Source: Hydrangea macrophylla (lineage: Eukaryota; Streptophyta; Magnoliopsida; Cornales; Hydrangeaceae). From it: DNA of 64,000 bases. The stretch spans positions 12,522,501-12,586,500 of the forward strand of contig CM066990.1 in NCBI GenBank assembly GCA_033977485.1, read 5' to 3'. A program made the translations under genes and the position numbers. The notes under the pieces are model-generated. The model had not been told where the DNA came from and did not search any database. It worked only from the letters and a program-made list of their open reading frames with translations. The first letter of the stretch is position 1, and every line of letters starts with the position of its first letter. This document shows positions 1 through 64,000 of the stretch, piece after piece.

Positions 1-421
1 TTGTAGCAGAATACAAATCAATGATTTCATTGAATGCATGGTAGATTTGATCGATCAGAATACATTTGATCGATTGAATCTCTCTGTTCTTAAGCGATCG
101 AACAGGTTTCGGTCGATCGAACTATGTTTTGTTCGATCGATTGAATTGAGTTCGATCGATCGAGACCGATTCTCTGTCTAGATATTCTTTTCACAGTTTT
201 AAAAAGTTTTTAAATAATTATATACTTCAATATTATATTATTCTATAAAAAATTTCAAAACATTCTATGAAATTGAAAGTTCAATCGATTGAACAAAGTT
301 CAATCGATTGAACGATTGAACGATGTTCAATCAATCGAAGGTTCGAGCAATCGAACATCTGTCGATTGATCAAAGTGTGATAGAGAACTGAGATGTTGTT
401 TTAAGTTCTAATTCAGTATGT
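1..421 (+). repeat. Diverged fragment of the Copia 5' leader
   Basis: This stretch matches, with many differences, the leader of the Copia element at about 12240-12640: a TTCGATCGATCGAA-type palindrome array, an AT-rich spacer, a second palindrome cluster, and an end that reads like the Copia text 'gttttaagttctaattcag'. It stops abruptly at the Tat LTR. It is therefore a remnant of another Copia copy, probably the sequence into which the left Tat element inserted. No gene is visible here. Confidence 0.8.
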
Positions 422-2590
422 TGTGGACACGTAGAATTCCACCTCTTTTTAGTTTTATTTGAAATTGATTAGGATCAAAGAAAAGGAAGGGTCTGTTGAA
501 AACAAATACAGAGTCGCCACTTGGTCTTTAAGGAACCAAGAAACCTAATTTGACTCACCCAAATGGATAAAGGGCACCGGCCCTTCATAAACTTGGTTCG
601 GGGTTTTGGTACGAGAGAGGAAGGAGCCTTTGCCACGACTAAAACACCCTCAACTCGCCCCGTCTCTCAACGGGCCTCAATTAGCATCCAAATAATCATC
701 TTTTATTGTGCTTGGTTCGACAATTAATACTATGATAGTATATTACATCACATAAGAATTTTGAAATGGAAAATCTAAAGATAAGATATCATTCATAAGA
801 TTTAAACCAAATATCACACAATGCAAAAGTGAAAGATCACACAAACAAACCTAGGAAAAATTGTCTAATCATATATCATGTAATCAAGTTTTCCTAATCT
901 AAGGGGACATTAATTGTTCTTGTAACAAATAAATCAAAGAAAACAAGGATGCTTAGCAAGCTAGAATGATGCATGTTAATCTTTGAGAAAAGAAGATCTC
1001 TCAATCCCCGGGACGGATGAGAAAGGAGGATTAAATCGAGGGGAAGCATGAAAGTGTGATCATGATCTCTCCTTATAATTTTCTTAGATTAGGAGTTACA
1101 AAAACCCCAAATCTTGCATGAATGCGATGTATGATCCTAGAATGTGCAAAGGTTGTAGTGTGTTTTGTGTTCATGGATTCCTAGAATGACTTAGAAGTCT
1201 AGAATGTGTATGAACGAATGAAGGAAATCATCATGGGATATGTACAAATGTAGTATTAACTATTTCCTAAGACATGAGCTAATTTGGAGTGCATGTAAGC
1301 ACCAAATCAAAGGATGGAAGTAAAAGTGTGTTTGCTGTGAATAGTGGACAGAACAGTAACATGATCTTTTGGAAATTGAAAAGAGGGGTTAGGAATGTTT
1401 TCAATGCATGATTTTTTTATTGAGATCTTCCTTATTGTTTATAAAACACAACTCCAAAAGCCAATCTTTAATAACTATCACAGATTGAGAGAATCATATA
1501 AATAATAGAGGTTATTCAGAAACAGAGTCCGTACTGTCGACTGAAATGTTAGAAAATATTAGAAAATGAAAACAAATATCTAGAGTCCCATATTATACAG
1601 AAAGTTCCCTAAGACATTTAATTTCAAGGGAAAAATAAGTTGGGACCACTCTTTTTCGAAATGTTTTCTGTAAAACAAGTTGAAAGTCAACCTAGCTGCT
1701 GTGACAGCAGAGGCAGAATGTTTGGAAGGAATGTTTGGACAAAAATGGACCCCTTTCAAGTGCTTCCAAGTCAAACCAAAAATCATGGGTGTTTCCTAAT
1801 AAGTTAGGAAGACTTTCCAAGTGGTCTTGCATCCATACATTGAGTATTGAGTTCTAGAGAAATCTTTGAGCTCAGATCATTCACTATTTTGACTCACTGT
1901 TTTAAAGATTTTGGGAAAAACTTGAGTTTTCTTTCTTGAGATCAAAATGAGAGGGTTTGAGAGGGGTTTTGAAATAGAGGTTTTGAAAGTATATTTTCAA
2001 CATCAAATAGAGATTATGACCTCTTTGAATATCAACATCAAACTCATCATCAAGAACCCCCAATATTATTGGAGAGATTCATTTTTATTTTGAACATAAC
2101 TTCAAGGATACCTTGGAGGTATTAAACATGTTTTTGAGGTCAAGAGCTACTATCCATAAGGATTCACTCACCTCAAACTTCATGTCATCATTTAGATGAT
2201 GAAGAACAAGTAAGTAAATAAAGAAAAATAAAAAGAAATGAGGTAAGAAGAGATGAACATATATAGAAACAAGCAAGTAAATAGCAATCAATAGATGGTA
2301 ATCAATGTGATATTGGACTTGTAGCTTGGTGCTTCACTCATAGATATTGACATTTGGACATGGAAGTAGCTTCCTAACTCAAGAATGCTCAAAAATGGTG
2401 ATTGGGGGTATTTGGAATGTGAAGTATAAGAGAGGTAATGGAAGAAAACAAGATTAAAACTCACTTTCTTATAGAAAATCAATGGAAGAAGCTCCCTTTC
2501 CTTCTTCTAAACCTATCTCTATCTCTCTTTCTCTCTACAACTTCTATGGACTTTGCACTTGGCCCCCCCTAAATGAAGAGCAATGGGAGG

Positions 2591-2602
2591 TTTATATAGG
2601 CC
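2591..2602 (-). promoter_or_regulatory. TATA-like box with adjacent CCAAT in the Tat LTR
   Basis: On the minus strand the sequence reads ATTGGCCTATATAAACC, a TATA box with a CCAAT-type motif directly upstream. The same sequence is conserved in the other LTR at about 37279-37290. It lies about 1.1 kb from the LTR start in the minus direction, a plausible core promoter of the element. Confidence 0.6.
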
Positions 2603-2741
2603 AATTTGGGTGGTTTTGGGATTTAGAAAGTACTCCCATTGGTCTTAAACATCTGTGAACATAAAACTACGTCGTTTTGGTTTCTAATTAATCAATTTGG
2701 ATCCCCAATCAAAATTATAAAAATGGTCTATTCTGAGGGAG

Positions 2742-2800
2742 AGTGCCGCGGCGGCACTGAACCTGTGCCGCGGCGGTAGTGGACCAGTGTCGCGGCGGCA
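2742..2800. promoter_or_regulatory. GC-rich box array (GTGCCGCGGCGGCA) in LTR 1
   Basis: Three imperfect copies of GTGCCGCGGCGGCA lie in otherwise AT-rich LTR sequence, about 150 bp from the TATA-like box. On the minus strand they contain GCCGCC, the core of the plant ERF GCC-box. Related arrays sit in LTR 2 (37431-37470) and upstream of the antisense PMD gene (39753-39816). Confidence 0.5.
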
Positions 2801-3170
2801 ATACTCCTCCTTCATCCAGATAATGCTGTTTAGACCCCCAGAGGTTTCGGTATTCATGAAAAGGCCCTATTTCGTCTGAAATTCACAGAAAATGTACACA
2901 AATTCCAAATTGAGGTTGTGATATACCGTTGGAAAGGTAATGGAGTCTACTTTACATTAAAAAATAGTTCGGAGATAAGTCACTTTGAAAAGTTTTGTGG
3001 TATTCGCGATAAAAGCCGATTTGATTACCTTTTTCACCTTCGAAAATTCATAATAAATTCATTTTACATCCAGGAATTATATGCGATATACCGTTGGAAA
3101 GCTATCGACCCCTAGTATCCATGAAAAATGTTTGAAAAATGATACGGTGCTCCGGTTTTAAAGTCATGTT

Positions 3171-3402
3171 TTGGTCAAACTGGTCAAACTTGGGATTCCC
3201 GGGAAGTTCTAGAAACCTCTGGGACTGTCCAAAACAGGTCGGCCTTCTAAGTTCCGGGCCCAAGAGCTGCCGTTTTCATTCGGTTTTATTTTAAAACTCA
3301 TTTTAATACTTTCCACATGATCTAGAATGATTCCAGAACCTTTCGGCGAATTTGGACGATTTTGGTCAAGCCTTGGTCAAACTTGGTCAAACCGGTCAAC
3401 GG
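3171..3402 (-). promoter_or_regulatory. W-box-like cluster in LTR 1
   Basis: GGTCAA occurs six times (two near 3173-3190, four in 3363-3400). On the element's own strand this is TTGACC, the W-box recognised by WRKY factors. The cluster lies 280-510 bp inside the LTR start on the minus strand, in the presumed U3 enhancer region. Confidence 0.45.
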
Positions 3403-3679
3403 GGACTTTCTGGGAACTTCCGGGGGTCTCTGGGAGCTGACGATTTCATTTGATTTTACTTAAAAACTCATTTTCTTACTTTTCTTATGACATAGCATGT
3501 TTCCAGAACTTTTGATCCAAATCTAGGAGTTTTCGGGCTTTTAGGGGCATTTTGGTCATTCTGAGCACTTTGAGAAATATAACTAACTTCCAGGAGTCAT
3601 TTTGAGTCTTTTCAATCATTGTGAACCACCAAGCTATGGGTCTCCTAAATACGATAGCCGACAAAATGGGGTGTCTACA

Positions 3680-3695
3680 GTTTTTCCCTCTTTGG
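3680..3695 (-). other. Polypurine tract next to the Tat-1 3' LTR
   Basis: On the minus strand CCAAAGAGGGAAAAAC directly precedes the LTR start TGTAGACACC. This purine run is the expected plus-strand priming site and fixes the element's orientation. The equivalent tract in Tat-2 is at 38331-38346. Confidence 0.7.
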
Positions 3696-5414
3696 CATGA
3701 ACTTGCGAGGTAACGCATGTCGCAAGCGAGTATCAAAGCTTTGAAGAGACAGGTCTTTTGGAGGCTATAGATTTAGGATAAAAAGCGTTGCAAACGATGC
3801 AATGATGTTGAGGCTAGTGCTAATCGTGCTCTGCGTGAGCTGCATACGTATCTCAAGGGGAATCAGACCAGGACGTAGCTCGGGGCACAAAGGAATAAAA
3901 CACACATGCATATAGACAACAATCAGCCGAATGCTATGCTATAAAAGTGATATGTAATGCATAGATGTGATATAAATTGTGTCCTAAGTCCTATCATGTT
4001 TAGAGTTCTGATCCTAGCATGAGTTGGTGCTGTGGTGTGTGTGCCACCCCGAGTGGACTTATGTTGTGCAAGTGTTGAATCTGATAAGGATACCAAGCTA
4101 TTGAAGACTCTGGGTCTTGGGCAAACTTCTTAAATTACGTGAAGTGTACTTCGCAAACAAATATAATCGAACGTGTAGTCCCAGAGGACGATAATTAAAG
4201 ATAATCGACAGACATAAAAGTCCTGGATACCAAGTGATGGATGAGGAAGTTCAAGATAGCCAATCGGAGAAGGGTTTTGTAATAACCCACAAGCGAGAAA
4301 GCTCACAATAACTGATGGGTAGGTGAGGGGGCTCATAATTTTTGACAAGGGAGTGAGGAAGCTCACGATAAGGGAGAAGCTCACGATTTTTGTTTGCTGA
4401 GGAGGCTCATGGTCTTTATTTGAGGAAGCTCACGATAACCGATGGATAGGTGAGGGGGCTCATAATTTTGGACAGAGGAGTGAGGAAGCTCACGATAAGT
4501 GAAAAAGGTCATGATAAGTGAGAAAGCTCACGATTAGTGAGAAAGCTCACGAGTTTGGACAAAGGAGTGAGGAAGCTCACAATAAGTGAGAAAGCTCATG
4601 ATTTTGGATGAAGGAGTGAGGAAGCTCACGATAAGTGAGAAAGCTCACAATTTTGGACGAAGGAGTGAGGAAGCTCATGATAAGTGAAAAAGCTCACGAT
4701 AAGTGAGAAAGCTCACGATTTTTGAATGAAGGAGTGAGGAAGCTCACGATAAGTAAGAAAGCTCACGATTTTGGACAAAGGAGTGAGGAAGCTCACAATA
4801 AGTGAGAAAGCTCACGATAAGTGAGAAAGCTCACGATTTTGAATGAAGGAGTGATGAAGCTCATGATAAGTGAGAAAGCTCACGATTTTGAATGAAGGAG
4901 TGAGGAAGCTCATGATAAGTGAGAAAGCTCACGATAAGTGAGAAAGCTCACGATTTTGAATGAAGGAGTGAGGAAGCTTATGATAAGTGAGAAAGCTCAC
5001 GATAAGTGAGAAAACTCACAATTTTGGGCAAAGGGGTGAGAAAACTCACGATAAGTGAGAAAGCTCACGATTTTGGACAAAGGAGTGAGGAAGCTCACGA
5101 CAAGTGAGATAGCTCATGATAAGTGAGAAAGCTCACGATTTTGAATGAAGGAGTGAGGAAGCTCATGATAAGTGAGAAAGCTCACGATTTTTGGATGAAG
5201 GAGTGAGGAAGCTCATGATAAGTGAAGAAGCTCATGATAACCAACGGACACAGAGCCTTAGATTGTGAATAGACAAAGCTTGCCCTAGGAGTCAGCGTCT
5301 TTTGACTGCGGGTGGTGTTTTTCAATCATTGGCCGATTTTTATGATGACCAATCCGGAAATTTAGTTTAGGTTCTGTTGGGGATGGTATGTTCTATGAGA
5401 ATCTCTCTTAACTA
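3696..5414 (-). other. Tat-1 interior next to the 3' LTR (non-coding)
   Basis: It aligns by eye with the region right of the other LTR (38347-39150): the same 'ctctttggcatgaactt' start, the 'cctacgtatcccaag' motif and the 'gagaatctctctt' motif. No supported gene lies here. Its main content is the minisatellite at about 4285-5243. It ends at the TA target of the Stowaway MITE and continues at 31021. Confidence 0.7.
4285..5243. repeat. Hairpin minisatellite, GTGAGRAAGCTCAC units
   Basis: About 35-40 copies of a short unit, GTGAGAAAGCTCACGATAA, alternate with a longer variant carrying 'ttttgaatgaaggagtgag'. Each core GTGAG-N4-CTCAC is an imperfect palindrome, so the array can fold into a chain of small hairpins on either strand. 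In Tat-2 the same place (about 38925-38960) holds about one unit, so the array has expanded in this copy. Confidence 0.9.
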
Positions 5415-5519
5415 CTCCCTCCGTCCCTTTTTTTGAGTCCATTTTTGGGAACTCAACTTATTAAGGGGACAAAAAGAATCTACACCTACTTTCCACAATT
5501 GCCCCTAATCATTACAATA
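5415..5519 (+). mobile_element. Stowaway-type MITE, left part
   Basis: It begins CTCCCTCCGTCCC directly after the dinucleotide TA. The right part at 30872-31018 ends in the reverse complement CTCCCTCCATCCC followed by TA. Terminal CTCCCTCCGTCC and TA duplication are the signature of Stowaway (Tc1/mariner-type) MITEs. Without the LINE insert and one TSD copy the MITE would be about 250 bp. Confidence 0.85.
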
Positions 5520-5759
5520 TTTTTTTTTTGTTTTCGGAAATTGGTAAATGTATTCCAAAAAAGGGATGTACACATATACAAGGGGCATACCCCAGGATAA
5601 TCAATAAGCATAAAGCATAAGGACATGTGGCTAAGCAAACCACTGAAGGAGCCACATTAGGCTAAAAGATGAAGCACATGTCAATCAACACAAGTTGCTA
5701 AGAAACTCCCATCAAAACAATTACAGTAAGAAAAAAAAAAGTGCAAATTAACAACATAA
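5520..5759 (-). other. LINE-A 3' UTR and poly(A)
   Basis: On the minus strand this carries the family's 3' hallmark 'cctggggtatgccccttgta' (recognisable but slightly changed) before a purine-rich end and an A run. The same tail marks the 3' ends of the other LINE copies at 10690, 14799, 20611, 61376, 62102 and 63974. Confidence 0.85.
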
Positions 5760-6278
5760 TTAGTGCCAGTTAACCAGTAAGGCTTGGAGCTGGTTGTGTC
5801 GTTTCCATTTGGTACTAATCTGGGCATAAACTTGTGAGACAAAGATCTTTAGTAATTGTTCCTTTGGAGTCGATGAGTTCTTGAACGTTCCATTATTCCT
5901 CTCCTTCCATATACCATATATAGTAACGCCTAGGCAAATTCTGGGAATCATGTGTTGGGGAGTGTCCCCCTTCCAATGTTGGGTCATCCAGCATACTGTA
6001 CTATCCCAAGGAGTGCCATTCCAATCCAGATTACATCTCAGCATCAATTCCTGCCAAATGAAAGTAGAGTAGTCACATTCAAAGAAAAGATGGTCATGAG
6101 AGTCCATTTGCCTAAGACATAAAGTACATACTAAGGGGCCAGGAGTAAAATTACAAATTCTATCCTGAGTAGCAAGCCTTTTTTGGATGGCAATCCATAA
6201 GATGAAGTTTTGTCTAGGAGTGCATCCAGAGTACCAAGCAAAAGGGTGCCAAGGGACAGAAGGATGAGAAGGTCTAAT
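5760..6278 (-). pseudogene. LINE-A ORF2 C-terminal part (zf-RVT)
   Basis: The minus-strand frame ends at the stop at 5760 and reads through the zf-RVT domain of plant L1-type ORF2: PRQNFILW, a cysteine pair, then DSHDHLFFECDY and LGVTIYGIWKERN. It is the direct continuation of the ORF2 part at 24773-27890. The two parts were separated when Copia inserted at CTAAT (6274-6278). The frame is interrupted near 6107, so no complete protein can be made. Confidence 0.85.
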
Positions 6279-7279
6279 TGTTGGGTTTGTGCCCTCAAAC
6301 CATTACTTTATATAGGAGACATTGACATTTTAATATATGGATGTCAGCTTTACATTTTGTTATGTATGTTTCTTTCATGAGATGATTGTTATCCTTAAGT
6401 ATCATAGTAAGTAATTCGTGTATGTATGAGATACATACAAGTGAGATACGAATTGCTATTCTTTGTTACTTAGAACATGTCACAGTGGATGTTGAGACTA
6501 GGATATCTCATCAGGTTTACACTGTAGCATGATTAACTACCATTGGATGGAGTGATCAATCTCAAATCACTAGAGTGTAACTCTTAGTTAATATGCTAGT
6601 GCTTATAGTGCATTGACGGACCTGAGTTTCCTATTGACGCTCAAGGCTGTCAATCAGTCGATAGGAACTCATAACTTGTGTAAGGTACGTGTTCTCAATC
6701 TTGAGACGATTATGAACACAGACTGTGGATATGACTGCTTTGACTTACCAATCAGTGAGGTCTATAGAAGATCAACACCTGGGTATCTTGGGTATGTCAT
6801 ATTCATAGGGTTGTGAACATATATTGTCAAGACAGAATCTACCCTCTGTTTCAGAGTAAGCATTCCCTTGAGAATGTCACCAAGTCGATTACTGAGTGCT
6901 GCAGTCTTGTTGATAAGAGTTATCAACATGTTTGGTAATCATGAGAGGTGAATGGGACTCAAGGATTATTAGAAGTAATCATGATTCAGGTTGACAGTAA
7001 CTGTTTATCCGACTACCTGAATATGATTGCGAATGCTGACGGTAGAGGGACATTAGTAAAACATACAAGTCTAGTTATCGCTTCGGATATGTTCTTTTAC
7101 GTTGGAGTTCAGTTATCGTTTTATAGTGGAGTAAACGTTAACTGATCAGTCGATTAATTTGCTGATCAAAGTTTGGTCATGGGAGTTAATCAACTGATCT
7201 GAGCCAACAATAAAGAGCCTAGGAGGTCCCACTCTTAGCTCCGCTAGGATGCTTGGGAAGGCAAATGAGGATGATGTCA

Positions 7280-7385
7280 AGACAGGTTCGATCGATCGAA
7301 GTTGTCTCGATCGATTGAAGTCTAGGCAGGTTCGATCGATTGAAGATGGTTCGATCGATCGAAGCCACTTTGATCGCTTGAGAGC
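7280..7385. repeat. TTCGATCGATCGAA palindromes upstream of the Copia TATA box
   Basis: Several perfect or near-perfect palindromes of the type TTCGATCGATCGAA lie within 110 bp immediately upstream of the TATA box. The same cluster occurs in LTR2, LTR3 and LTR4 and again in the leader (7930-8012, 12290-12590). The position suggests a promoter element; the leader copies would fold in RNA. Confidence 0.7.
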
Positions 7386-7403
7386 TAGGTCGGTTTTGGG
7401 AAT

Positions 7404-7414
7404 CTATAAATAGG
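7404..7414 (+). promoter_or_regulatory. Copia LTR TATA box
   Basis: CTATAAATAGG, a standard plant TATA box, directly downstream of the palindrome cluster. It recurs at about 9156 in LTR2 and 24418 in LTR4. LTR3 has CTATAAATACG at about 11780. Transcription would start about 30 bp downstream, defining R and U5. Confidence 0.75.
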
Positions 7415-7759
7415 GCAGCTGCGTTCTTAAAAAGTGGTTCGTCGTTTTGAACGTCAGAAGCTGCAGAAACTGTTTTGGAGCCCCAAAACCTTCTGTATCC
7501 TCTCCATTAGGGTTCCCACCAACCCTAGCCCTTCCTGCGAGCATCCATAGGAGTCATAAGAGTGAAGACCATCTAGTGGAGGCTGCTGGAAGTCAGAGAT
7601 TTCAGAATTGGGTTCAAGACAGTAAGGTATAATTCTTGTCCCCTCTTGTGCGCATCTATAGAGTTGATGGGTAGTAGATCCGGGCATGCCAATTAAGTTT
7701 TATAACTTGATTTTTCCGCTGCGCGTTTAAACTTAGAACTTAAACTAGTTTTTCCAACA

Positions 7760-8013
7760 ATTGGTATCAGAGCCACGCTCGTTTGGATCTATAGATGCGT
7801 TTTTGGAACACTATTTTGATTTGCATGTTGATTTTAGAACTATTTTCGAAACTGCATCGTCACAGATCTGTTTCTGCAGTGTTATCGCAGCAGTATACAA
7901 ATCTGTGATTGCATAGGATGCAAGGAGGATTCGATCGATCGGACATCTGTTCTCAAGCGATCGAACCGTCTTCGATCGATCGAAACCTTCTGGTATTCGA
8001 TCGATCGAATAAC
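7760..8013 (+). repeat. Copia leader unit 1 (254 bp, truncated)
   Basis: It starts with A then a tRNA-Met(i)-type primer-binding site (TGGTATCAGAGC, 7762-7773) and ends within the palindrome array, where it joins LTR2 at 'aataac/gttggg'. Like leader unit 2, and unlike the full leader at 12124, it lacks a 19-bp segment around 12311-12329. So the two truncated leaders are copies of each other. Confidence 0.85.
7762..7773 (+). other. Copia primer-binding site (initiator tRNA-Met)
   Basis: TGGTATCAGAGC follows the LTR end by two bases and is the usual complement of the 3' end of plant initiator methionine tRNA. It recurs after LTR2 (9514-9525) and LTR3 (12126-12137). Confidence 0.9.
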
Positions 8014-9511
8014 GTTGGGTTTGTGCCCTCAAACCATTACTTTATATAGGAGACATTGACATTTTAATATATGGATATAAGCTTTACATTTTGTTATGTA
8101 TGTTTCTTTCATGAGATGATTGTTATCCTTAAGTATCATAGTAAGTAATTCGTGTATGTATGAGATACATACAAGTGAGATACGAATTGCTATTCTTTGT
8201 TACTTAGAACATGTCACAGTGGATGTTGAGACTAGGATATCTCATCAGGTTTACACTGTAGCATGATTAACTACCATTGGATGGAGTGATCAATCTCAAA
8301 TCACTAGAGTGTAACTCTTAGTTAATATGCTAGTGCTTATAGTGCATTGACGGACCTGAGTTTCCTATTGACGCTCAAGGCTGTCAATCAGTCGATAGGA
8401 ACTCATAACTTGTGCAAGGTACGTGTTCTCAATCTTGAGACGATTATGAACACAGACTATGGATATGACTGCTTTGACTTACCAATTAGTGAGGTCTATA
8501 GAAGATCAACACCTGGGTATCTTGGGTATGTCATATTCATAGGGTTGTGAACATATATTGTCAAGACAGAATCTACCCTCTGTTTCAGAGTAAGCATTCC
8601 CTTGAGAATGTCACCAAGTCGATTACTGAGTACTGCAGTCTTGTTGATAAGAGTTATCAACATGTTTGGTAATCATGAGAGGTGAATGGGACTCAAGGAT
8701 TATAAGAAGTAATCATGATTCAGGTTGACAGTAACTGTTTATCCGACTACCTGAATATGATTGCGAATGCTGACGGTAGAGGGACATTAGTACAACATAC
8801 AAGTCTAGTTATCGCTTCAGATATGTTCTTTTACGTTGGAGTTCAGTTATCGTTTTATAGTGGAATAAACGTCAACTGATCAGTCGATTAATTTGCTGAT
8901 CAAAGAGTTTGGTCATGGGAGTTAATCAACTGATCTGAGCCAACAATAAAGGGCCTAGGAGGTCCCACTCTTAGCTCCGCTAGGATGCTTAGGAAGGCAA
9001 ATGAGGTTGATGTCAAGACAGGTTCGATCGATCGAAGTTGTCTCGATGGATTGAAGTCTAGGCAGGTTCGATCGATTGAAGATGGTTCGATCGATCTAAT
9101 GGTCGATCGATCGAAGCCACTTCGATTGCTTGAGAGCTAGGTCGGTTCTGGGAATCTATAAATAGGGCAGCTGCGTTCTTAAAAAGTGGTTCGTCGTTTT
9201 GAACGTCAGAAGCTGCAGAAACTGTTTTGGAGCCCCAAAACCTTCTGTATCCTCTCCATTACGGTTCCCACCAACCCTAGCCCTTCCTGCGAGCATCCAT
9301 AGGAGTCATAAGAGTGAAGACCATCTAGTGGAGGCTGCAGGAAGTCAGAGATTTCAAAATTGGGTTCAAGACAGTAAGGTATAATTCTTGTCCCCTCTTG
9401 TGCGCATCTATAGAGTTGATGGGTAGTAGATCCGGGCATGCCAATTAAGTTTTATAACTTGATTTTTCCGCTGCGCGTTTAAACTTAGAACTTAAACCAG
9501 TTTTTCCAACA
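8014..9511 (+). repeat. Copia LTR2
   Basis: About 1.5 kb, almost identical to LTR4. Its first base or two are merged with the preceding leader (AACGTTGGG instead of TGTTGGG), so the junction has GTT microhomology and no TSD. It ends CCAACA and is followed by a primer-binding site. Confidence 0.9.
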
Positions 9512-9765
9512 ATTGGTATCAGAGCCACGCTCGTTTGGATCTATAGATGCGTTTTTGGAACACTATTTTGATTTGCATGTTGATTTTAGAATTATTTTCG
9601 AAACTGCATCGTCACAGATCTGTTTCTGCAGTGTTATCGCAGCAGTATACAAATCTGTGATTGCATAGGATGCAAGGAGGATTCGATCGATCGGACATCT
9701 GTTCTCAAGCGATCGAACTGTCTTCGATCGATCGAAACCTTCTGGTATTCGATCGATCGAATAAC
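9512..9765 (+). repeat. Copia leader unit 2 (254 bp, truncated)
   Basis: Essentially the same sequence and the same truncation point as leader unit 1. It joins LTR3 with an identical 'aataac/gttggg' junction. This points to a single joining event followed by duplication of an LTR-leader unit. Confidence 0.85.
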
Positions 9766-9796
9766 GTTGGGTTTGTGCCCTCAAACCATTACTTTA

Positions 9797-10690
9797 AAGA
9801 TGTTCCATGGCATGCTTTTGTCTGGAACACTGTGTGTTCTCCTAGACAGAATTTTATATTATGGCTTGCCATTCAGAGTAGACTTGCCACCCAGGATAGA
9901 ATTTGTTCCTTTACTCCTGGGCCATTAGCTTGTGCATTATGCCTTCAAAATATGGATTCTCATGAGCATCTTTTCTTTGATTGTAATTATTCCAATTTCA
10001 TTTGGCAGGATTTGATGAGGAGGTGTAACTTGGTGTGGAATGGGACCCCTTGGGAGAACACGGTTACTTGGATGATCCAACATTGGAAAGGGAAGACTCC
10101 TCATCATTTGATTCCCAGAATTTGCTTAGGAGTTACCATCTATGGATTATGGAAAGAGAGAAATAGAAGAACTTTTCAAAATGCCCCCACGCCTAAAGAG
10201 CATTTATTGAAGATTTTTGCCTCACAAATCAATGCTCAAATTAGGATTAAATGGAAGAGGCACAACCAACTTGAAGCCTTACTTAGAAATTGGGATTAAT
10301 TCTTTGGTGGTCTTTGATGTTGTTGTTTCTCTTCTTGGTGTTGGCTTGGCTTGCTCCTTGTTTTGATTCTTTGAGTTGATCCTTGCTGGATCCTGTTTTG
10401 GTTTTTGGCCTCTTGAGGCATTTTGTGGTTTGCATTGCCATTTGTCCTTTTGATTTGCGCCTTTTGCTGCTCCTGGGGTATGCCCCTTGTATTTTGTTTT
10501 GTTTGTTGAATTGTTTGCTTGGTTTGGATTGTTGTTTTGTCCCTTTGGCCTTTTGAGGCATTCTTAGTGGTTTGATCTTGCCACTTGTCCTTATGCTTTG
10601 TGCTTTACTGTATATCCTGGGGTATGCCCCTTGTACTTTTGTACAGCCCTTTTTTGGAATATATTTACCGTTTTCCGAAAAAAAAAAAAA
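9797..10690 (+). mobile_element. LINE-C, 5'-truncated LINE in Copia LTR3
   Basis: An 894-bp insert with the C-terminal zf-RVT part of ORF2, a 3' UTR with the family tail 'cctggggtatgccccttgta' and an A run at 10678-10690. I see no TSD; instead about 20 bp of target are missing. It is closest by eye to LINE-A, sharing PTPKEHLLKIF-type text. Confidence 0.9.
9799..10299 (+). pseudogene. LINE-C ORF2 C-terminal fragment (zf-RVT)
   Basis: An open frame of about 166 codons, ending at the natural ORF2 stop. It has the zf-RVT landmarks PRQNFILWLA, ALCLQNMDSHEHLFFDC, IWQDLMRRC and LGVTIYGLWKERN. The frame is also open upstream through Copia leader and LTR sequence, but that part is not ORF2. With no start, endonuclease or RT it has no function. 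Confidence 0.85.
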
Positions 10691-12123
10691 TATATGGATG
10701 TCAGCTTTACATTTTGTTATGTATGTTTTTTTCATGAGATGATTGTTATCCTTAAGTATCATAGTAAGTAATTTGTGTATGTATGAGATACATACAAGTG
10801 AGATACGAATTGCTATTCTTTGTTACTTAGAACATGTCACAGTGGATGTTGAGACTAGGATATCTCATCAGGTTTACACTGTAGCATGATTAACTACCAT
10901 TGGATGGAGTGATCAATCTTAAATCACTAGAGTGTAACTCTTAGTTAATATGCTAGTGCTTATAGTGCATTGACGGACCTGAGTTTCCTATTGACGCTCA
11001 AGGCTGTCAATCAGTCGATAGGAACTCATAACTTGTGTAAGGTACGTGTTCTCAATCTTGAGACGATTATGAACACAGACTGTGGATATGATTACTTTGT
11101 CTTACCAATCAGTGAGGTCTATAGAAGATCAACACCTGGGTATCTTGGGTATGTCATATTCATAGGGTTGTGAACATATATTGTCAAGACAGAATCTACC
11201 CTCTGTTTCAGAGTAAGCATTCCCTTGAGAATGTCACCAAGTCGATTACTGAGTACTGCAGTCTTGTTGATAAGAGTTATCAACATGTTTGGTAATCATG
11301 AGAGGTGAATGGGACTCAAGGATTATAAGAAGTAATCATGATTCAGGTTGACATTAACTGTTTATCCGACTACCTGAATATGATTGCGAATGCTGACGGT
11401 AGAGGGACATTAGTACAACATACAAGTCTAGTTATCGTTTCGGATATGTTCTTTTACGTTGGAGTTCAGTTATCGTTTTATAGTGGAGTAAACGTTAACT
11501 GATCAGTCGATTAATTTGCTGATCAAAGAGTTTGGTCATGGGAGTTAATCAACTGATCTGAGCCAACAATAAAGGGCCTAGGAGGTCCCACTTTTAGCTC
11601 CGCTAGGATGCTTAGAAAGGCAAATGAGGATGATGTCAAGACAGGTTCGATCGATCGAAGTTGTCTCGATCGATTGAAGTCTAGGCAGGTTCGATCGATT
11701 GAAGATGGTTCGATCGATCTAATGGTCGATCGATCGAAGCCGCTTCGATCGCTTGAGAGCTAGGTCGGTTCTGGGAATCTATAAATACGGCAGCTGCGTT
11801 CTTAAAAAGTGGTTCGTCGTTTTGAACGTCAGAAGCTGCAGAAACTATTTTGGAGCCCCAAAACCTTCTATATCCTCTCCATTAGGGTTCCCACCAACCC
11901 TAGCCCTTCCTGCAAGCATCCATAGGAGTCATAAGAGTGAAGACCATCTAGTGGAAGTCAGAGATTTCAGAATTGGGTTCAAGACAGTAAGGTATAATTC
12001 TTGTCCCCTCTTGTGCGCATCTATAGAGTTGATGGGTAGTAGATCCGGGCATGCCAATTAAGTTTTATAACTTGATTTTTCCGCTGCGCGTTTAAACTTA
12101 GAACTTAAACCGGTTTTCCAACA

Positions 12124-13816
12124 ATTGGTATCAGAGCCACGCTCGTTTGGATCTATAGATGCGTTTTTGGAACACTATTTTGGTTTGCATGTTGATTTTA
12201 GAACTGTTTTCGAAACTGCATCGTCACAGATCTGTTTCTGCAGTGTTATCGCAGCAGTATACAAATCTGTGATTGCATAGGATGCAAGGAGGATTCGATC
12301 GATCGAACATATTTCGATCGATCGAACATCTGTTCTCAAGCGATCGAACAGTCTTCGATCGATCAAAACCTTCTGGTATTCGATCGACCGAATAACGTTC
12401 GATCGATCGAGATAGATTCTTTGTCAGGTTCTCTGTTTCACAGTTTTAAAGTGTTTCGAAATTAAAAACTTTAATTTTAAAATATTCTGTAAAATTTTCA
12501 AATCTTTCTGTGAAACAGAATGTTCAAGCGATTGAACAGTGTTCAATCGATCGAAGGTTCGAGCGATCGAACGGTCTTCGATCGATCGAACTATGACAGA
12601 GAAGTAAGATGCTGTTTTAAGTTCTAATTCAGTATGTAAATAGTTTATATACTGTGTGAATCAATTAAGTGTTTCAACAGTTACATATATTTGTTATGTA
12701 TGTATGGATGCGTGTACGACTAACCCTTTTGCAGCTAGATTAGTCGCTATCTCCCATGGCACCAAATCATTTGAATATTTGTATTTAAATTGTTTGAGAT
12801 TGGTGCATGTTGTAATTTAAGTTTGGTTTGGTTTTAAGGCATATGTAAAGGGCGCTGCGACTTCAATCCTACGAAAAGGAAAGTCGCACCGGTTTCCGTA
12901 GCCTTTTATTTTGTTGTTATTTCTATTTCTAGATAAATTGTAAACTTTGAAAGAAGCATAGGACAAATGTAATAGAATTAGAAAATCCATGAAGATGGAG
13001 CAAGGTGCCGTTGTCCATGAAGATGGAGCTAGAGGCGATCAAACCAAAAGGAGGTTCTATAGAGATAGAGCCATGGGAGATAGAGGCATTGTTTGAATGC
13101 CTATATTTCATTTTAGTTTTTGTTTTATGTGCTTGGTTTGTGATTGGCGTATAATACATTGTTGCATGCACGCAAAACAAGTTTTCTAAAATAAAATTCA
13201 AAAACCGTTTTCAACACATTAGTAAACATTAGATGTTTATGGGAAGTGTGTAGAAACAGATTTTCTCAAAAAGCAAAATCCTTTTTACTAAATCTAGTGG
13301 AAGAGGGTCTTATTAATTACACCCACGATCTTCCATTAACGGTTCACTGTAAGATGAGTGGTGCATTCTGTGTCACCTCGTCAGGGGTGATCATTCCATA
13401 CGGAGGGTGCATTACTCATTGGTTACTAGATGTGAACTTCTTATGATAGGATCAATCAGACGTGTTAGAGGGTGACCACCACACGGAGGCGCTACTTGAG
13501 ACGGTTGTGATTGGATCCTAGTTAATGGTACACACTAGCTAAGCTATGGATAAGGGATCCCACACGGGGCATTGTTCAGAAACTTAGAGATCAAAAGGGA
13601 TCGGGAGTCATAACTTGTTTTTGCAAGAGTTGCATAGCGGACAAGTCTTGATTAATCGAAAAATAGAAAATTGACCTCCACACGGAGGCTTTATTCTTTT
13701 GTTTCGATATTCCGGCGACTTTGTTTTAAAATAAGAGTTTTAAGGATTCTTTTATTTCAAACTGTCAAATCCTGATATCCATATTTATTTTGTTTGTTTG
13801 ATTTTCAGTAATCATA
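12124..13816 (+). other. Copia full 5' leader
   Basis: About 1.7 kb between LTR3 and the gag start. It opens with a primer-binding site, followed by palindrome arrays at about 12292-12425 and 12530-12590 separated by an AT-rich spacer, then a long stretch with only short frames. Two phrases recur in its second half ('catgaagatggagc', 'cacacggaggc'). No gene is supported here. Confidence 0.8.
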
Positions 13817-14670
13817 ATGTCTGGATCTGCATTTAGTCCACTTGCCACCATACTCACTCAAAACAAGTTAACTGGAAACAACTACACTGAATGGAAACGT
13901 AACCTTGACATCGTGTTAACTGCGGAGGATCACATATATGTCCTCACCACCCCATGCCCCGAAGAACCCGCGGCAAATGCTTCGGCAGCTGCCAGATGCG
14001 AGTTCGACAAATGGAAGAAGTCGAATGGAATGGCTTGTTGCTATATTCTGGCCTCAATGGCTGGTGTGTTGCAACACCAATTCCAATCGAATGATTCTGC
14101 CAGTGACATTATCACATCCCTGAAAAAGATGTTTGGGGAGCATGGCAGGCCTGCCAGGCACAAGCCATACAAAAGATAATGAGTGCAAAGATGTCAGAAG
14201 GGACTCCAGTCAAGGAACATATTTTAAAAATGATTAGTTATTTAAACGAGCTGGAGACCCTAGGTGCCAACATCGATGCACAGACCCAAGTTGATATGAT
14301 CCTTAATTCGCTGTCGCCTTCATTCGCTCAATTTAAACTTAACTATAATATTAATCAAATGAATTTTTCAATGAGCGAATTAATGAGTTCTCTTTTGGCA
14401 GCGGAAGGGGTGATCAAACCTGGGGTCAACGTTTTGAACATTGAGAAAAGCGCTTCCTCCTCCCGATCTGTGCCGAAAGGAAAGAAAGGGAAGAAGAAAG
14501 CTAGCACTGGTGGTTCAAGTGTTGGACCAGTCCCTAAGATTGCAAAATCTAAGGGAAAAGGTAAGGGCAAAGGGAAGGTGGGTGGCCAAGGCAAAGGAAA
14601 GTGTTTCCAATGCGGTGAGAAGGGCCACTGGAAGAGGAACTGTCCAGAATTCTTAGCTATAAGAGTTCAA
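13817..14670 (+). pseudogene. gag: Copia gag (nucleocapsid)
   Basis: The ATG at 13817 opens a frame with the copia Gag start NKLTGNNYTEWKRNLDIVL. A one-base frameshift near 14150 shifts the product to the frame used from 14179 (KMSEGTPVKEHILKM onward, UBN2-type Gag). A basic KGKGKGKGK stretch precedes a complete zinc knuckle, CFQCGEKGHWKRNC (CX2CX4HX4C). The knuckle is followed after a few residues by the LINE-D tail. Gag would coat the element RNA in virus-like particles. The frameshift prevents a full-length product. Confidence 0.88.
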
Positions 14671-14673
14671 GGT

Positions 14674-14802
14674 TTATTTATTTATTTATTTATTTTTTTT
14701 TTTTTTGAGCCCATTGTATATCCTGGGGTATGCCCCTTGTATCTTTGTATAGTGCCGTTTGGCTTTTCTTTTATTGATTCACCATTTCCCGAAAAAAAAG
14801 GT
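14674..14802 (+). mobile_element. LINE-D, short LINE 3' tail inside Copia gag-pol
   Basis: An insert of 129 bases counting one TSD copy. It starts in a T-rich run, carries 'tatcctggggtatgcccctt' and ends CCCGAAAAAAAA. Short direct repeat AAGGT at 14669-14673 and 14798-14802. Because 129 is divisible by three and it has no stop in this frame, Gag-Pol reads through and gains about 43 residues between zinc knuckle and protease. Confidence 0.85.
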
Positions 14803-15240
14803 ATGATTGAATCACATGTGATTGAAGTAAGTTTTATAACGGATACTTCAAACACTTGGTGCATTGATTCTGGTGCGACTAACCATATCTGTAATTCATT
14901 GCAGGGGTTCAGATCAACCAGGAGGTGCAGTGATGGGGAAATCGTACTTACTCTAGGTTCTAGCGGTTGCTATAGGAGTCGTAGTTTTAGAATTTCTAGA
15001 CAATAAAGTTTTGATTTTATCAGATGTATTTTACGTCCCTTTAATGAGACGTAATTTAATTTCAGTTTCTAATTTATCGAATAATGGTTATTCTTTTCAT
15101 TTTGGAACTGAAGTTGTGATTAAAAGAAATAGTTCTTTTATATGTTCTGGTGTTAAATCAAATGGTTTGTATGTGATTACTCCCAATATTTCTAAAGATT
15201 CTTGCTTGGAACTTAATAACTCAATGGTAACTATACCATC
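14803..15240 (+). pseudogene. pol: Copia protease and start of GAG-pre-integrase region
   Basis: NTWCIDSGATNHIC is the aspartic protease site of copia Pol (DSG). The frame is lost near 15004 and resumes in another frame at 15011 with LSDVFYVPLMRRNLISVSNLSNNGY, the typical end of the protease region and entry to the GAG-pre-integrase domain. LINE-B then interrupts the gene at about 15240 and Copia resumes at about 20612. The protease would cut Gag-Pol inside the particle, but this copy is broken. Confidence 0.85.
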
Positions 15241-15256
15241 TAAAAGAAAAGAACCT

Positions 15257-16700
15257 TCAGCTGACGGTATTTCTCCCTTGACCAACGTGCCTATGGTTAC
15301 ATCTCTACAAGCTACAAAAAATTTAGCAGTTTCATCTGGTAAACAATCATGGGCTTCTCTGGTTACTAAAAAGACATCTTCTGGTTTTAACCTCACTTAT
15401 TTTAAGCCTAAAGATGAAGAGGATCGTAAGGTTGTTCATATGCCCCAAGAAATTATTGAAGAAGGCAGCCAAAACTGGAAGAACACCCTTGTGGGATATT
15501 TTATTGGAAACAAGCTTCCTTATACACTGGTCAAGAATGCAACTTCTAGGCTCTGGAGCAAAATGGGCCTCAATGATATGATTGCAACAGATTCAGGATT
15601 TTTTTTTCTTTAAGTTCAATAGTGAGGATGAATGCTTATCTATCCTGGAAGGAGGTCCCTGGCATGTAGCTGGCCAGCCAATTATCCTACGTAGTTGGCA
15701 TCCTGGCCTTACTCTCTCTAGGGAATCCATTTCTACTATCCCAGTGTGGGTACACATCTATAACATCCCACTTGAATATTGGAATCCACTTGGGCTTAGT
15801 TATATTGCAAGTGCTATAGGGAGGCCTTTGCATGTTGCTAGAGAAACAGCTGGATGCAGGAGGATTTCTTATGCACGTATATGCATTGAGTTAAATGCTA
15901 GGGATGAGCTTCTAAAGGAAATTATTATGGAGTATGCTGACCCAATTAGTGGCGACAAGGAACAAATTTTCCTCAAAGTTGAATATCAGTGGACTCCTAT
16001 TCGATGTGCTAAATGCAAAAGATTTGGACATGATTGCTCTAAATTTAAGGCTCAAAACTCAAAGGAAAATCTTCTCCATCCTTCTGAGAAGGATACTGAT
16101 TGGAAAGTTAAAGGAAAGGGGAAAATAATTCATGCTGCTGAAACATGCTCAATTCCTCATAAGCCTGAAGATTGTTATAATCATGCATCCTCAAGTTCTG
16201 AAGCTAAGGATAAAGAAACAACAGTTACTCATACAAAATTGTTTGCCACTTTGGACAAACCTGCTGATACGGAGACTCCAGTTGATACTATTACTAACTT
16301 GATCATGAAGGATCCAATTGTGTGTAGTACAGATGCAGATATTACTTGTCCCAGTGCTCAGAAATCTTCAGCTTCTGGGATTGCTGATCCTCTTCTTTCT
16401 AGTCCCAAGAGTTCTGAGTCAATTTCCACAGGTCCTCCTCTTAACATTTTGGAATCTATTATTACTGTGACTAATTTTCCAACAGGACAAGCACCCAATG
16501 CCCATGATCCAAACATACCTGATGCAAATGATAGCCAGGACTCACAAACAGATGATGAGGGACAACACATCAATGGGAAAGATAGCTCAACTTTCTCAAC
16601 TCCTAATCCCCATCCTCACAGCTCAAGTAATTCTCACAATAAGAGGAATAAGCACTCTGGTTCGTCAGGTAGGAGGAAAAAATCCCACCATCGTTTTTAA
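15257..16700 (+). pseudogene. LINE-B ORF1 (DUF4283-like, zinc knuckle), truncated and frameshifted
   Basis: The frame has the family text SWASLV, NTLVGYFIGNKLPYTLVKNATSRLW, then after a T-run frameshift at about 15600, ILEGGPWHVAGQPIILRSW, VWVHIYNIPLEYW and the compact knuckle CAKCKRFGHDC. This is the DUF4283 plus zf-CCHC arrangement of plant L1-type ORF1 RNA-binding proteins. The T run is one base too long, so SGFFFF ends early. The C-terminal half is Ser/Pro/Asp-rich and ends in a basic RRKKSHHRF. The stop TAA overlaps the ORF2 start as TAATG. Confidence 0.88.
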
Positions 16701-19700
16701 TGATTATAAGCTGTTGGAACATTAGGGGTCTCAACCAACCCTTTAAACAATCCGAGGTTGTTAAATTTATTCATGCAAATAGTATTGATGTGCTTGGCCT
16801 TGTTGAAACTAAAGTCAAACTCACAAATGAGGATAAAATCAAACAAAAAATTTTTAAACATTGGAACTATGTCTCAAATAGTAATTTAGGATCTGCTGGG
16901 AGGATTTGGGTGGGATGGAACCCTGACAAGATCAACTTGTCTGTCCTGCACATTTCTCCCCAACTTATTCACGTTCTCATTGAGAATGATGACCACAGCT
17001 CTCAGTTTGAGGCATCTTTCGTCTATGGTTTTAATACAGGCCAAGAAAGAAAACCATTATGGGCTGAACTTATATCTTATTTTAATCCTAATATTAATCA
17101 TGTTATACTTGGTGATTTTAATGTGGTGTTAAACACCAACGAGGTATCTGAGCCCAATTTTGGAATTAACTCTGATATAACTGATTTTAGTAATATGATT
17201 AATGCCCTTTGTTTGATCGATTTAAGATACTTGGGTGAGTTCTTTACCTGGAGTAACAGAAGATATGGGAGACCTGATTATACACAAAGGAAATTGGATA
17301 GAGCTCTGGTTAATCAGACCTGGTTGGACAATTTTCCGGACTCTTATGGTCACTTCCAAGAACCTAGTGTTTCTGACCACTCCCCCCTTGTTCTCTATCT
17401 TGATATTATAGTTAGAAGGAAGGGACGGTCTTTTAAATTTTTTAATTTCTGGACTAAACTTGATCCTTACATTTCTACTGTTACCAATGCTTGGGATACT
17501 TATGTGAATGGCACAGCTCAGTATCAAGTGTGTCACAAACTTAGAATGGTTAAGCAAGCTTTGAAAAACCTTAGCAAGAGTTTTATTGGGAAAGAAAAAT
17601 TGCTGGCTGATAAAGCCAGGGCTGATCTTAAAGTAGTCCAATCTGAACTACTTAAAAAGCCCACTTGTCCTTCCCTCATTTCCAAACAAAAACAATGTAG
17701 GGATGATTTTTTAAAATCTATTTGGATTGAGGAAGAAACCCTGTTGCAGAAATCTAGAGTGCAATGGTTAAAAGCTGGAGACAAAAACTCGAGATACTTT
17801 TTCCAACATATTAAAAGTAGGAAAAATTTTAAAAGGATTTTCAAACTTGAAAAGCCTGATGGCTCCTTTACTCGGAATATCGAGGAAGCTAAATTAGAAG
17901 CTGTTAGGCATTTTAAAGAATTACTTGGCACTCCTGCGAATAACCGGTATCCTGGGGTTGCTGCCCTGAGAGAGATCATCTATAAAAGAATTCCAGAAAA
18001 TCTTTTGGAAGACCTTGATAGAATTCCTAACCCTGATGAGATTAAGAACACAATTTTCAGTTTGCATGACAACAAAGCTCCTGGTCCTGATGGTTTTAAT
18101 GCCTTTTTCTTTAAACAGTCTTGGTCAACTGTTGGAGCTGATGTTACGAAAGCTATTCAAGAATTTTTTATTTCGGGAGAAATGCTTAGAGAGTCCAACA
18201 CTACTATTATAGCTCTGATCCCAAAAGTACCTAATCCTTCCAAAATGGGGGACTTTAGACCCATATCTTGCTGTAATACTATTTACAAATGTATCTCTAA
18301 AATTATTGCAAATAGACTCCAAAATTTTCTCCCTACCATCATTGATCAAGCACAATCTGCTTTCGTTAAGGGTAGGAAAATTAGTGATAACGTCTTACTT
18401 GCCCAAGATCTTCTTAGAGACTATCACAAAGTTGGAGGCAAACCTAGAATTGCTGCCAAAGTTGATCTAATGAAAGCATATGATAGTGTTAGTTGGAACT
18501 TTTTGTTTGACCTTCTTGATACCATTGGTGTTCCTCCTAATCTAAAAAAATGGATCTTTGCTTGTGTTACTTCCCCTAGATTTTCCATTAACTTCAATGG
18601 GGAGTCTATTGGTTACTTTGATGGTGCTAGAGGGTTGAGACAAGGTGACCCTATTTTCCCTTATCTATTTGTTCTTGTTATGGAGGCTTTTAGCCAACTT
18701 CTCCACCACAATATTCAGAATAGTAAATTCACCTATCATTGGAAATGTGAGAAAATTAGAATTTCTCACCTATGCTTTGCTGACGATCTTATTATTTTCT
18801 TGAATGGTGATATTGAATCTGCTAAATTGGTTCGGAACACTCTTAATCAATTCTATGATTTTTCAGGTCTCCAAGCCAACAATGCTAAAAGTTGTGTTTT
18901 CTTTTCTGGGATTGATGACCAGTTGGTTACTGATATTTTGAGGGAAATCCAATTTACCATCGGATCCCTTCCTATGAGATATCTTGGGGTCCCTCTGATT
19001 ACAACCAAATTGAAAAAATGCCATTGCAATGAGTTGGTCAACAAAATATGCTCTAGAATTACCTCTTGGAAATCTAAATTCTTATCCTTTGCAGGAAGGG
19101 CTCAGCTTATACAATCCGTGTTAGTTGGTATCCAGCAATATTGGTCAGGGATGTTCATCCTTCCCAAAGGAGTTCTAAAGCAGGTGGACCAAGCCCTACG
19201 AAGATTTCTTTGGTCTGGGACCATTGAGAAGAGACATGGGGCGAAAATAGCTTGGGATAAGGTTTGCAAACCCAAAAAGGAAGGTGGTTTGGGGTTTAAA
19301 GATATTTTCCTAACTAATACTCTCCTAAACTTAAAGCACATTGGTAATATTCTTGACCCTAAAAATAAGTCATTATGGAAAGAATGGGTGCACATGTATA
19401 TGATTAAATGTAAAAGCTTTTGGGAAATCAAAGCTCCAAGCCAATGCTCCTGGTATTGGAGAAAATTATTAAAGCTGAGGGAGTTCGTGAAACCCATCCT
19501 GATTCATAAGATTGGTGATGGTAAACATACGTCGCTCTGGTTTGATAATTGGCTTCCCATTGGTCCTCTGTTTGAGAAATATACACCTAGGATTGCTTAT
19601 GATGCTGCCATTGAGCCCCGAGCTAAAGTGGCAACGATTATTAGAAATAATGATTGGAACTGGCCATCATCTAATTCCATTGGGCTAAATGAAGTTAGAT

Positions 19701-20320
19701 GTTTATTATCTAATCTGTATAAACCTTCTGGAAGGTTAGATAGTATCTCATGGACCACTTCTCCTTCTAGAGGATTTAATTTTTCTCATGTCTGGGACCA
19801 CTTTAGAGAGGTGGCCCCTGTGGCACATTGGCACAAAATTGTTTGGTACTCAGGGTGTACACCTAGACAGAACTTTATCCTTTGGATTGCTGTACAAAAT
19901 AGACTCGCTACCCACGATAGGATTTATGCCTATACCCAGGGGCCCCTTGCTTGTGTGTTTTGTAACTGTCATATGGAAACTCATAACCATTTATTTTTTG
20001 AATGTGCCTACGCTTCTCCCATTTGGCAGGATTTAATGCAAAGATGTCATCTTACTTGGAATAGGACAAATTGGAATACAACTGTTCAATGGATGGCGCA
20101 AAACTGGAAGGGCAAGAAAATTCAACAGGCTATCCCTATGATCTGCCTTGGTGTAGCTGTTTATGGATTATGGAGGGAAAGAAATAAAAGGACATTTAAA
20201 GGCTCTTTCATGACACAAGAACAACTGCTCCATAATATGGTTTCTCAAATCAACATTCAAATTAGGATCAAATGGAAACAAGACCCCCAACTTGAGGTTT
20301 TTGCTAGAGACTGGACATGA
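16700..20320 (+). CDS. LINE-B ORF2: endonuclease and reverse transcriptase, intact
   Basis: A 1206-codon uninterrupted frame, the normal length for plant L1-type ORF2. The APE-like endonuclease occupies roughly residues 1-240: SCWNIRGLNQP near the start, an ETK motif, GDFNVV at 138-143 and SDHS at 225-228. The reverse transcriptase occupies about 450-760, with KAPGPDGF, FRPISCCNTIYK, GLRQGDPI and the catalytic FADD at 693-696. A zf-RVT domain lies near the C terminus (PRQNFILW, CxxCHMETHNHLFFEC). It would nick target DNA and copy LINE RNA at the nick. All visible catalytic motifs are conserved, which is unusual here. One small change is visible: LRQGDPIFPY where relatives have GDPLSPY. The start is fixed by the overlap TAATG with ORF1. 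It could still supply activity in trans if transcribed. Confidence 0.93.
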   Translation: MIISCWNIRGLNQPFKQSEVVKFIHANSIDVLGLVETKVKLTNEDKIKQKIFKHWNYVSNSNLGSAGRIWVGWNPDKINLSVLHISPQLIHVLIENDDHSSQFEASFVYGFNTGQERKPLWAELISYFNPNINHVILGDFNVVLNTNEVSEPNFGINSDITDFSNMINALCLIDLRYLGEFFTWSNRRYGRPDYTQRKLDRALVNQTWLDNFPDSYGHFQEPSVSDHSPLVLYLDIIVRRKGRSFKFFNFWTKLDPYISTVTNAWDTYVNGTAQYQVCHKLRMVKQALKNLSKSFIGKEKLLADKARADLKVVQSELLKKPTCPSLISKQKQCRDDFLKSIWIEEETLLQKSRVQWLKAGDKNSRYFFQHIKSRKNFKRIFKLEKPDGSFTRNIEEAKLEAVRHFKELLGTPANNRYPGVAALREIIYKRIPENLLEDLDRIPNPDEIKNTIFSLHDNKAPGPDGFNAFFFKQSWSTVGADVTKAIQEFFISGEMLRESNTTIIALIPKVPNPSKMGDFRPISCCNTIYKCISKIIANRLQNFLPTIIDQAQSAFVKGRKISDNVLLAQDLLRDYHKVGGKPRIAAKVDLMKAYDSVSWNFLFDLLDTIGVPPNLKKWIFACVTSPRFSINFNGESIGYFDGARGLRQGDPIFPYLFVLVMEAFSQLLHHNIQNSKFTYHWKCEKIRISHLCFADDLIIFLNGDIESAKLVRNTLNQFYDFSGLQANNAKSCVFFSGIDDQLVTDILREIQFTIGSLPMRYLGVPLITTKLKKCHCNELVNKICSRITSWKSKFLSFAGRAQLIQSVLVGIQQYWSGMFILPKGVLKQVDQALRRFLWSGTIEKRHGAKIAWDKVCKPKKEGGLGFKDIFLTNTLLNLKHIGNILDPKNKSLWKEWVHMYMIKCKSFWEIKAPSQCSWYWRKLLKLREFVKPILIHKIGDGKHTSLWFDNWLPIGPLFEKYTPRIAYDAAIEPRAKVATIIRNNDWNWPSSNSIGLNEVRCLLSNLYKPSGRLDSISWTTSPSRGFNFSHVWDHFREVAPVAHWHKIVWYSGCTPRQNFILWIAVQNRLATHDRIYAYTQGPLACVFCNCHMETHNHLFFECAYASPIWQDLMQRCHLTWNRTNWNTTVQWMAQNWKGKKIQQAIPMICLGVAVYGLWRERNKRTFKGSFMTQEQLLHNMVSQINIQIRIKWKQDPQLEVFARDWT

Positions 20321-20611
20321 GAGGGTGGTTGCTTGTAAATTTCACTGTTTGTATTGATGTTTTGACCTTTGTTATTTGTTATTTTCTATTTTATTGTCAA
20401 TTAGTTAGAGTCTTTGTGTGTCTCTAGTCCTCATACTGTGCTTTTTGGAGTCTCCTTGGGTAGGCCCTTGTAGCCTATCTTTTTCTTCTTTGTGGCCTCT
20501 TTGCCACAAGTCCTCATGCTGCGCTTCTTGATATATCTTGGGGTATGCCCCTTGTACATTTGTACATCATTTTTTGGAATATATTTACCTTTTTCCGAAA
20601 AAAAAAAAAAA
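20321..20611 (+). other. LINE-B 3' UTR and poly(A)
   Basis: It contains 'cttggggtatgccccttgta' and an A run, the same tail as the other LINE copies. A second related phrase, 'cttgggtaggcccttgtag', occurs about 90 bp upstream, so the tail is partly duplicated in this copy. Confidence 0.85.
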
Positions 20612-21446
20612 TAAGGCTTTGGCACATGAGGCTTGGCCATATCAATCTAAATAGGATTGGCAGACTAGTCAAAGAAGGGATCTTAGGCGATTTGGTTCTC
20701 GAACCAATGGAAGTCTGTGAGTCTTGTTTAGAGGGTAAGATGACCAAAAGGCCCTTTCCCGCAAAGGGCAATAGGACCAATGCATTGTTGGAATTAGTTC
20801 ATATTGATGTGTGTGGACCAATAAATATTAGAGCAAGGGGTGGTTATGAGTATTTCATAACATTTACCGATGACCACTCCAGGTATGGATATGTGTACCT
20901 AATGCAGCACAAGTTTGAAGCCTTTGAAAAGTTCAAAGAGTTTAGGGCTGAAGTGGAGAAGCAATTGGGCACACATATCAAGGCCATTCGATCTGATCGA
21001 GGTAGCGAGTACCTCTCTAATGAGTTTATTGATCACCTCGTACAGAATGGGATTCTGTCACAGTTGACTGCACCTGGTACGCCTCAGCAGAACGGTGTAG
21101 CGGAGAGAAGGAATCGGACTCTTTTAGACATGACTAGGTCGATGATGAGTTACTCGGAGTTGCCATTATTCCTTTGGGGTTATGCTTTGGAAACCGCTGC
21201 GTACATACTAAATCTAGTACCAAGCAAATCTGTTCCCAGGACACCACGAGAGATGTGGATTGGGCGCAAGCCTTCTTTGCAACATCTCCGGATATGGGGG
21301 TGTCCGGCACATGTGCTGAAAGGAAAGATGAGCAAGTTAGATTCTAGATCGGAAGTATGTTACTTCGTAGGGTATCCAAAGGGTACTTATGGATGGTATT
21401 TTTATGATCCAAGAGAGCAGAAAGTGTTTGTACGAATGCTGTTTTC
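20612..21446 (+). pseudogene. pol: Copia integrase
   Basis: It resumes Copia pol after LINE-B with [17 protein letters not shown] and CESCLEGKM, the HHCC zinc-binding part. The catalytic core shows [16 protein letters not shown] and [11 protein letters not shown], so all three acidic residues (D, D, E) are conserved. The [19 protein letters not shown] region is the usual C-terminal part. A frameshift near 21440 separates it from the RT frame. Integrase would insert the cDNA into the genome. Confidence 0.9.
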
Positions 21447-23258
21447 TTGGAGGATGACTATATCATGAACCATAAACCTAAGGGAAGGATAGATCTTAGA
21501 GAGATAGAAGGAGAGCCCTCAGTCCAACCCGTAGTTGATAACGATATAAATCAAGAAAATACCACTTCTTCACCCATTTCCGCACCGGTACCTCGTCGTA
21601 GTGGGAGGATTATCAGCCAGCCTGATAGATACATGTTCTTAGGAGAAGTTTTTGAAGCTGTCTCCATAGAATCTGAATCTGATCATGCCACATACGAAGA
21701 GGCAATGACTGATGTTGATTCAGAACATTGGGCTAAAGCTATGAAGGCTGAATTAGAATCTATGGATTCTAATCAGGTCTGGGATCTTGTAGAACTTCCA
21801 GCCAATATTAAACCCATTGGTTGTAAGTGGGTCTACAAGAGGAAAAGAGCATCTGATGGAAAGGTTGAGACCTTTAAGGCTAGGCTTGTAGCGAAAGGTT
21901 ATACTCAGAAGGAGGGCATTGACTATGAGGAAACCTTCTCGCCGGTAGCCATGCTCAAGTCCATCAGAATACTCTTATCCATTGCTGCATGCCTAGATTA
22001 TGAAATCTGGCAGATGGACGTCAAGACTGCATTCTTGAATGACAATCTTGAGGAGGACATCTATATGCAACAACCAGAAGGGTTCATAGCTGGTCGGAAA
22101 GGTAACTTGGTATGCAAGCTGCAAAAGTCCATTTATGGGCTTAAGCAGGCATCCAGGAGTTGGAACATCCGATTTGACCAAGTGGTCAAGTCGTTTGGTT
22201 TCATACAGAATCTGGATGAACCTTGTGTATACAAGAAGTGTGAAGGGAAAGTGATGGCCTTTCTTGTGCTTTACGTTGACGATATTCTACTCATTGGGAA
22301 TGATGTAGCGGCATTGTCAACGGTCAAGGTTTGGCTAGCTAGTACTTTCGATATGAAGGATCTAGGAGAGGCGAGCTATAATCTTGGGATAAAGCTCTTT
22401 CGGGATCGCAAGCGAAAGATAATGGGATTGTCTCAAGCTGGTTATATCGATAAGGTGCTAACTAAGTTTTCAATGGATAATTCGAAGAAAGGTTTGTTAC
22501 CTTTCAGGCATGGTTTAGCGTTCTCAAAGGACCAGTGTCCAAAGACACAGGAGGAGAGGAATCGCATGATAGGAGTTCCCTATGCTTCAGCAGTGGGAAG
22601 TCTTATGTATGCAATGTTATGCACTAGACCAGATATTTGTTTTGCTGTTGGCATGGTTAGCAGATATCAGTCGAATCCAGGTCCAGAGCACTGGACAGCC
22701 GTCAAGCACATTCTTAAGTACTTGAGAAGGACTAAAGATTACATGCTTATGTATAGTGGTAGTGAGTTAATTCCAGTAGGATACACTGACTCGGACTTTA
22801 TGTTAGATAAAGATTCGAGGAAGTCGACGTCCGGTCATCTCTTTACCTTGGGAGGTGGTGCTGTCAGTTGGAGGAGCATTAAGCATAAATGCATTGCAGA
22901 CTCAACTACAGAAGCTGAGTATGTGGCTGCTTGTGAAGCCGCAAAGGAAGCTGTTTGGCTCAAGAAGTTCCTTATGGAGCTCGAGGTGGTACCAGCGTCG
23001 CTGTCACCTATTACGCTTTATTGTGATAATAGTGGGGCAGTGGCTCAGTCCAAGGAGCCAAGAAACCACGGAAAGGGAAAGCACGTAGTGCGGAAATATC
23101 ATCTTATCTGAGATATTGTTCAACGTGGAGATGTGACTGTCACCAAGATTGCCACCGCTGACAATCTTGCTGATCCGTTTACAAAGGCCTTACCACAGAA
23201 GGTCTTTGATCGTCATCTAGATAGTCTAGGTCTCAGATGTAATCCTGTATGGTTGTGA
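21447..23258 (+). pseudogene. pol: Copia reverse transcriptase and RNase H
   Basis: RT landmarks in order: NQVWDLVELP, CKWVYKRKR, ARLVAKGYTQKEGIDYEETF, WQMDVKTAFLN, SIYGLKQASRSWN and the catalytic YVDD at about 22272-22283. The RNase H part follows with SDFMLDKDSRKSTSGHLF, AEYVAACEA and CDNSGAV. One nonsense codon (TGA, 23109-23111) replaces the arginine of the usual KYHLIRE motif. The frame then reopens through NLADPFTKALP to the natural stop at 23256-23258. With the upstream frameshift this copy is inactive. Confidence 0.92.
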
Positions 23259-23260
23259 GT

Positions 23261-23273
23261 GCAAGTGGGAGTT
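23261..23273 (+). other. Copia polypurine tract
   Basis: GCAAGTGGGAGTT directly precedes the 3' LTR start TGTTGGG, as expected for the plus-strand primer of Ty1/copia elements. It starts three bases after the pol stop. Confidence 0.85.
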
Positions 23274-24772
23274 TGTTGGGTTTGTGCCCTCAAACCATTA
23301 CTTTATATAGGAGACATTGACATTTTTATATATGGATATCAGCTTTACATTTTGTTATGTATGTTTCTTTCATGAGATGATTGTTATCCTTAAGTATCAT
23401 AGTAAGTAATTCGTGTATGTATGAGATACATACAAGTGAGATACGAATTGCTATTCTTTGTTACTTAGAACATGTCACAGTGGATGTTGAGACTAGGATA
23501 TCTCATCAGGTTTACACTGTAGCATGATTAACTACCATTGGATGGAGTGATCAATCTCAAATCACTAGAGTGTAACTCTTAGTTAATATGCTAGTGCTTA
23601 TAGTGCATTGACGGACCTGAGTTTCCTATTGACGCTCAAGGCTGTCAATCAGTCGATAGGAACTCATAACTTGTGTAAGGTACGTGTTCTCAATCTTGAG
23701 ACGATTATGAACACAGACTGTGGATATGACTACTTTGACTTACCAATCAGTGAGGTCTATAGAAGATCAACACCTGGGTATCTTGGGTATGTCATATTCA
23801 TAGGGTTGTGAACATATATTGTCAAGACAGAATCTACCCTCTGTTTCAGAGTAAGCATTCCCTTGAGAATGTCACCAAGTCGATTACTGAGTACTGCAGT
23901 CTTGTTGATAAGAGTTATCAACATGTTTGGTAATCATGAGATGTGAATGGGACTCAAGGATTATAAGAAGTAATCATGATTCAGGTTGACAGTAACTGTT
24001 TATCCGACTACCTAAATATGATTGCGAATGCTGACGGTAGAGGGACATTAGTACAACATACAAGTCTAGTTATCGCTTCGGATATGTTCTTTTACGTTGG
24101 AGTTCAGTTATCGTTTTATAGTGGAGTAAACGTTAACTGATCAGTCGATTAATTTGCTGATCAAAGAGTTTGGTCATGGGAGTTAATCAACTGATCTGAG
24201 CCAACAATAAAGAGCCTAGGAGGTCCCACTCTTAGCTCCGCTAGGATGCTTGGGAAGGCAAATGAGGATGATGTCAAGACAAGTTCGATCGATCGAAGTT
24301 GTCTCGATCGATTGAAGTCTAGGCAGGTTCGATCGATTGAAGATGGTTCGAACGATCTAATGGTCGATCGATCGAAGCCACTTCGATCGCTCGAGAGCTA
24401 GGTCGGTTCTGGGAATCTATAAATAGGGCAGCTGCGTTCTTAAAAAGTGGTTCGTCGTTTTGAACGTCAGAAGCTGCAGAAACTGTTTTGGAGCCCCAAA
24501 ACCTTCTGTATCCTCTCCATTAGGGTTCCCACCAACCCTAGCCCTTCCTGCGAGCATCCATAGGAGTCATAAGAGTGAAGACCATCTAGTGGAGGCTGCT
24601 GGAAGTCAGAGATTTCAGAATTGGGTTCAAGACAGTAAGGTATAATTCTTGTCCCCTCTTGTGCGCATCTATAGAGTTGATGGGTAGTAGATCCGGGCAT
24701 GCCAATTAAGTTTTATAACTTGATTTTTCCGCTGCGCGTTTAAACTTAGAACTTAAACCGGTTTTTCCAACA
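23274..24772 (+). repeat. Copia LTR4 (3' LTR)
   Basis: 1499 bp, TGTTGGG to CCAACA, followed by the TSD CTAAT. It carries the TATA box at 24418-24427 and the palindrome cluster. It resembles LTR2 and LTR3 more than LTR1. Confidence 0.93.
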
Positions 24773-27700
24773 CTAATATGGTTCCAAACATGGGAAAAAT
24801 TAAATTTACCATTTGGAGAGGTTGTCCATTCAATTTTATCAAGAAAACCAGTAGGTTTATAAAAATTGGACAAAGTATCTCTAACTTCATTAAGGCCTAT
24901 GGAATTTGAGGTGGGCCAATTCCAATCAAGATGAGATATAATCGTTGCTACTTTAGCATTAGAAGCTATAGCAGCATCATAGCCAATTCGGCTAGTGTAC
25001 TTCTCAAACAATGGCCCACAAGGGAGCCAATTATCAAACCAAAGGGAAGTATGTAAACCATTTCCTATTTTATGCCTAAGTAAAGGTCTAGCAATATTTC
25101 TAAGCTTCAAGAGCTTTCTCCAATACCAAGAGCATTGTCCGGGGGCTTTCACCTCCCAAAAGCTTTTGGTTTTAATCATGTGCATGTATACCCAATTTTT
25201 CCAAAGAGAATTGTTAGTTGGATCAAGAAGGCTCCCTATATGTTTTAAATTAAGCACAGTATTAGTAATGAAAATGTCCTTAGACCCGAGGCCTCCCTCT
25301 TGTTTAGGTCTGCAGACATCTACCCAAGCCACTTTGGATCCATGAGCTTTCTCAGTAGAACCACTCCAAAGAAATCTCCTCATAGCTTGTTCCACCTGCT
25401 TAAGAACACCTTTAGGAAGAATAAACATCCCAGACCAATAAAGATGAATGCCAGATAATACAGAGTGAATAAGTTGGGTCCTACCAGCAAAGGATAGGTA
25501 TTTGGATTTCCAGGAGTTAATCCTAGAACAAATTTTGGTGACAAGTTCTTCACAATGGTGTTTTCTCAATTTAGTAGTTATTAAGGGGACACCCAAATAT
25601 TTTAAGGGAAGATTTCCCTTAGTAAATTGGAGTTCACTAAGTAACTCGAGAGCCAGACTATCATCAATCCCAGAGAAAAAAATACAGCTTTTAGAGTTAT
25701 TAGCTTGAAGGCCAGATACCTCATAAAATTGATTCAAGGTTTGTCTAACAAGTTTAGCCGAGTTCACATCTCCGTTTAAAAGAATTATAAGGTCATCCAC
25801 AAAACAGAGATGTGAAATTTTCAGTTTGTCACATTTCCAATGGAAAGAGAAAGGGCCACTATGAATATTAAAATGTAGTAATTGGCTAAAAGCATCCATA
25901 ACAATGACAAACAAGTAGGGAGAAAGGGGATCACCCTGTCTAAGCCCTTTAGCTCCTTCAAAATACCCAACGGATTCTCCATTGAAATTAATGGAATACC
26001 TTGGAGTAGAAACACAAGCTTGGATCCAAATCCTAATCCTAGGGGGAAACCCCATAATATCAAGAAGATCAAAAAGAAAAGTCCAATTAACATTATCATA
26101 GGCTTTCATGAGGTCAACTTTAGCTGTAGCCCTAGGTTTACCACTACTTTTATGATAATCTCGTAACAGGTCCTGAGCAAGCAAAACATTATCACAAATC
26201 CTTCTCCCTTTAATGAAAGCAGATTGAGCTCGATCAATGAAAGAGGGGAGAACCTTCTGAAGTCTATTAGCTAAAATTTTAGAAATACACTTGTAGACAG
26301 TATTACAACAAGAGATAGGCCTAAAATCCCCCATTTTTGATGGGTTAGGGACTTTAGGGATCAAAGCAATGATAGTGGCATTAGATTCCTTAAGCAATTC
26401 ACCAGTTGTAAAAAATTATGTAATAGCAGCAGTGATTTCAGGGCCAACGGTGGCCCATGAGTTTTTGAAGAAATGGGCATTAAAACCATCAGGCCCCGGA
26501 GCTTTGTTATCATGCAAAGAGAAGAAACTCTCTTTAATCTCTAATGGAGTGGGTATCCTATCAAGATTAAGTAAAAAAATTTCAGGAATTTTTTTGTGAA
26601 TAAAAGCCCGAAGAAAATCCATCCCTGGGTAGTGGTTTCTAGCAGGAGAGCCAAGAAGATCTTGAAAGTATCTAAGAGCTTCAACCTTTGCTTCCTCAAT
26701 ATTACAAGTAAATTGTCCATCAGGTTTTTCCAACTTGAAAATTCTTTTTCTGTTTCTCCTACCTTTGATAGATTGAAAGAAATATCTGGAATTTTTATCT
26801 CCGCATTCCAGCCACTGTAATCTTGATTTTTGTTTGAGTGTTTCTTCCTCAATCCAAGTAGAATCAAGGAAGTTTTTCATGCACATTTTTTTGTTTTGAA
26901 ATTAGATTAATGTCATGAGGGTTTTGGAGAAGCTCAGAATGGACATTCTCTAATTCTTCCCTAGCTTTGTCAGCATTAAGTTTTTCATTCCCAGTAATAA
27001 GTCTACTAAATTTCTTTAAGTCACGTTTAACAAATCTAAGTTTATGACAGACTTGAAACTGGGCAGAACCACTCACTCTATTGCCCCAAGCTTGGGAGAT
27101 AGTTTCATGATATTGATCCAGTTGGGTCCAAAAATTAAAGAATTTAAAGGGTCTACCTTTTCTCCTAGCAATTTTATCCACATAAGTAATAAATGGGGAG
27201 TGGTCAGAAGTACCTGGTTTATAAAAGTGAGTATAAGAATCAGGGAAGTTATCAAGCCAAGCTTGATTAACTAAGGCTCTATCTAATTTTCTTTGCGAAA
27301 AGTCAAGTCGACCGAATCTCCTGTTGCACCAAGTAAAGAATTCTCCAGAATATCTCAAGTCAGAAAGATTAAAATGATCCACCAGCTTGATGAAATCAGA
27401 GATCTCAGAATTCAAACAAACATCAGGATTAGAAATTTCAGAGGTTTGTAAAACAACATTAAAGTCTCCCAAAATGATGTGATTAGGAGAATTAGGACCA
27501 ACTGTAATTGATTTTAGGGAAGTCCAGAGGTCCTTCCTTTCATTCCCAAAATTAGAGCCATAAAAAAAAAAGAAGCCTCAAAGGATATAGTTTTATCATC
27601 ACTTTCAATGATAGTGTGAATAAGTTGGGAAGTGGTTTTCAAAATAGAAACATGAACTTTATCAGGATTCCAAGCAACCCAGATTCTTCCAACAGAGGTC

Positions 27701-27890
27701 GGGGAGCTATTGGTGACAAGGTTCCAGTCTTTAAAATTTTTTTCTTTTGATTAAGTCCTCATTGGATTGTCTAACTTTGGTCTCAACAATACCAATCACA
27801 TCAATATTGTGAAGATAGATAAATTTTGCAACCTCATTTTGCCTATAGGGTTGGTTGAGACCCCTTATGTTCCAGCAACACACAATCATT
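24773..27890 (-). pseudogene. LINE-A ORF2 N-terminal and central part (endonuclease, RT)
   Basis: Minus-strand ORF2 begins with the ATG at 27888-27890 (CCWNIRGLNQPYRQ). The endonuclease is broken by frameshifts near 27750 and 27560, then reads GDFNVVLQTSEIS and SDHSPF. The RT part (about 26886-24778) has KAPGPDGF, FRPISCCNTVYKCISKILANRL, GLRQGDPLSPYLF and FVDD, where relatives have FADD. Further frame changes lie near 26870 and 26410. The frame runs into Copia LTR4 and continues beyond the Copia element at 6278-5760. Confidence 0.88.
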
Positions 27891-27921
27891 ACAAAAAAGG
27901 AATGTAAAGGACACCAAACTT

Positions 27922-28281
27922 TTAAAGACGTTTATGGGGTTTTTTTCTTCTTCCAGAGGAGTTACTATTTTTATTCCCCCTATTGTGATTAGAAGTTTTC
28001 ATACCTATGGGAGACAAGAATGAGTTAGAAGAATTCTGACCCGGGTCAAGTTCCTGAGCTGGATCAGTGCTCCTAGGGCTGGGTGTAATTTGTGGTGTAG
28101 TAATGGATGTTGAGCTTGAGTCCTCAGTCCCAAGGGTAGGTTCCATAGGGCCATCTAGTTCCTCCTTAGACTTTTGTTCTGAATTGACTTTACAAGGCAG
28201 AACATCTTGACTATCTTTGGTTTCAATAACATCCATTTGTAATGGGGTAGAACAAACAATAACGTTTTGCAATTCCACATC
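27922..28281 (-). pseudogene. LINE-A ORF1 C-terminal part
   Basis: The continuation of LINE-A ORF1 beyond the MITE insert: a Ser/Thr/Pro-rich tail ending in the basic GRRKKPHKRL and a stop at 27922. This matches the end of LINE-B ORF1 (GRRKKSHHRF). A gap of about 30 nt separates the stop from the ORF2 ATG at 27890, unlike the direct overlap in LINE-B. Confidence 0.8.
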
Positions 28282-28476
28282 GAGTAATGCTACACACACA
28301 ACCAAATGCACAACCAATTGCACAACACTGCTTAAAAATGTTGGACTGTGTGCTAAAAAATTTGTACACGCACTGCACATCATTTTGTGTGTACAGACTT
28401 TTTAGCACACAGTCCAACATTTTTAAGCAGTGTTGTGCAATTGGTTGTGCATTTGGTTGTGTGTGTAGCATTATTC
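28282..28476. mobile_element. Mutator-type hairpin MITE in LINE-A ORF1 (195 bp)
   Basis: The ends read GAGTAATGCTACACAC and, on the opposite strand, GAATAATGCTACACAC. The inverted arms match over about 78 nt with one mismatch, leaving a small central loop. It is flanked by the perfect 9-bp direct repeat TTCCACATC (28273-28281 and 28477-28485). Long inverted ends with a 9-bp TSD are typical of Mutator-like MITEs. It introduces stops into ORF1. No coding capacity. Confidence 0.9.
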
Positions 28477-30795
28477 TTCCACATCAGTGGATTCAACTGG
28501 AAAACTTTTTTGAATGATAGGATTGCCATCATCCTCCCTTGTTTCTTGAGTGTCACTTGCATCATAGTCTTCATTAGTGGGAACAACTAAGGAAGAGAAC
28601 ATATTTTGTTCCTGGACCATTTCCTTAGGACTCAATGGTGATTTGTGCGAGATTTTTGAATTTTGCCCAGAACTAATTCCAACAGAATGATCAGAGGCAG
28701 GATCCAATTCCTTGATGAATTTACCTTTTTCCTTGGTTTTCCACTCACCATCTCCGTGCTCCTGGGTAGTGGTAGTGGCTTTCAGGACAGGGATTGGTGC
28801 CTTCGGCAATTTAGCACAATCATGCCCAAATCTATTACACTTGGCACAACGGATTGGAGTCCACTGGTAATCGACCGGAAGATAAATTGGCTCAATATCC
28901 CCAGTAATTGGGTCTTCAAAATCAATAATAAGTTCTTTAAGGAGTTCTTGATTTGCATTTAGCTCAATACAAATCCTTGCATATGAGATTCTTCTACCTT
29001 GTGCAGTAATTTTTGCAACATGTAATGGTTTCTCGATAGCACTTGCGATGTAGCTTAGCCCTACAGGATTCCATAGTTCAAGAGGAATATTATAAATATG
29101 CACCCACACTGGAATGGTAGATATAGACTCTTTAGATAGAGTAAGCCCAGTTTGCCATTTCCTCAGGATTATAGGCTGCCCACTCACATGCCAAGGGCCA
29201 CCTTCAAGAATAGCCATACTCTCTTCTTCAGTGTTAAATTTAAAGAAAAAGAAGCCAGAATCCGTGGCCACCATGTCATGCAGGCCCTGTTTCCCCCATA
29301 ACCTGCTAGTTGCGTTCTTAACGTAAGAGAAATGCAATTTCTTCCCTATAAAATAACCGACCAGAGTGTTAGTCCACTCAAAGCTACCATCAACAAATAC
29401 CTCCTTGGGGATACTTAGATGTTTTCTTTGTGGTCCTTCGCGAGGTTTGATAAAATTTAGCTTGAATCCTAAAGAGTTTTGAGGAGTAACAAGAGCTGCC
29501 CAGGACTTAGAGTGAGTCTTGCCAACATCAGCCTCTGCTTGAGCCGGGTAAATCGAAGGAGCCGAGCCACTCGTGGGCCCCACAACTGTGGATGAGCTAG
29601 CACCAGCTAGAAGAACCTGGGTAACGTGTGGAAGCTGGGATGAAGGGTCCACGCGTCGCACATCAGTTTTAGCAACTGCCGACACATCACCGGGAAATGC
29701 GGAATGTGCGTTAGCAGTAGTTTCGGTAGCTGCATGGACCATATTGCCCCCAACCGCGCGTGTATCAACAACAGTGGACAAAGGACAAAGGGCGTGAGCA
29801 GACAGGGCACCGGGTTTTGCGAATTGGGCCATGTGCTTGGCAGCAGACTGTAAAGGAGTAGAGGGAAAAAGAATATGACCGTTGGGGTCCCCACGTGCCA
29901 CAGACTCCTTGAAAGAAGTGGAGGCCAGTTTTGGAGGATCAAAACTTGTCTGTGGATGAACATTACGAGTTCTAGAGAAATTTTCAATCCCAGAAGAAAC
30001 TTCGCCAATTTGGGGGCAAGCAACATCAGGAAGATGGGCACCTTGACAGATATTAAATTTTTCAAACTGAGTATCTCTCCAATTTGTGCCTCCTCTAAAA
30101 AATCCCTTACCTCTCCTACTACCATTTGTTCGAAAAGGAGTTCTACCAGCGTAAGCATTGTCCCCACTTGAGGGACCATACTTAGGAGGAGAAACCAAAT
30201 CCACCTTCTGATTTTCTCTCATTTCAGCAAGAAGAGTTCTAAGAAGTGTATTCTCATCCACCAATTTGGAATTGATTATAAGAGAAGCCTCATAACCCAC
30301 TTTAATTGGATGATCCATTGGCAAATCATCTTCATCTCCATCTTCTTTATCAGAATCTGATCTAGATTTACTTTGAACATAAACCTTATCACTCGTATCA
30401 TCAGTAGTAACTGGAGATTTAGCCCCTTTTTGATCACTTACAATAGAACTATCAGTAGCAACAGTAGATTCAACCCCCTTCAGAGCACTCTCAGTAGCAT
30501 TGAAGGGTATAGAATCTGAAGTAGCAATTAGGATCTCAGTAGCTTGTGTGGTAATGACCTGTGAAACCAGATCCTCTTTGACAATGGAAGAAGGAAAAGT
30601 ATGTTGGTCTTGATTTGCAGACATCATATTTGAATTAACCTTAGATAACTCAGGATCCGCAATATAAGAGGGAAGTAGAGCATTAACATCAGTAGATGGA
30701 GGAGAGATTGCATTGATTGCTAAAGAAAAGGAAGGATTTGAGGTAGCAATAACTCTAACAGCCTTATGTTTATCCATTGAAATGAAAAGAATCAA
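28477..30795 (-). pseudogene. LINE-A ORF1 N-terminal part (DUF4283-like, zinc knuckle)
   Basis: A long minus-strand frame whose likely start is MDKHKAVRV at 30777; an in-frame ATG at 30795 lies six codons upstream. The first 400 residues are low-complexity and poorly conserved, with a short basic NGSRRGKGFFRGG patch. DUF4283 follows (NTLVGYFIGKKLHFSYVKNATSRLW, ILEGGPWHVSGQPIIL, VWVHIYNIPLELW). The compact knuckle CAKCNRFGHDC comes next. It is an RNA-binding protein of the LINE ribonucleoprotein by family. The frame ends in the MITE and resumes at 28272. Confidence 0.88.
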
Positions 30796-30871
30796 AATTC
30801 TAGAGAGAGGGTGGACTTTCTCTCTCTAGACATCCTCTAAATCATGTTAATAAGATATAAAGTTTACAATA

Positions 30872-31018
30872 ATTTTTTTAGTTTTGTCTTGGTGTAGATT
30901 TCAAGGAAGGGTAGTTTTGGAGAGTAAGTAAAAATTGTCTACCAATTTAGGAAAGTGGACACTAATTTTGGGACATCCTAAAATGGAATATAGGACTCAA
31001 AAAAAGGGATGGAGGGAG
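30872..31018 (+). mobile_element. Stowaway-type MITE, right part
   Basis: It ends GGGATGGAGGGAG followed by TA, the inverted counterpart of the left end at 5415. Subterminal text ('ggactcaaaaaaaggga') also mirrors the left part ('ccctttttttgagtcc'). LINE-A occupies the middle. Confidence 0.85.
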
Positions 31019-31255
31019 TATTTTAATTCTTGACTGAGAACCAGGATTCAACTCCGATCTCTTACGGTTGATCAAATCTTGCAATGGTCGGTCCGAAAAA
31101 CCTATTCAGGCCTCCAAGATGATTGACGGACGTGGAAGCACTAATGATGGACATGGAATCCCTAAGATGATTGACGGACTTGGCAATCCCAGATATGAAA
31201 GAGTAAACGAGGTAGTCCGAGATAACTGGGGGACGCGAAAGTCCTACCTTAATCC

Positions 31256-31534
31256 AAAGGGTCTATAATAAAAGATTTGCCTCAATTTAGAGGGTTGACA
31301 ACAAAGGATTTGCCTCAATCTAGAGGGCTGATGACAACAGATTTGCCTCAATCTAGAGGGCTGACAACGAAGGAGTTGCCTTAATCAAAAGGCTGATGAC
31401 AACAGATTTGCCTCAATCTAGAGGGCTGACAATGAAGGATTTTGCCTCAAATTAAAGGACTGACACTGAAGCATTTGCCTCAATCTAGAAGGCTGATGAC
31501 AACAGATTTGCCTCAATCTAGAGGGGACGATGAA
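31256..31534. repeat. Tandem repeat, about 36-37 bp unit
   Basis: About seven or eight copies of 'gatttgcctcaatctagagg' followed by 'gctgacaacgaag' or 'gctgatgacaacag' in head-to-tail order. Variants are interspersed. No frame is conserved. Confidence 0.85.
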
Positions 31535-31559
31535 CACGACATATTTTGAATAACAGTTA

Positions 31560-32225
31560 TGGTGAACTAATGATGATTAATGAACTGACGATGCACGAAT
31601 CAAGATGACGAGTCAACAGTGAACTACTGTGACTGTCATGGATTGGATCAATGGTTGGACTAACCGTGATTAGAAGGACTGACGATGTACGAATCAAGAT
31701 GATGAGTTAATAGTGAACTACTATGAGTTTCATGGATTGGACTGACGATGTATGAATCAAGATGACGAGTCAACAGTGAACTACTGTGACTGTCATGGAT
31801 TGGATCAACGGCTAGACTAACTGTGATCAGAAGGACTGACGATGTATAAATCAAGATGATGAGTCAACAGTGAACTACTATGACTTTCATGAATTGGACT
31901 GACGATGCACGAATCAAGATGACGAGTCAACAGTGAACTAATGTGACTGTCATGGATTGGATCAACGGTTGGCCTAACCGTGATCAGAAGGACTGATGAT
32001 GTACTAATCAGGATGACAAGTCGACAGTGAACTACTGTGACTGTCATGGATTGATCTGATGATGTATGAATTGAGATGACGAGTCAACAGTGAACTACTA
32101 TGACTGTCATAGATTGAACTGATGATGTACGAATCGGGATGACGAGTCGATAGTGAATTACTGTGACTGTCAGGGATTGGACCAACGGTTGGACTAACTG
32201 TGATCGAAAGAACTAACGAATTGAT
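31560..32225. repeat. Tandem repeat of composite 60-115 bp units
   Basis: Repeated blocks contain 'gaatcaagatgacgagtcaa', 'cagtgaactactgtgact' and 'gtcatggattgga'. Some are followed by 'tcaacggttggactaac'. About seven blocks are visible. The order long-short-long suggests a higher-order unit. Confidence 0.8.
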
Positions 32226-33019
32226 ATGCTTGCTGGGGATTAAATTGAATCTGTTGGGGATGAACAACTCTTTCTTATGAGGAAAGGATGTAGTCTTGAC
32301 TGAGATACACCATATTTGTTTAGGACACTCTTTCTAGAGATGAACTAGCTCTGTTGGGAATGAGAAGATTCGACTGGGGAAAGAATGGTTGCATTGTGAA
32401 TAGAGTAATTCAGCTGGGGATGAAGAACATTCGTGACACAATTTTGGCTTAGTTACTGAGGAGCTGGTAGAAGATAACCAGTGTATCTTATGAACTGATT
32501 TATGAAGACAAGTGACTGTGATTGGGGGTATCCCCAATGCTCGAGGGTCTTGGGACTCATATCATGTTGTAGACTTGACAAGTGCAATAATGGTGTTTGG
32601 AATTTCTGATTGTATCCACAGGTTTTATAATTGGTAATCATTTTAAACCCACACATTTGAGACCATTAGGACAAATGGACTTGACAACAACAACGACGAT
32701 AAGGAAAATTGAATTGGTTTGTATGAACCTTGAACTCTGATACAGTTTCAATTATATTATTACTAACTCAACCAAAGAAGGATTGACTCGACAAAAGTAA
32801 TGGCACGAAATGCCCAAATTAGCATAATTAAATGTGTCTCTGTCATAAATGGTGTACTGCTCATGATAGTACTTTGCTGATAAATTTGGTTTTTGAAAAC
32901 TCATCCCTATTGATCTAATCAATTCTTTACTTCTCCTAGGAAGTGCTTTTGAATTAGTGCCTTAGCTTTTAGAATAAAAGATGCTTTATTTCAAAATTTT
33001 CAAAACAACTTGGTGACTT

Positions 33020-33290
33020 GAAAACTTGCCCTTAGTGTGAAGGGATCGTGTTAGGCAAATGGAGTTTGCCCCTAGTTTGAGGTGTACGAAGTGGAATTTA
33101 TAGGCAAACGAGGTGGGTGACCAAAGTTTGCCCCTAGTTTGGAATGATGGTTTATTGGAGGCTTTGGGCAAACGAGGTAGGTGACCGAAGTTTGCCCCTT
33201 GTATGAAGGGTTGATAGTAAAATTCAGGCAAACGAGGCGGGTAGCCAAAGTTTTCCCCTAGTGTGGAAGGTGATTTTCTGGCTTGAGGCA
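33020..33290. repeat. TTTGCCCCTAG repeat field, Tat-1
   Basis: About four units combining 'ggcaaacgaggtgggtgacc' and 'aaagtttgcccctagtttgg'. Related units (about three) lie at 43865-44020 in Tat-2. The units contain an inverted pair, GGCAAAC and GTTTGCC, so each can form a small hairpin. Confidence 0.75.
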
Positions 33291-33469
33291 AGGACTATGA
33301 CTTTAATCTCTCAAATGCTCACAACTTTTGCCTAGGCGCTAGTGAGGTGACCTAGCGAACCCTTTTCTCTCTTTTGTTATTGCTCACTTTGGATTTAGCT
33401 CTAATTTTTGCCTAGGCGTCCTTTTGGATTTTCGACCTAGCGAGCCATCCTTCTTTTCTTTTTGAAAGT

Positions 33470-33860
33470 CTGCCTATGTACCCCCGAGCGGGGATCAGGT
33501 CCAACGTAGTTCAGGCCAGGACCTTGAAAGAAGGAGGGGTGATTTTTAGGTAGGTGGGATGACTGAACTGATACGATTGCCTACGGATCCCTGAGCGGGA
33601 ATCAGGTCGAGCGTAGTTCAAAGCAAGGCTTGAAAGAAATTGTTTTGATTATGATGATGTCGACCGAACCGATGCGGTTGCCTACGTATCCCCGAGTGGG
33701 AATCAGGTCAAGCATAGTTCAAGCCAAGGTCTTGAAAGAAATTAGTTTGATTATGATGATGCCGACCGAACCGATGCGGTTGCCTACGTATCCCTAAGTA
33801 GGAATCAGGCCAAGAGTAGTTCAGGCCAAAGTCTTGAAAGAAATTGGTTGAGGGTTTTTC
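33470..33860. repeat. Tandem repeat of about 112 bp, Tat-1
   Basis: Four units with 'ttgcctacgtatccccgag', 'gggaatcaggtcaag' and 'cgaaccgatgcgg'. Two related units stand at about 44210-44370 in Tat-2, and single related phrases occur near 3850 and 38490. It is a dispersed motif of this Tat family. Confidence 0.75.
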
Positions 33861-33940
33861 AAACCAAATCGTCAAAGAAGTTTAAACTTAGCTCACTTGT
33901 GGTAGTAGCCTTGAATAAAAGGATTCAGTTTCGATCTCCC

Positions 33941-33968
33941 TTTCTTTTCTTTTCTTTTCTTTTCTTTC
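33941..33968 (+). repeat. TTTTC microsatellite
   Basis: About five head-to-tail units of TTTTC in a pyrimidine-rich stretch. No further signal. Confidence 0.85.
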
Positions 33969-36900
33969 TGAGGATTGATCCTTTTCACTTTCGCCTAGCC
34001 AGTTAATTTTACTTTTCATGTAGTTGATTCTTGTGAGATCTTTTGATCACAATTTCAGAATTCCATAATGTGCATATCAGTTCTCGGAATTTATTTGTGT
34101 TCATTCCGAGCCTTTTGAAATGTGATGTAGGCATGTTCTCATGATGTACCTTGAAGTGTACAATTCTCTGTATCACCAAAATTTTCTTCCTTTCATTTTC
34201 TCCATCATTTTGACTGGCTAAGGTCAGATCTTGGAAATCAACACCTTTTTCAGCTCTAACTTTTGCCTAGGTGCCCTTTCGGGTTTTCAACCTAGCGAGC
34301 TTTTCTTTTCTTTCGTTTTCTCTCTATTTTCTCTTTTTATTGTTTTGTTTTGTTTTTTTTTTGTTTTGAAAGGGGAGAAAAAACTCATTGAAAGTGTTTG
34401 GCTACCATTAAGGACTAAGTCTGCACTGCTTTCAATAGACAGATTGTATGGCTCTCCATTGGATTGGGCTTAAGGCTTTGAAATGGTTGAAAAAGGGTGT
34501 TGGGCAAGCCCCAAGTCCGTTTCAAACATGTCTTTTCAAGATTGAGGCAAGAACATCTTTAAATTCTTAAAGTAAGACTATTCAATTCTTAGCTCTTCAT
34601 CGGTGTCAGCGTGAAATCGACTTTGACCTTTTAGGATTCTTTTTTGTTTTGTTGTAGAAAAAACATTAACAGAGCAATATCTATGGTAATTTGAAAAGTG
34701 ATATTTCAGTTCGATGATTCGTGCATTGATGACTAGACACATCAAATTAGACAACAATGAGATTTCATTTCATTAAAAGAAGAAGGATTACATTACTCGA
34801 CATAGACTCATAACAACTTGAAGACTGACAGACTCGACAACAAGACTAAACTTGAAATAGATTCAAAACATAGGACAGACTCGACTAGACTTGGCTTGGT
34901 CTCAAATGGAGTGTCACGGTGACTTGCTTATTCTTTTTTTGAAAGAGCATCCTCATTTGTTTTGCTAGCAAAAGTCCCAAACACCATCGCTTCATCGACA
35001 CAGGTTCAACATTCATGGGTATCAGCAAAAGGGATCATTTGAACAGATGAGCCAGGGGCTTTAGGTTCAATGAAGCTGACTGTGGACACGCGGGATTCCA
35101 CCTCTTGCTAGTTTTGTTTGAAATTTGATTTTGAAAAGAGAGAGAAAAGGTCCGTTGAAAACAAATACAGAGTCGCCACTTGGTCTTTAAGGAACCAAGA
35201 AACCTAATTTTGACTCACCCAAATGGATAAAGGGCACCGGCCCTTCATAACCAAAGAACTTGGCTCGGAGTTTTGGTACGAGAGAGGAAGGAGCCTTTGT
35301 TGCGACTAAAACACCCTCAACTTGCCTCGTCTTTCGACGGGCCTCAATTAGCATCCAAATAATCATCTTATACTATGTATGGTTCGACAATTAATACTAT
35401 GATAGTATATTACATCACATAAGAAAATTTTAAATGGAAGATCTAAAGATAAGATATCATCCATAAGATCTAAGTCAAATATCATACAATGTAAAGTAAA
35501 AGACCACACAAATAAACCTAGGAAAAATTCTCTAATCATATATCAAATAGTCAAGACTTCCTAATCTAAAGGGGGACATGAATTGTTATTGAAACAAATA
35601 ATCAAAGAAATCAAAATATACTTAGCAAGCTATTATGATGCATGTTAATCTTTGAGGAAAGAAGATTTTTCAATCCCCGGGACGGATGAGAAAGGAAGGC
35701 TAGATCAAGGGAAACATGAACGTATTGATCAAGTTCATTCCTTATAATCTTCTTAGATTAGAACTCACAAAAGTCCCAAATCTTTGCATGGATGCAATGT
35801 ATGTACCTAGAATGTGCCAAGGTTGTAGTGTGCTTTGTGTTCATGGATTCCTAGAATGACTTAGGAGTCCAGAATGTGTATGAATGAATGAATGAAATCA
35901 TTATGGGATATGTACAAATGTAGTATGACCTACTTCCTAAGACATGAACTAATTTGGAGTGCATGTAAGCATCAAATCAAAGGAGGAAAGTAAAAGTATG
36001 CTTTCTGTGAATAGTGGACAGAATAGTAACATGATCTTTTAAAAATTGAAAAGAGGGGTTAGGAATGTTTTCAATGCATTATGTTTTATGGAGATCTTCC
36101 TTATTGTTTCTGGAACACAATCCAAAAAGCCAATATTTAATAACTATCATAGATTGGAGAAATCACATAAACAATAGAGGTCACTCAGAAACAGAGTCCA
36201 TACTGTCGACTGAAATGTCAAAAAATCTTAGAAAATGAAAACAAGTGATCTAGAGCCCCATTTTGTACAGAGAGTTCACTAAGACATTGAATGTTAAGGG
36301 AAAAATAAGTTAGGATCACCCCTTTTGGAAACGTTTTCTGAAAAATAAGTTGAAATTCAACCAAGCTGCTGTGACAGCAGAGGCAAAATGTCTGGAAGGA
36401 ATGATTGGGTCCAAATAGACCATTTTCAAGTATTTCCAAGCCAAGCCAAAAATCATGGGTGTTCTCTAATGAGTTAGGAAGACTTTCCAAGTGGCCTTGC
36501 ATTCATACATTGAGTATTGAGTTCTAGAGAAATCTTTGAACTCAGATCACTCACTGTTTTGACTCACTATTTTGAAGATTTTGGGAAAACAAGGTTTATC
36601 TCTTGAAATCAAAGTGAGGGTTTTAAGAAGGGGGTTTTGAAATAGAAGTTTTGAAAGCACATTTTCAATACTCAATGAAGGTTATAACCACTTAAAATGC
36701 CAACATCAAACTCATCACCAAGAACCTCCAAGATTGTTGGAGAGATTTATTTTCATTTGAATAGAACTTCAAGGATACCTTGGAGGTATTGAAGTTATAA
36801 TCATCATCTATCAAACATGTTTTTGAGGTCAAGAGCTACTATCCATAAGGATTCACTCACCTCAAACTTCATGTCATCATCTAGATGATGATGAGCTAGT

Positions 36901-37278
36901 AAGTAAATAAAGGAAATAAAAAATAAATGAGGTAAGAAGAGATGAACATTGCATAAACAAGCATGTAAATAATAAGCAATAGATGATGATCAATGTGATA
37001 TTGGACTTGTAGTTTGATGTTTCACTCATATGTGATGACATTGGACATGGAAGTAGCTTCCTCTCTCTTGAATGCTCACTAAAATGGTGGTTGGGTGTAT
37101 TGAATATGAAGTAAATAGGAGTAATGAAGTAAAAACAAAGTGTATAACTCACTTTTGTTTTGAAATCAAAGAAGAAAGTTTCTTTTCTCTCTCTATCTTA
37201 ACCTTATCTCTACAACTTTCTCTCCCAAAACTTTTCAAAGCTTACATTTGACACCCCCAAAATGAGAAGTCAATGGGG

Positions 37279-37290
37279 GTTTATATAGGC
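37279..37290 (-). promoter_or_regulatory. TATA-like box in Tat LTR 2
   Basis: It has the same minus-strand ATTGGCCTATATAAACC core as LTR 1. Conservation between copies that differ at many surrounding positions supports a role as core promoter. Confidence 0.6.
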
Positions 37291-37430
37291 CAATTTGGGG
37301 TGGTTTTGGGGTTTTAGAAGTGTTCCCATTGGCTCCAAACATCTGAAAACATAGAACTACGTCGTTTTGATTTTTAATTAATCAAAATGAACCCCCAAAA
37401 TAATTACAAAAGTATACTGTTCTGGAGGAT

Positions 37431-37470
37431 TGTGCCGCGGCAGCAGTGGGCCAGTGCCGCGGCGACACTG
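37431..37470. promoter_or_regulatory. GC-rich box array in LTR 2
   Basis: Two imperfect copies of GTGCCGCGGCGGCA, one fewer than in LTR 1. See also 39753-39816. Confidence 0.5.
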
Positions 37471-37990
37471 CTCCTCAATCGTCTAGATAATCCAGTTTAG
37501 GCCCCCAGAGGTTCCGGTATTCGCGAAAAGACCCTATTTCGTCCGAAATTCACAGAAAATGCATACAAACTCCAAATTGAGGTTGTGATATACCTTTTGA
37601 AAGGTAATGGAGTCTATTTTACATAAAAAAAAAATAATTCGGGGATAGGTCACTTTGAAAAGTTTTGCGGTATTTGCGATAAAAGCCGATTTGATCGCCT
37701 TTTTCACTTTCGGAAATTCACGATAAACTCGTTTTAAATCCAAAAATTATGTGCGATATACCATTAGAAAGCTATTAACCTCTAGTATCCATGAACAATA
37801 TTTGAAAATTGTTACGGTGCTTCGGTTCTAAAGTCAAATTTTGGTCAAACTGGTCAAACCTAGGATTCCCGGGAAGTTCTAGAAATCTCTGGGAGCTCCC
37901 AGGAGCTGACGTTTTTGCTCGATTTTCTTTTAAAACTCATTTTAATACTTTCCACGTGATTTAGAATGATCCCAGAAAATTTGGATGATT

Positions 37991-38048
37991 TCGGTCAAAC
38001 TTGGTCAAATCTTGGTCAACCTGGTCAAACCTTGGTCAAATCGGTCAA
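37991..38048 (-). promoter_or_regulatory. W-box-like cluster in LTR 2
   Basis: Six TTGACC motifs (GGTCAA on the plus strand) lie in 58 bp, two more than in the matching part of LTR 1. A further pair stands at 37851-37868. Confidence 0.45.
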
Positions 38049-38330
38049 CGGGGACTTTCCGGGAACTTCAGATGGGTCTCTGGGGGCTGACGATTTTATC
38101 TGATTTTACTTAAAAACTCATTTTCTTACTTTTCTTACGACATAGCATGTTTCCAGAACTTTTGGTCCAAATCTGGGAGTTTTCGGGCTTTCAGGGGCAT
38201 TTTGGTCATTCTGAGCATTTTCAGAAATAGAACCAACTTCCAGGAGTCCTTTTGAGTCTTTTTCGATCATTGTGAACCACCAAGCTATGGGTCTCCTAAA
38301 TCTGATAGCCGACGAAATGGGGTGTCTACA

Positions 38331-38346
38331 GTTTGCCCCTCTTTGG
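38331..38346 (-). other. Polypurine tract of Tat-2
   Basis: On the minus strand CCAAAGAGGGGCAAAC precedes the LTR start TGTAGACACC. It is a cleaner purine tract than in Tat-1. Confidence 0.75.
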
Positions 38347-39752
38347 CATGAACTTACGAGGCAACGCATGTCGCAAGCGAGTGCCAAAGCTTTGAAGAGA
38401 CCGGACTTTTTAGAGGCTATAGATTTAGGATAAAAGATCGTTACAAAAGATGCAATGATGGTGAGGCTAGTGCTGGTCGCGCTCTGTGTGAGATGCCTAC
38501 GTATCCCAAGAGGAATCAGACCAAGACGTACTTCGGGGCACAAAGGAATAAATCACACATGTATGTACACAACAATCAGGTGGATTCTATGCTATATAAG
38601 TGATATACCATGCATGGATGTGATGTGAATCGCGTCCTTAGTCCTATCATGCTTAGTGTTTTGTTCTTAGTATGAGCTGGTGCTATGGGGTGTGTGCTAC
38701 TCCGAGTGGAGTTATGCCGCGCTAGTGTCTCCGACTGTGGTGCAGTGACTGACTTGGATAAAGACACAATGATTTGGAAGACTCTGGGTCTCGGGGTGAA
38801 CTTCTTAGATTATAGGTAGTGTGCTTCGTAAACAAGTGAAATAGATCAGATGCGCATTTTTTAGAAGATGACAACTAAAGGAAGGTGACCGAGGGATCTT
38901 GCGATAAATGATAGGTAAGGAAGCTATGGACAGATGAGAAAGCTCATGATAATCAGGAGATATAGAGCCGTGGAAGGACGGTGCTTCATTTTCAAAATCT
39001 GGATGCGGGCGATGTCTGATTGTTCCTAATGGCCGATTTTTGGGAGTCTGTTCCTCTTTTGTTACTTTCTGCTGGGGGTAGTGGGAACTAGTACCTTTCC
39101 GTATCTGTCCTCGGGAGATGACGTAAGGTTCTCGGAGAATCTCTCTTTTCTTGATCGGGAACCAGGACCCATCACTGAATCTCTTACGGTTGATCAAATC
39201 TTTCGGCGCTCAATCCAAGAGGGCCGGTCGGGGCCTCCGGGAGCTGGTATCTTTCTGTTTCTATCCTCAGGGGATGATGTAGGGTTCTCAGAGAATCTCT
39301 TTTTTCTTGATCGGGAACCAGGACTTATCTCTGAATCTCTCACGGTTGATCAATTCTTTCGGCGCTCAATCCAAGAGGGCCGGTCGGGGCCTCCGGGAGC
39401 TGGTATCTTTCTGTTTCTATCCTCAGGGTATGATGTAGGGTTCTTAAAGAATCTCTCTTTTCTACTTCTTTGGTGTACCGGCCAAAAACCAGGATTCGTT
39501 ACTGAAACTCTCGTGTTTGATCAAAATTTGTGACGGTCGTCCTGAAGTAACCGATTCGGATCTTTGGGAGTCAATTTTCTCAGTTTCTCCCTACTAGAGG
39601 TAGCCCTGATGACTTTTGGACTGCTGGGGGTAAAACCTCATAAATCTTGACCGAAATGGGCTACTGGGGCTGATCGGGTCCAGAAATGGGCTAAAATAGG
39701 TCAAAATGGAGTAAAATGGAGCAAAACGGAGCGAAGCGAGGCCCGCGGGGAG
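38347..39752 (-). other. Tat-2 region between 3' LTR and antisense genes
   Basis: It matches 3696-5414 plus 31021-31100 of Tat-1 but carries only about one GTGAG...CTCAC unit. It contains the 156-bp tandem repeat listed next. No gene is supported. Confidence 0.7.
39075..39480. repeat. 156-bp tandem repeat, 2.6 copies, open in one frame
   Basis: Nearly identical units run from 'ggagctggtatctttctg' through 'gatcgggaaccagg' and 'ccaagagggccggtcgggg'. The unit length is a multiple of three, so a plus-strand frame (39081-39533) stays open and reads a 52-residue repeat (GDDVGFSENL, LTVDQFFRRSIQEGR). The frame has no family resemblance I recognise and Tat-1 holds one broken unit, so I treat it as non-coding. 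Confidence 0.75.
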
Positions 39753-39816
39753 CAGTGCCGCGGCGGCATTGGGCCACTGTCACGGCGGCAGTTGGCCAGT
39801 GCTGCGGCGGCACTGG
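39753..39816. promoter_or_regulatory. GC-rich box array upstream of the PMD gene
   Basis: Three imperfect copies of AGTGCCGCGGCGGCATTGG lie about 230 bp before the PMD start codon. The motif is the one found in both Tat LTRs. It could be a promoter element of the antisense gene or a shared relic of the LTR. Confidence 0.45.
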
Positions 39817-40039
39817 GTGGCTGGACTCCATTTGTGTATATCTCGGGTTTTTTTTTAGCTTTTCAAGCTCATTCTTGACCATTTTGGGGTATTTTTGGAG
39901 CCAAAATCCGTCAAAACACATCTTATGTGCGCTCAGGTGAGTAATCTTACCCCGTGGTTGAAATTTTGATTGGTGTTTTGGTTTGCTCTAATTTTCAAGA
40001 AGAAAGTTTAGTTTTCACTTCCATTTTCTTTGTAGATCC

Positions 40040-42213
40040 ATGGCTTCGAGCTCGAGGAGACCGTCTAAGAAGGCCAAAGAACGAATGAAAGCCAAGAGCC
40101 AAACCCCAGACTTGATTTTACGGGACCCCCAACATCATCTTTCTGCCGCGGCACTAGCGAGCTTGGTATGTGAAACTTTTGGCAGTTTAGGACTATTTCC
40201 ATGTATTGTGCTAGTTTTGTGAGCCGTAGTGTGCACCTAGAGATCGTTAGAAGTTTGATTTGTGCTCAAATGTTGATTTTGTGAAATTGGACCTCGGGTC
40301 ATGAATAGTGATTTTGTGCATCGTTTTTGTTGTTTTTGGTATGTGCAGGTGCCAGAAGTGACATTGAAGGGCCACGGTAGCCTCGCTCACGCTTTTCTGT
40401 GGTACACTCAACTCTCGCCTACCGTCAAGAGAATGGTAGACGATGCCGGGTTTGGCAGCTTTGTCCGCCTGGTTTCAAAGAGTAGCAATGATCTGGCACA
40501 TTTTTACGCTCTCGCTGAGAGATGGTGGGACACCACCAATAGTTTTCACCTGCCATTTGGTCAGATGACCATGACGCCCTTTGACTTCTCTATGATTACC
40601 TGCTTGAGGGTTATCGGGAAACGCCTGATTCTGGACTACTTCTATGAGATCGACCCTGAGGCTGTCGAGATGTTGATTGGGGCTGTTCCCCCTAATCTAG
40701 AGAGGCACTGGTTTCCTTGTGGCTGGCTTTACCGGGCCTACGGCAGAGGGAATCACAACTTGAATAATTCCCAGCTTTTGAGGGTGTATCTTTTGTATGT
40801 CCTTGGTTGCTCGATCTTTGCGACACGGAATGACCGGGTGAGCTTGAGACTTCTTTCTTGCCTGGCGACCATTAGTGAGATCCCTTCTTATGACTGGGGT
40901 GGTGCTGCCCTGGCCCACCTTTACAAGCATATGGGTGAAGTTTTCGGGGGCGATGTCAAATCGACAGGGAGATTTTGGCGAGCTTGGGAGGTATATACTG
41001 CATCTTCTTTTATCTTCTGGCTTTTTGATTTCTGTACTCTTTCTGATTTTGTCTTTTGTCTATGCAGCTTTGGAGCTTTGAGTACCTAAAGATGTTAGCT
41101 CCTTCCCCTGTCGATGAATCAGGTGAAGACGAGGACGGCATGGCTCCTGTGCCTTTGTTTCCACGAGGCTTGAGATGGCGGAGGGATGTTGTCGGGGTAA
41201 AGAGCGGGGCTCACCGGATCGTTCTGCTCAGGAACTTCTTATCTGGGCTGGCGGCTGCTAGTGTTGATTGGACACCTTGGGAGCATGTTGCCTATGCCGC
41301 CCCAGAGGAGATACAGGCGGTCAAACCTCTTTCCTCTTACCGACTTTTGATGGAGAGTACCGAGAGCAGGCAATGGTTCCTCGGTGAGCGAGTGTCTCGG
41401 CAGGTGGTTGGCGGTTCAAGGTATCGCGTCCCTCATGATCCTCTCGCGATGGATGTTGGTGAACTTTTTGGTGATGCTTTGCTGGCGGCCTTAGCTGGTA
41501 CCGATGTTTGGGATCACTTTCTCTCTGAGACCGGCTATGAGACTTACCGTGGCCGCTTTCTGATGCCCAACTTCCCACTCCTGGAGGTGAGTTTCTTTTA
41601 CGTTTTTGTCTCTATCCGTTGCCTATGTTTTTGACTCATCTTTTTCCTAACTTATTTTGTGCCTACAACTTCGCGAGATGTACAAGAGACAGGTTCCCCC
41701 AGTTTCTAATCCTATCCCTCCTTGGGATTGGACTGTTAATGTTTTGGGTACAGACGGCTCCCCCCAGGTTATGGAGGTGCCACGGGTCACGTGTGGGTAT
41801 CCTACCCAGCCAGCAGGCGTCCTCAATGTCCCCTGGAGTTATACTGAGGAGGGCCATGCCTTGGCGGCTAGCTTACGGTCTTTGGTTCTCACGCGAGACC
41901 ATCGGGTATGTCTCTAATTTTGCGCTCCTTAAGGTTATGAGGTTCTAATCCTAATTTTGCCCTTGACAGATGGATGGTATGCGGCAATTTGTCACCAATC
42001 AGATGGCATCCTTGGTAGATTTCTGACGTAACTTTGTTTTTGTACTTTTCGTTGTTTCCCTACTAATTGCCTTCATCTTATTTGTGTGTGCAGTACCATG
42101 GGGGTGGCGTTGGCTCATCGAGGACTGGACCGAGGTACAGAGGTGGTAGGAGGAGGCCATCGCCAACATACACTCCGGGTGGTCCGACAGAGGATGAAGA
42201 AGAGAAGGACTGA
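40040..42213 (+). pseudogene. Plant mobile domain (PMD) gene, six exons, antisense inside Tat-2
   Basis: Exons: 40040-40165, 40349-40990, 41068-41586, 41669-41905, 41970-42014 and 42094-42213. All join in phase 0 and give 562 residues. Exon 2 holds the PMD core: HLPFGQMTMTPFDFSM at about residues 109-124 and LLRVYLLYVLGCSIF, then SYDWGGAALAHLYKHM. These match the aminotransferase-like plant mobile domain of MAIN/MAIL proteins and of transposon-borne PMDs. Exon 6 encodes a Gly/Arg tail (GPRYRGGRRR) and an acidic end. Introns begin GT and end AG, except intron 3 (41587-41668), whose acceptor reads CAA. That suggests a mutated splice site and is why I call it a pseudogene; an alternative acceptor could rescue it. 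No frameshift or stop is seen in the exons. PMD proteins act in the nucleus in silencing and genome stability; a role here is inference. Confidence 0.8.
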
Positions 42214-42587
42214 GGCCGCCTAAGCGGGGATTTTGTTTTATCTCCATTTCATGTTTTCGATTGGGTTGTACTAGTGAATGATATTCGAACAATGTTTAAG
42301 ACAATATGTAGGATGATGTGTGGGATGATTTGTGACCTTTTGGCAGAGTGATGTTTTGCCTTTTAGGCCGGATAGCTTCCGATTTGAAGACGCAGTTGTG
42401 TGCTTGCTTTTATTTGGTGATTGTGTGACGATATACATATCTGTGCACTTGTGATTCTGTGATTGTTGATGTTACTGCAATGAGCAGCCTTGTGATAGTG
42501 AGTGTGTTTGCCTTGCAGGTGGGATAGTCCGTGAAACGGGGAGGTGCTGTCAAAATTTTGAATTTTGCTAGAGCTGCGACAGAAAAT

Positions 42588-43586
42588 ATGGCTTTGTATG
42601 ATCCCGCTCAACTCATAGCTTGGTTGAACATGACAGATGGTGTGGAACAGATCAACCTTTTTAGCTATGGCTTGACCAAGTTGTTCTCTCTTCGCCAGAT
42701 GGCTTTGAACACTGAGTTCATGCGTGTTACTATTGTCTACTGGGACCCGGTGAACCATGTCTTCAATTTTAATGGCCTGGAGATATGCCCCCTGTTTGAG
42801 GAGTTTTGTGCTATCCTTGGCTACGATTCTGATTCTGACCTGATTCATCCTTCTGCTGATACCCCCAGTCCTACGCGACGCTTGGCTGAATACCTGAATT
42901 GTTCCATTACTATTTTCCGCCGGCTGATTCATGGTGAGGTCCTTGATATTGCTTCCATCATTGCCCATTATGCTAGTCCTGGGAGTCCTAGGATATATGA
43001 TGCCACTCGCGGGGCCGCTCTGATATTGTGCATGACTTCACACTTTCTATTCTCGAGTGCTTCTATTGACTTGGTGCACATGTACCTTGGGCTGAAACTT
43101 GGCAGGAATCCTATGGCCATGGTTCTGGCTGAAACCCTGAATGGTTTGGATCGCGCTTCTAATCGAGGAACGCTTCTACTTTCTGGGGCACCTTTGGTGT
43201 TACAGGCTTGGCTCTACGAGCGCCTCCAGTTATGGACAGGTAATGTGCAGCCAGTTTATTTTCACAGAGCTGTGCTTCACCCTCATTATACTTCGGCCGA
43301 TTGGATGGGCGTGATGGGTGCTTTATCTGAGGCTGATATTTGCTGGATCGTGAGGCGTTGGGGTCTCCATGCTGTGACCACTAGTCTCGAGGATTTCTAG
43401 AGGGTGTGGCTGATGGGTCTGAGAGAAACCTCCTTCTATCATCCTCGCCGATTGGCCAATCAGTACGGGCAAGTTCAAGAGGTTCCCAAGGGGTTTACTG
43501 AGAGGATCTTTGCTTCCAGAGCCAGAGCTACCACTATTGCTGCTTTCATTAGGGGCTGGGCCGGTCGAGCAAGAGCTTATTTCTAG
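42588..43586 (+). pseudogene. DUF7745-like antisense gene inside Tat-2
   Basis: An open frame from the ATG at 42588, with the same frame open from about 42531. It reads FNGLEICPLFEEFCAILGY, IYDATRGAALILCMTSHFLF and LLLSGAPLVLQAWLYERLQLW. These resemble DUF7745, a plant domain related to PMD and frequent near transposons. One TAG at 43398-43400 interrupts it; the frame stays open behind to 43586 (FTERIFASRARATTIAAF). It lies 375 bp downstream of the PMD gene on the same strand. A possible splice acceptor (TTGCAG) stands just upstream at about 42512-42517, so 5' exons may exist. Function unknown; the DUF assignment is by recall of motifs. Confidence 0.6.
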
Positions 43587-43600
43587 AGACCTTTGAAGAA

Positions 43601-44396
43601 ATAAATAAAAAAACAAAATAAAACTAGGCTCGACTGATTCTGCTTCTTTCCTCCAAGTGTCTTTGATATTTGTGATTGCTTTATGAAAGAACTCTTTATG
43701 TTTTCATTTATCCCTGCTTATGTAATATTCGAAGTTTGTTTATCGGTGAACCTTGGTTACTTGGAGAACCTTATTTTATGCATTTGGCTTTCTGAAAACA
43801 TTTTTAGTATGATTTTGATCAGATGTTTGCTTTTGGTACTTGCTTGGGCATGCTAGGACGATTAGAGGCAAACGAGGCAGGTAGCCGAAGTTTACCCCTA
43901 GTTTGGGTTATGGATGGTTGTGAGGCAAACGAGGTGGATGACCGACGTTTGCCCCTAGTTTAGGAGGGTTTTAGGCAAACGAGGCAGGTGGGCGAAGTTT
44001 GCCCCTAGTGTGGAGGGTGATTTCTGGGTTATGGTAAGGACCACGACTTTATTTTTCTCACACGCTCATAATTTTGCCTAGGCACCAGTTAGGTGACCTA
44101 GCGAGCTCTTTCTCTCTTTTGTTATTGCTCACTTTGGATTTAACTCTAACTTTTGCCTAGGCGTCCTTTCGGATTTTCAACCTAGCGAGCTATCCTTCTT
44201 TTCTTCTTGGAAGTCTGCCTACGTACCCCCAAACAGGGATCAGGTCCAGCATAGTTCGGGCCAAAGCATTGAAAGAAAAGGGGTTGATTATGATGGTGTC
44301 GACCGAACCGATGCGGTTTCCTACGTATCCCCGAGTGGGAATCAGGTCGAGCGTAGTTCGGGCCAAAGTTTGAAAGAAATTGGTTTTGGGGAATGG
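43601..44396 (-). other. Tat-2 spacer between antisense genes and pol
   Basis: Non-coding. It holds about three 'tttgcccctag' units (43865-44020), the phrase 'ttgcctaggc...cctagcgagc', and two 'cctacgtaccccc...' units (44210-44370). The same block occurs in Tat-1 at 33020-34310. Confidence 0.75.
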
Positions 44397-45769
44397 TCAA
44401 ACATAGTACTTTTTGAGGCAATCCATGTTGATTGGTTCTTTGAATTCAACGCCATCGAGGTCCATAAGGTAGGTCGCTCCTCCGGAAAGGATAGTTTTGA
44501 CGATATAAGGGCCGACCCATTTGGGTTTGAACTTTCCGCGTGGATCAAAGATCAGGGCTCGTAATTCCTTAAGGACAAGGTCACCCTTGACAATTTTCCT
44601 TAAATAAACCCTTTTGTTGAAATCACGGGCTATCCTCTTTTGATAGATTCGAACATAGTCGACGGCCGCTAGGCGCTTTTCATCTATGAGAGCCAGTTCT
44701 TCGTCCCTTTCCCTCAACCAATCTGATTTCAAAATTTCACATTCTGCCATTATGCGCAGAGATGGTAGTTCTATCTCGACTGGAAGTACTACTTCCATTC
44801 CATATACTAGTGAGTAAGGAGTTACTCCTGTGGACGTCCTTATCGATGTTCTGTATCCCCAAAGTGCGAACGGTAGCTTTTCATGCCAGTCTTTGTAGGT
44901 ATCAGCCGATTTCTGCAGTATGGCCTTGACATTCTTGTTTGCAGCTTGGACTGCTCCATTGGTTTGTGATCTGTATAGTGATGACTTGTGATAAGTGATT
45001 TTGTATTCCTCAAACAGATCTCTGACTTCAGCTTTGAAATGACTACCATTATTTGAGATGATCTCATGGGGTACTCCATAGCGACAGATGAGATTCTTCT
45101 TGATGAACTTGGCCACTTCCTTGGCCCCCAACTTGCTATAGGATGCGGCTTCTACCCATTTTGTGAAGTAGTCAATGGCCACCAAAATGTATCGATTCCC
45201 ATTCGAGGCTTTCAGAATGATTTCACCGATGATATCGATTCCCCAGGTTGAGAATGGCCAAGGTAAGGTCATGCTGTATAGAAGGGATGGTGGTACATGC
45301 ACATGTTTGCATGGATCTGGCACTTGTGACACCTTCTTACGTATTCGCAACAACCTTTCTCCAATGTTGTCCAGTCGTACCCTTGTCTTACAATTTTCTT
45401 GGCCAGCATGTGACCGTTCATGTGCGGGCCGCATACCCCCTCGTGTATTTCCTCCATCATTCTTCTGGAGCTTTTTCCAAACAAGCAAGTCAAGTTGTGA
45501 CCATTGTACCCTTTCTTCAACAATTTCCCACCGCAAATGATGAATTGCGTTGCGAATCTTCGAATTGCCCTTTTATCTTTCTCGGTAGACTCTTGGGGGT
45601 ACGTCCCCTTTTCTATGAAGTTCCAGACATCCTGATACCACGGTGTTTCATTCTCTTCTTCTTCGATTGCGGCGACTATGTTGAACGAAGGCTCGTACCT
45701 TTGCTCAATTACCAAAGGCATCATCTTGACTCCCACAGGAATTTTGATCATGGAGGCTAAGGTAGCCAA
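44397..45769 (-). pseudogene. pol: Tat-2 integrase
   Basis: Minus strand. The zinc-binding part (MMEEIHEGVCGPHMNGH, CCEYVRRCHKCQIH) is in one frame and the catalytic core in another, with a frameshift near 45300. The core reads WGIDIIGEI, then IISNNGSHF and NGAVQAANK. In relatives these are SDNGSHF and GAVEAANK, so the second acid is Asn and the third is Gln. Two of the three catalytic acids are lost and the enzyme must be inactive. The C-terminal region (PKWVGPYIVKTILSGGATYLMDLDG) ends at the natural stop at 44397. Confidence 0.9.
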
Positions 45770-45781
45770 TGAATCTGCTAG

Positions 45782-46120
45782 CTAGTTCTCTTCCCTAGGC
45801 AAGTAGAGGAATGTGATGTTCTTGAACTGCCTCTTGAGTTGATCGAGATGATCATGATAGGGCTTCAACCTTTCTTCTTTTACTTTCCATTCTCCTCTAG
45901 CTTGCAATATAATGAGGTTTGAATCCTCGAAAACATCCAGCTTCTGAACTTTCAGTTCTATGGCTGCTTCCATCCCCAGAATGCATGCTTCATATTCAGC
46001 AGTGTTGTTGGTGGAGTTAAAATTGAGCTTGACTGCCAGCGGAGTGTGGTCCCCACTTGGTGATACTAGAATCATTCCTACTCCGTATCCTTTCATGTTG
46101 GCTGCTCCATCAAAGTACAA
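45782..46120 (-). pseudogene. pol: Tat-2 second (plant-type) RNase H
   Basis: YFDGAANMKGYGVGMILVSP and NNTAEYEACILGMEAA, then FEDSNLIILQ, are the motifs of the additional archaeal/plant-type RNase H. This domain follows the regular RNase H in the Tat/Ogre lineage and is a lineage diagnostic. D, E and D positions are mostly kept. Stops bound it on both sides (46121 and 45781). Confidence 0.85.
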
Positions 46121-46123
46121 CTT

Positions 46124-47551
46124 TCACTGTTCTTCCTTGATTTCCATGATATTTTCGTCTGGAAGTGGAAAGTCCCAACTTTCTTCGGAGTCAACAGCGT
46201 GCTCTGCGAGATGCTCAACTATGATTCTCCCTTTTACCGATTTGCTTGTAAAGTACTTGATATCGAATTCAGATAGTAGAAGTAACCAACGGGATGTATG
46301 ACCGGTCAGGGCGGGTTTTTCGAGGAGGTATTTTAGAGGATCCATGCGGGATATGAGCACAACCGGGAAGGCCAGCATGTAGTGCCTCAGTCGGCGAGTG
46401 CACCAAACCAAGGCCCAACAGGTTTTTTTGAGGGTAGAGTAGTTGAGCTTATACCTAGTTATCCTCTTGCTGAGGTAATATATGGCTTTTTTGGAGTGGC
46501 TTTCTTCTCCTTCTTGGGCTAGCATGCAACCCATGGCATTTTCGGAGACAGATAGGTAAAGGAATAAGGACTTATGAGGAGTGGGTGGTGAAAGGACAGG
46601 CGGATTTTAAAGGTGGGCTTTTATTTTGTCGAAAGCGGCTTGGCATTGGTCATCCCATTGGAACTTTTCTCCTTTTCTCAGCAATCGGCACAAAGGATCG
46701 CATGTAGTTGTGAGTTTGGAAATGAAGCGGCTGATAAATTGGACTCTTCCGAGAAACCCTCTCACTTCTTTTTCATTCCGTGGTGGTGTCATTTCTAGGA
46801 TTGCCTTGATCTTAGAGGGATCTACCTCTATCCCCCTTTGTGTGATGAGAAAACCCAGGAGCTTACCAGAGGTCACACCGAAAGTGCATTTCTTAGGATT
46901 CAATCTCATCTTGTATTTGCGCAACCTCTTAAAAAACTTTTCTAGTGCCACTAGGTGTCCTTCTCTGTCCTTGGACTTCATGATCATGTCATCTGCGTAC
47001 ACTTCTACTTCCTTGTGAATCATGTCATGCAGCAGAGTGGTGGCAGCTCTTTGGTAGGTTGCCCCAGCATTCTTGAGTCTGAAAGGCATTACTCTATAAT
47101 AGTAAGTTCCCCAAGGGGTGGTGAATATCATTTTTTCCCGATCTTCTGGCGCCATTAGAATCTGATTGTACCCCAAAAAACCATCCATGAATGATAGTAG
47201 CTCATGTCCTGCGGTGTTATCCACCAAGACATCAATGTAGGGAAGCGGGAAGTCATCCCTGGGACTGGCTTTGTTTAGATCACAGAAGTCGACGCACACA
47301 CAAACTTTTCCATCTTTCTTGGGGACTGGCATGATATTGGCAACCCATTTCAGATACTCGGTGACAATGATGAACCCTGCCTTGAATTGATTCTCCACTT
47401 CTTCTTTAACCTTGAGTGCCCATTCTGGCCTCATCCGTCTCAGTTTCTGCTTGACAGGTTTAGAATTGGAGAGGAGAGGAATATGATGTTGGACAATGTC
47501 GGGATCGACCCCAGGCATGTCCTCGTAAGACCAAGCGAAAAGTGAAAACAT
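46124..47551 (-). pseudogene. pol: Tat-2 reverse transcriptase and first RNase H
   Basis: RT: VPKKDGKVCVCVDFCDLNKASPRDDFPLP, FMDGFLGYNQI, TTPWGTYYYRVMPF and the catalytic YADDM. RNase H: NAMGCMLAQEGEE, AIYYLSKRI and RLRHYMLAF. A stop and frameshift near 46606 separate RT from RNase H. The sequence follows the Ty3/gypsy order (RT, RNase H, integrase) and the residues are those of the Tat lineage. Confidence 0.9.
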
Positions 47552-49400
47552 CCTTGAATTCTTTTAGCAAGAGAGTCAATTCTTCTTTTTCTTTTTTATT
47601 AAGAGTTGAGCCAATTTGCACAATTTGCGGATTATCTGTTTCACCTAGGTTAACCGATAAAGTATCTTCAATTATTTCGTAAGCAAGTGGTTTTTCAATT
47701 AGTTGCTTAAATTCGATTGGGAGATCCTCGAAGGGATCTGTGCATTCACAAGTATTAGACACAGAGGAGTAAGCAAAATCGTCTTTCATTTCATTCACGA
47801 CAGGTGAAGTAATTACATTGGACAGCGATGGGCCTACAACAACCAACTCTGGTACAGACTCAATAATTGGCAGTACAGACTCTGGGGGAACAGGGGTTAG
47901 GGAGACCCAGACAGATGACTCTACAGCCTGGTTGCTCAGACCCTCCTTAGTTGGCTTGATCTGATCATCTTGGCTCTCGGCCCTCTTTTCTTCCTTCTTT
48001 TCAGCGAATTCTTCCTACATTTTCTCGATGGCTTCAGTGTCCAGGTACATCAACCAGTCTTCCTCCGGGGTTTTCACAACTTCTTCAAGATAGAACGGAT
48101 CTTGATAGGGGGGCCTTTCACAGTCAACAAAGATTTCCAGCCCGGAGTGCCTTTTTCCAGTGGCCTGATGGATCCAGGGTTCCGGGAACCCAAAGTAGGG
48201 AAAATCATCCCCTTCTTTGATGAATTGCCCATTTAAGTAGGGGAGACTCCTCACCCTTTTCTTCCATGGCCCTGTAGCTCGACGTCTTCTTCAGTGGGCT
48301 TGTACCCCTACCCAAAAGTGTCTTGTTGCCCTTTGATCTGAGGGAACTCCCGAATTCCTTGCTGGCGTCGGCCCAATCCCATTCCAGGGAAGTAGTTCAT
48401 TTTGCGGACAATGTTGACAACTGCGGAGTGAATCTCGGGGAACCTGTCTTCATCATTGATCATGTGGACTTCTTCCATGAAGAATCCCCTGATTTCTCCT
48501 TCTTCTAGCTCAGGTATTTGGACATCGAAGATGGGAGCGTAGTTTTGGAAAGCTTCATTACCCCAACTATTGTCGAGGATGATTTTTACCTCCTTTTCAT
48601 GAGTGTACTTGATCATTTGATGCACAGTGGGTGATACAGCTTTGTTGACATGCTACCAGGGCCTTCCGATCAACAAGTTGAACAAGGCAGGTATGTCCAT
48701 GACTTGAAAGACTTTAGTGCTCACCAAAGATCCTACCCGAATTTGGAGAAAAACAGTTCCCATCACATTTCTCTTGGTGTTATCGTAGGCCCTCACGGAT
48801 TGCACAGACGGTGTGATGTCAAGGACATCGACCCCCAAGGCGGTGGCAGTCCTTAGGGCACAAACATTTAAGGCAGAGTCTGTATCAACCAGACAAAATG
48901 GCACCTGCCATCCCTTACATCCAACAGTGATATACAATGCTTTGTTATGTGCAGATCCTTCTGGTGGTAGGTCTTCACCAGAAAATGTAATGATTGGGTC
49001 AGGGGTAAGTGCGCCCAAGAAATCCACCATGTCTTCCGGTGCGGCATCGATGGAGACTTCTATTCCGACCAGGGCATTAAACACAGCTTGCCTATGCTTG
49101 TAGGAATTTACCATGATGTCCCACATCGAGATATGTGCTTGGGTTTTCTTCAACTGCTTTATCAACTCATTATCTTCCTTGATGATTTCGTCCATTTTTC
49201 CCTTTCCTTTGTCTTTGATCGGACTTTTTTTGATAACCTCGGTGGTAGGCTGCAGAGGCTGATAATGACGGCCTGACCTAGTCAGATGATCAATTTCGGC
49301 AGGGGTAGGCCCTTCTACAGTCCCATCTTCTTTGAACCAGTCGCAATCTGTCCTCACAAATGATTTCTATGGCTCATTCCTGATAGAAGCATCGCTTTCA
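47552..49400 (-). pseudogene. pol: Tat-2 protease and G-patch region
   Basis: The aspartic protease (49357-48653) has VPFCLVDTDSALNV at the active-site position. Tat elements usually show D-x-GS there, so the site looks altered. It ends with LFNLLIGRPW. Downstream, NYFPGMGLGRRQQGI (about 48370) is a G-patch-like motif, known at this place in several gypsy elements. The remaining segment to 47552 is acidic, rich in ELVV and EFKQLIEKP text, and interrupted by several stops. Confidence 0.8.
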
Positions 49401-49512
49401 TTGTCGGGATCATACCATTTGAGGTCCACTACCCCTAGATCATGTTCTTCTAAGAAGAATAGGTCTTGTTCGTCAGCTAGCTGTTGCTGCCACTCGTCAT
49501 CCCCTCCGTCAA

Positions 49513-50961
49513 TCAGATGAATTCCCACAGATTCTGGATGTCAATGAGGGGTAAAGGTTGAGCTACAAGGGTGATATAGGTAGCAGGGTTGAAAGAAACA
49601 TGGTTGGACTCAATGAGGCTGATGTTTTGGTGGTTCGATAGGGGATTTTGAGTGACATGGGGCTGCTTTGGAGGTGGCTCGATGATATTTGGGTCAATGA
49701 GGTCTTGGATATCATGGTGGAGGCGTATGCAGTCATCGGTGTTGTGGCCAGGGGTGCATCTTTTGGACATGTCACAGTTTGGCGGGAGCGGGGTATTTCG
49801 TGGCTGGAGTAATTAGAGGTGGCCCTTTTAAGGAGGTGATCTAAGGCTGAAGAGAGAGGGATTTCTAGTTTGGCGAAGTTGCGAGGAGGCTTCCTAGGGA
49901 AAGAGGGATTGGAGGAATTAGCTTGGTTGAGAGGTTGGTATGGCCTAGGAGGGTAAGCCATAGGTTGACTGCTAAGGGCATTGACATCTGGAGGATTGCG
50001 GGAGTAGTTGGGCCTTTTTGACTGACTCGGAGGCTCTTCTTTTTTTTTTTATCTTTCCTTCCCGTATGGCATCTTCAATTTGAGTCCCAACTTCAAACAG
50101 CTCTTCGAAAGTGGAGATGGACTGATAAAACAATTTTTTATGGTAAAGCGGTTGCAGATTCCGGATTAGCATTCTCACCTGTTCCTTTTCAATCGGTCGG
50201 TGGGTCATTTATGCCACTTTGTTCCTCCATCTGCTTAGAAACGCAGCGAAGGATTCATTGCTGTTCTGCCGAGTAGTTTCCAAATCCCTGATAGTGACGT
50301 CAAGTTCTTGGTTATAGGAGTAGTGATCAACGAATACCCGAACTATGTCTTCCCATGCCCGAGTTTTGGAAGCTTCCAAGGTAAGGAACCATGATAGTGC
50401 AGACTTCATGAGAATTTATGGGAACAGCATTGCAAGGTGCTCATGGGTACAGGCATAGATTGGAAGATGCTCACACAGCTTTACATGGCTCTTTGGATTT
50501 TAGGTCCCATCGAAACGGTCAATGGCAGGCATCTTGAAGTTTTCCGGTAGCTTCATCTTAACAGGTTCAAAAAGGCCTTCCAAGCCCAGCATGTAATCAT
50601 CAATCCCTTTGCTTTTCCTTAGTACACTTTCCAGCTTGTCAACCTTATCCATTTTTTCTTGGAGCTTCTTCTTATATGCAAATGGTGGGACCCCTTGAAG
50701 CCAGTCTTCCTCCCCGTTATTCTCATGTGGGGGCAGTTCAAACCCCGGTGGTGGAAACCCAAGCGGAGGTTGCGGCCGCTGCTGCTTCAATTCTTCCATG
50801 AACTTCAGAACTTGGGCTAGGCTGTCAGACTGCTGGCTTATGGTTGCTCCCAACTCAATAGCCTTGTTTTCTAACTCTTCTCGATTCATGCTGAAGTAAG
50901 CTGTCGGACTGATTCTGACCAAACGATTATCTGAATTCCTGACCCACGACGAGGATCCCAA
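49513..50961 (-). pseudogene. gag: Tat-2 gag
   Basis: The frame begins near 50961 with a coiled-coil-like stretch (NREELENKAIELGATISQQ) and a Pro-rich segment. It continues after stops with the Retrotrans_gag core (TRAWEDIVRVFVDHYSYN, SNESFAAFLSRWRNKV, MLIRNLQPLYHKKLFY). The zinc knuckle is represented by CTPGHNTDDCIRL, a reduced form common in Tat Gag. At least three frame breaks (about 50500, 50208 and 49970). Confidence 0.88.
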
Positions 50962-51240
50962 CTGCTGACTTCGGGAATCTATACTGACCTGACAAATTTC
51001 GAGAGGACTAGATCAGATTTTGACAGTGATGACTTTAGACAAACAAAGACAGTGATGTTAACAAACGTAGACTGACTTGTGTAAGAATGATCGAGACAGT
51101 GCGTGCAGATTGATGGGACCATATGCAAATGAGACAAGCACGCAGATGTAAGTCCTAATCTATATGATGCTCCTATTTCTAACAGATAGCAGTTAAACAA
51201 TTAAGGTCCCAACCATACAGAGTGTGCCAGAGAAATGATA
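50962..51240 (-). other. Tat-2 sequence upstream of gag, cut by LINE-E
   Basis: A non-coding stretch that should belong to the Tat-2 leader. It ends near 51240 where LINE-E sequence starts, so Tat-2's 5' LTR and primer-binding site are not visible in the window. Confidence 0.55.
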
Positions 51241-51280
51241 AAATTGAATGATAAAATTATTAGCTTGGAGTCCAGAGAAA

Positions 51281-53523
51281 TTACAAAATTGAATGATAAA
51301 ATTGAATGATAAAATTACAAAAGAAGAGGCAACTTTTAGCATTATTAGCTTGGAGTCCAGAGAAATGATAAAATTGAATGAGGGCTTCCTTAATCACTGT
51401 AGCAGTTTCCACATCTCCATTAAATAAAATAAGAAGGTCATCAGCAAAACAGAGATGGGATATCTGAAACTTATCACATTTCCTATGATAAGTAAATGGT
51501 CTAGTATTAATAAAATGATGGAGCAGTTGACTAAGGGTATCCATGACAAGGACAAAAAGATAAGGAGAGATGGGGTCACCTTGTCTGATTCCCTTAGCAC
51601 CTTAAAAAAAACCCACAGATTCACCATTAAAATTTATTGAGTACTTTGGGGTAGTAATACAAGTAATGATCCATTTCTTTAAATTTGGGGGAAAACCAAG
51701 AACATCCAAGATATCAATGAGAAACTCCCAACTCACACTATCATACGCTTTCATAAAATCCACCTTAGCTGCCACTCTAGGTTTACCCAAACGTTTATGG
51801 TAGTCCCTAAGAAGGTCTTGAGCAAGGAGGATATTATCACTAATTCTCCTACCTTTAACAAAGGCAGATTGGGCTTGGTCAACCATATTAGGAAGAATCA
51901 ACTGCAGTCTATTGGCAATGATCTTAGAAATACATTTGTAAACAGTATTGCAGCAAGAAATAGGCCTAAAATCTCCCATCCGGGTAGGGTTGGGGACTTT
52001 AGGAATCAAAGCAATAAGGGTAGTATTAGCAACTTTAAGCATCTCTCCATTTTGAAAGAACTCCCTAATAGCAGCAGTAACAAGAGGACCAGTAATAGTC
52101 CAAGAGTTCTTAAAGAAAAAGGCGTTAAAACCATCAGGACCAGGAGCTTTATTACTATGCATGCTAAAGAAGGTATTCTTGATTTCAATATCTGAAGGAA
52201 TCCTATCCAACTCAGCCATAAGATCTAAAGGAATTTTTTTGTGGATAACACTCCTAAGAGCTTCTTTACCAGGATAGAAGTGATTAGAAGTAGTGCCAAG
52301 CATGGTTTGAAAATACCTTATAGCTTCATCTTTAGCTTCATTACAGTTGGAAGTGAAAGACCCATTAGGTTTTTCAAGCATAAAAATTCTTTTCATGTTC
52401 CTTCTAGCTTTAATAGACATATGAAAATATCTAGAATTTTTATCCCCAGCTTCTAACCATTGCAATCTGGACTTTTGTTTAAGAACTTCTTCTTCAATCC
52501 AAGTAGCTTCATGAAAGGATTTCAGAGAATTATTATGCATATCAATGAGGACAGAATTGTTAGGATCTTTGATTAAAAGGGTTTGGATTCTCTTTAAGTC
52601 CTCTCTAGCTTTGTTAGCATTAATCTTTTCTTGGCCAAGAGTAAGTTTACTAAACTGTTTAAGATCCTTTTTCAGGAATCTGAGCTTTTGGCAAAGTTGG
52701 AATTGGGCAGTACCTTCAACATTAAAATTCCAGGCATTCTTAACAATCTCATTATAGGTGTCCAATTTAGTCCAGTAGTTGTAGAATTTAAACGCCCTCC
52801 CTTTCCTATAATGCTTTTTTTCAATATGAACAACAATAGGAGAATGGTCAGAGGTACCTGGAATTGAGCAAAAGAATCGCTGAGATTATCCATCCAAGTT
52901 TGATTGACCAGAGCTCTATCAAGTTTTCTCTGGGTAAAAGCTTCCTTCCCATACCTTCTGTTACTCCAAGTAAATTGTTCACCAATATATCTAAGATCCA
53001 CTAGACAACACTTATTAATAGTCTTTTTAAATTCCTTCATCTCATTATTCCAACCAAAATTAGCATCAGAGACTTCATCTGGGCTTAAAGGCACATTAAA
53101 GTCACCTAAAGCAATATAATTAGTGGTCTTATTACACTATGAAATGGACCTTAGGTCAGACCATAGGTCCAATCTGGCTTGGCCAGTGTTAAAACCATAA
53201 ATGAAAGAGGCTTTAAAGGAAAGAGATTTATCATCCTTTTCAATACTAACATGAATAAGTTGTGAAGTGATTTTAAGAATAGTGAGATTGATAGTGTCAG
53301 CATTCCAACCAACCCAAATTCTACCAACAGAATTTGAACTACTATTAGTAACAAAATTCCAGTGCTTAAAACATTTAGTTTTAATAAAATCTTCATTTGC
53401 CTGTCTAACTTTGGTTTCAGTTATCCCCAAAATGTCTATATTATTCTCGTAGATAAATTTGGCAACTTCAGATTGCCTAGTGGGCTGATTAAGGCCCCGA
53501 ATGTTCCAACAGCTAAATATCAT
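51281..53523 (-). pseudogene. LINE-E ORF2 (endonuclease and partial RT)
   Basis: Start ATG at 53521-53523 (MIFSCWNIRGLNQP). Endonuclease text GDFNVPLS, TWSNRRYG. RT text KAPGPDGF, FRPISCCNTVYK and, after a frameshift near 51602, LCFADDLLILFNGD. The frame ends at SGLQANNAKSCLFF, about 500 codons before the normal C terminus. Further breaks lie near 53140 and 52860. ORF1 and ORF2 overlap by 11 bp (53513-53523). Confidence 0.85.
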
Positions 53524-53990
53524 TAAGAACTGGTAAGGGGAGAGTTAACTTACCTGAAGAGCCAGAGGGGGGGTTCTTCAAAAGGTCCTGCTTACCAGGT
53601 TCAGGCTGACCAGGAGAAGTAGAAGGATCAGTAGCAAGGGCAGTGGGTCTGTCCAGAATTCCTTGGCTGTTTGTGATTTCCACTAAATTTTGAGATTCTA
53701 TAGGTAGGACTTCCAGACCATCTTTGTGTAGCTCAACCTTCTGATCAAAGGTAACATTTTGCTCTTTATCAATCTGCTCACATTCAAGATCTTCCAGTAA
53801 GGAGTATTGATTTTTCTTAGTAACTTCAGGGCCATGCATCTGGAGGAAACTGGTATCACTACCATTGGTAACAGTAATTTGTACAGAATGAGGTGAAACT
53901 TGAGCAAACCCTTTAATTCCCTTGAGTGGGGAAGTTATCTCCAGGACAGGTTGGATAGGCTCAAGACCCTTTTCAACCAAGTTAGGAGAT
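53513..53990 (-). pseudogene. LINE-E ORF1, C-terminal part
   Basis: A minus-strand frame with Pro/Ser/Thr-rich text (PTALATDPSTSPGQPEPGK) ending at the stop at 53513. It would follow the knuckle-bearing N-terminal part, which here lies inverted at 54044-56890. It corresponds to the last quarter of LINE-A and LINE-B ORF1. Confidence 0.75.
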
Positions 53991-54015
53991 TCATTATGCA
54001 GGCTCTCTAGGAATG

Positions 54016-56890
54016 TGTGTGTTATGCTGTTTTATGTCCTGAAATGGGTAAGAAAGGGAGGATTTCTGGTTCTTCCCCTTCTCCTTCTTCTCTCAATAAG
54101 TCTAAGCAAGCTGTTAGCTCTTCAATCTCTACTAAGGCCAAGGGTCCAAATGCTGCTAAGGAGACTTCTTATGTGTATGATGCCCTGAATTTGGATGCTC
54201 AATCTGTCATTTCTCCTGAAATAGCTAGTAAATACCTTTTCAAAGGAGATGGTTCTGTGAAACTTAGAGATGGGTCTACAATTGCTGCTACCCAATCTGA
54301 AGGGGTGGTTCATGTTCTTAATGTTGCCAAGCCAAATAGTGGTACTATGAATTACCATTATATGGATGGCTCTTCAAGTTCTTTGCTTGAACATGGTATG
54401 GATGTTTCCTGTGAGTCCAAGGATGTTGTTGCTATTAGTCCACTTATGACAAATAAAACTACCATGGCAAGCTCCCTCATCTATCCAAATTCTATTGATT
54501 TACTTTCTCCTATTAAGAATGGCTCAAATGTTTCAAAGGATGTTTCTGGCATTTTGGACATTTCTAAGGCAGTTTCTCATAGTTTCTCTGATGAGGAGCT
54601 TGAACTACATGAAGACTGGGAAGAAAATTGCCATTTCCAAGGTGTCCATAAGGATGCGAGGTCTTCTAAAGAACTACCTTTTAAATCCCTTCAAGATTCA
54701 AATGAAATCCTAAAAAAGAAAAAGCTTTCTACTGGCATAGCTGTGAGTGAAGAAGAGCATCCTGTTCATGGATTCATTATTTCAAACCCAGCTCGGTCTG
54801 AAATGGTTGGTTTGACCAATGATGAAATCTTTGTGCTATCTAAGGATAGTGACATTTATGGGAAGAACCTTACAGATGAATCGAAGGAAATGGTAACGGG
54901 AAAACAAATGGATAATGTGGATCCCCTTAAGCGTATAGCTGAGTTGGAACAAGAAATTTTGCAACTTAAATCCAATAGTACGAGAAGGGGGGGCTAATGA
55001 AGAAGCTGAATCTTCTACTCCTTTTGATCCAAAAAGTAACCAATTTTATGCCTCCAAGGAGTTTGTTCAGGTTGGGACCCACCTCCCTACTAATATTGAG
55101 CCCAATGGTCATATTCTCACAACTATGGATGAATCACGTGAAGGGGCAGTGTCCTTGCAAAAGGCTGTTGTTCATCACATGGGCTCCTACAAACCCGGTG
55201 CATTGTCTGGTGATGCATCTACGCGCGTGAAGGCAAGTTTGGGCTCATCTGCCCACTTGGACCAAGGGGCAAAAGCTGAAGGCCACGTGGGTAGCTCTGC
55301 TGTGCCCAACGGTGGATCCCACTCACATGCTAAAGCAAGTCCCCCTGTACAAAGCAGCAATTCTTCCTTGATTCCCGGCGCCTTGTCTGCTGGCCTTGAG
55401 AATGCTGACCATGTGGACGCCCCTTGCGCACATGCGCACACGGGTTACAACCCTCTAGTCGTGTCTCCATCATGTAGTCATGCTCCTATTGTAGAGGTTA
55501 GCCCATACATACTTGCTACTAGTTTGATCGATAGTGCTTCCCACGTGGCACAATCTGGCAATGACACCTCAAAGCAGGCCATTTTGAATATGCAAAATTT
55601 GGTGGGCCCTTGTTCCATTAACCAAGCAGTCACTATTCCTTCTACTGTTGCCCCATCTACACACATAGGCACAGCCCAAATTCCCATAACCCCCAGTACT
55701 GGTAGTCACATGGGCTCCTACAAATCTGGCGCTTTGTCTGGTGGTGCCTCTACACACGTGCAGCAAAGTATTGGATTACGTTCCCACTTGAACTGTGGGG
55801 CAAAAGCTGATGATCATGTGGTTAGTGCTATAGTTTTCAACTGTGGAACCCACTCTCATGCCCAAAAACCTGTGGAAGAGGGAGGTCAAATTTCCCTGTC
55901 ATCTTTGGCCCCACCCACTAGCCTTGTCAATTCCACTAGCCCCATCCCGAGTGCTAATGTCAACAAGGCTAAATTTTCCCCCCAAACTTCATGGGGTTCT
56001 TTGGTTAGAAAGGCTGAACCATCAAATGTCAAACTCAGCTATATTAAACCCAAGGAGTTTTCGGATAGAAAACTGTTGAAACTCTCTGAGGATCTCGCTA
56101 CTCAGGGCAGTAGGGCTTGGGACAATACCCTTGTGGGGTATTTTATTGGCAAAAGGCTGCCCTACACTCTTGTTAAAAATGCTACTTCAAGACACTGGGC
56201 TAAAAAAGGATTGAATGACATGCTTGCAACAATTCGGGCCACTATATTTTCAAGTTCAACTCCAGTGAAGAAAGTGAAGCAGTGCTGGAGAATGGTCCTT
56301 GGCATGTTGCTGGACAGCCCATCCTTCTTCGAAATTGGTGCACTGGGATGGTGCTTGATAAGGAAGTCCCTGCTACTGTCCCTGTTTGGGTCCATATATA
56401 TGGAATTCCGCTAGAATATTGGAATGCCGAGGGTCTTAGCCACATAGCTACCACTATTGGGAGGCCTTTACATGTTGATCGAATGACTGCTACGTGCAGG
56501 AGAATCTCATATGCCCGGATCTGTATTGAGGTAAGTGCTGAGTTTGAATTGTTGAAAAACTTTGAGATTGAAGTCATTGATCCTATTAGTAAGGAACCTG
56601 AGAGGATAGGCTTGTCGGTTGAATATCAATGGAACCCATTCAGATGTGCTAAATGCAAACGGTTTGGCCATGATTGTGCTAGGGTCTACAATAACCAACC
56701 CCTCACAAAGAAGGCCATTACCCCCAACAAGGTGAACACAAATGAAAGTGAGACTGATGGAGTTTGGATGGTGAAAGGGAAAGGAAAAGGCAAAAGGGAA
56801 GATATGGTTGATACATCCTCTAATATGGTTGCCTCCTCAAATGATAATGTGCCTACAGTTATTGTGAACAAGGCTGATAACCAAAAAAAA
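54016..56890 (+). mobile_element. LINE-E, inverted 5' part
   Basis: A plus-strand LINE 5' end with a short leader, ORF1 start and knuckle, cut off after the knuckle region at 56890. It joins the minus-strand part head to head. The segment boundaries complement each other (5' part ends where the minus part begins in ORF1), which fits one element inverted by twin priming. Confidence 0.75.
54044..56890 (+). pseudogene. LINE-E ORF1, N-terminal part
   Basis: Start ATG at 54044 (MGKKGRISGSS, with a basic N terminus). A frameshift lies near 54985 in a G run and another near 56235. It contains a duplicated segment of about 52 residues (HMGSYKPGALSG... and HMGSYKSGALSG..., at about 55173-55330 and 55708-55860). 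DUF4283 follows (NTLVGYFIGKRLPYTLVKNATSRHW, LENGPWHVAGQPILL, VWVHIYGIPLEYW), then the compact knuckle CAKCKRFGHDC and KGKGKGKRE. The frame continues a few codons into the neighbouring gypsy leader. Confidence 0.85.
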
Positions 56891-56907
56891 GTACATGCAT
56901 AGTGTTT
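56891..56907 (+). repeat. 17-bp direct repeat, left copy
   Basis: GTACATGCATAGTGTTT, directly after LINE-E. It is identical to 61359-61375, which directly precedes LINE-F. Confidence 0.9.
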
Positions 56908-56935
56908 ATGCATTGAGAACTACAGGATTGTAATC

Positions 56936-57830
56936 ATGAGTGACGAAGAGCGAGAACTATCGCCACACACTCGACGTATGAATAACATGGCAGAAATGAT
57001 GGGGAATATGGGTGATATGATCCGAAATATATTCGAACGGTTACCTCCAACACCTCTATTGGAACCAGAACCGATAGCTGTGGTGAATGTACCTGAAAAT
57101 AGGGGTTTGAGATCAATATCCGAACAGTTTGCAAGGAAGAAACCAATGGAATTTCATGGAACACTTGATACAACATTTGCAGAACATTGGGTCATGGATA
57201 TGGGACAAATTTTTTGATCTATTCCGATGTCAGATAGGGAGAAGATTGAGAACGCAAGTGACGTACTGAGGGGTGAAGCCCAGAACTGGTGGGTGAATGT
57301 CCTAGATCAAGGAGCACTGATTACTTGGTAAGGGTTTAAGGCAGAATTCGCCAATTCTTTCTGCGAGCCGCCTGCAATGCAAAGAAGATAGAGTTTGATA
57401 ACCTGAAGCAGGGAGATATGACTGTAACGGAGTATACTTCCAAGTATAACACGTTGTTGAGGTTTGGTAAGGGTTCAATGCCCGAAGAGGAAGATAGGGC
57501 AAGAAAATTCGAAGAGGGCTTAAGGGATAATATCCGGTTGAGAGTAGAAACCTATGAACATTCGACTGTGGCAGCAGTACAACAAACGGTGCTAGTGGCT
57601 GATAGTGGAATGGAAAGGTCGAGGCAGAATCAGCACGGTAAACGAAGCAATGAGAGCGGGGATAGGAACCAAGGCGGATCTTTTAAGAAGTCGTTTTCAC
57701 GAGGCTCTAGTGCTGGTTTTAATAATTCTAGGAGAGTACCAAGTAATATACCGTTGTGTCCGCTTTGCAACTGACCACACACCGGTCGATGTTTTCTGAC
57801 CAACTTTCAGAATAGATCTACAGGGGGAAA
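56936..57830 (+). pseudogene. gag: Tekay-like gag
   Basis: The ATG at 56936 opens MSDEERELSPHTRRMNNMAEM, followed by KKPMEFHGTLDTTFAEHWV. A TGA near 57217 and further stops near 57331 and 57390 break the Retrotrans_gag core (DREKIENASDVLRGEAQNWW, TVTEYTSKYNTLLRFG). The frame resumes through EDRARKFEEGLRDNIR and a basic Ser/Arg/Gly linker to a stop after PLCN. The zinc knuckle follows at about 57865. Confidence 0.85.
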
Positions 57831-57834
57831 TAGT

Positions 57835-59442
57835 GTGAGTTCTGCGATCTACCCGCAACTCAAGTGCTTTGATTGTGGTACCTTAGGACACCGAGCGAAG
57901 GATTGCCCAAAGAAGCGTTTTCAACAAGGGACAGGTTCTATGGCTTCTAGTGGTTCGAAGCCTAAGCAGTCTAGTGACGGAGGACAAAGGACGGAGCAAC
58001 GTCAGGGAAGATCATTCCAGATGAACCCTGGAGACGTGGCTGCTACTAATACAGTGGTCTCAGGTATGGTGCTTTTATGTTTGCACTTAGCACGCATACT
58101 CGTTGATTCGGGATCTACGCATTCGTTTGTATCTTATAACTTTGTTGAACATTTGAATGTTAAGTCCGCGCCACTAGGATATGATTTATCCATTGCCGTG
58201 TCGCTTAGTAAAATGGTAGTGGCATCTACAATATATAAAGACTGTGAGATCAAACTAGGCGAGAAGTTAATGATTGTAGACCTTATACCGATTGTGGTGA
58301 ACCATTTCGATGTAATATTGGGGATGGATTGGTTAACACTTAACCAAGCCACCATAGACTGTAAACGGAAGGAGGTTAATTTTTTATCACCGATGCATGG
58401 AAACTTTTGTTTCCAAGGGAGTGGGGTTATACCACCGCCGTATTTGATTTCAGCTATCCGAGCGGGAAGGTTATTGAAAAAGGGATGTCAGGGATTTCTA
58501 TGTTCAATGACTGATGTCTCAGCGACCGAATTAAAAGTAGAAGACATTCCGATAGTGCGAGAATATCCCGATGTATTTCCTGATGACCTACCAGATGTTC
58601 TTATTGAGAGAGAGGTTGAATTCAGTATTGAGGTTATACCAGACTCAAGACCCGTATCAAAGGCACCGTATAGAATGACACCCATACAATTGAAAGAGCT
58701 AAAAATTCAACTACAAGTACTTCTTGACAAGGGTTTCATTCGACCAAGTATTTTGCCGTGGGGAGCTCCAGTGTTGTTAGTAAAGAAGAAAGATGGCTCA
58801 ATGCGTATGTGTGTTGATTATCGGGAACTGAACAAGTTGACAATCAAGAACAAGTATCCACTCCCAAGAATTGATGACTTATTTGATCAACTTTGTGGGG
58901 CTCAAGTATTTTTGAAGATAGATTTGAGATCAGGTTACCATCAGTTGAAAGTGAAGGCCGAAGATGTTGAGAAAACAGCTTTCAGAATGCGTTATGGACA
59001 CTACGAGTTCTTAGTCATGTCGTTTGGAGTTACAAATGCACCAGCCGCGTTCATGGATCTTATGAATTTCGAGGATTATTTGGATGACTTTGTGATTGTA
59101 TTCATTAACGATATCCTTATCTATTCACCGAGTGAGATAGAACACGAGAACCACTTGAGGTTGATACTTCAGAGATTGCGAGAGAAGCAATTATTTGGTA
59201 AATTCAAGAAATGTGAATTTTGGTTGTCTAGTATTACTTTTCTTGGTCACGTAATTGACAAGAATGGAGTATCAGTTGATCCTCACAAAGTAGAAGCTGT
59301 ATCTAATTGGCAAAGGCCGACATCCGTATCCGAAATTCGAAGTTTCTTGGGATTAGTGGGATACTGCCGCCGTTTTTTTGAACATTTCTCGAAGATTTCA
59401 TTGCCGATGACGAAGTTAACGAGAAAGGGTGTTATTTTTTAA
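57835..59442 (+). pseudogene. pol: Tekay-like knuckle, protease and reverse transcriptase
   Basis: Zinc knuckle [14 protein letters not shown] (CX2CX4HX4C). Protease [13 protein letters not shown] with intact [54 protein letters not shown] and FINDILIYS. The last should be FIDD, so one catalytic Asp of the RT is Asn. A few residues are also missing around [12 protein letters not shown] stop at 59440-59442 separates the RT end from RNase H. Confidence 0.9.
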
Positions 59443-60318
59443 TGGAGTCAGGAATGTGAAGACATTTTCCAGGAGTTGAAGTCACGTTTGACAAGGGCAC
59501 CTATTTTGACAATACCATCTGGAACTGAAGGATTCGTAATCTATAGTGATGCTTCACAAAAAGGGTTGGAATGTGTGCTTATGCAAGGTGGTAAAGTAAT
59601 TGCATATACTTCTAGGCAGTTAAAGACACATGAGGTTAACTATCCGACCCATGATCTTGAGTTAGCCGCAGTAATTCATGCTTTGAAAATTTGGAGACAC
59701 TATCTGTATGGAGAGAAATGTGAGATTTTCACCGACCATAAGAGTTTGAAGTACATTTTTTCTCAGTAGGATTTGAATATGAGACAGAGAAGATGGTTGG
59801 AATTGATGAAGGATTACGATCTTTCGATTGAGTACCATCCGGGAAAGGCGAATGTAGTAGCCGATGCATTAAGCCGGAAGACGTCGAGGAATTTAGCAGT
59901 TGAGCTGATGACACAAAAAAAAGAATTGGTAAAAGAGATGGAACGCTTAGAATTGGATGTGATTCCAGGAACCAATGATGGCTTAATGATGGCGATCATT
60001 GCACACCCATATATTATTGATGAGATCAAGAAAGAACAATTTAACGATGTCTATTTGTGCAAAATGAGAGACGAGATACCTTTGGGAAAGCGACCTGGTT
60101 TAGTATTAGAACAAGGAATTCTGAAGTTTGAGAACCGATTATATGTACCGAATGTGAAAGACCTGAAGGAACGACTTTTGGAGGAAGCTCATAGTACGAG
60201 ATATTCAGTACACCCGAGAAGTAATAAGATGTACAGAAACCTGAGGGAAAACTTTTGGTGGAAGGGTATGAAGCGTGAAGTCGCTAAGTTTGTATCTGAA
60301 TATTCGGCATGTCAATAG
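59443..60318 (+). pseudogene. pol: Tekay-like RNase H and integrase zinc-binding part
   Basis: RNase [42 protein letters not shown]; a TAG at 59767-59769 interrupts, then MRQRRWLELMKDYD and ADALSRK. Integrase N terminus: EAHSTRYSVHPRSNKMYRNL, FWWKGMKREV and SACQ. The first Cys of the usual CxxC pair is lost and a stop follows at 60316-60318. Confidence 0.85.
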
Positions 60319-61069
60319 GTTAAAGCAGTGAGACAAGTACCCGCGGGGTTACTACAACCATTGCCAGTGTCAGAATGGAAGTGGAACGAGATCACGATGG
60401 ACTTTGTTTCAGGATTTCCCCGATCATTCAATAAGAATGATAAGATTTGGGTTATAGTCGACCTGATTAACCAAGTCAGCTCATTTTCTACCAATTAAGA
60501 CTACTAAGCCGTCCAAATTAGCGGAATTGTATGTGAAAGAGATTGTAAGATTACATGGGGTACCAGGGGTGATTATATCTGATTGTGATAGTAGTTTTAC
60601 GTCAAGGTTTTGGGGAAGTTTACAAAAAGCTATGGGTACGAAATTGAGTTTCAGTACTACATTTCATCCTCAGACCGATGGACAGTCAGAGCGCATGATT
60701 CAGACGCTAGAGGATATGTTGAGACTTTGCGTATTAGATTTTGGGAGTGATTGGGAGAAACATCTACCTTTGATTGAATTTGCTTACAACAATGGGTTCC
60801 AGTCGAGTATTGGCATGGCACCTTATGAGGCATTGTATGGGCGCAAGTGTCAATCACCAATTTGTTGGACCGAGGTTGGAGAAAGGAAGTTGTTAGGACC
60901 TGAGTTAATACAGACGACTACTGAGAAGGTGAAGTTGATTCAAGAGCGACTCAAGGTAGCTCAGAGCCGATATAAGAGTTATGCAGACTCGAAATGACGA
61001 CCGATGAATTTTGAAGTTGGAGATTTTGTATATTTACGAGTATCGCCTTCGAAAGTTATTGTACGATTT
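60319..61069 (+). pseudogene. pol: Tekay-like integrase core, truncated
   Basis: EWKWNEITMDFVSGFP, ISDCDSSFTSRFW and GQSERMIQTLEDMLR keep the D, D, E triad in different frames. ISDCDS replaces the usual ISDRDS. Breaks lie near 60465 and 60999. The sequence stops at DFVYLRVSPSK (about 61055), where the C-terminal domain and chromodomain should follow, and jumps to LTR sequence. Confidence 0.85.
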
Positions 61070-61211
61070 GTCAACTCAGAGGGCAATGTTTCCTAAGTTT
61101 TAAAATACCCAGGGTTGTTTTAAAGTTCTTTCCGCTGCCTATCGTTAGATGATGATTGGATGAGCCACGCCACGTATCCTATTTCCACGCGTAGTGGGAT
61201 GGGTCGTGACA
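61070..61211 (+). repeat. Tekay-like LTR, 3' remnant
   Basis: About 140 bp ending in 'gggtcgtgaca', the LTR end common in plant chromoviruses, directly before the primer-binding site. The rest of the LTR is missing, together with the end of pol. Confidence 0.7.
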
Positions 61212-61216
61212 TTTAT

Positions 61217-61229
61217 TGGTATCAGAGCT
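61217..61229 (+). other. Tekay-like primer-binding site (initiator tRNA-Met)
   Basis: TGGTATCAGAGCT follows the LTR end after five bases. The sequence to 61375 is the leader. In an ordinary copy it would lead to 'atgcattgag' and the gag ATG, now found at 56908-56936. Confidence 0.85.
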
Positions 61230-61358
61230 ATAGGTAACAAAACTTTGGGAAAATTCGACGACGAGATGAATTGTCACATGTTCTAAATTGCATTCATATA
61301 TATTAGAGATGTTTGATGCATATGTATGTTGTTTTACATACATGATATTGTTTTTGTT

Positions 61359-61375
61359 GTACATGCATAGTGTTT
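61359..61375 (+). repeat. 17-bp direct repeat, right copy
   Basis: GTACATGCATAGTGTTT, directly before the T run of LINE-F. Identical to 56891-56907. Confidence 0.9.
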
Positions 61376-61574
61376 TTTTTTTTCGAAAAAATGGTAAACA
61401 TATTCCAAAAAAGGATGTACAAAAGTACAAGGGGCATATCCCAGGATATACAAAAAGGAGCAGGGCACAGAAAAGGGAAAATGTAGCAAAGGAAGCTACC
61501 AATCAAGGGAGTTTAACCCAAAACAGCCAAAAACAAATCAATACAACGCACAGGCCATCATCAAAAGAAAGGCA

Positions 61575-61984
61575 TTAAAGCCAATTACAAAGAATGGTAT
61601 TAAGATTACTATGGTGCTTCCAGTTAATCCTTATGAGAGCATGGATTTGAGAAATTAAGCTCTTGAGGGTAATCTCTTTAGGACAAAAAATGTGTTTGAA
61701 GGATCTGTTGTTCCGCTCTTTCCATAACCCATAAACAGTAACTCCCAAGCAAAGTTTGGGGATTTGATGAAGAATCGTCTTTCCTTTGAGGTGTTGAGCC
61801 ATCCAAAGCAAAGTGCCATTCCATCCTTGACCATTCCAAGTCAGACCACATCTTTGCATAATATCCTGCCAAATACCAACAGAGTAAGACCATTCCAAGT
61901 CAGACCACATCTTCAATGCGGATAGATTTTGGATGAAGACATAACTTGGCTTTAGCTTTGTTATTTCTCCATCCTTGTGCATTG
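61575..61984 (-). pseudogene. LINE-F ORF2 C terminus (zf-RVT)
   Basis: From about 61900 down to the stop at 61575 it reads GIWQDIMQRCGLTWNG, LCLGVTVYGLWKERN and IHALIRINWKHH, the family C terminus. Upstream, 61890-61984 is aberrant: 25 bp (about 61829-61853) are repeated at about 61891-61915 and the rest is filler of unknown origin. Confidence 0.8.
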
Positions 61985-61992
61985 TCTAATGC

Positions 61993-62102
61993 TTTTTTTT
62001 GTGCCTATTGTATATCCTGGGGTATGCCCCTTGTAATTTTGTATAGTGCCGTTTGGCTTTTTCTTTTTAATTAACCCTTTTTCCGAAAAAAAAAGAAAAA
62101 AA
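61993..62102 (+). mobile_element. LINE-G, short LINE 3' tail
   Basis: About 110 bp with 'tatcctggggtatgcccctt' and an A-rich end, inserted in antisense orientation into LINE-F ORF2 just at the HLFF motif. It is similar in length and content to LINE-D (14674-14802). The TSD is not clear. Confidence 0.85.
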
Positions 62103-62799
62103 TAAGTGATCATGTGTTTCCAAGTGAGAGTGGCAAAAAACATAAGCAAGGGGGCCATGGGTAAAGAAGAGATCCTATCATGGGTAGACAATCTATTATG
62201 AGCTGCTAACCAAAGGATTATACTCGACCTAGGAGTACCTCCTTTAAACTACACACTGTCATACCAAGGAACCATAGGGTGATGGTCCCTTAAATGATCC
62301 CAAATAAGGGAAAAATTAAATTTACCAGATGGAGTAACCTGCCAACTAACTTTGTCCTGACGAAGGGAGGATTTATAGAGGGTGGTGAACATAGTTCTGA
62401 ATTCATCCAGTTCGATGGAGTGAGAGCTAGGCCAATCCCAATCCAAACCCCTAATAATGGTACTAACTTTAGCATTAATGTTAATGGCAGCATCATAGAC
62501 AATTCTGACAGTATAATTATCCAACAGAGGCCCAATAGGGAGCCAATTATCAAACCAAAGAGAAGTGTTACCACCATTCCCAATTCTATGAATAAGCAAT
62601 GGTTTAGCAATATGTCTAAGTTTCAATAATTTTTGCCAATACCAAGAGCATTGGGAGGGAGTTTTAATCTGCCAGAAACTTTCGTTTTTAACCATATATA
62701 GGTGGATCCAATTTTTCCATAGAGATGTATTAGAAGGATCGAGAATACTTCCAATATGTTTGAGGTTCAAAATAGTGTTAGTTAAATTTATATCCTTGA
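62103..62799 (-). pseudogene. LINE-F ORF2, region between RT and zf-RVT
   Basis: Minus-strand text NLKHIGSILDPSNTSLWKNW, FWQIKTPSQCSWYWQKLLKL, TSLWFDNWLPIGPLL and SGKFNFSLIWDHL matches the ORF2 linker region of the other copies. The frame breaks near 62250. At 62799 it is cut by LINE-H. Confidence 0.85.
62784..62799 (+). repeat. TSD of LINE-H, left copy
   Basis: AAATTTATATCCTTGA, repeated at 63975-63990 right after the A run of LINE-H. A perfect 16-bp target-site duplication. Confidence 0.9.
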
Positions 62800-63974
62800 T
62801 TCCAATATGCTGAAAAATAAGAGTTTTTGGCAGTCCAAGATTCCATCCCAATGCTCTTGGTATTGGAGAAAGTTATTAAAACTTAGAGAAGTGGCTAAAC
62901 CTTTACTAATTCATCACATTGGTAATGGTGACCACACTTCCCTTTGGTTTGATAATTGGCTTCCTATAGGCCCTTTGTTGGATAAATATTCTGAAAGAAT
63001 TGTCTATGATGCTGCTATTCATATCAATGCTAAAGTTAGCAGCATAGTCAGGGGGCTGGAATGGAATTGGCCTAGTTCGAATTCCATAGAGCTTAACGAA
63101 GTTAGAAATATTTTGTCCAATTTCTACCCCCCTAATAATAATAGCATGGATACTGTTAAGTGGACTACATCCCCTAAGGGTGTTTTCAATACTTTTCTTG
63201 TCTGGGACCATTTGAGGGTACATGCTAATGTGGTCCCATGGTACGATTCTGTTTGGTTGTCAGGGTGTATTCCCCGACAAATTTTTGTTCTATGGCTTGC
63301 TGCTCAGAACCGGTTAGCTACACATGATAGAATCTATAGCTTCACTCCTGGACCCTTAGTTTGTTTGCTTTGCCAGGCTAATATGGAAACTCATGACCAT
63401 TTGTTCTTTGAATGTCCTTACTCTTCTCTTATATGGCAGGAGTTAATGACAAGGTGTGGCATAAATTGGCAAAGTCAAAGCTGGATTGCTACACTGGAGT
63501 GGATGGCTCAAAGATTTAGAAGGAAATCAATCCAACAGGTGCTCCCCAAGATATGCCTTGGAGTGGCTGTCTATAGTTTATGGAAAGAGAGAAATAACAG
63601 AACATTCAAGAAGATTTTCAATCCTCCAAGTATACTGCTGAAGCAAATTATTTCTCAAATTAATGCACAAATCAGGGTGAAGTGGAAGTATCTTGTTAAC
63701 ATTGATCGTTATCTCTGTAATTGGAATTAGATACATTATGAAGCCATGGTTGGCATACATTAATTTTGGGCATTTTCGTTCTGTCCATGGTTTTCACTTT
63801 AGGTTACCTTTTGGTTTTCTGTGTAGCCTGTTGGGCACGTTTTGACTTGTTGTTTTGAATATTTTATGCTTCATGTCCTCATGAATTGAGCTCATTGTTT
63901 ATCCTGGGGTATGCCCCTTGTACTTTTTGTACATCATTTTTTGGAATATATTTACCATTTTTCCGAAAAAAAAA
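62800..63974 (+). mobile_element. LINE-H, 5'-truncated LINE in LINE-F
   Basis: About 1.17 kb: ORF2 C-terminal fragment, 3' UTR with 'cctggggtatgccccttgta' and an A run, enclosed by the 16-bp TSD AAATTTATATCCTTGA. It is in opposite orientation to LINE-F. Confidence 0.92.
62807..63730 (+). pseudogene. LINE-H ORF2 C-terminal fragment
   Basis: An open frame of 307 codons to the natural stop. It reads FWQSKIPSQCSWYWRKLLKL, TSLWFDNWLPIGPLLDKY, PRQIFVLWLAAQNRLATHDR, NMETHDHLFFECPY and LGVAVYSLWKERN (zf-RVT). It has no internal stop, so the insertion looks recent, but endonuclease and RT are absent. Confidence 0.85.
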
Positions 63975-64000
63975 AAATTTATATCCTTGAACCCCAAGCC

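Follow-up and report, generated by a model that had tools for sequence, protein, structure and literature searches.

Antisense PMD and DUF7745 genes as probable cargo of a Tat retrotransposon in Hydrangea macrophylla

What is a gene with several introns doing inside a retrotransposon, on the strand opposite to that of the element? This question is raised by the interval 38331–44396 of the window, i.e. of the whole 64-kb stretch of Hydrangea macrophylla DNA which was analysed. The interval is flanked by the 3' LTR and the integrase of a Ty3/gypsy element of Tat type (Ogre/Retand), which runs on the minus strand. The original prediction had placed there, on the plus strand, a six-exon gene with a plant mobile domain (PMD), the introns of which would survive retrotransposition. 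The reading preferred here, with a probability of roughly 0.6, is that of an antisense two-gene accessory module of the Tat element, the PMD protein of which might act against silencing. Taken by itself, the assignment of the PMD gene and of a second gene, DUF7745, to the accessory genes of the element is very probable. The anti-silencing step of the PMD protein is doubtful and has the standing of a guess.

The element and its two antisense genes

The 3' LTR ends at position 38330 and the pol domains lie on the minus strand (Table 1), which confirms the position that had been claimed for the gene. An additional RNase H between RNase H and integrase assigns the element to the Tat lineage as this is defined in PMC6317226. 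As to features which bear on Ogre versus Retand, a PMD cargo and an LTR of 3250 bp were found, and TRP28 was absent from the two cargo ORFs scanned. The LTR is 83% identical to a second copy at 422–4160, which comprises the LTR and about 480 bp of internal sequence; as the likeness ends there, a second cargo copy in the window was rejected. The junction of LTR and internal sequence is the same in three of four other copies examined with context, and sequence similar to the 156-bp tandem repeats is present in copies L021–L024. In four minus-strand ORFs at 47463–51012 no Pfam family, those of Gag and protease included, rose above its cut-off, and a 5' LTR was found neither in the 64-kb window nor in the 30 kb to its right. 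Near 51.3 kb this copy of the element has been either cut short or interrupted.

Table 1. Features of the element and of its antisense genes (positions in the window)
Feature	Position	Strand	Remark
3' LTR	35081–38330	-	3250 bp; TGTGGACAC...GTGTCTACA on plus strand
Purine-rich, polypurine-tract-like tract	38331–38347	-	adjoins LTR end ...GTGTCTACA; read from sequence
156-bp tandem repeats	39083–39463	none	upstream of PMD gene; repeat families D5, D7
TATA-like box	39830–39842	+	possible PMD-gene promoter; kept in 4/5 aligned sequences
Probable 5'UTR intron	39937–40035	+	CAG/GTGAGTAATC ... TTCTTTGTAG/ATCCATGG
PMD coding exon 1	40040–40165	+	not singled out as coding when taken alone
PMD coding exon 2	40349–40990	+	first half of PMD core
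Intron 2	40991–41067	+	between AWE and LWSFEY
PMD coding exon 3	41068–41586	+	remainder of PMD core
PMD coding exon 4	41669 (or 41678)–41905	+	41678 if downstream AG serves as acceptor
PMD coding exon 5	41970–42014	+	15 codons; too short for own coding test
PMD coding exon 6 with stop	42094–42213	+	judged by codon-position slopes
DUF7745 gene	42588–43586	+	PF24924; intronless, distant PMD relative
Integrase	44397–45572	-	Pfam rve, 36.5 bits (cut-off 32.6)
Additional RNase H (aRH)	45784–46123	-	RVT_3
RNase H	46124–46606	-	domain match
Reverse transcriptase	46607–47563	-	RVT_1

The PMD gene, antisense to pol, consists of six coding exons and five introns with all joins in phase 0, and its spliced product of 562 amino acids (559 with the alternative start of exon 4) is free of stops. 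Upon splicing, the match to the PMD family (PF10536, cut-off 34.9 bits) rose from 83.5 bits for the frame of exon 2 alone to 109.7 bits over profile positions 15–284, which makes the product a member of the family and upholds the exon structure and PMD core of the original prediction. All introns are of the GT-AG type except intron 3, where the AG is missing at 41667–41668 in this copy and an in-frame AG is found nine bases downstream. As 28 of the 30 sequences in the alignment have the AG, a non-canonical intron was ruled out and the one splice exception noted before is an acceptor lost in this copy. Donor and acceptor of the probable 5'UTR intron are identical in all five aligned sequences. 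Aligned with a PMD protein of Rhododendron vialii, the spliced protein shows 32% identity in 529 alignment columns. The join of exons 2 and 3 is free of gaps, that of exons 1 and 2 has a three-residue gap, and the region of the join of exons 3 and 4 aligns poorly. The protein has a basic N-terminus and an arginine/glycine-rich C-terminus. A structure search (query P0001) did not bring up any PMD relative with a solved structure, the best hit at E 0.032 being an unrelated enzyme.

Head-to-tail with the PMD gene, and likewise on the strand opposite to pol, lies the DUF7745 gene. Its ORF runs from 42588 to an in-frame stop at 43398–43400, after which the frame is open to 43586; this stop is absent from four other copies aligned there. 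The match to PF24924 (E 4.8e-10, 39.5 bits against a cut-off of 26) makes it a DUF7745 member, and against the PMD profile the same ORF reached an E of 1.1e-4, below the PMD cut-off. A single gene model in Rhododendron molle (P0016) contains a PMD followed by DUF7745. A homology search with the DUF7745 ORF yielded one protein, and mentions of DUF7745 were not found in the open-licence literature. This gene, the 5'UTR intron, and the sharing of intron 2 with PMD-C-like and MULE-borne genes described below were no part of the original prediction.

On the plus strand, two frames run without a stop for 290 codons (DUF7745) and for 270 codons (PMD exon 2), more than the maximum of 216 codons in 300 first-order simulations. 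Since a minus-strand frame of 224 codons exceeds this maximum as well, open frames alone are little proof, and the domain matches and codon-position patterns are the better evidence.

Copies, constraint, and decay

A search of the genome gave 4370 candidates, and the best 40 of these, which were scored, yielded 41 matches, 36 of them full-length including this copy. The 35 other full-length copies among these best candidates share 86–94% identity with the gene and measure 3516–3572 bp, compared with 3561 bp here. Full-length copies including this one lie on 15 contigs, or 16 when partial copies are counted. All 29 copies which were fetched have kept the five introns with lengths within 2 bp, so that the claimed survival of the introns through retrotransposition holds. 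Splicing of a plus-strand transcript cannot strip introns from the minus-strand genomic RNA of the element, and an intron-bearing gene is therefore heritable through retrotransposition. At the splice sites, depending on the intron, GT is found in 28–30 and AG in 27–30 of 30 sequences. Donors stand out from other such pairs (0.967 versus 0.869; joint p 0.018). Two results count against the preferred reading: acceptors are conserved no better than other AG pairs (0.933 versus 0.928), and with transversions only, splice dinucleotides (0.0229) show no better conservation than the interior of introns (0.0169).

A comparison of dN and dS across copies had been proposed. In 435 pairs dN stays at about 0.06 as dS climbs from 0.09 to 0.43, with a regression slope of 0.035, and the summed dN/dS decreases with divergence, from 0.70 over the 3 pairs of the closest bin to 0.157 over the 37 pairs of the most diverged one, pointing to selection on the protein. 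Positions 1 and 2 of exon 2 show a slope of 0.027 [-0.019, 0.067] versus 0.249 [0.174, 0.329] for introns, and exon 6 has slopes of -0.010 for positions 1 and 2 and 0.677 for position 3. An excess of transversions at third positions was found for both genes (PMD, p 0.0022; DUF7745, p 0.0034; 14 sequences). Other figures speak against the preferred reading: the slopes of exon 3 (0.144 [0.084, 0.206]) and exon 4 (0.173 [0.082, 0.292]) overlap with the introns, codon-position slopes do not single out exons 1 and 5 as coding, and positions 1 and 2 of DUF7745, compared with third positions, give a slope of 0.22 which equals that of the spacer (0.21). The state of the copies also counts against it: frameshift indels in the PMD frame were seen in 10 of 13 copies checked, and one to six in-frame stops are carried by each of the 29 other copies fetched. 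Purifying selection acted on the PMD protein as the element multiplied and was followed by decay; the present-day copies are decayed.

Competing explanations and a possible role

The introns give the PMD gene the anatomy of a host gene, in or beside which the element might have inserted. This is refuted by the dispersed full-length copies, and with integrase and DUF7745 in the same place and order in all four copies fetched with context, a host gene can practically be dismissed. The original prediction had named two findings that would overturn it, a lack of other copies at this position and a syntenic host gene, and on neither point was it overturned. The stops and the statement in PMC6317226 that a function of extra ORFs is rather speculative would suit an old captured gene which is carried along and useless to the element. 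A flat dN with rising dS and the transversion excess require, however, that the protein was selected between one round of transposition and the next, and leave a useless passenger quite unlikely. Even less likely is that the antisense transcript itself controls the element via dsRNA or siRNA and the protein is irrelevant: such a role has been raised for antisense ORFs in general (PMC7264820), but codon-level constraint and a phase-0 exon structure would not be expected from it.

The most serious competitor, which has an appreciable chance of being right, is a protein serving another step such as nuclear import, RNA packaging, or targeting of integration to heterochromatin. The basic N-terminus and arginine/glycine-rich C-terminus of the PMD protein and the nuclear location described for the maize Grande antisense protein (PMC7264820) argue for it; against it, silencing and transcription are the processes in which PMD relatives with described roles take part (PMC5418596, PMC7156037). 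In the preferred reading of an anti-silencing module, both genes would be transcribed from an internal promoter, as suggested by the TATA-like box and the 5'UTR intron, and the transcripts would be spliced in the manner of host genes. The PMD protein would then serve the element as a trans-acting factor within the nucleus and most likely bind or displace members of the host MAIN/MAIL1-PP7L complex, which might ease silencing. MAIN, MAIL1, and PP7L are reported to interact and to be required for silencing of transposable elements (PMC7156037). The module offers a gene-level target for asking if retrotransposons carry counter-silencing factors.

Relatives of the PMD gene and a shared intron

Gypsy-encoded PMDs are already published (PMC5418596, PMC6317226, PMC9289625), so that the gene is less novel than had been suggested. 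In the accessible text of the open-licence literature, conserved introns are unreported for a PMD gene which an LTR retrotransposon carries in antisense, as are a two-gene PMD and DUF7745 module and an intron shared with PMD-C-like genes. The antisense PMD gene extends a known type of cargo and founds no new one. According to the available text of the Ogre survey (Neumann et al. 2019, PMC6317226), 57% of Ogre elements have a PMD, extra ORFs occur 5' or 3' in forward or reverse orientation, an aRH lies between RH and INT, and large LTRs and tandem repeats are found in non-chromoviruses, all of which resembles the element described here. The survey collected extra ORFs of at least 250 codons with getorf, exons not being joined, and the only intron described there is that of gag-pol, with none in extra ORFs. 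The present gene suggests that multi-exon antisense cargo is undercounted where surveys rely on ORF finders.

In Retand elements (Vicient 2025, PMC11963269) a coding region in antisense orientation, conserved across copies and often accompanied by tandem repeats, lies between pol and the 3' LTR. It resembles the present arrangement, but it encodes TRP28 instead of a PMD, the LTRs measure 315–1194 bp instead of 3250 bp, and introns are mentioned nowhere in the main text. Gene23 of maize Grande likewise lies in antisense in the 3' part of the internal region, where it has a promoter of its own and encodes a nuclear protein (PMC7264820); the likeness is one of described features, and introns and PMD have no mention in the text available of that review.

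Two Gypsy clades, PMD-A1 and PMD-A2, were described by Ikeda et al. 2017 (PMC5418596), in whose main text the word intron does not occur. The PMD gene is a putative member of these Gypsy clades. The tree compared it with database homologs and with PMDs of its own genome, among which PMD-C-like loci stood in for MAIN and MAIL sequences. The gene falls together with P0054 and the remaining database homologs and is separated from the genic and MULE-borne PMDs of its own genome (support 1.0). It shares the PMD domain with host MAIN/MAIL1 (PMD-C), but as judged by the stand-in loci it is not a member of that group. The separation from PMD-C-like genes, the class of silencing proteins, counts against the preferred reading. 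An earlier homology search had returned 3 proteins, and the later one gave 158 at E <= 0.001, of which 120 were listed. Of the strongest PMD matches in the own genome, those examined (L001–L003, L008–L016) were rejected as copies since they are PMD-B-like, MULE-borne, or PMD-C-like; the gene of this element is not among the matches listed.

Intron 2, between AWE and LW, is at the position of the intron between LLQ and (M/I/L)W in MULE-borne and PMD-C-like genes. Fourteen of 24 ORFs on short contigs read E-V at this site, and the match is lost there or within about ten residues. Because the phase-0 intron is shared at the same residue, it is conceivable, though rather improbable, that retrotransposon PMD and host PMD-C genes descend from one intron-bearing ancestor with passage at the DNA level, and that the element still uses PMD and DUF7745 against host PMD silencing. 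The shared intron argues against passage via spliced RNA. The direction of descent between MAIN/MAIL1 and a Gypsy PMD has been left open (PMC5418596), and the intron is a marker which may help to settle this. With a shared ancestor, passage between element and host could have gone either way with introns in place, antisense carriage having allowed an intron-bearing gene inside a retrotransposon.

The antisense cargo and its host element

A gene for a plant mobile domain (PMD) protein, divided into six coding exons, lies on the plus strand of the approximately 6-kb interval between LTR and integrase, as had been claimed from the sequence. Once the exons are joined, the score for PMD goes up from 83.5 to 109.7 bits and the match spans profile positions 15-284. 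The spliced protein is 32% identical over 529 alignment columns to a protein of Rhododendron vialii, with an alignment that runs gap-free across the join of exons 2 and 3, opens a gap of three residues at join 1/2, and is of poor quality near join 3/4. Five sequences compared ahead of the start codon all share one donor, CAG|GTGAGTAATC, and one acceptor, TTCTTTGTAG|ATCCATGG, and four of them also have a TATA-like box; these probably represent a 5'UTR intron and the promoter of the gene, both predicted.

Downstream lies a second gene, with a DUF7745 match (E 4.8e-10 for 42588-43400) and a weak PMD match (E 1.1e-4, under the PMD cut-off) in the same ORF, which contains an intron-free PMD-like stretch, GAPLVLQAWLYERL. 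As the Rhododendron molle gene model P0016 carries a PMD (residues 309-583) and a DUF7745 (925-1105) in the order found in the window, the pair also occurs outside the Hydrangea genome; the DUF7745 ORF of the window matches this model at 31% (E 2e-22). The acceptor-like tract before the DUF7745 start codon is strongly conserved, with one base different in the copy L021, and might be an acceptor for a splice from the PMD transcript.

Features of the window and their positions
Feature	Position	Strand	Remark
Window in the assembly	C9:12522501-12586500		assembly of 2.22 Gb, 19 contigs
Direct copies of a 1.5-1.8 kb sequence	6280-12399 and 23275-24772		four copies, 95-98% alike
Inverted repeat, MITE-like	28280-28475		near-perfect, seen by eye; within a minus-strand LINE-like element
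Motif CCTACGTATCCC...GGAATCAGG...GTAGTTC	33580-33849, 38496, 44320		with variations; element non-coding parts and left flank
LTR	35081-38330		one border of the cargo interval
Acceptor-like tract TTTGCCTTGCAG	42507-42518		DUF7745 start codon 69 bp further on
DUF7745 gene	42588-43400, frame then open to 43586 past one stop	plus	intronless ORF
Integrase	44397-45572	minus	other border of the cargo interval

The minus strand encodes reverse transcriptase, RNase H, an additional RNase H, and integrase in this order. As PMC6317226 describes the same domain order for Ogre and Retand, the host element is assigned by its sequence to the Tat lineage. Four ORFs upstream of the reverse transcriptase contained no recognisable Gag or protease domain, and the 5' end of the element is missing, a search of 30 kb past the window having detected no LTR. 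Near 51.3 kb sequence read as LINE-like begins, and after it comes a further gypsy element in plus-strand orientation. The 1.5-1.8 kb repeat is recently amplified and adjoins LINE-like ends.

The assembly was searched with 40040-43600 as query, and the best 40 of 4370 candidates were scored, yielding 41 matches on 16 contigs. Among these, 36 including the window cover the full query, on 15 contigs, the 35 other copies being 86-94% identical and 3516-3572 bp long as compared to 3561; intron-less copies would score lower in this search and may have escaped it. In all four copies retrieved with context the cargo recurs at the same place, as anticipated, with the order integrase, DUF7745, PMD, and tandem repeats; the LTR end lies where expected in three of them and was not found in L024.

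Intron conservation within and beyond the family

From the 35 other full-length copies 29 were fetched (13 + 16), and all of them retain the five coding introns, with lengths at most 2 bp off those of the window, which bears out the proposed survival of introns through retrotransposition. Per intron, the donor GT is found in 28-30 and the acceptor AG in 27-30 of the 30 sequences, and 16 of the 30 have all ten splice dinucleotides. The original prediction had noted one exceptional splice site; the acceptor concerned is indeed altered in the window, but this is a copy-level change, altered in only one other sequence. Donors are kept better than other intronic GT pairs (0.967 versus 0.869, n 30), acceptors not better than other intronic AG pairs (0.933 versus 0.928, n 12), and jointly p is 0.018 (0.034 with 14 sequences). 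With transversions alone the splice dinucleotides had no excess conservation (0.0229 versus 0.0169). Overall, third positions show more differences than intron interiors (0.162 versus 0.092), and base composition is suspected to be the cause.

For intron 2, comparison beyond the family gives stronger support than the splice dinucleotides. At this join the window reads AWE|LWSFEY. Five loci of another PMD class in the same genome (L009, L010, L013, L014, and L015) have a phase-0 break between an exon end LLQ and a restart (M/I/L)W followed by AWER/VWER, and both GT and AG stand at the corresponding site; a sixth locus, L012, has the donor alone. L009 and L010 are nearly the same sequence (about 99% alike). 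A MULE transposase domain is found in L009 and L014, an HROB domain in L009 and L015. The PMD-B-like loci L001-L003 and L008 have no intron at this point and a continuous frame, and the intron is also absent there in L016. Of the short-contig PMD homologs, taken to be plain ORF calls, all 24 among the matches listed were checked, and 14 read E-V at this point with the match stopping there or at most about ten residues on, as expected if an ORF caller reads into the GT donor. Two continue through (P0038 and P0066) and P0036 has E-G; the remaining seven stop before this point, span a different part, or are ambiguous.

Selection on the cargo and a possible role

The dN/dS check proposed for the cargo copies pointed to past constraint: in 435 pairs from 30 sequences dN hardly changed between bins (0.057-0.067), with mean dS per bin going from 0.088 in the closest (3 pairs) to 0.428 in the most diverged (37 pairs), and summed dN/dS fell from 0.70 to 0.157 with a regression slope of 0.035 and an intercept of 0.053, figures which are descriptive since the pairs share branches. 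In our reading the slope reflects constraint during spread of the element, and the intercept neutral decay that followed insertion. With third positions of exons 2-4 as clock and intervals from a bootstrap over sequences, the slopes for positions 1+2 were 0.027 (-0.019 to 0.067) in exon 2, 0.144 (0.084 to 0.206) in exon 3, 0.173 (0.082 to 0.292) in exon 4, and -0.010 in exon 6 (third positions 0.677), and that for introns was 0.249 (0.174 to 0.329). Exons 2 and 6 are therefore distinct from introns; the values of exons 3 and 4 overlap with the intron range, and the test did not resolve exons 1 and 5. The third-position excess is also present in transversions (p 0.0022 for PMD and 0.0034 for DUF7745, site permutations, 14 sequences); deamination of methylated cytosines therefore explains it at most in part. 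Constraint on DUF7745 is less secure: the deepest pairs give dN/dS of 0.14-0.16 and all involve the copy L023, unusually diverged at the DUF7745 end, and positions 1+2 have a slope of 0.22 against the gene's third positions, with 0.21 for the spacer. At window positions 43001-43600 the 3' end of DUF7745 in L023 differs by 22-23% from those of the window and L022, versus 9-14% elsewhere in the module, which suggests recombination between subfamilies. One to six in-frame stops interrupt the PMD frame in all 29 other copies, and frameshift indels occur in 10 of the 13 checked; these copies are dead members of a lineage once under selection.

Intron retention is explained by the antisense orientation of the cargo: in the genomic RNA, which is the minus strand, its introns are reverse-complemented and splicing is not expected, while a plus-strand message from the putative internal promoter could be spliced and translated. 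Selection acted between insertions, so an action in trans on behalf of the element is expected of the PMD protein. According to PMC7156037, silencing of transposable elements requires MAIN and MAIL1, which interact mutually as well as with PP7L; PMC5418596 speculates on an anti-silencing use of PMD by MULEs. On these grounds competition within the MAIN/MAIL1-PP7L complex is our tentative first choice for the role of the protein (probability about 0.3), with a function in import, packaging, or targeting as the main rival.

Placement among plant mobile domains

A tree was built from the N-terminal halves of 23 PMDs, among which P0049 and P0116 were badly trimmed and P0100 was left untrimmed. In it the window PMD pairs with the database protein P0054, to which it is 61% identical, and the group of the window and database proteins is split with support 1.0 from the genic and MULE-borne PMDs of the same genome. 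The labels PMD-A, B, and C, after Ikeda et al., are given here by resemblance. Presence of PMD in Gypsy elements is already known: PMD-A1 and PMD-A2 are described as exclusively Gypsy-encoded (PMC5418596), 57% of Ogre elements were found to carry PMD (PMC6317226), and a screen of 121 genomes ranked it first by frequency among extra domains (PMC9289625). In the open-licence literature searched no report was found of a conserved multi-intron structure of a Gypsy-borne PMD gene, of its pairing with DUF7745, or of an intron common to Gypsy PMD and PMD-C-like genes; the getorf procedure, as described in PMC6317226, does not join exons.

Intron-bearing PMD genes also occur in multi-copy elements at L009 (C17:94155000), L010 (C6:34145500), L011 (C1:81273500), and L014 (C1:79575500), the first three being mostly 97-99% alike and L014 mostly 83-94% alike to L009. 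In L009 an HROB (OB-fold) ORF is convergent with the PMD gene, and L015 also combines PMD and HROB. The PMD-B-like loci L003 (C10:101573830), L006 (C11:9770433), and L008 (C10:70919206) are 96-97% alike over 2.5-4 kb and are dispersed recent copies, on two contigs, of an otherwise genic-looking PMD class.
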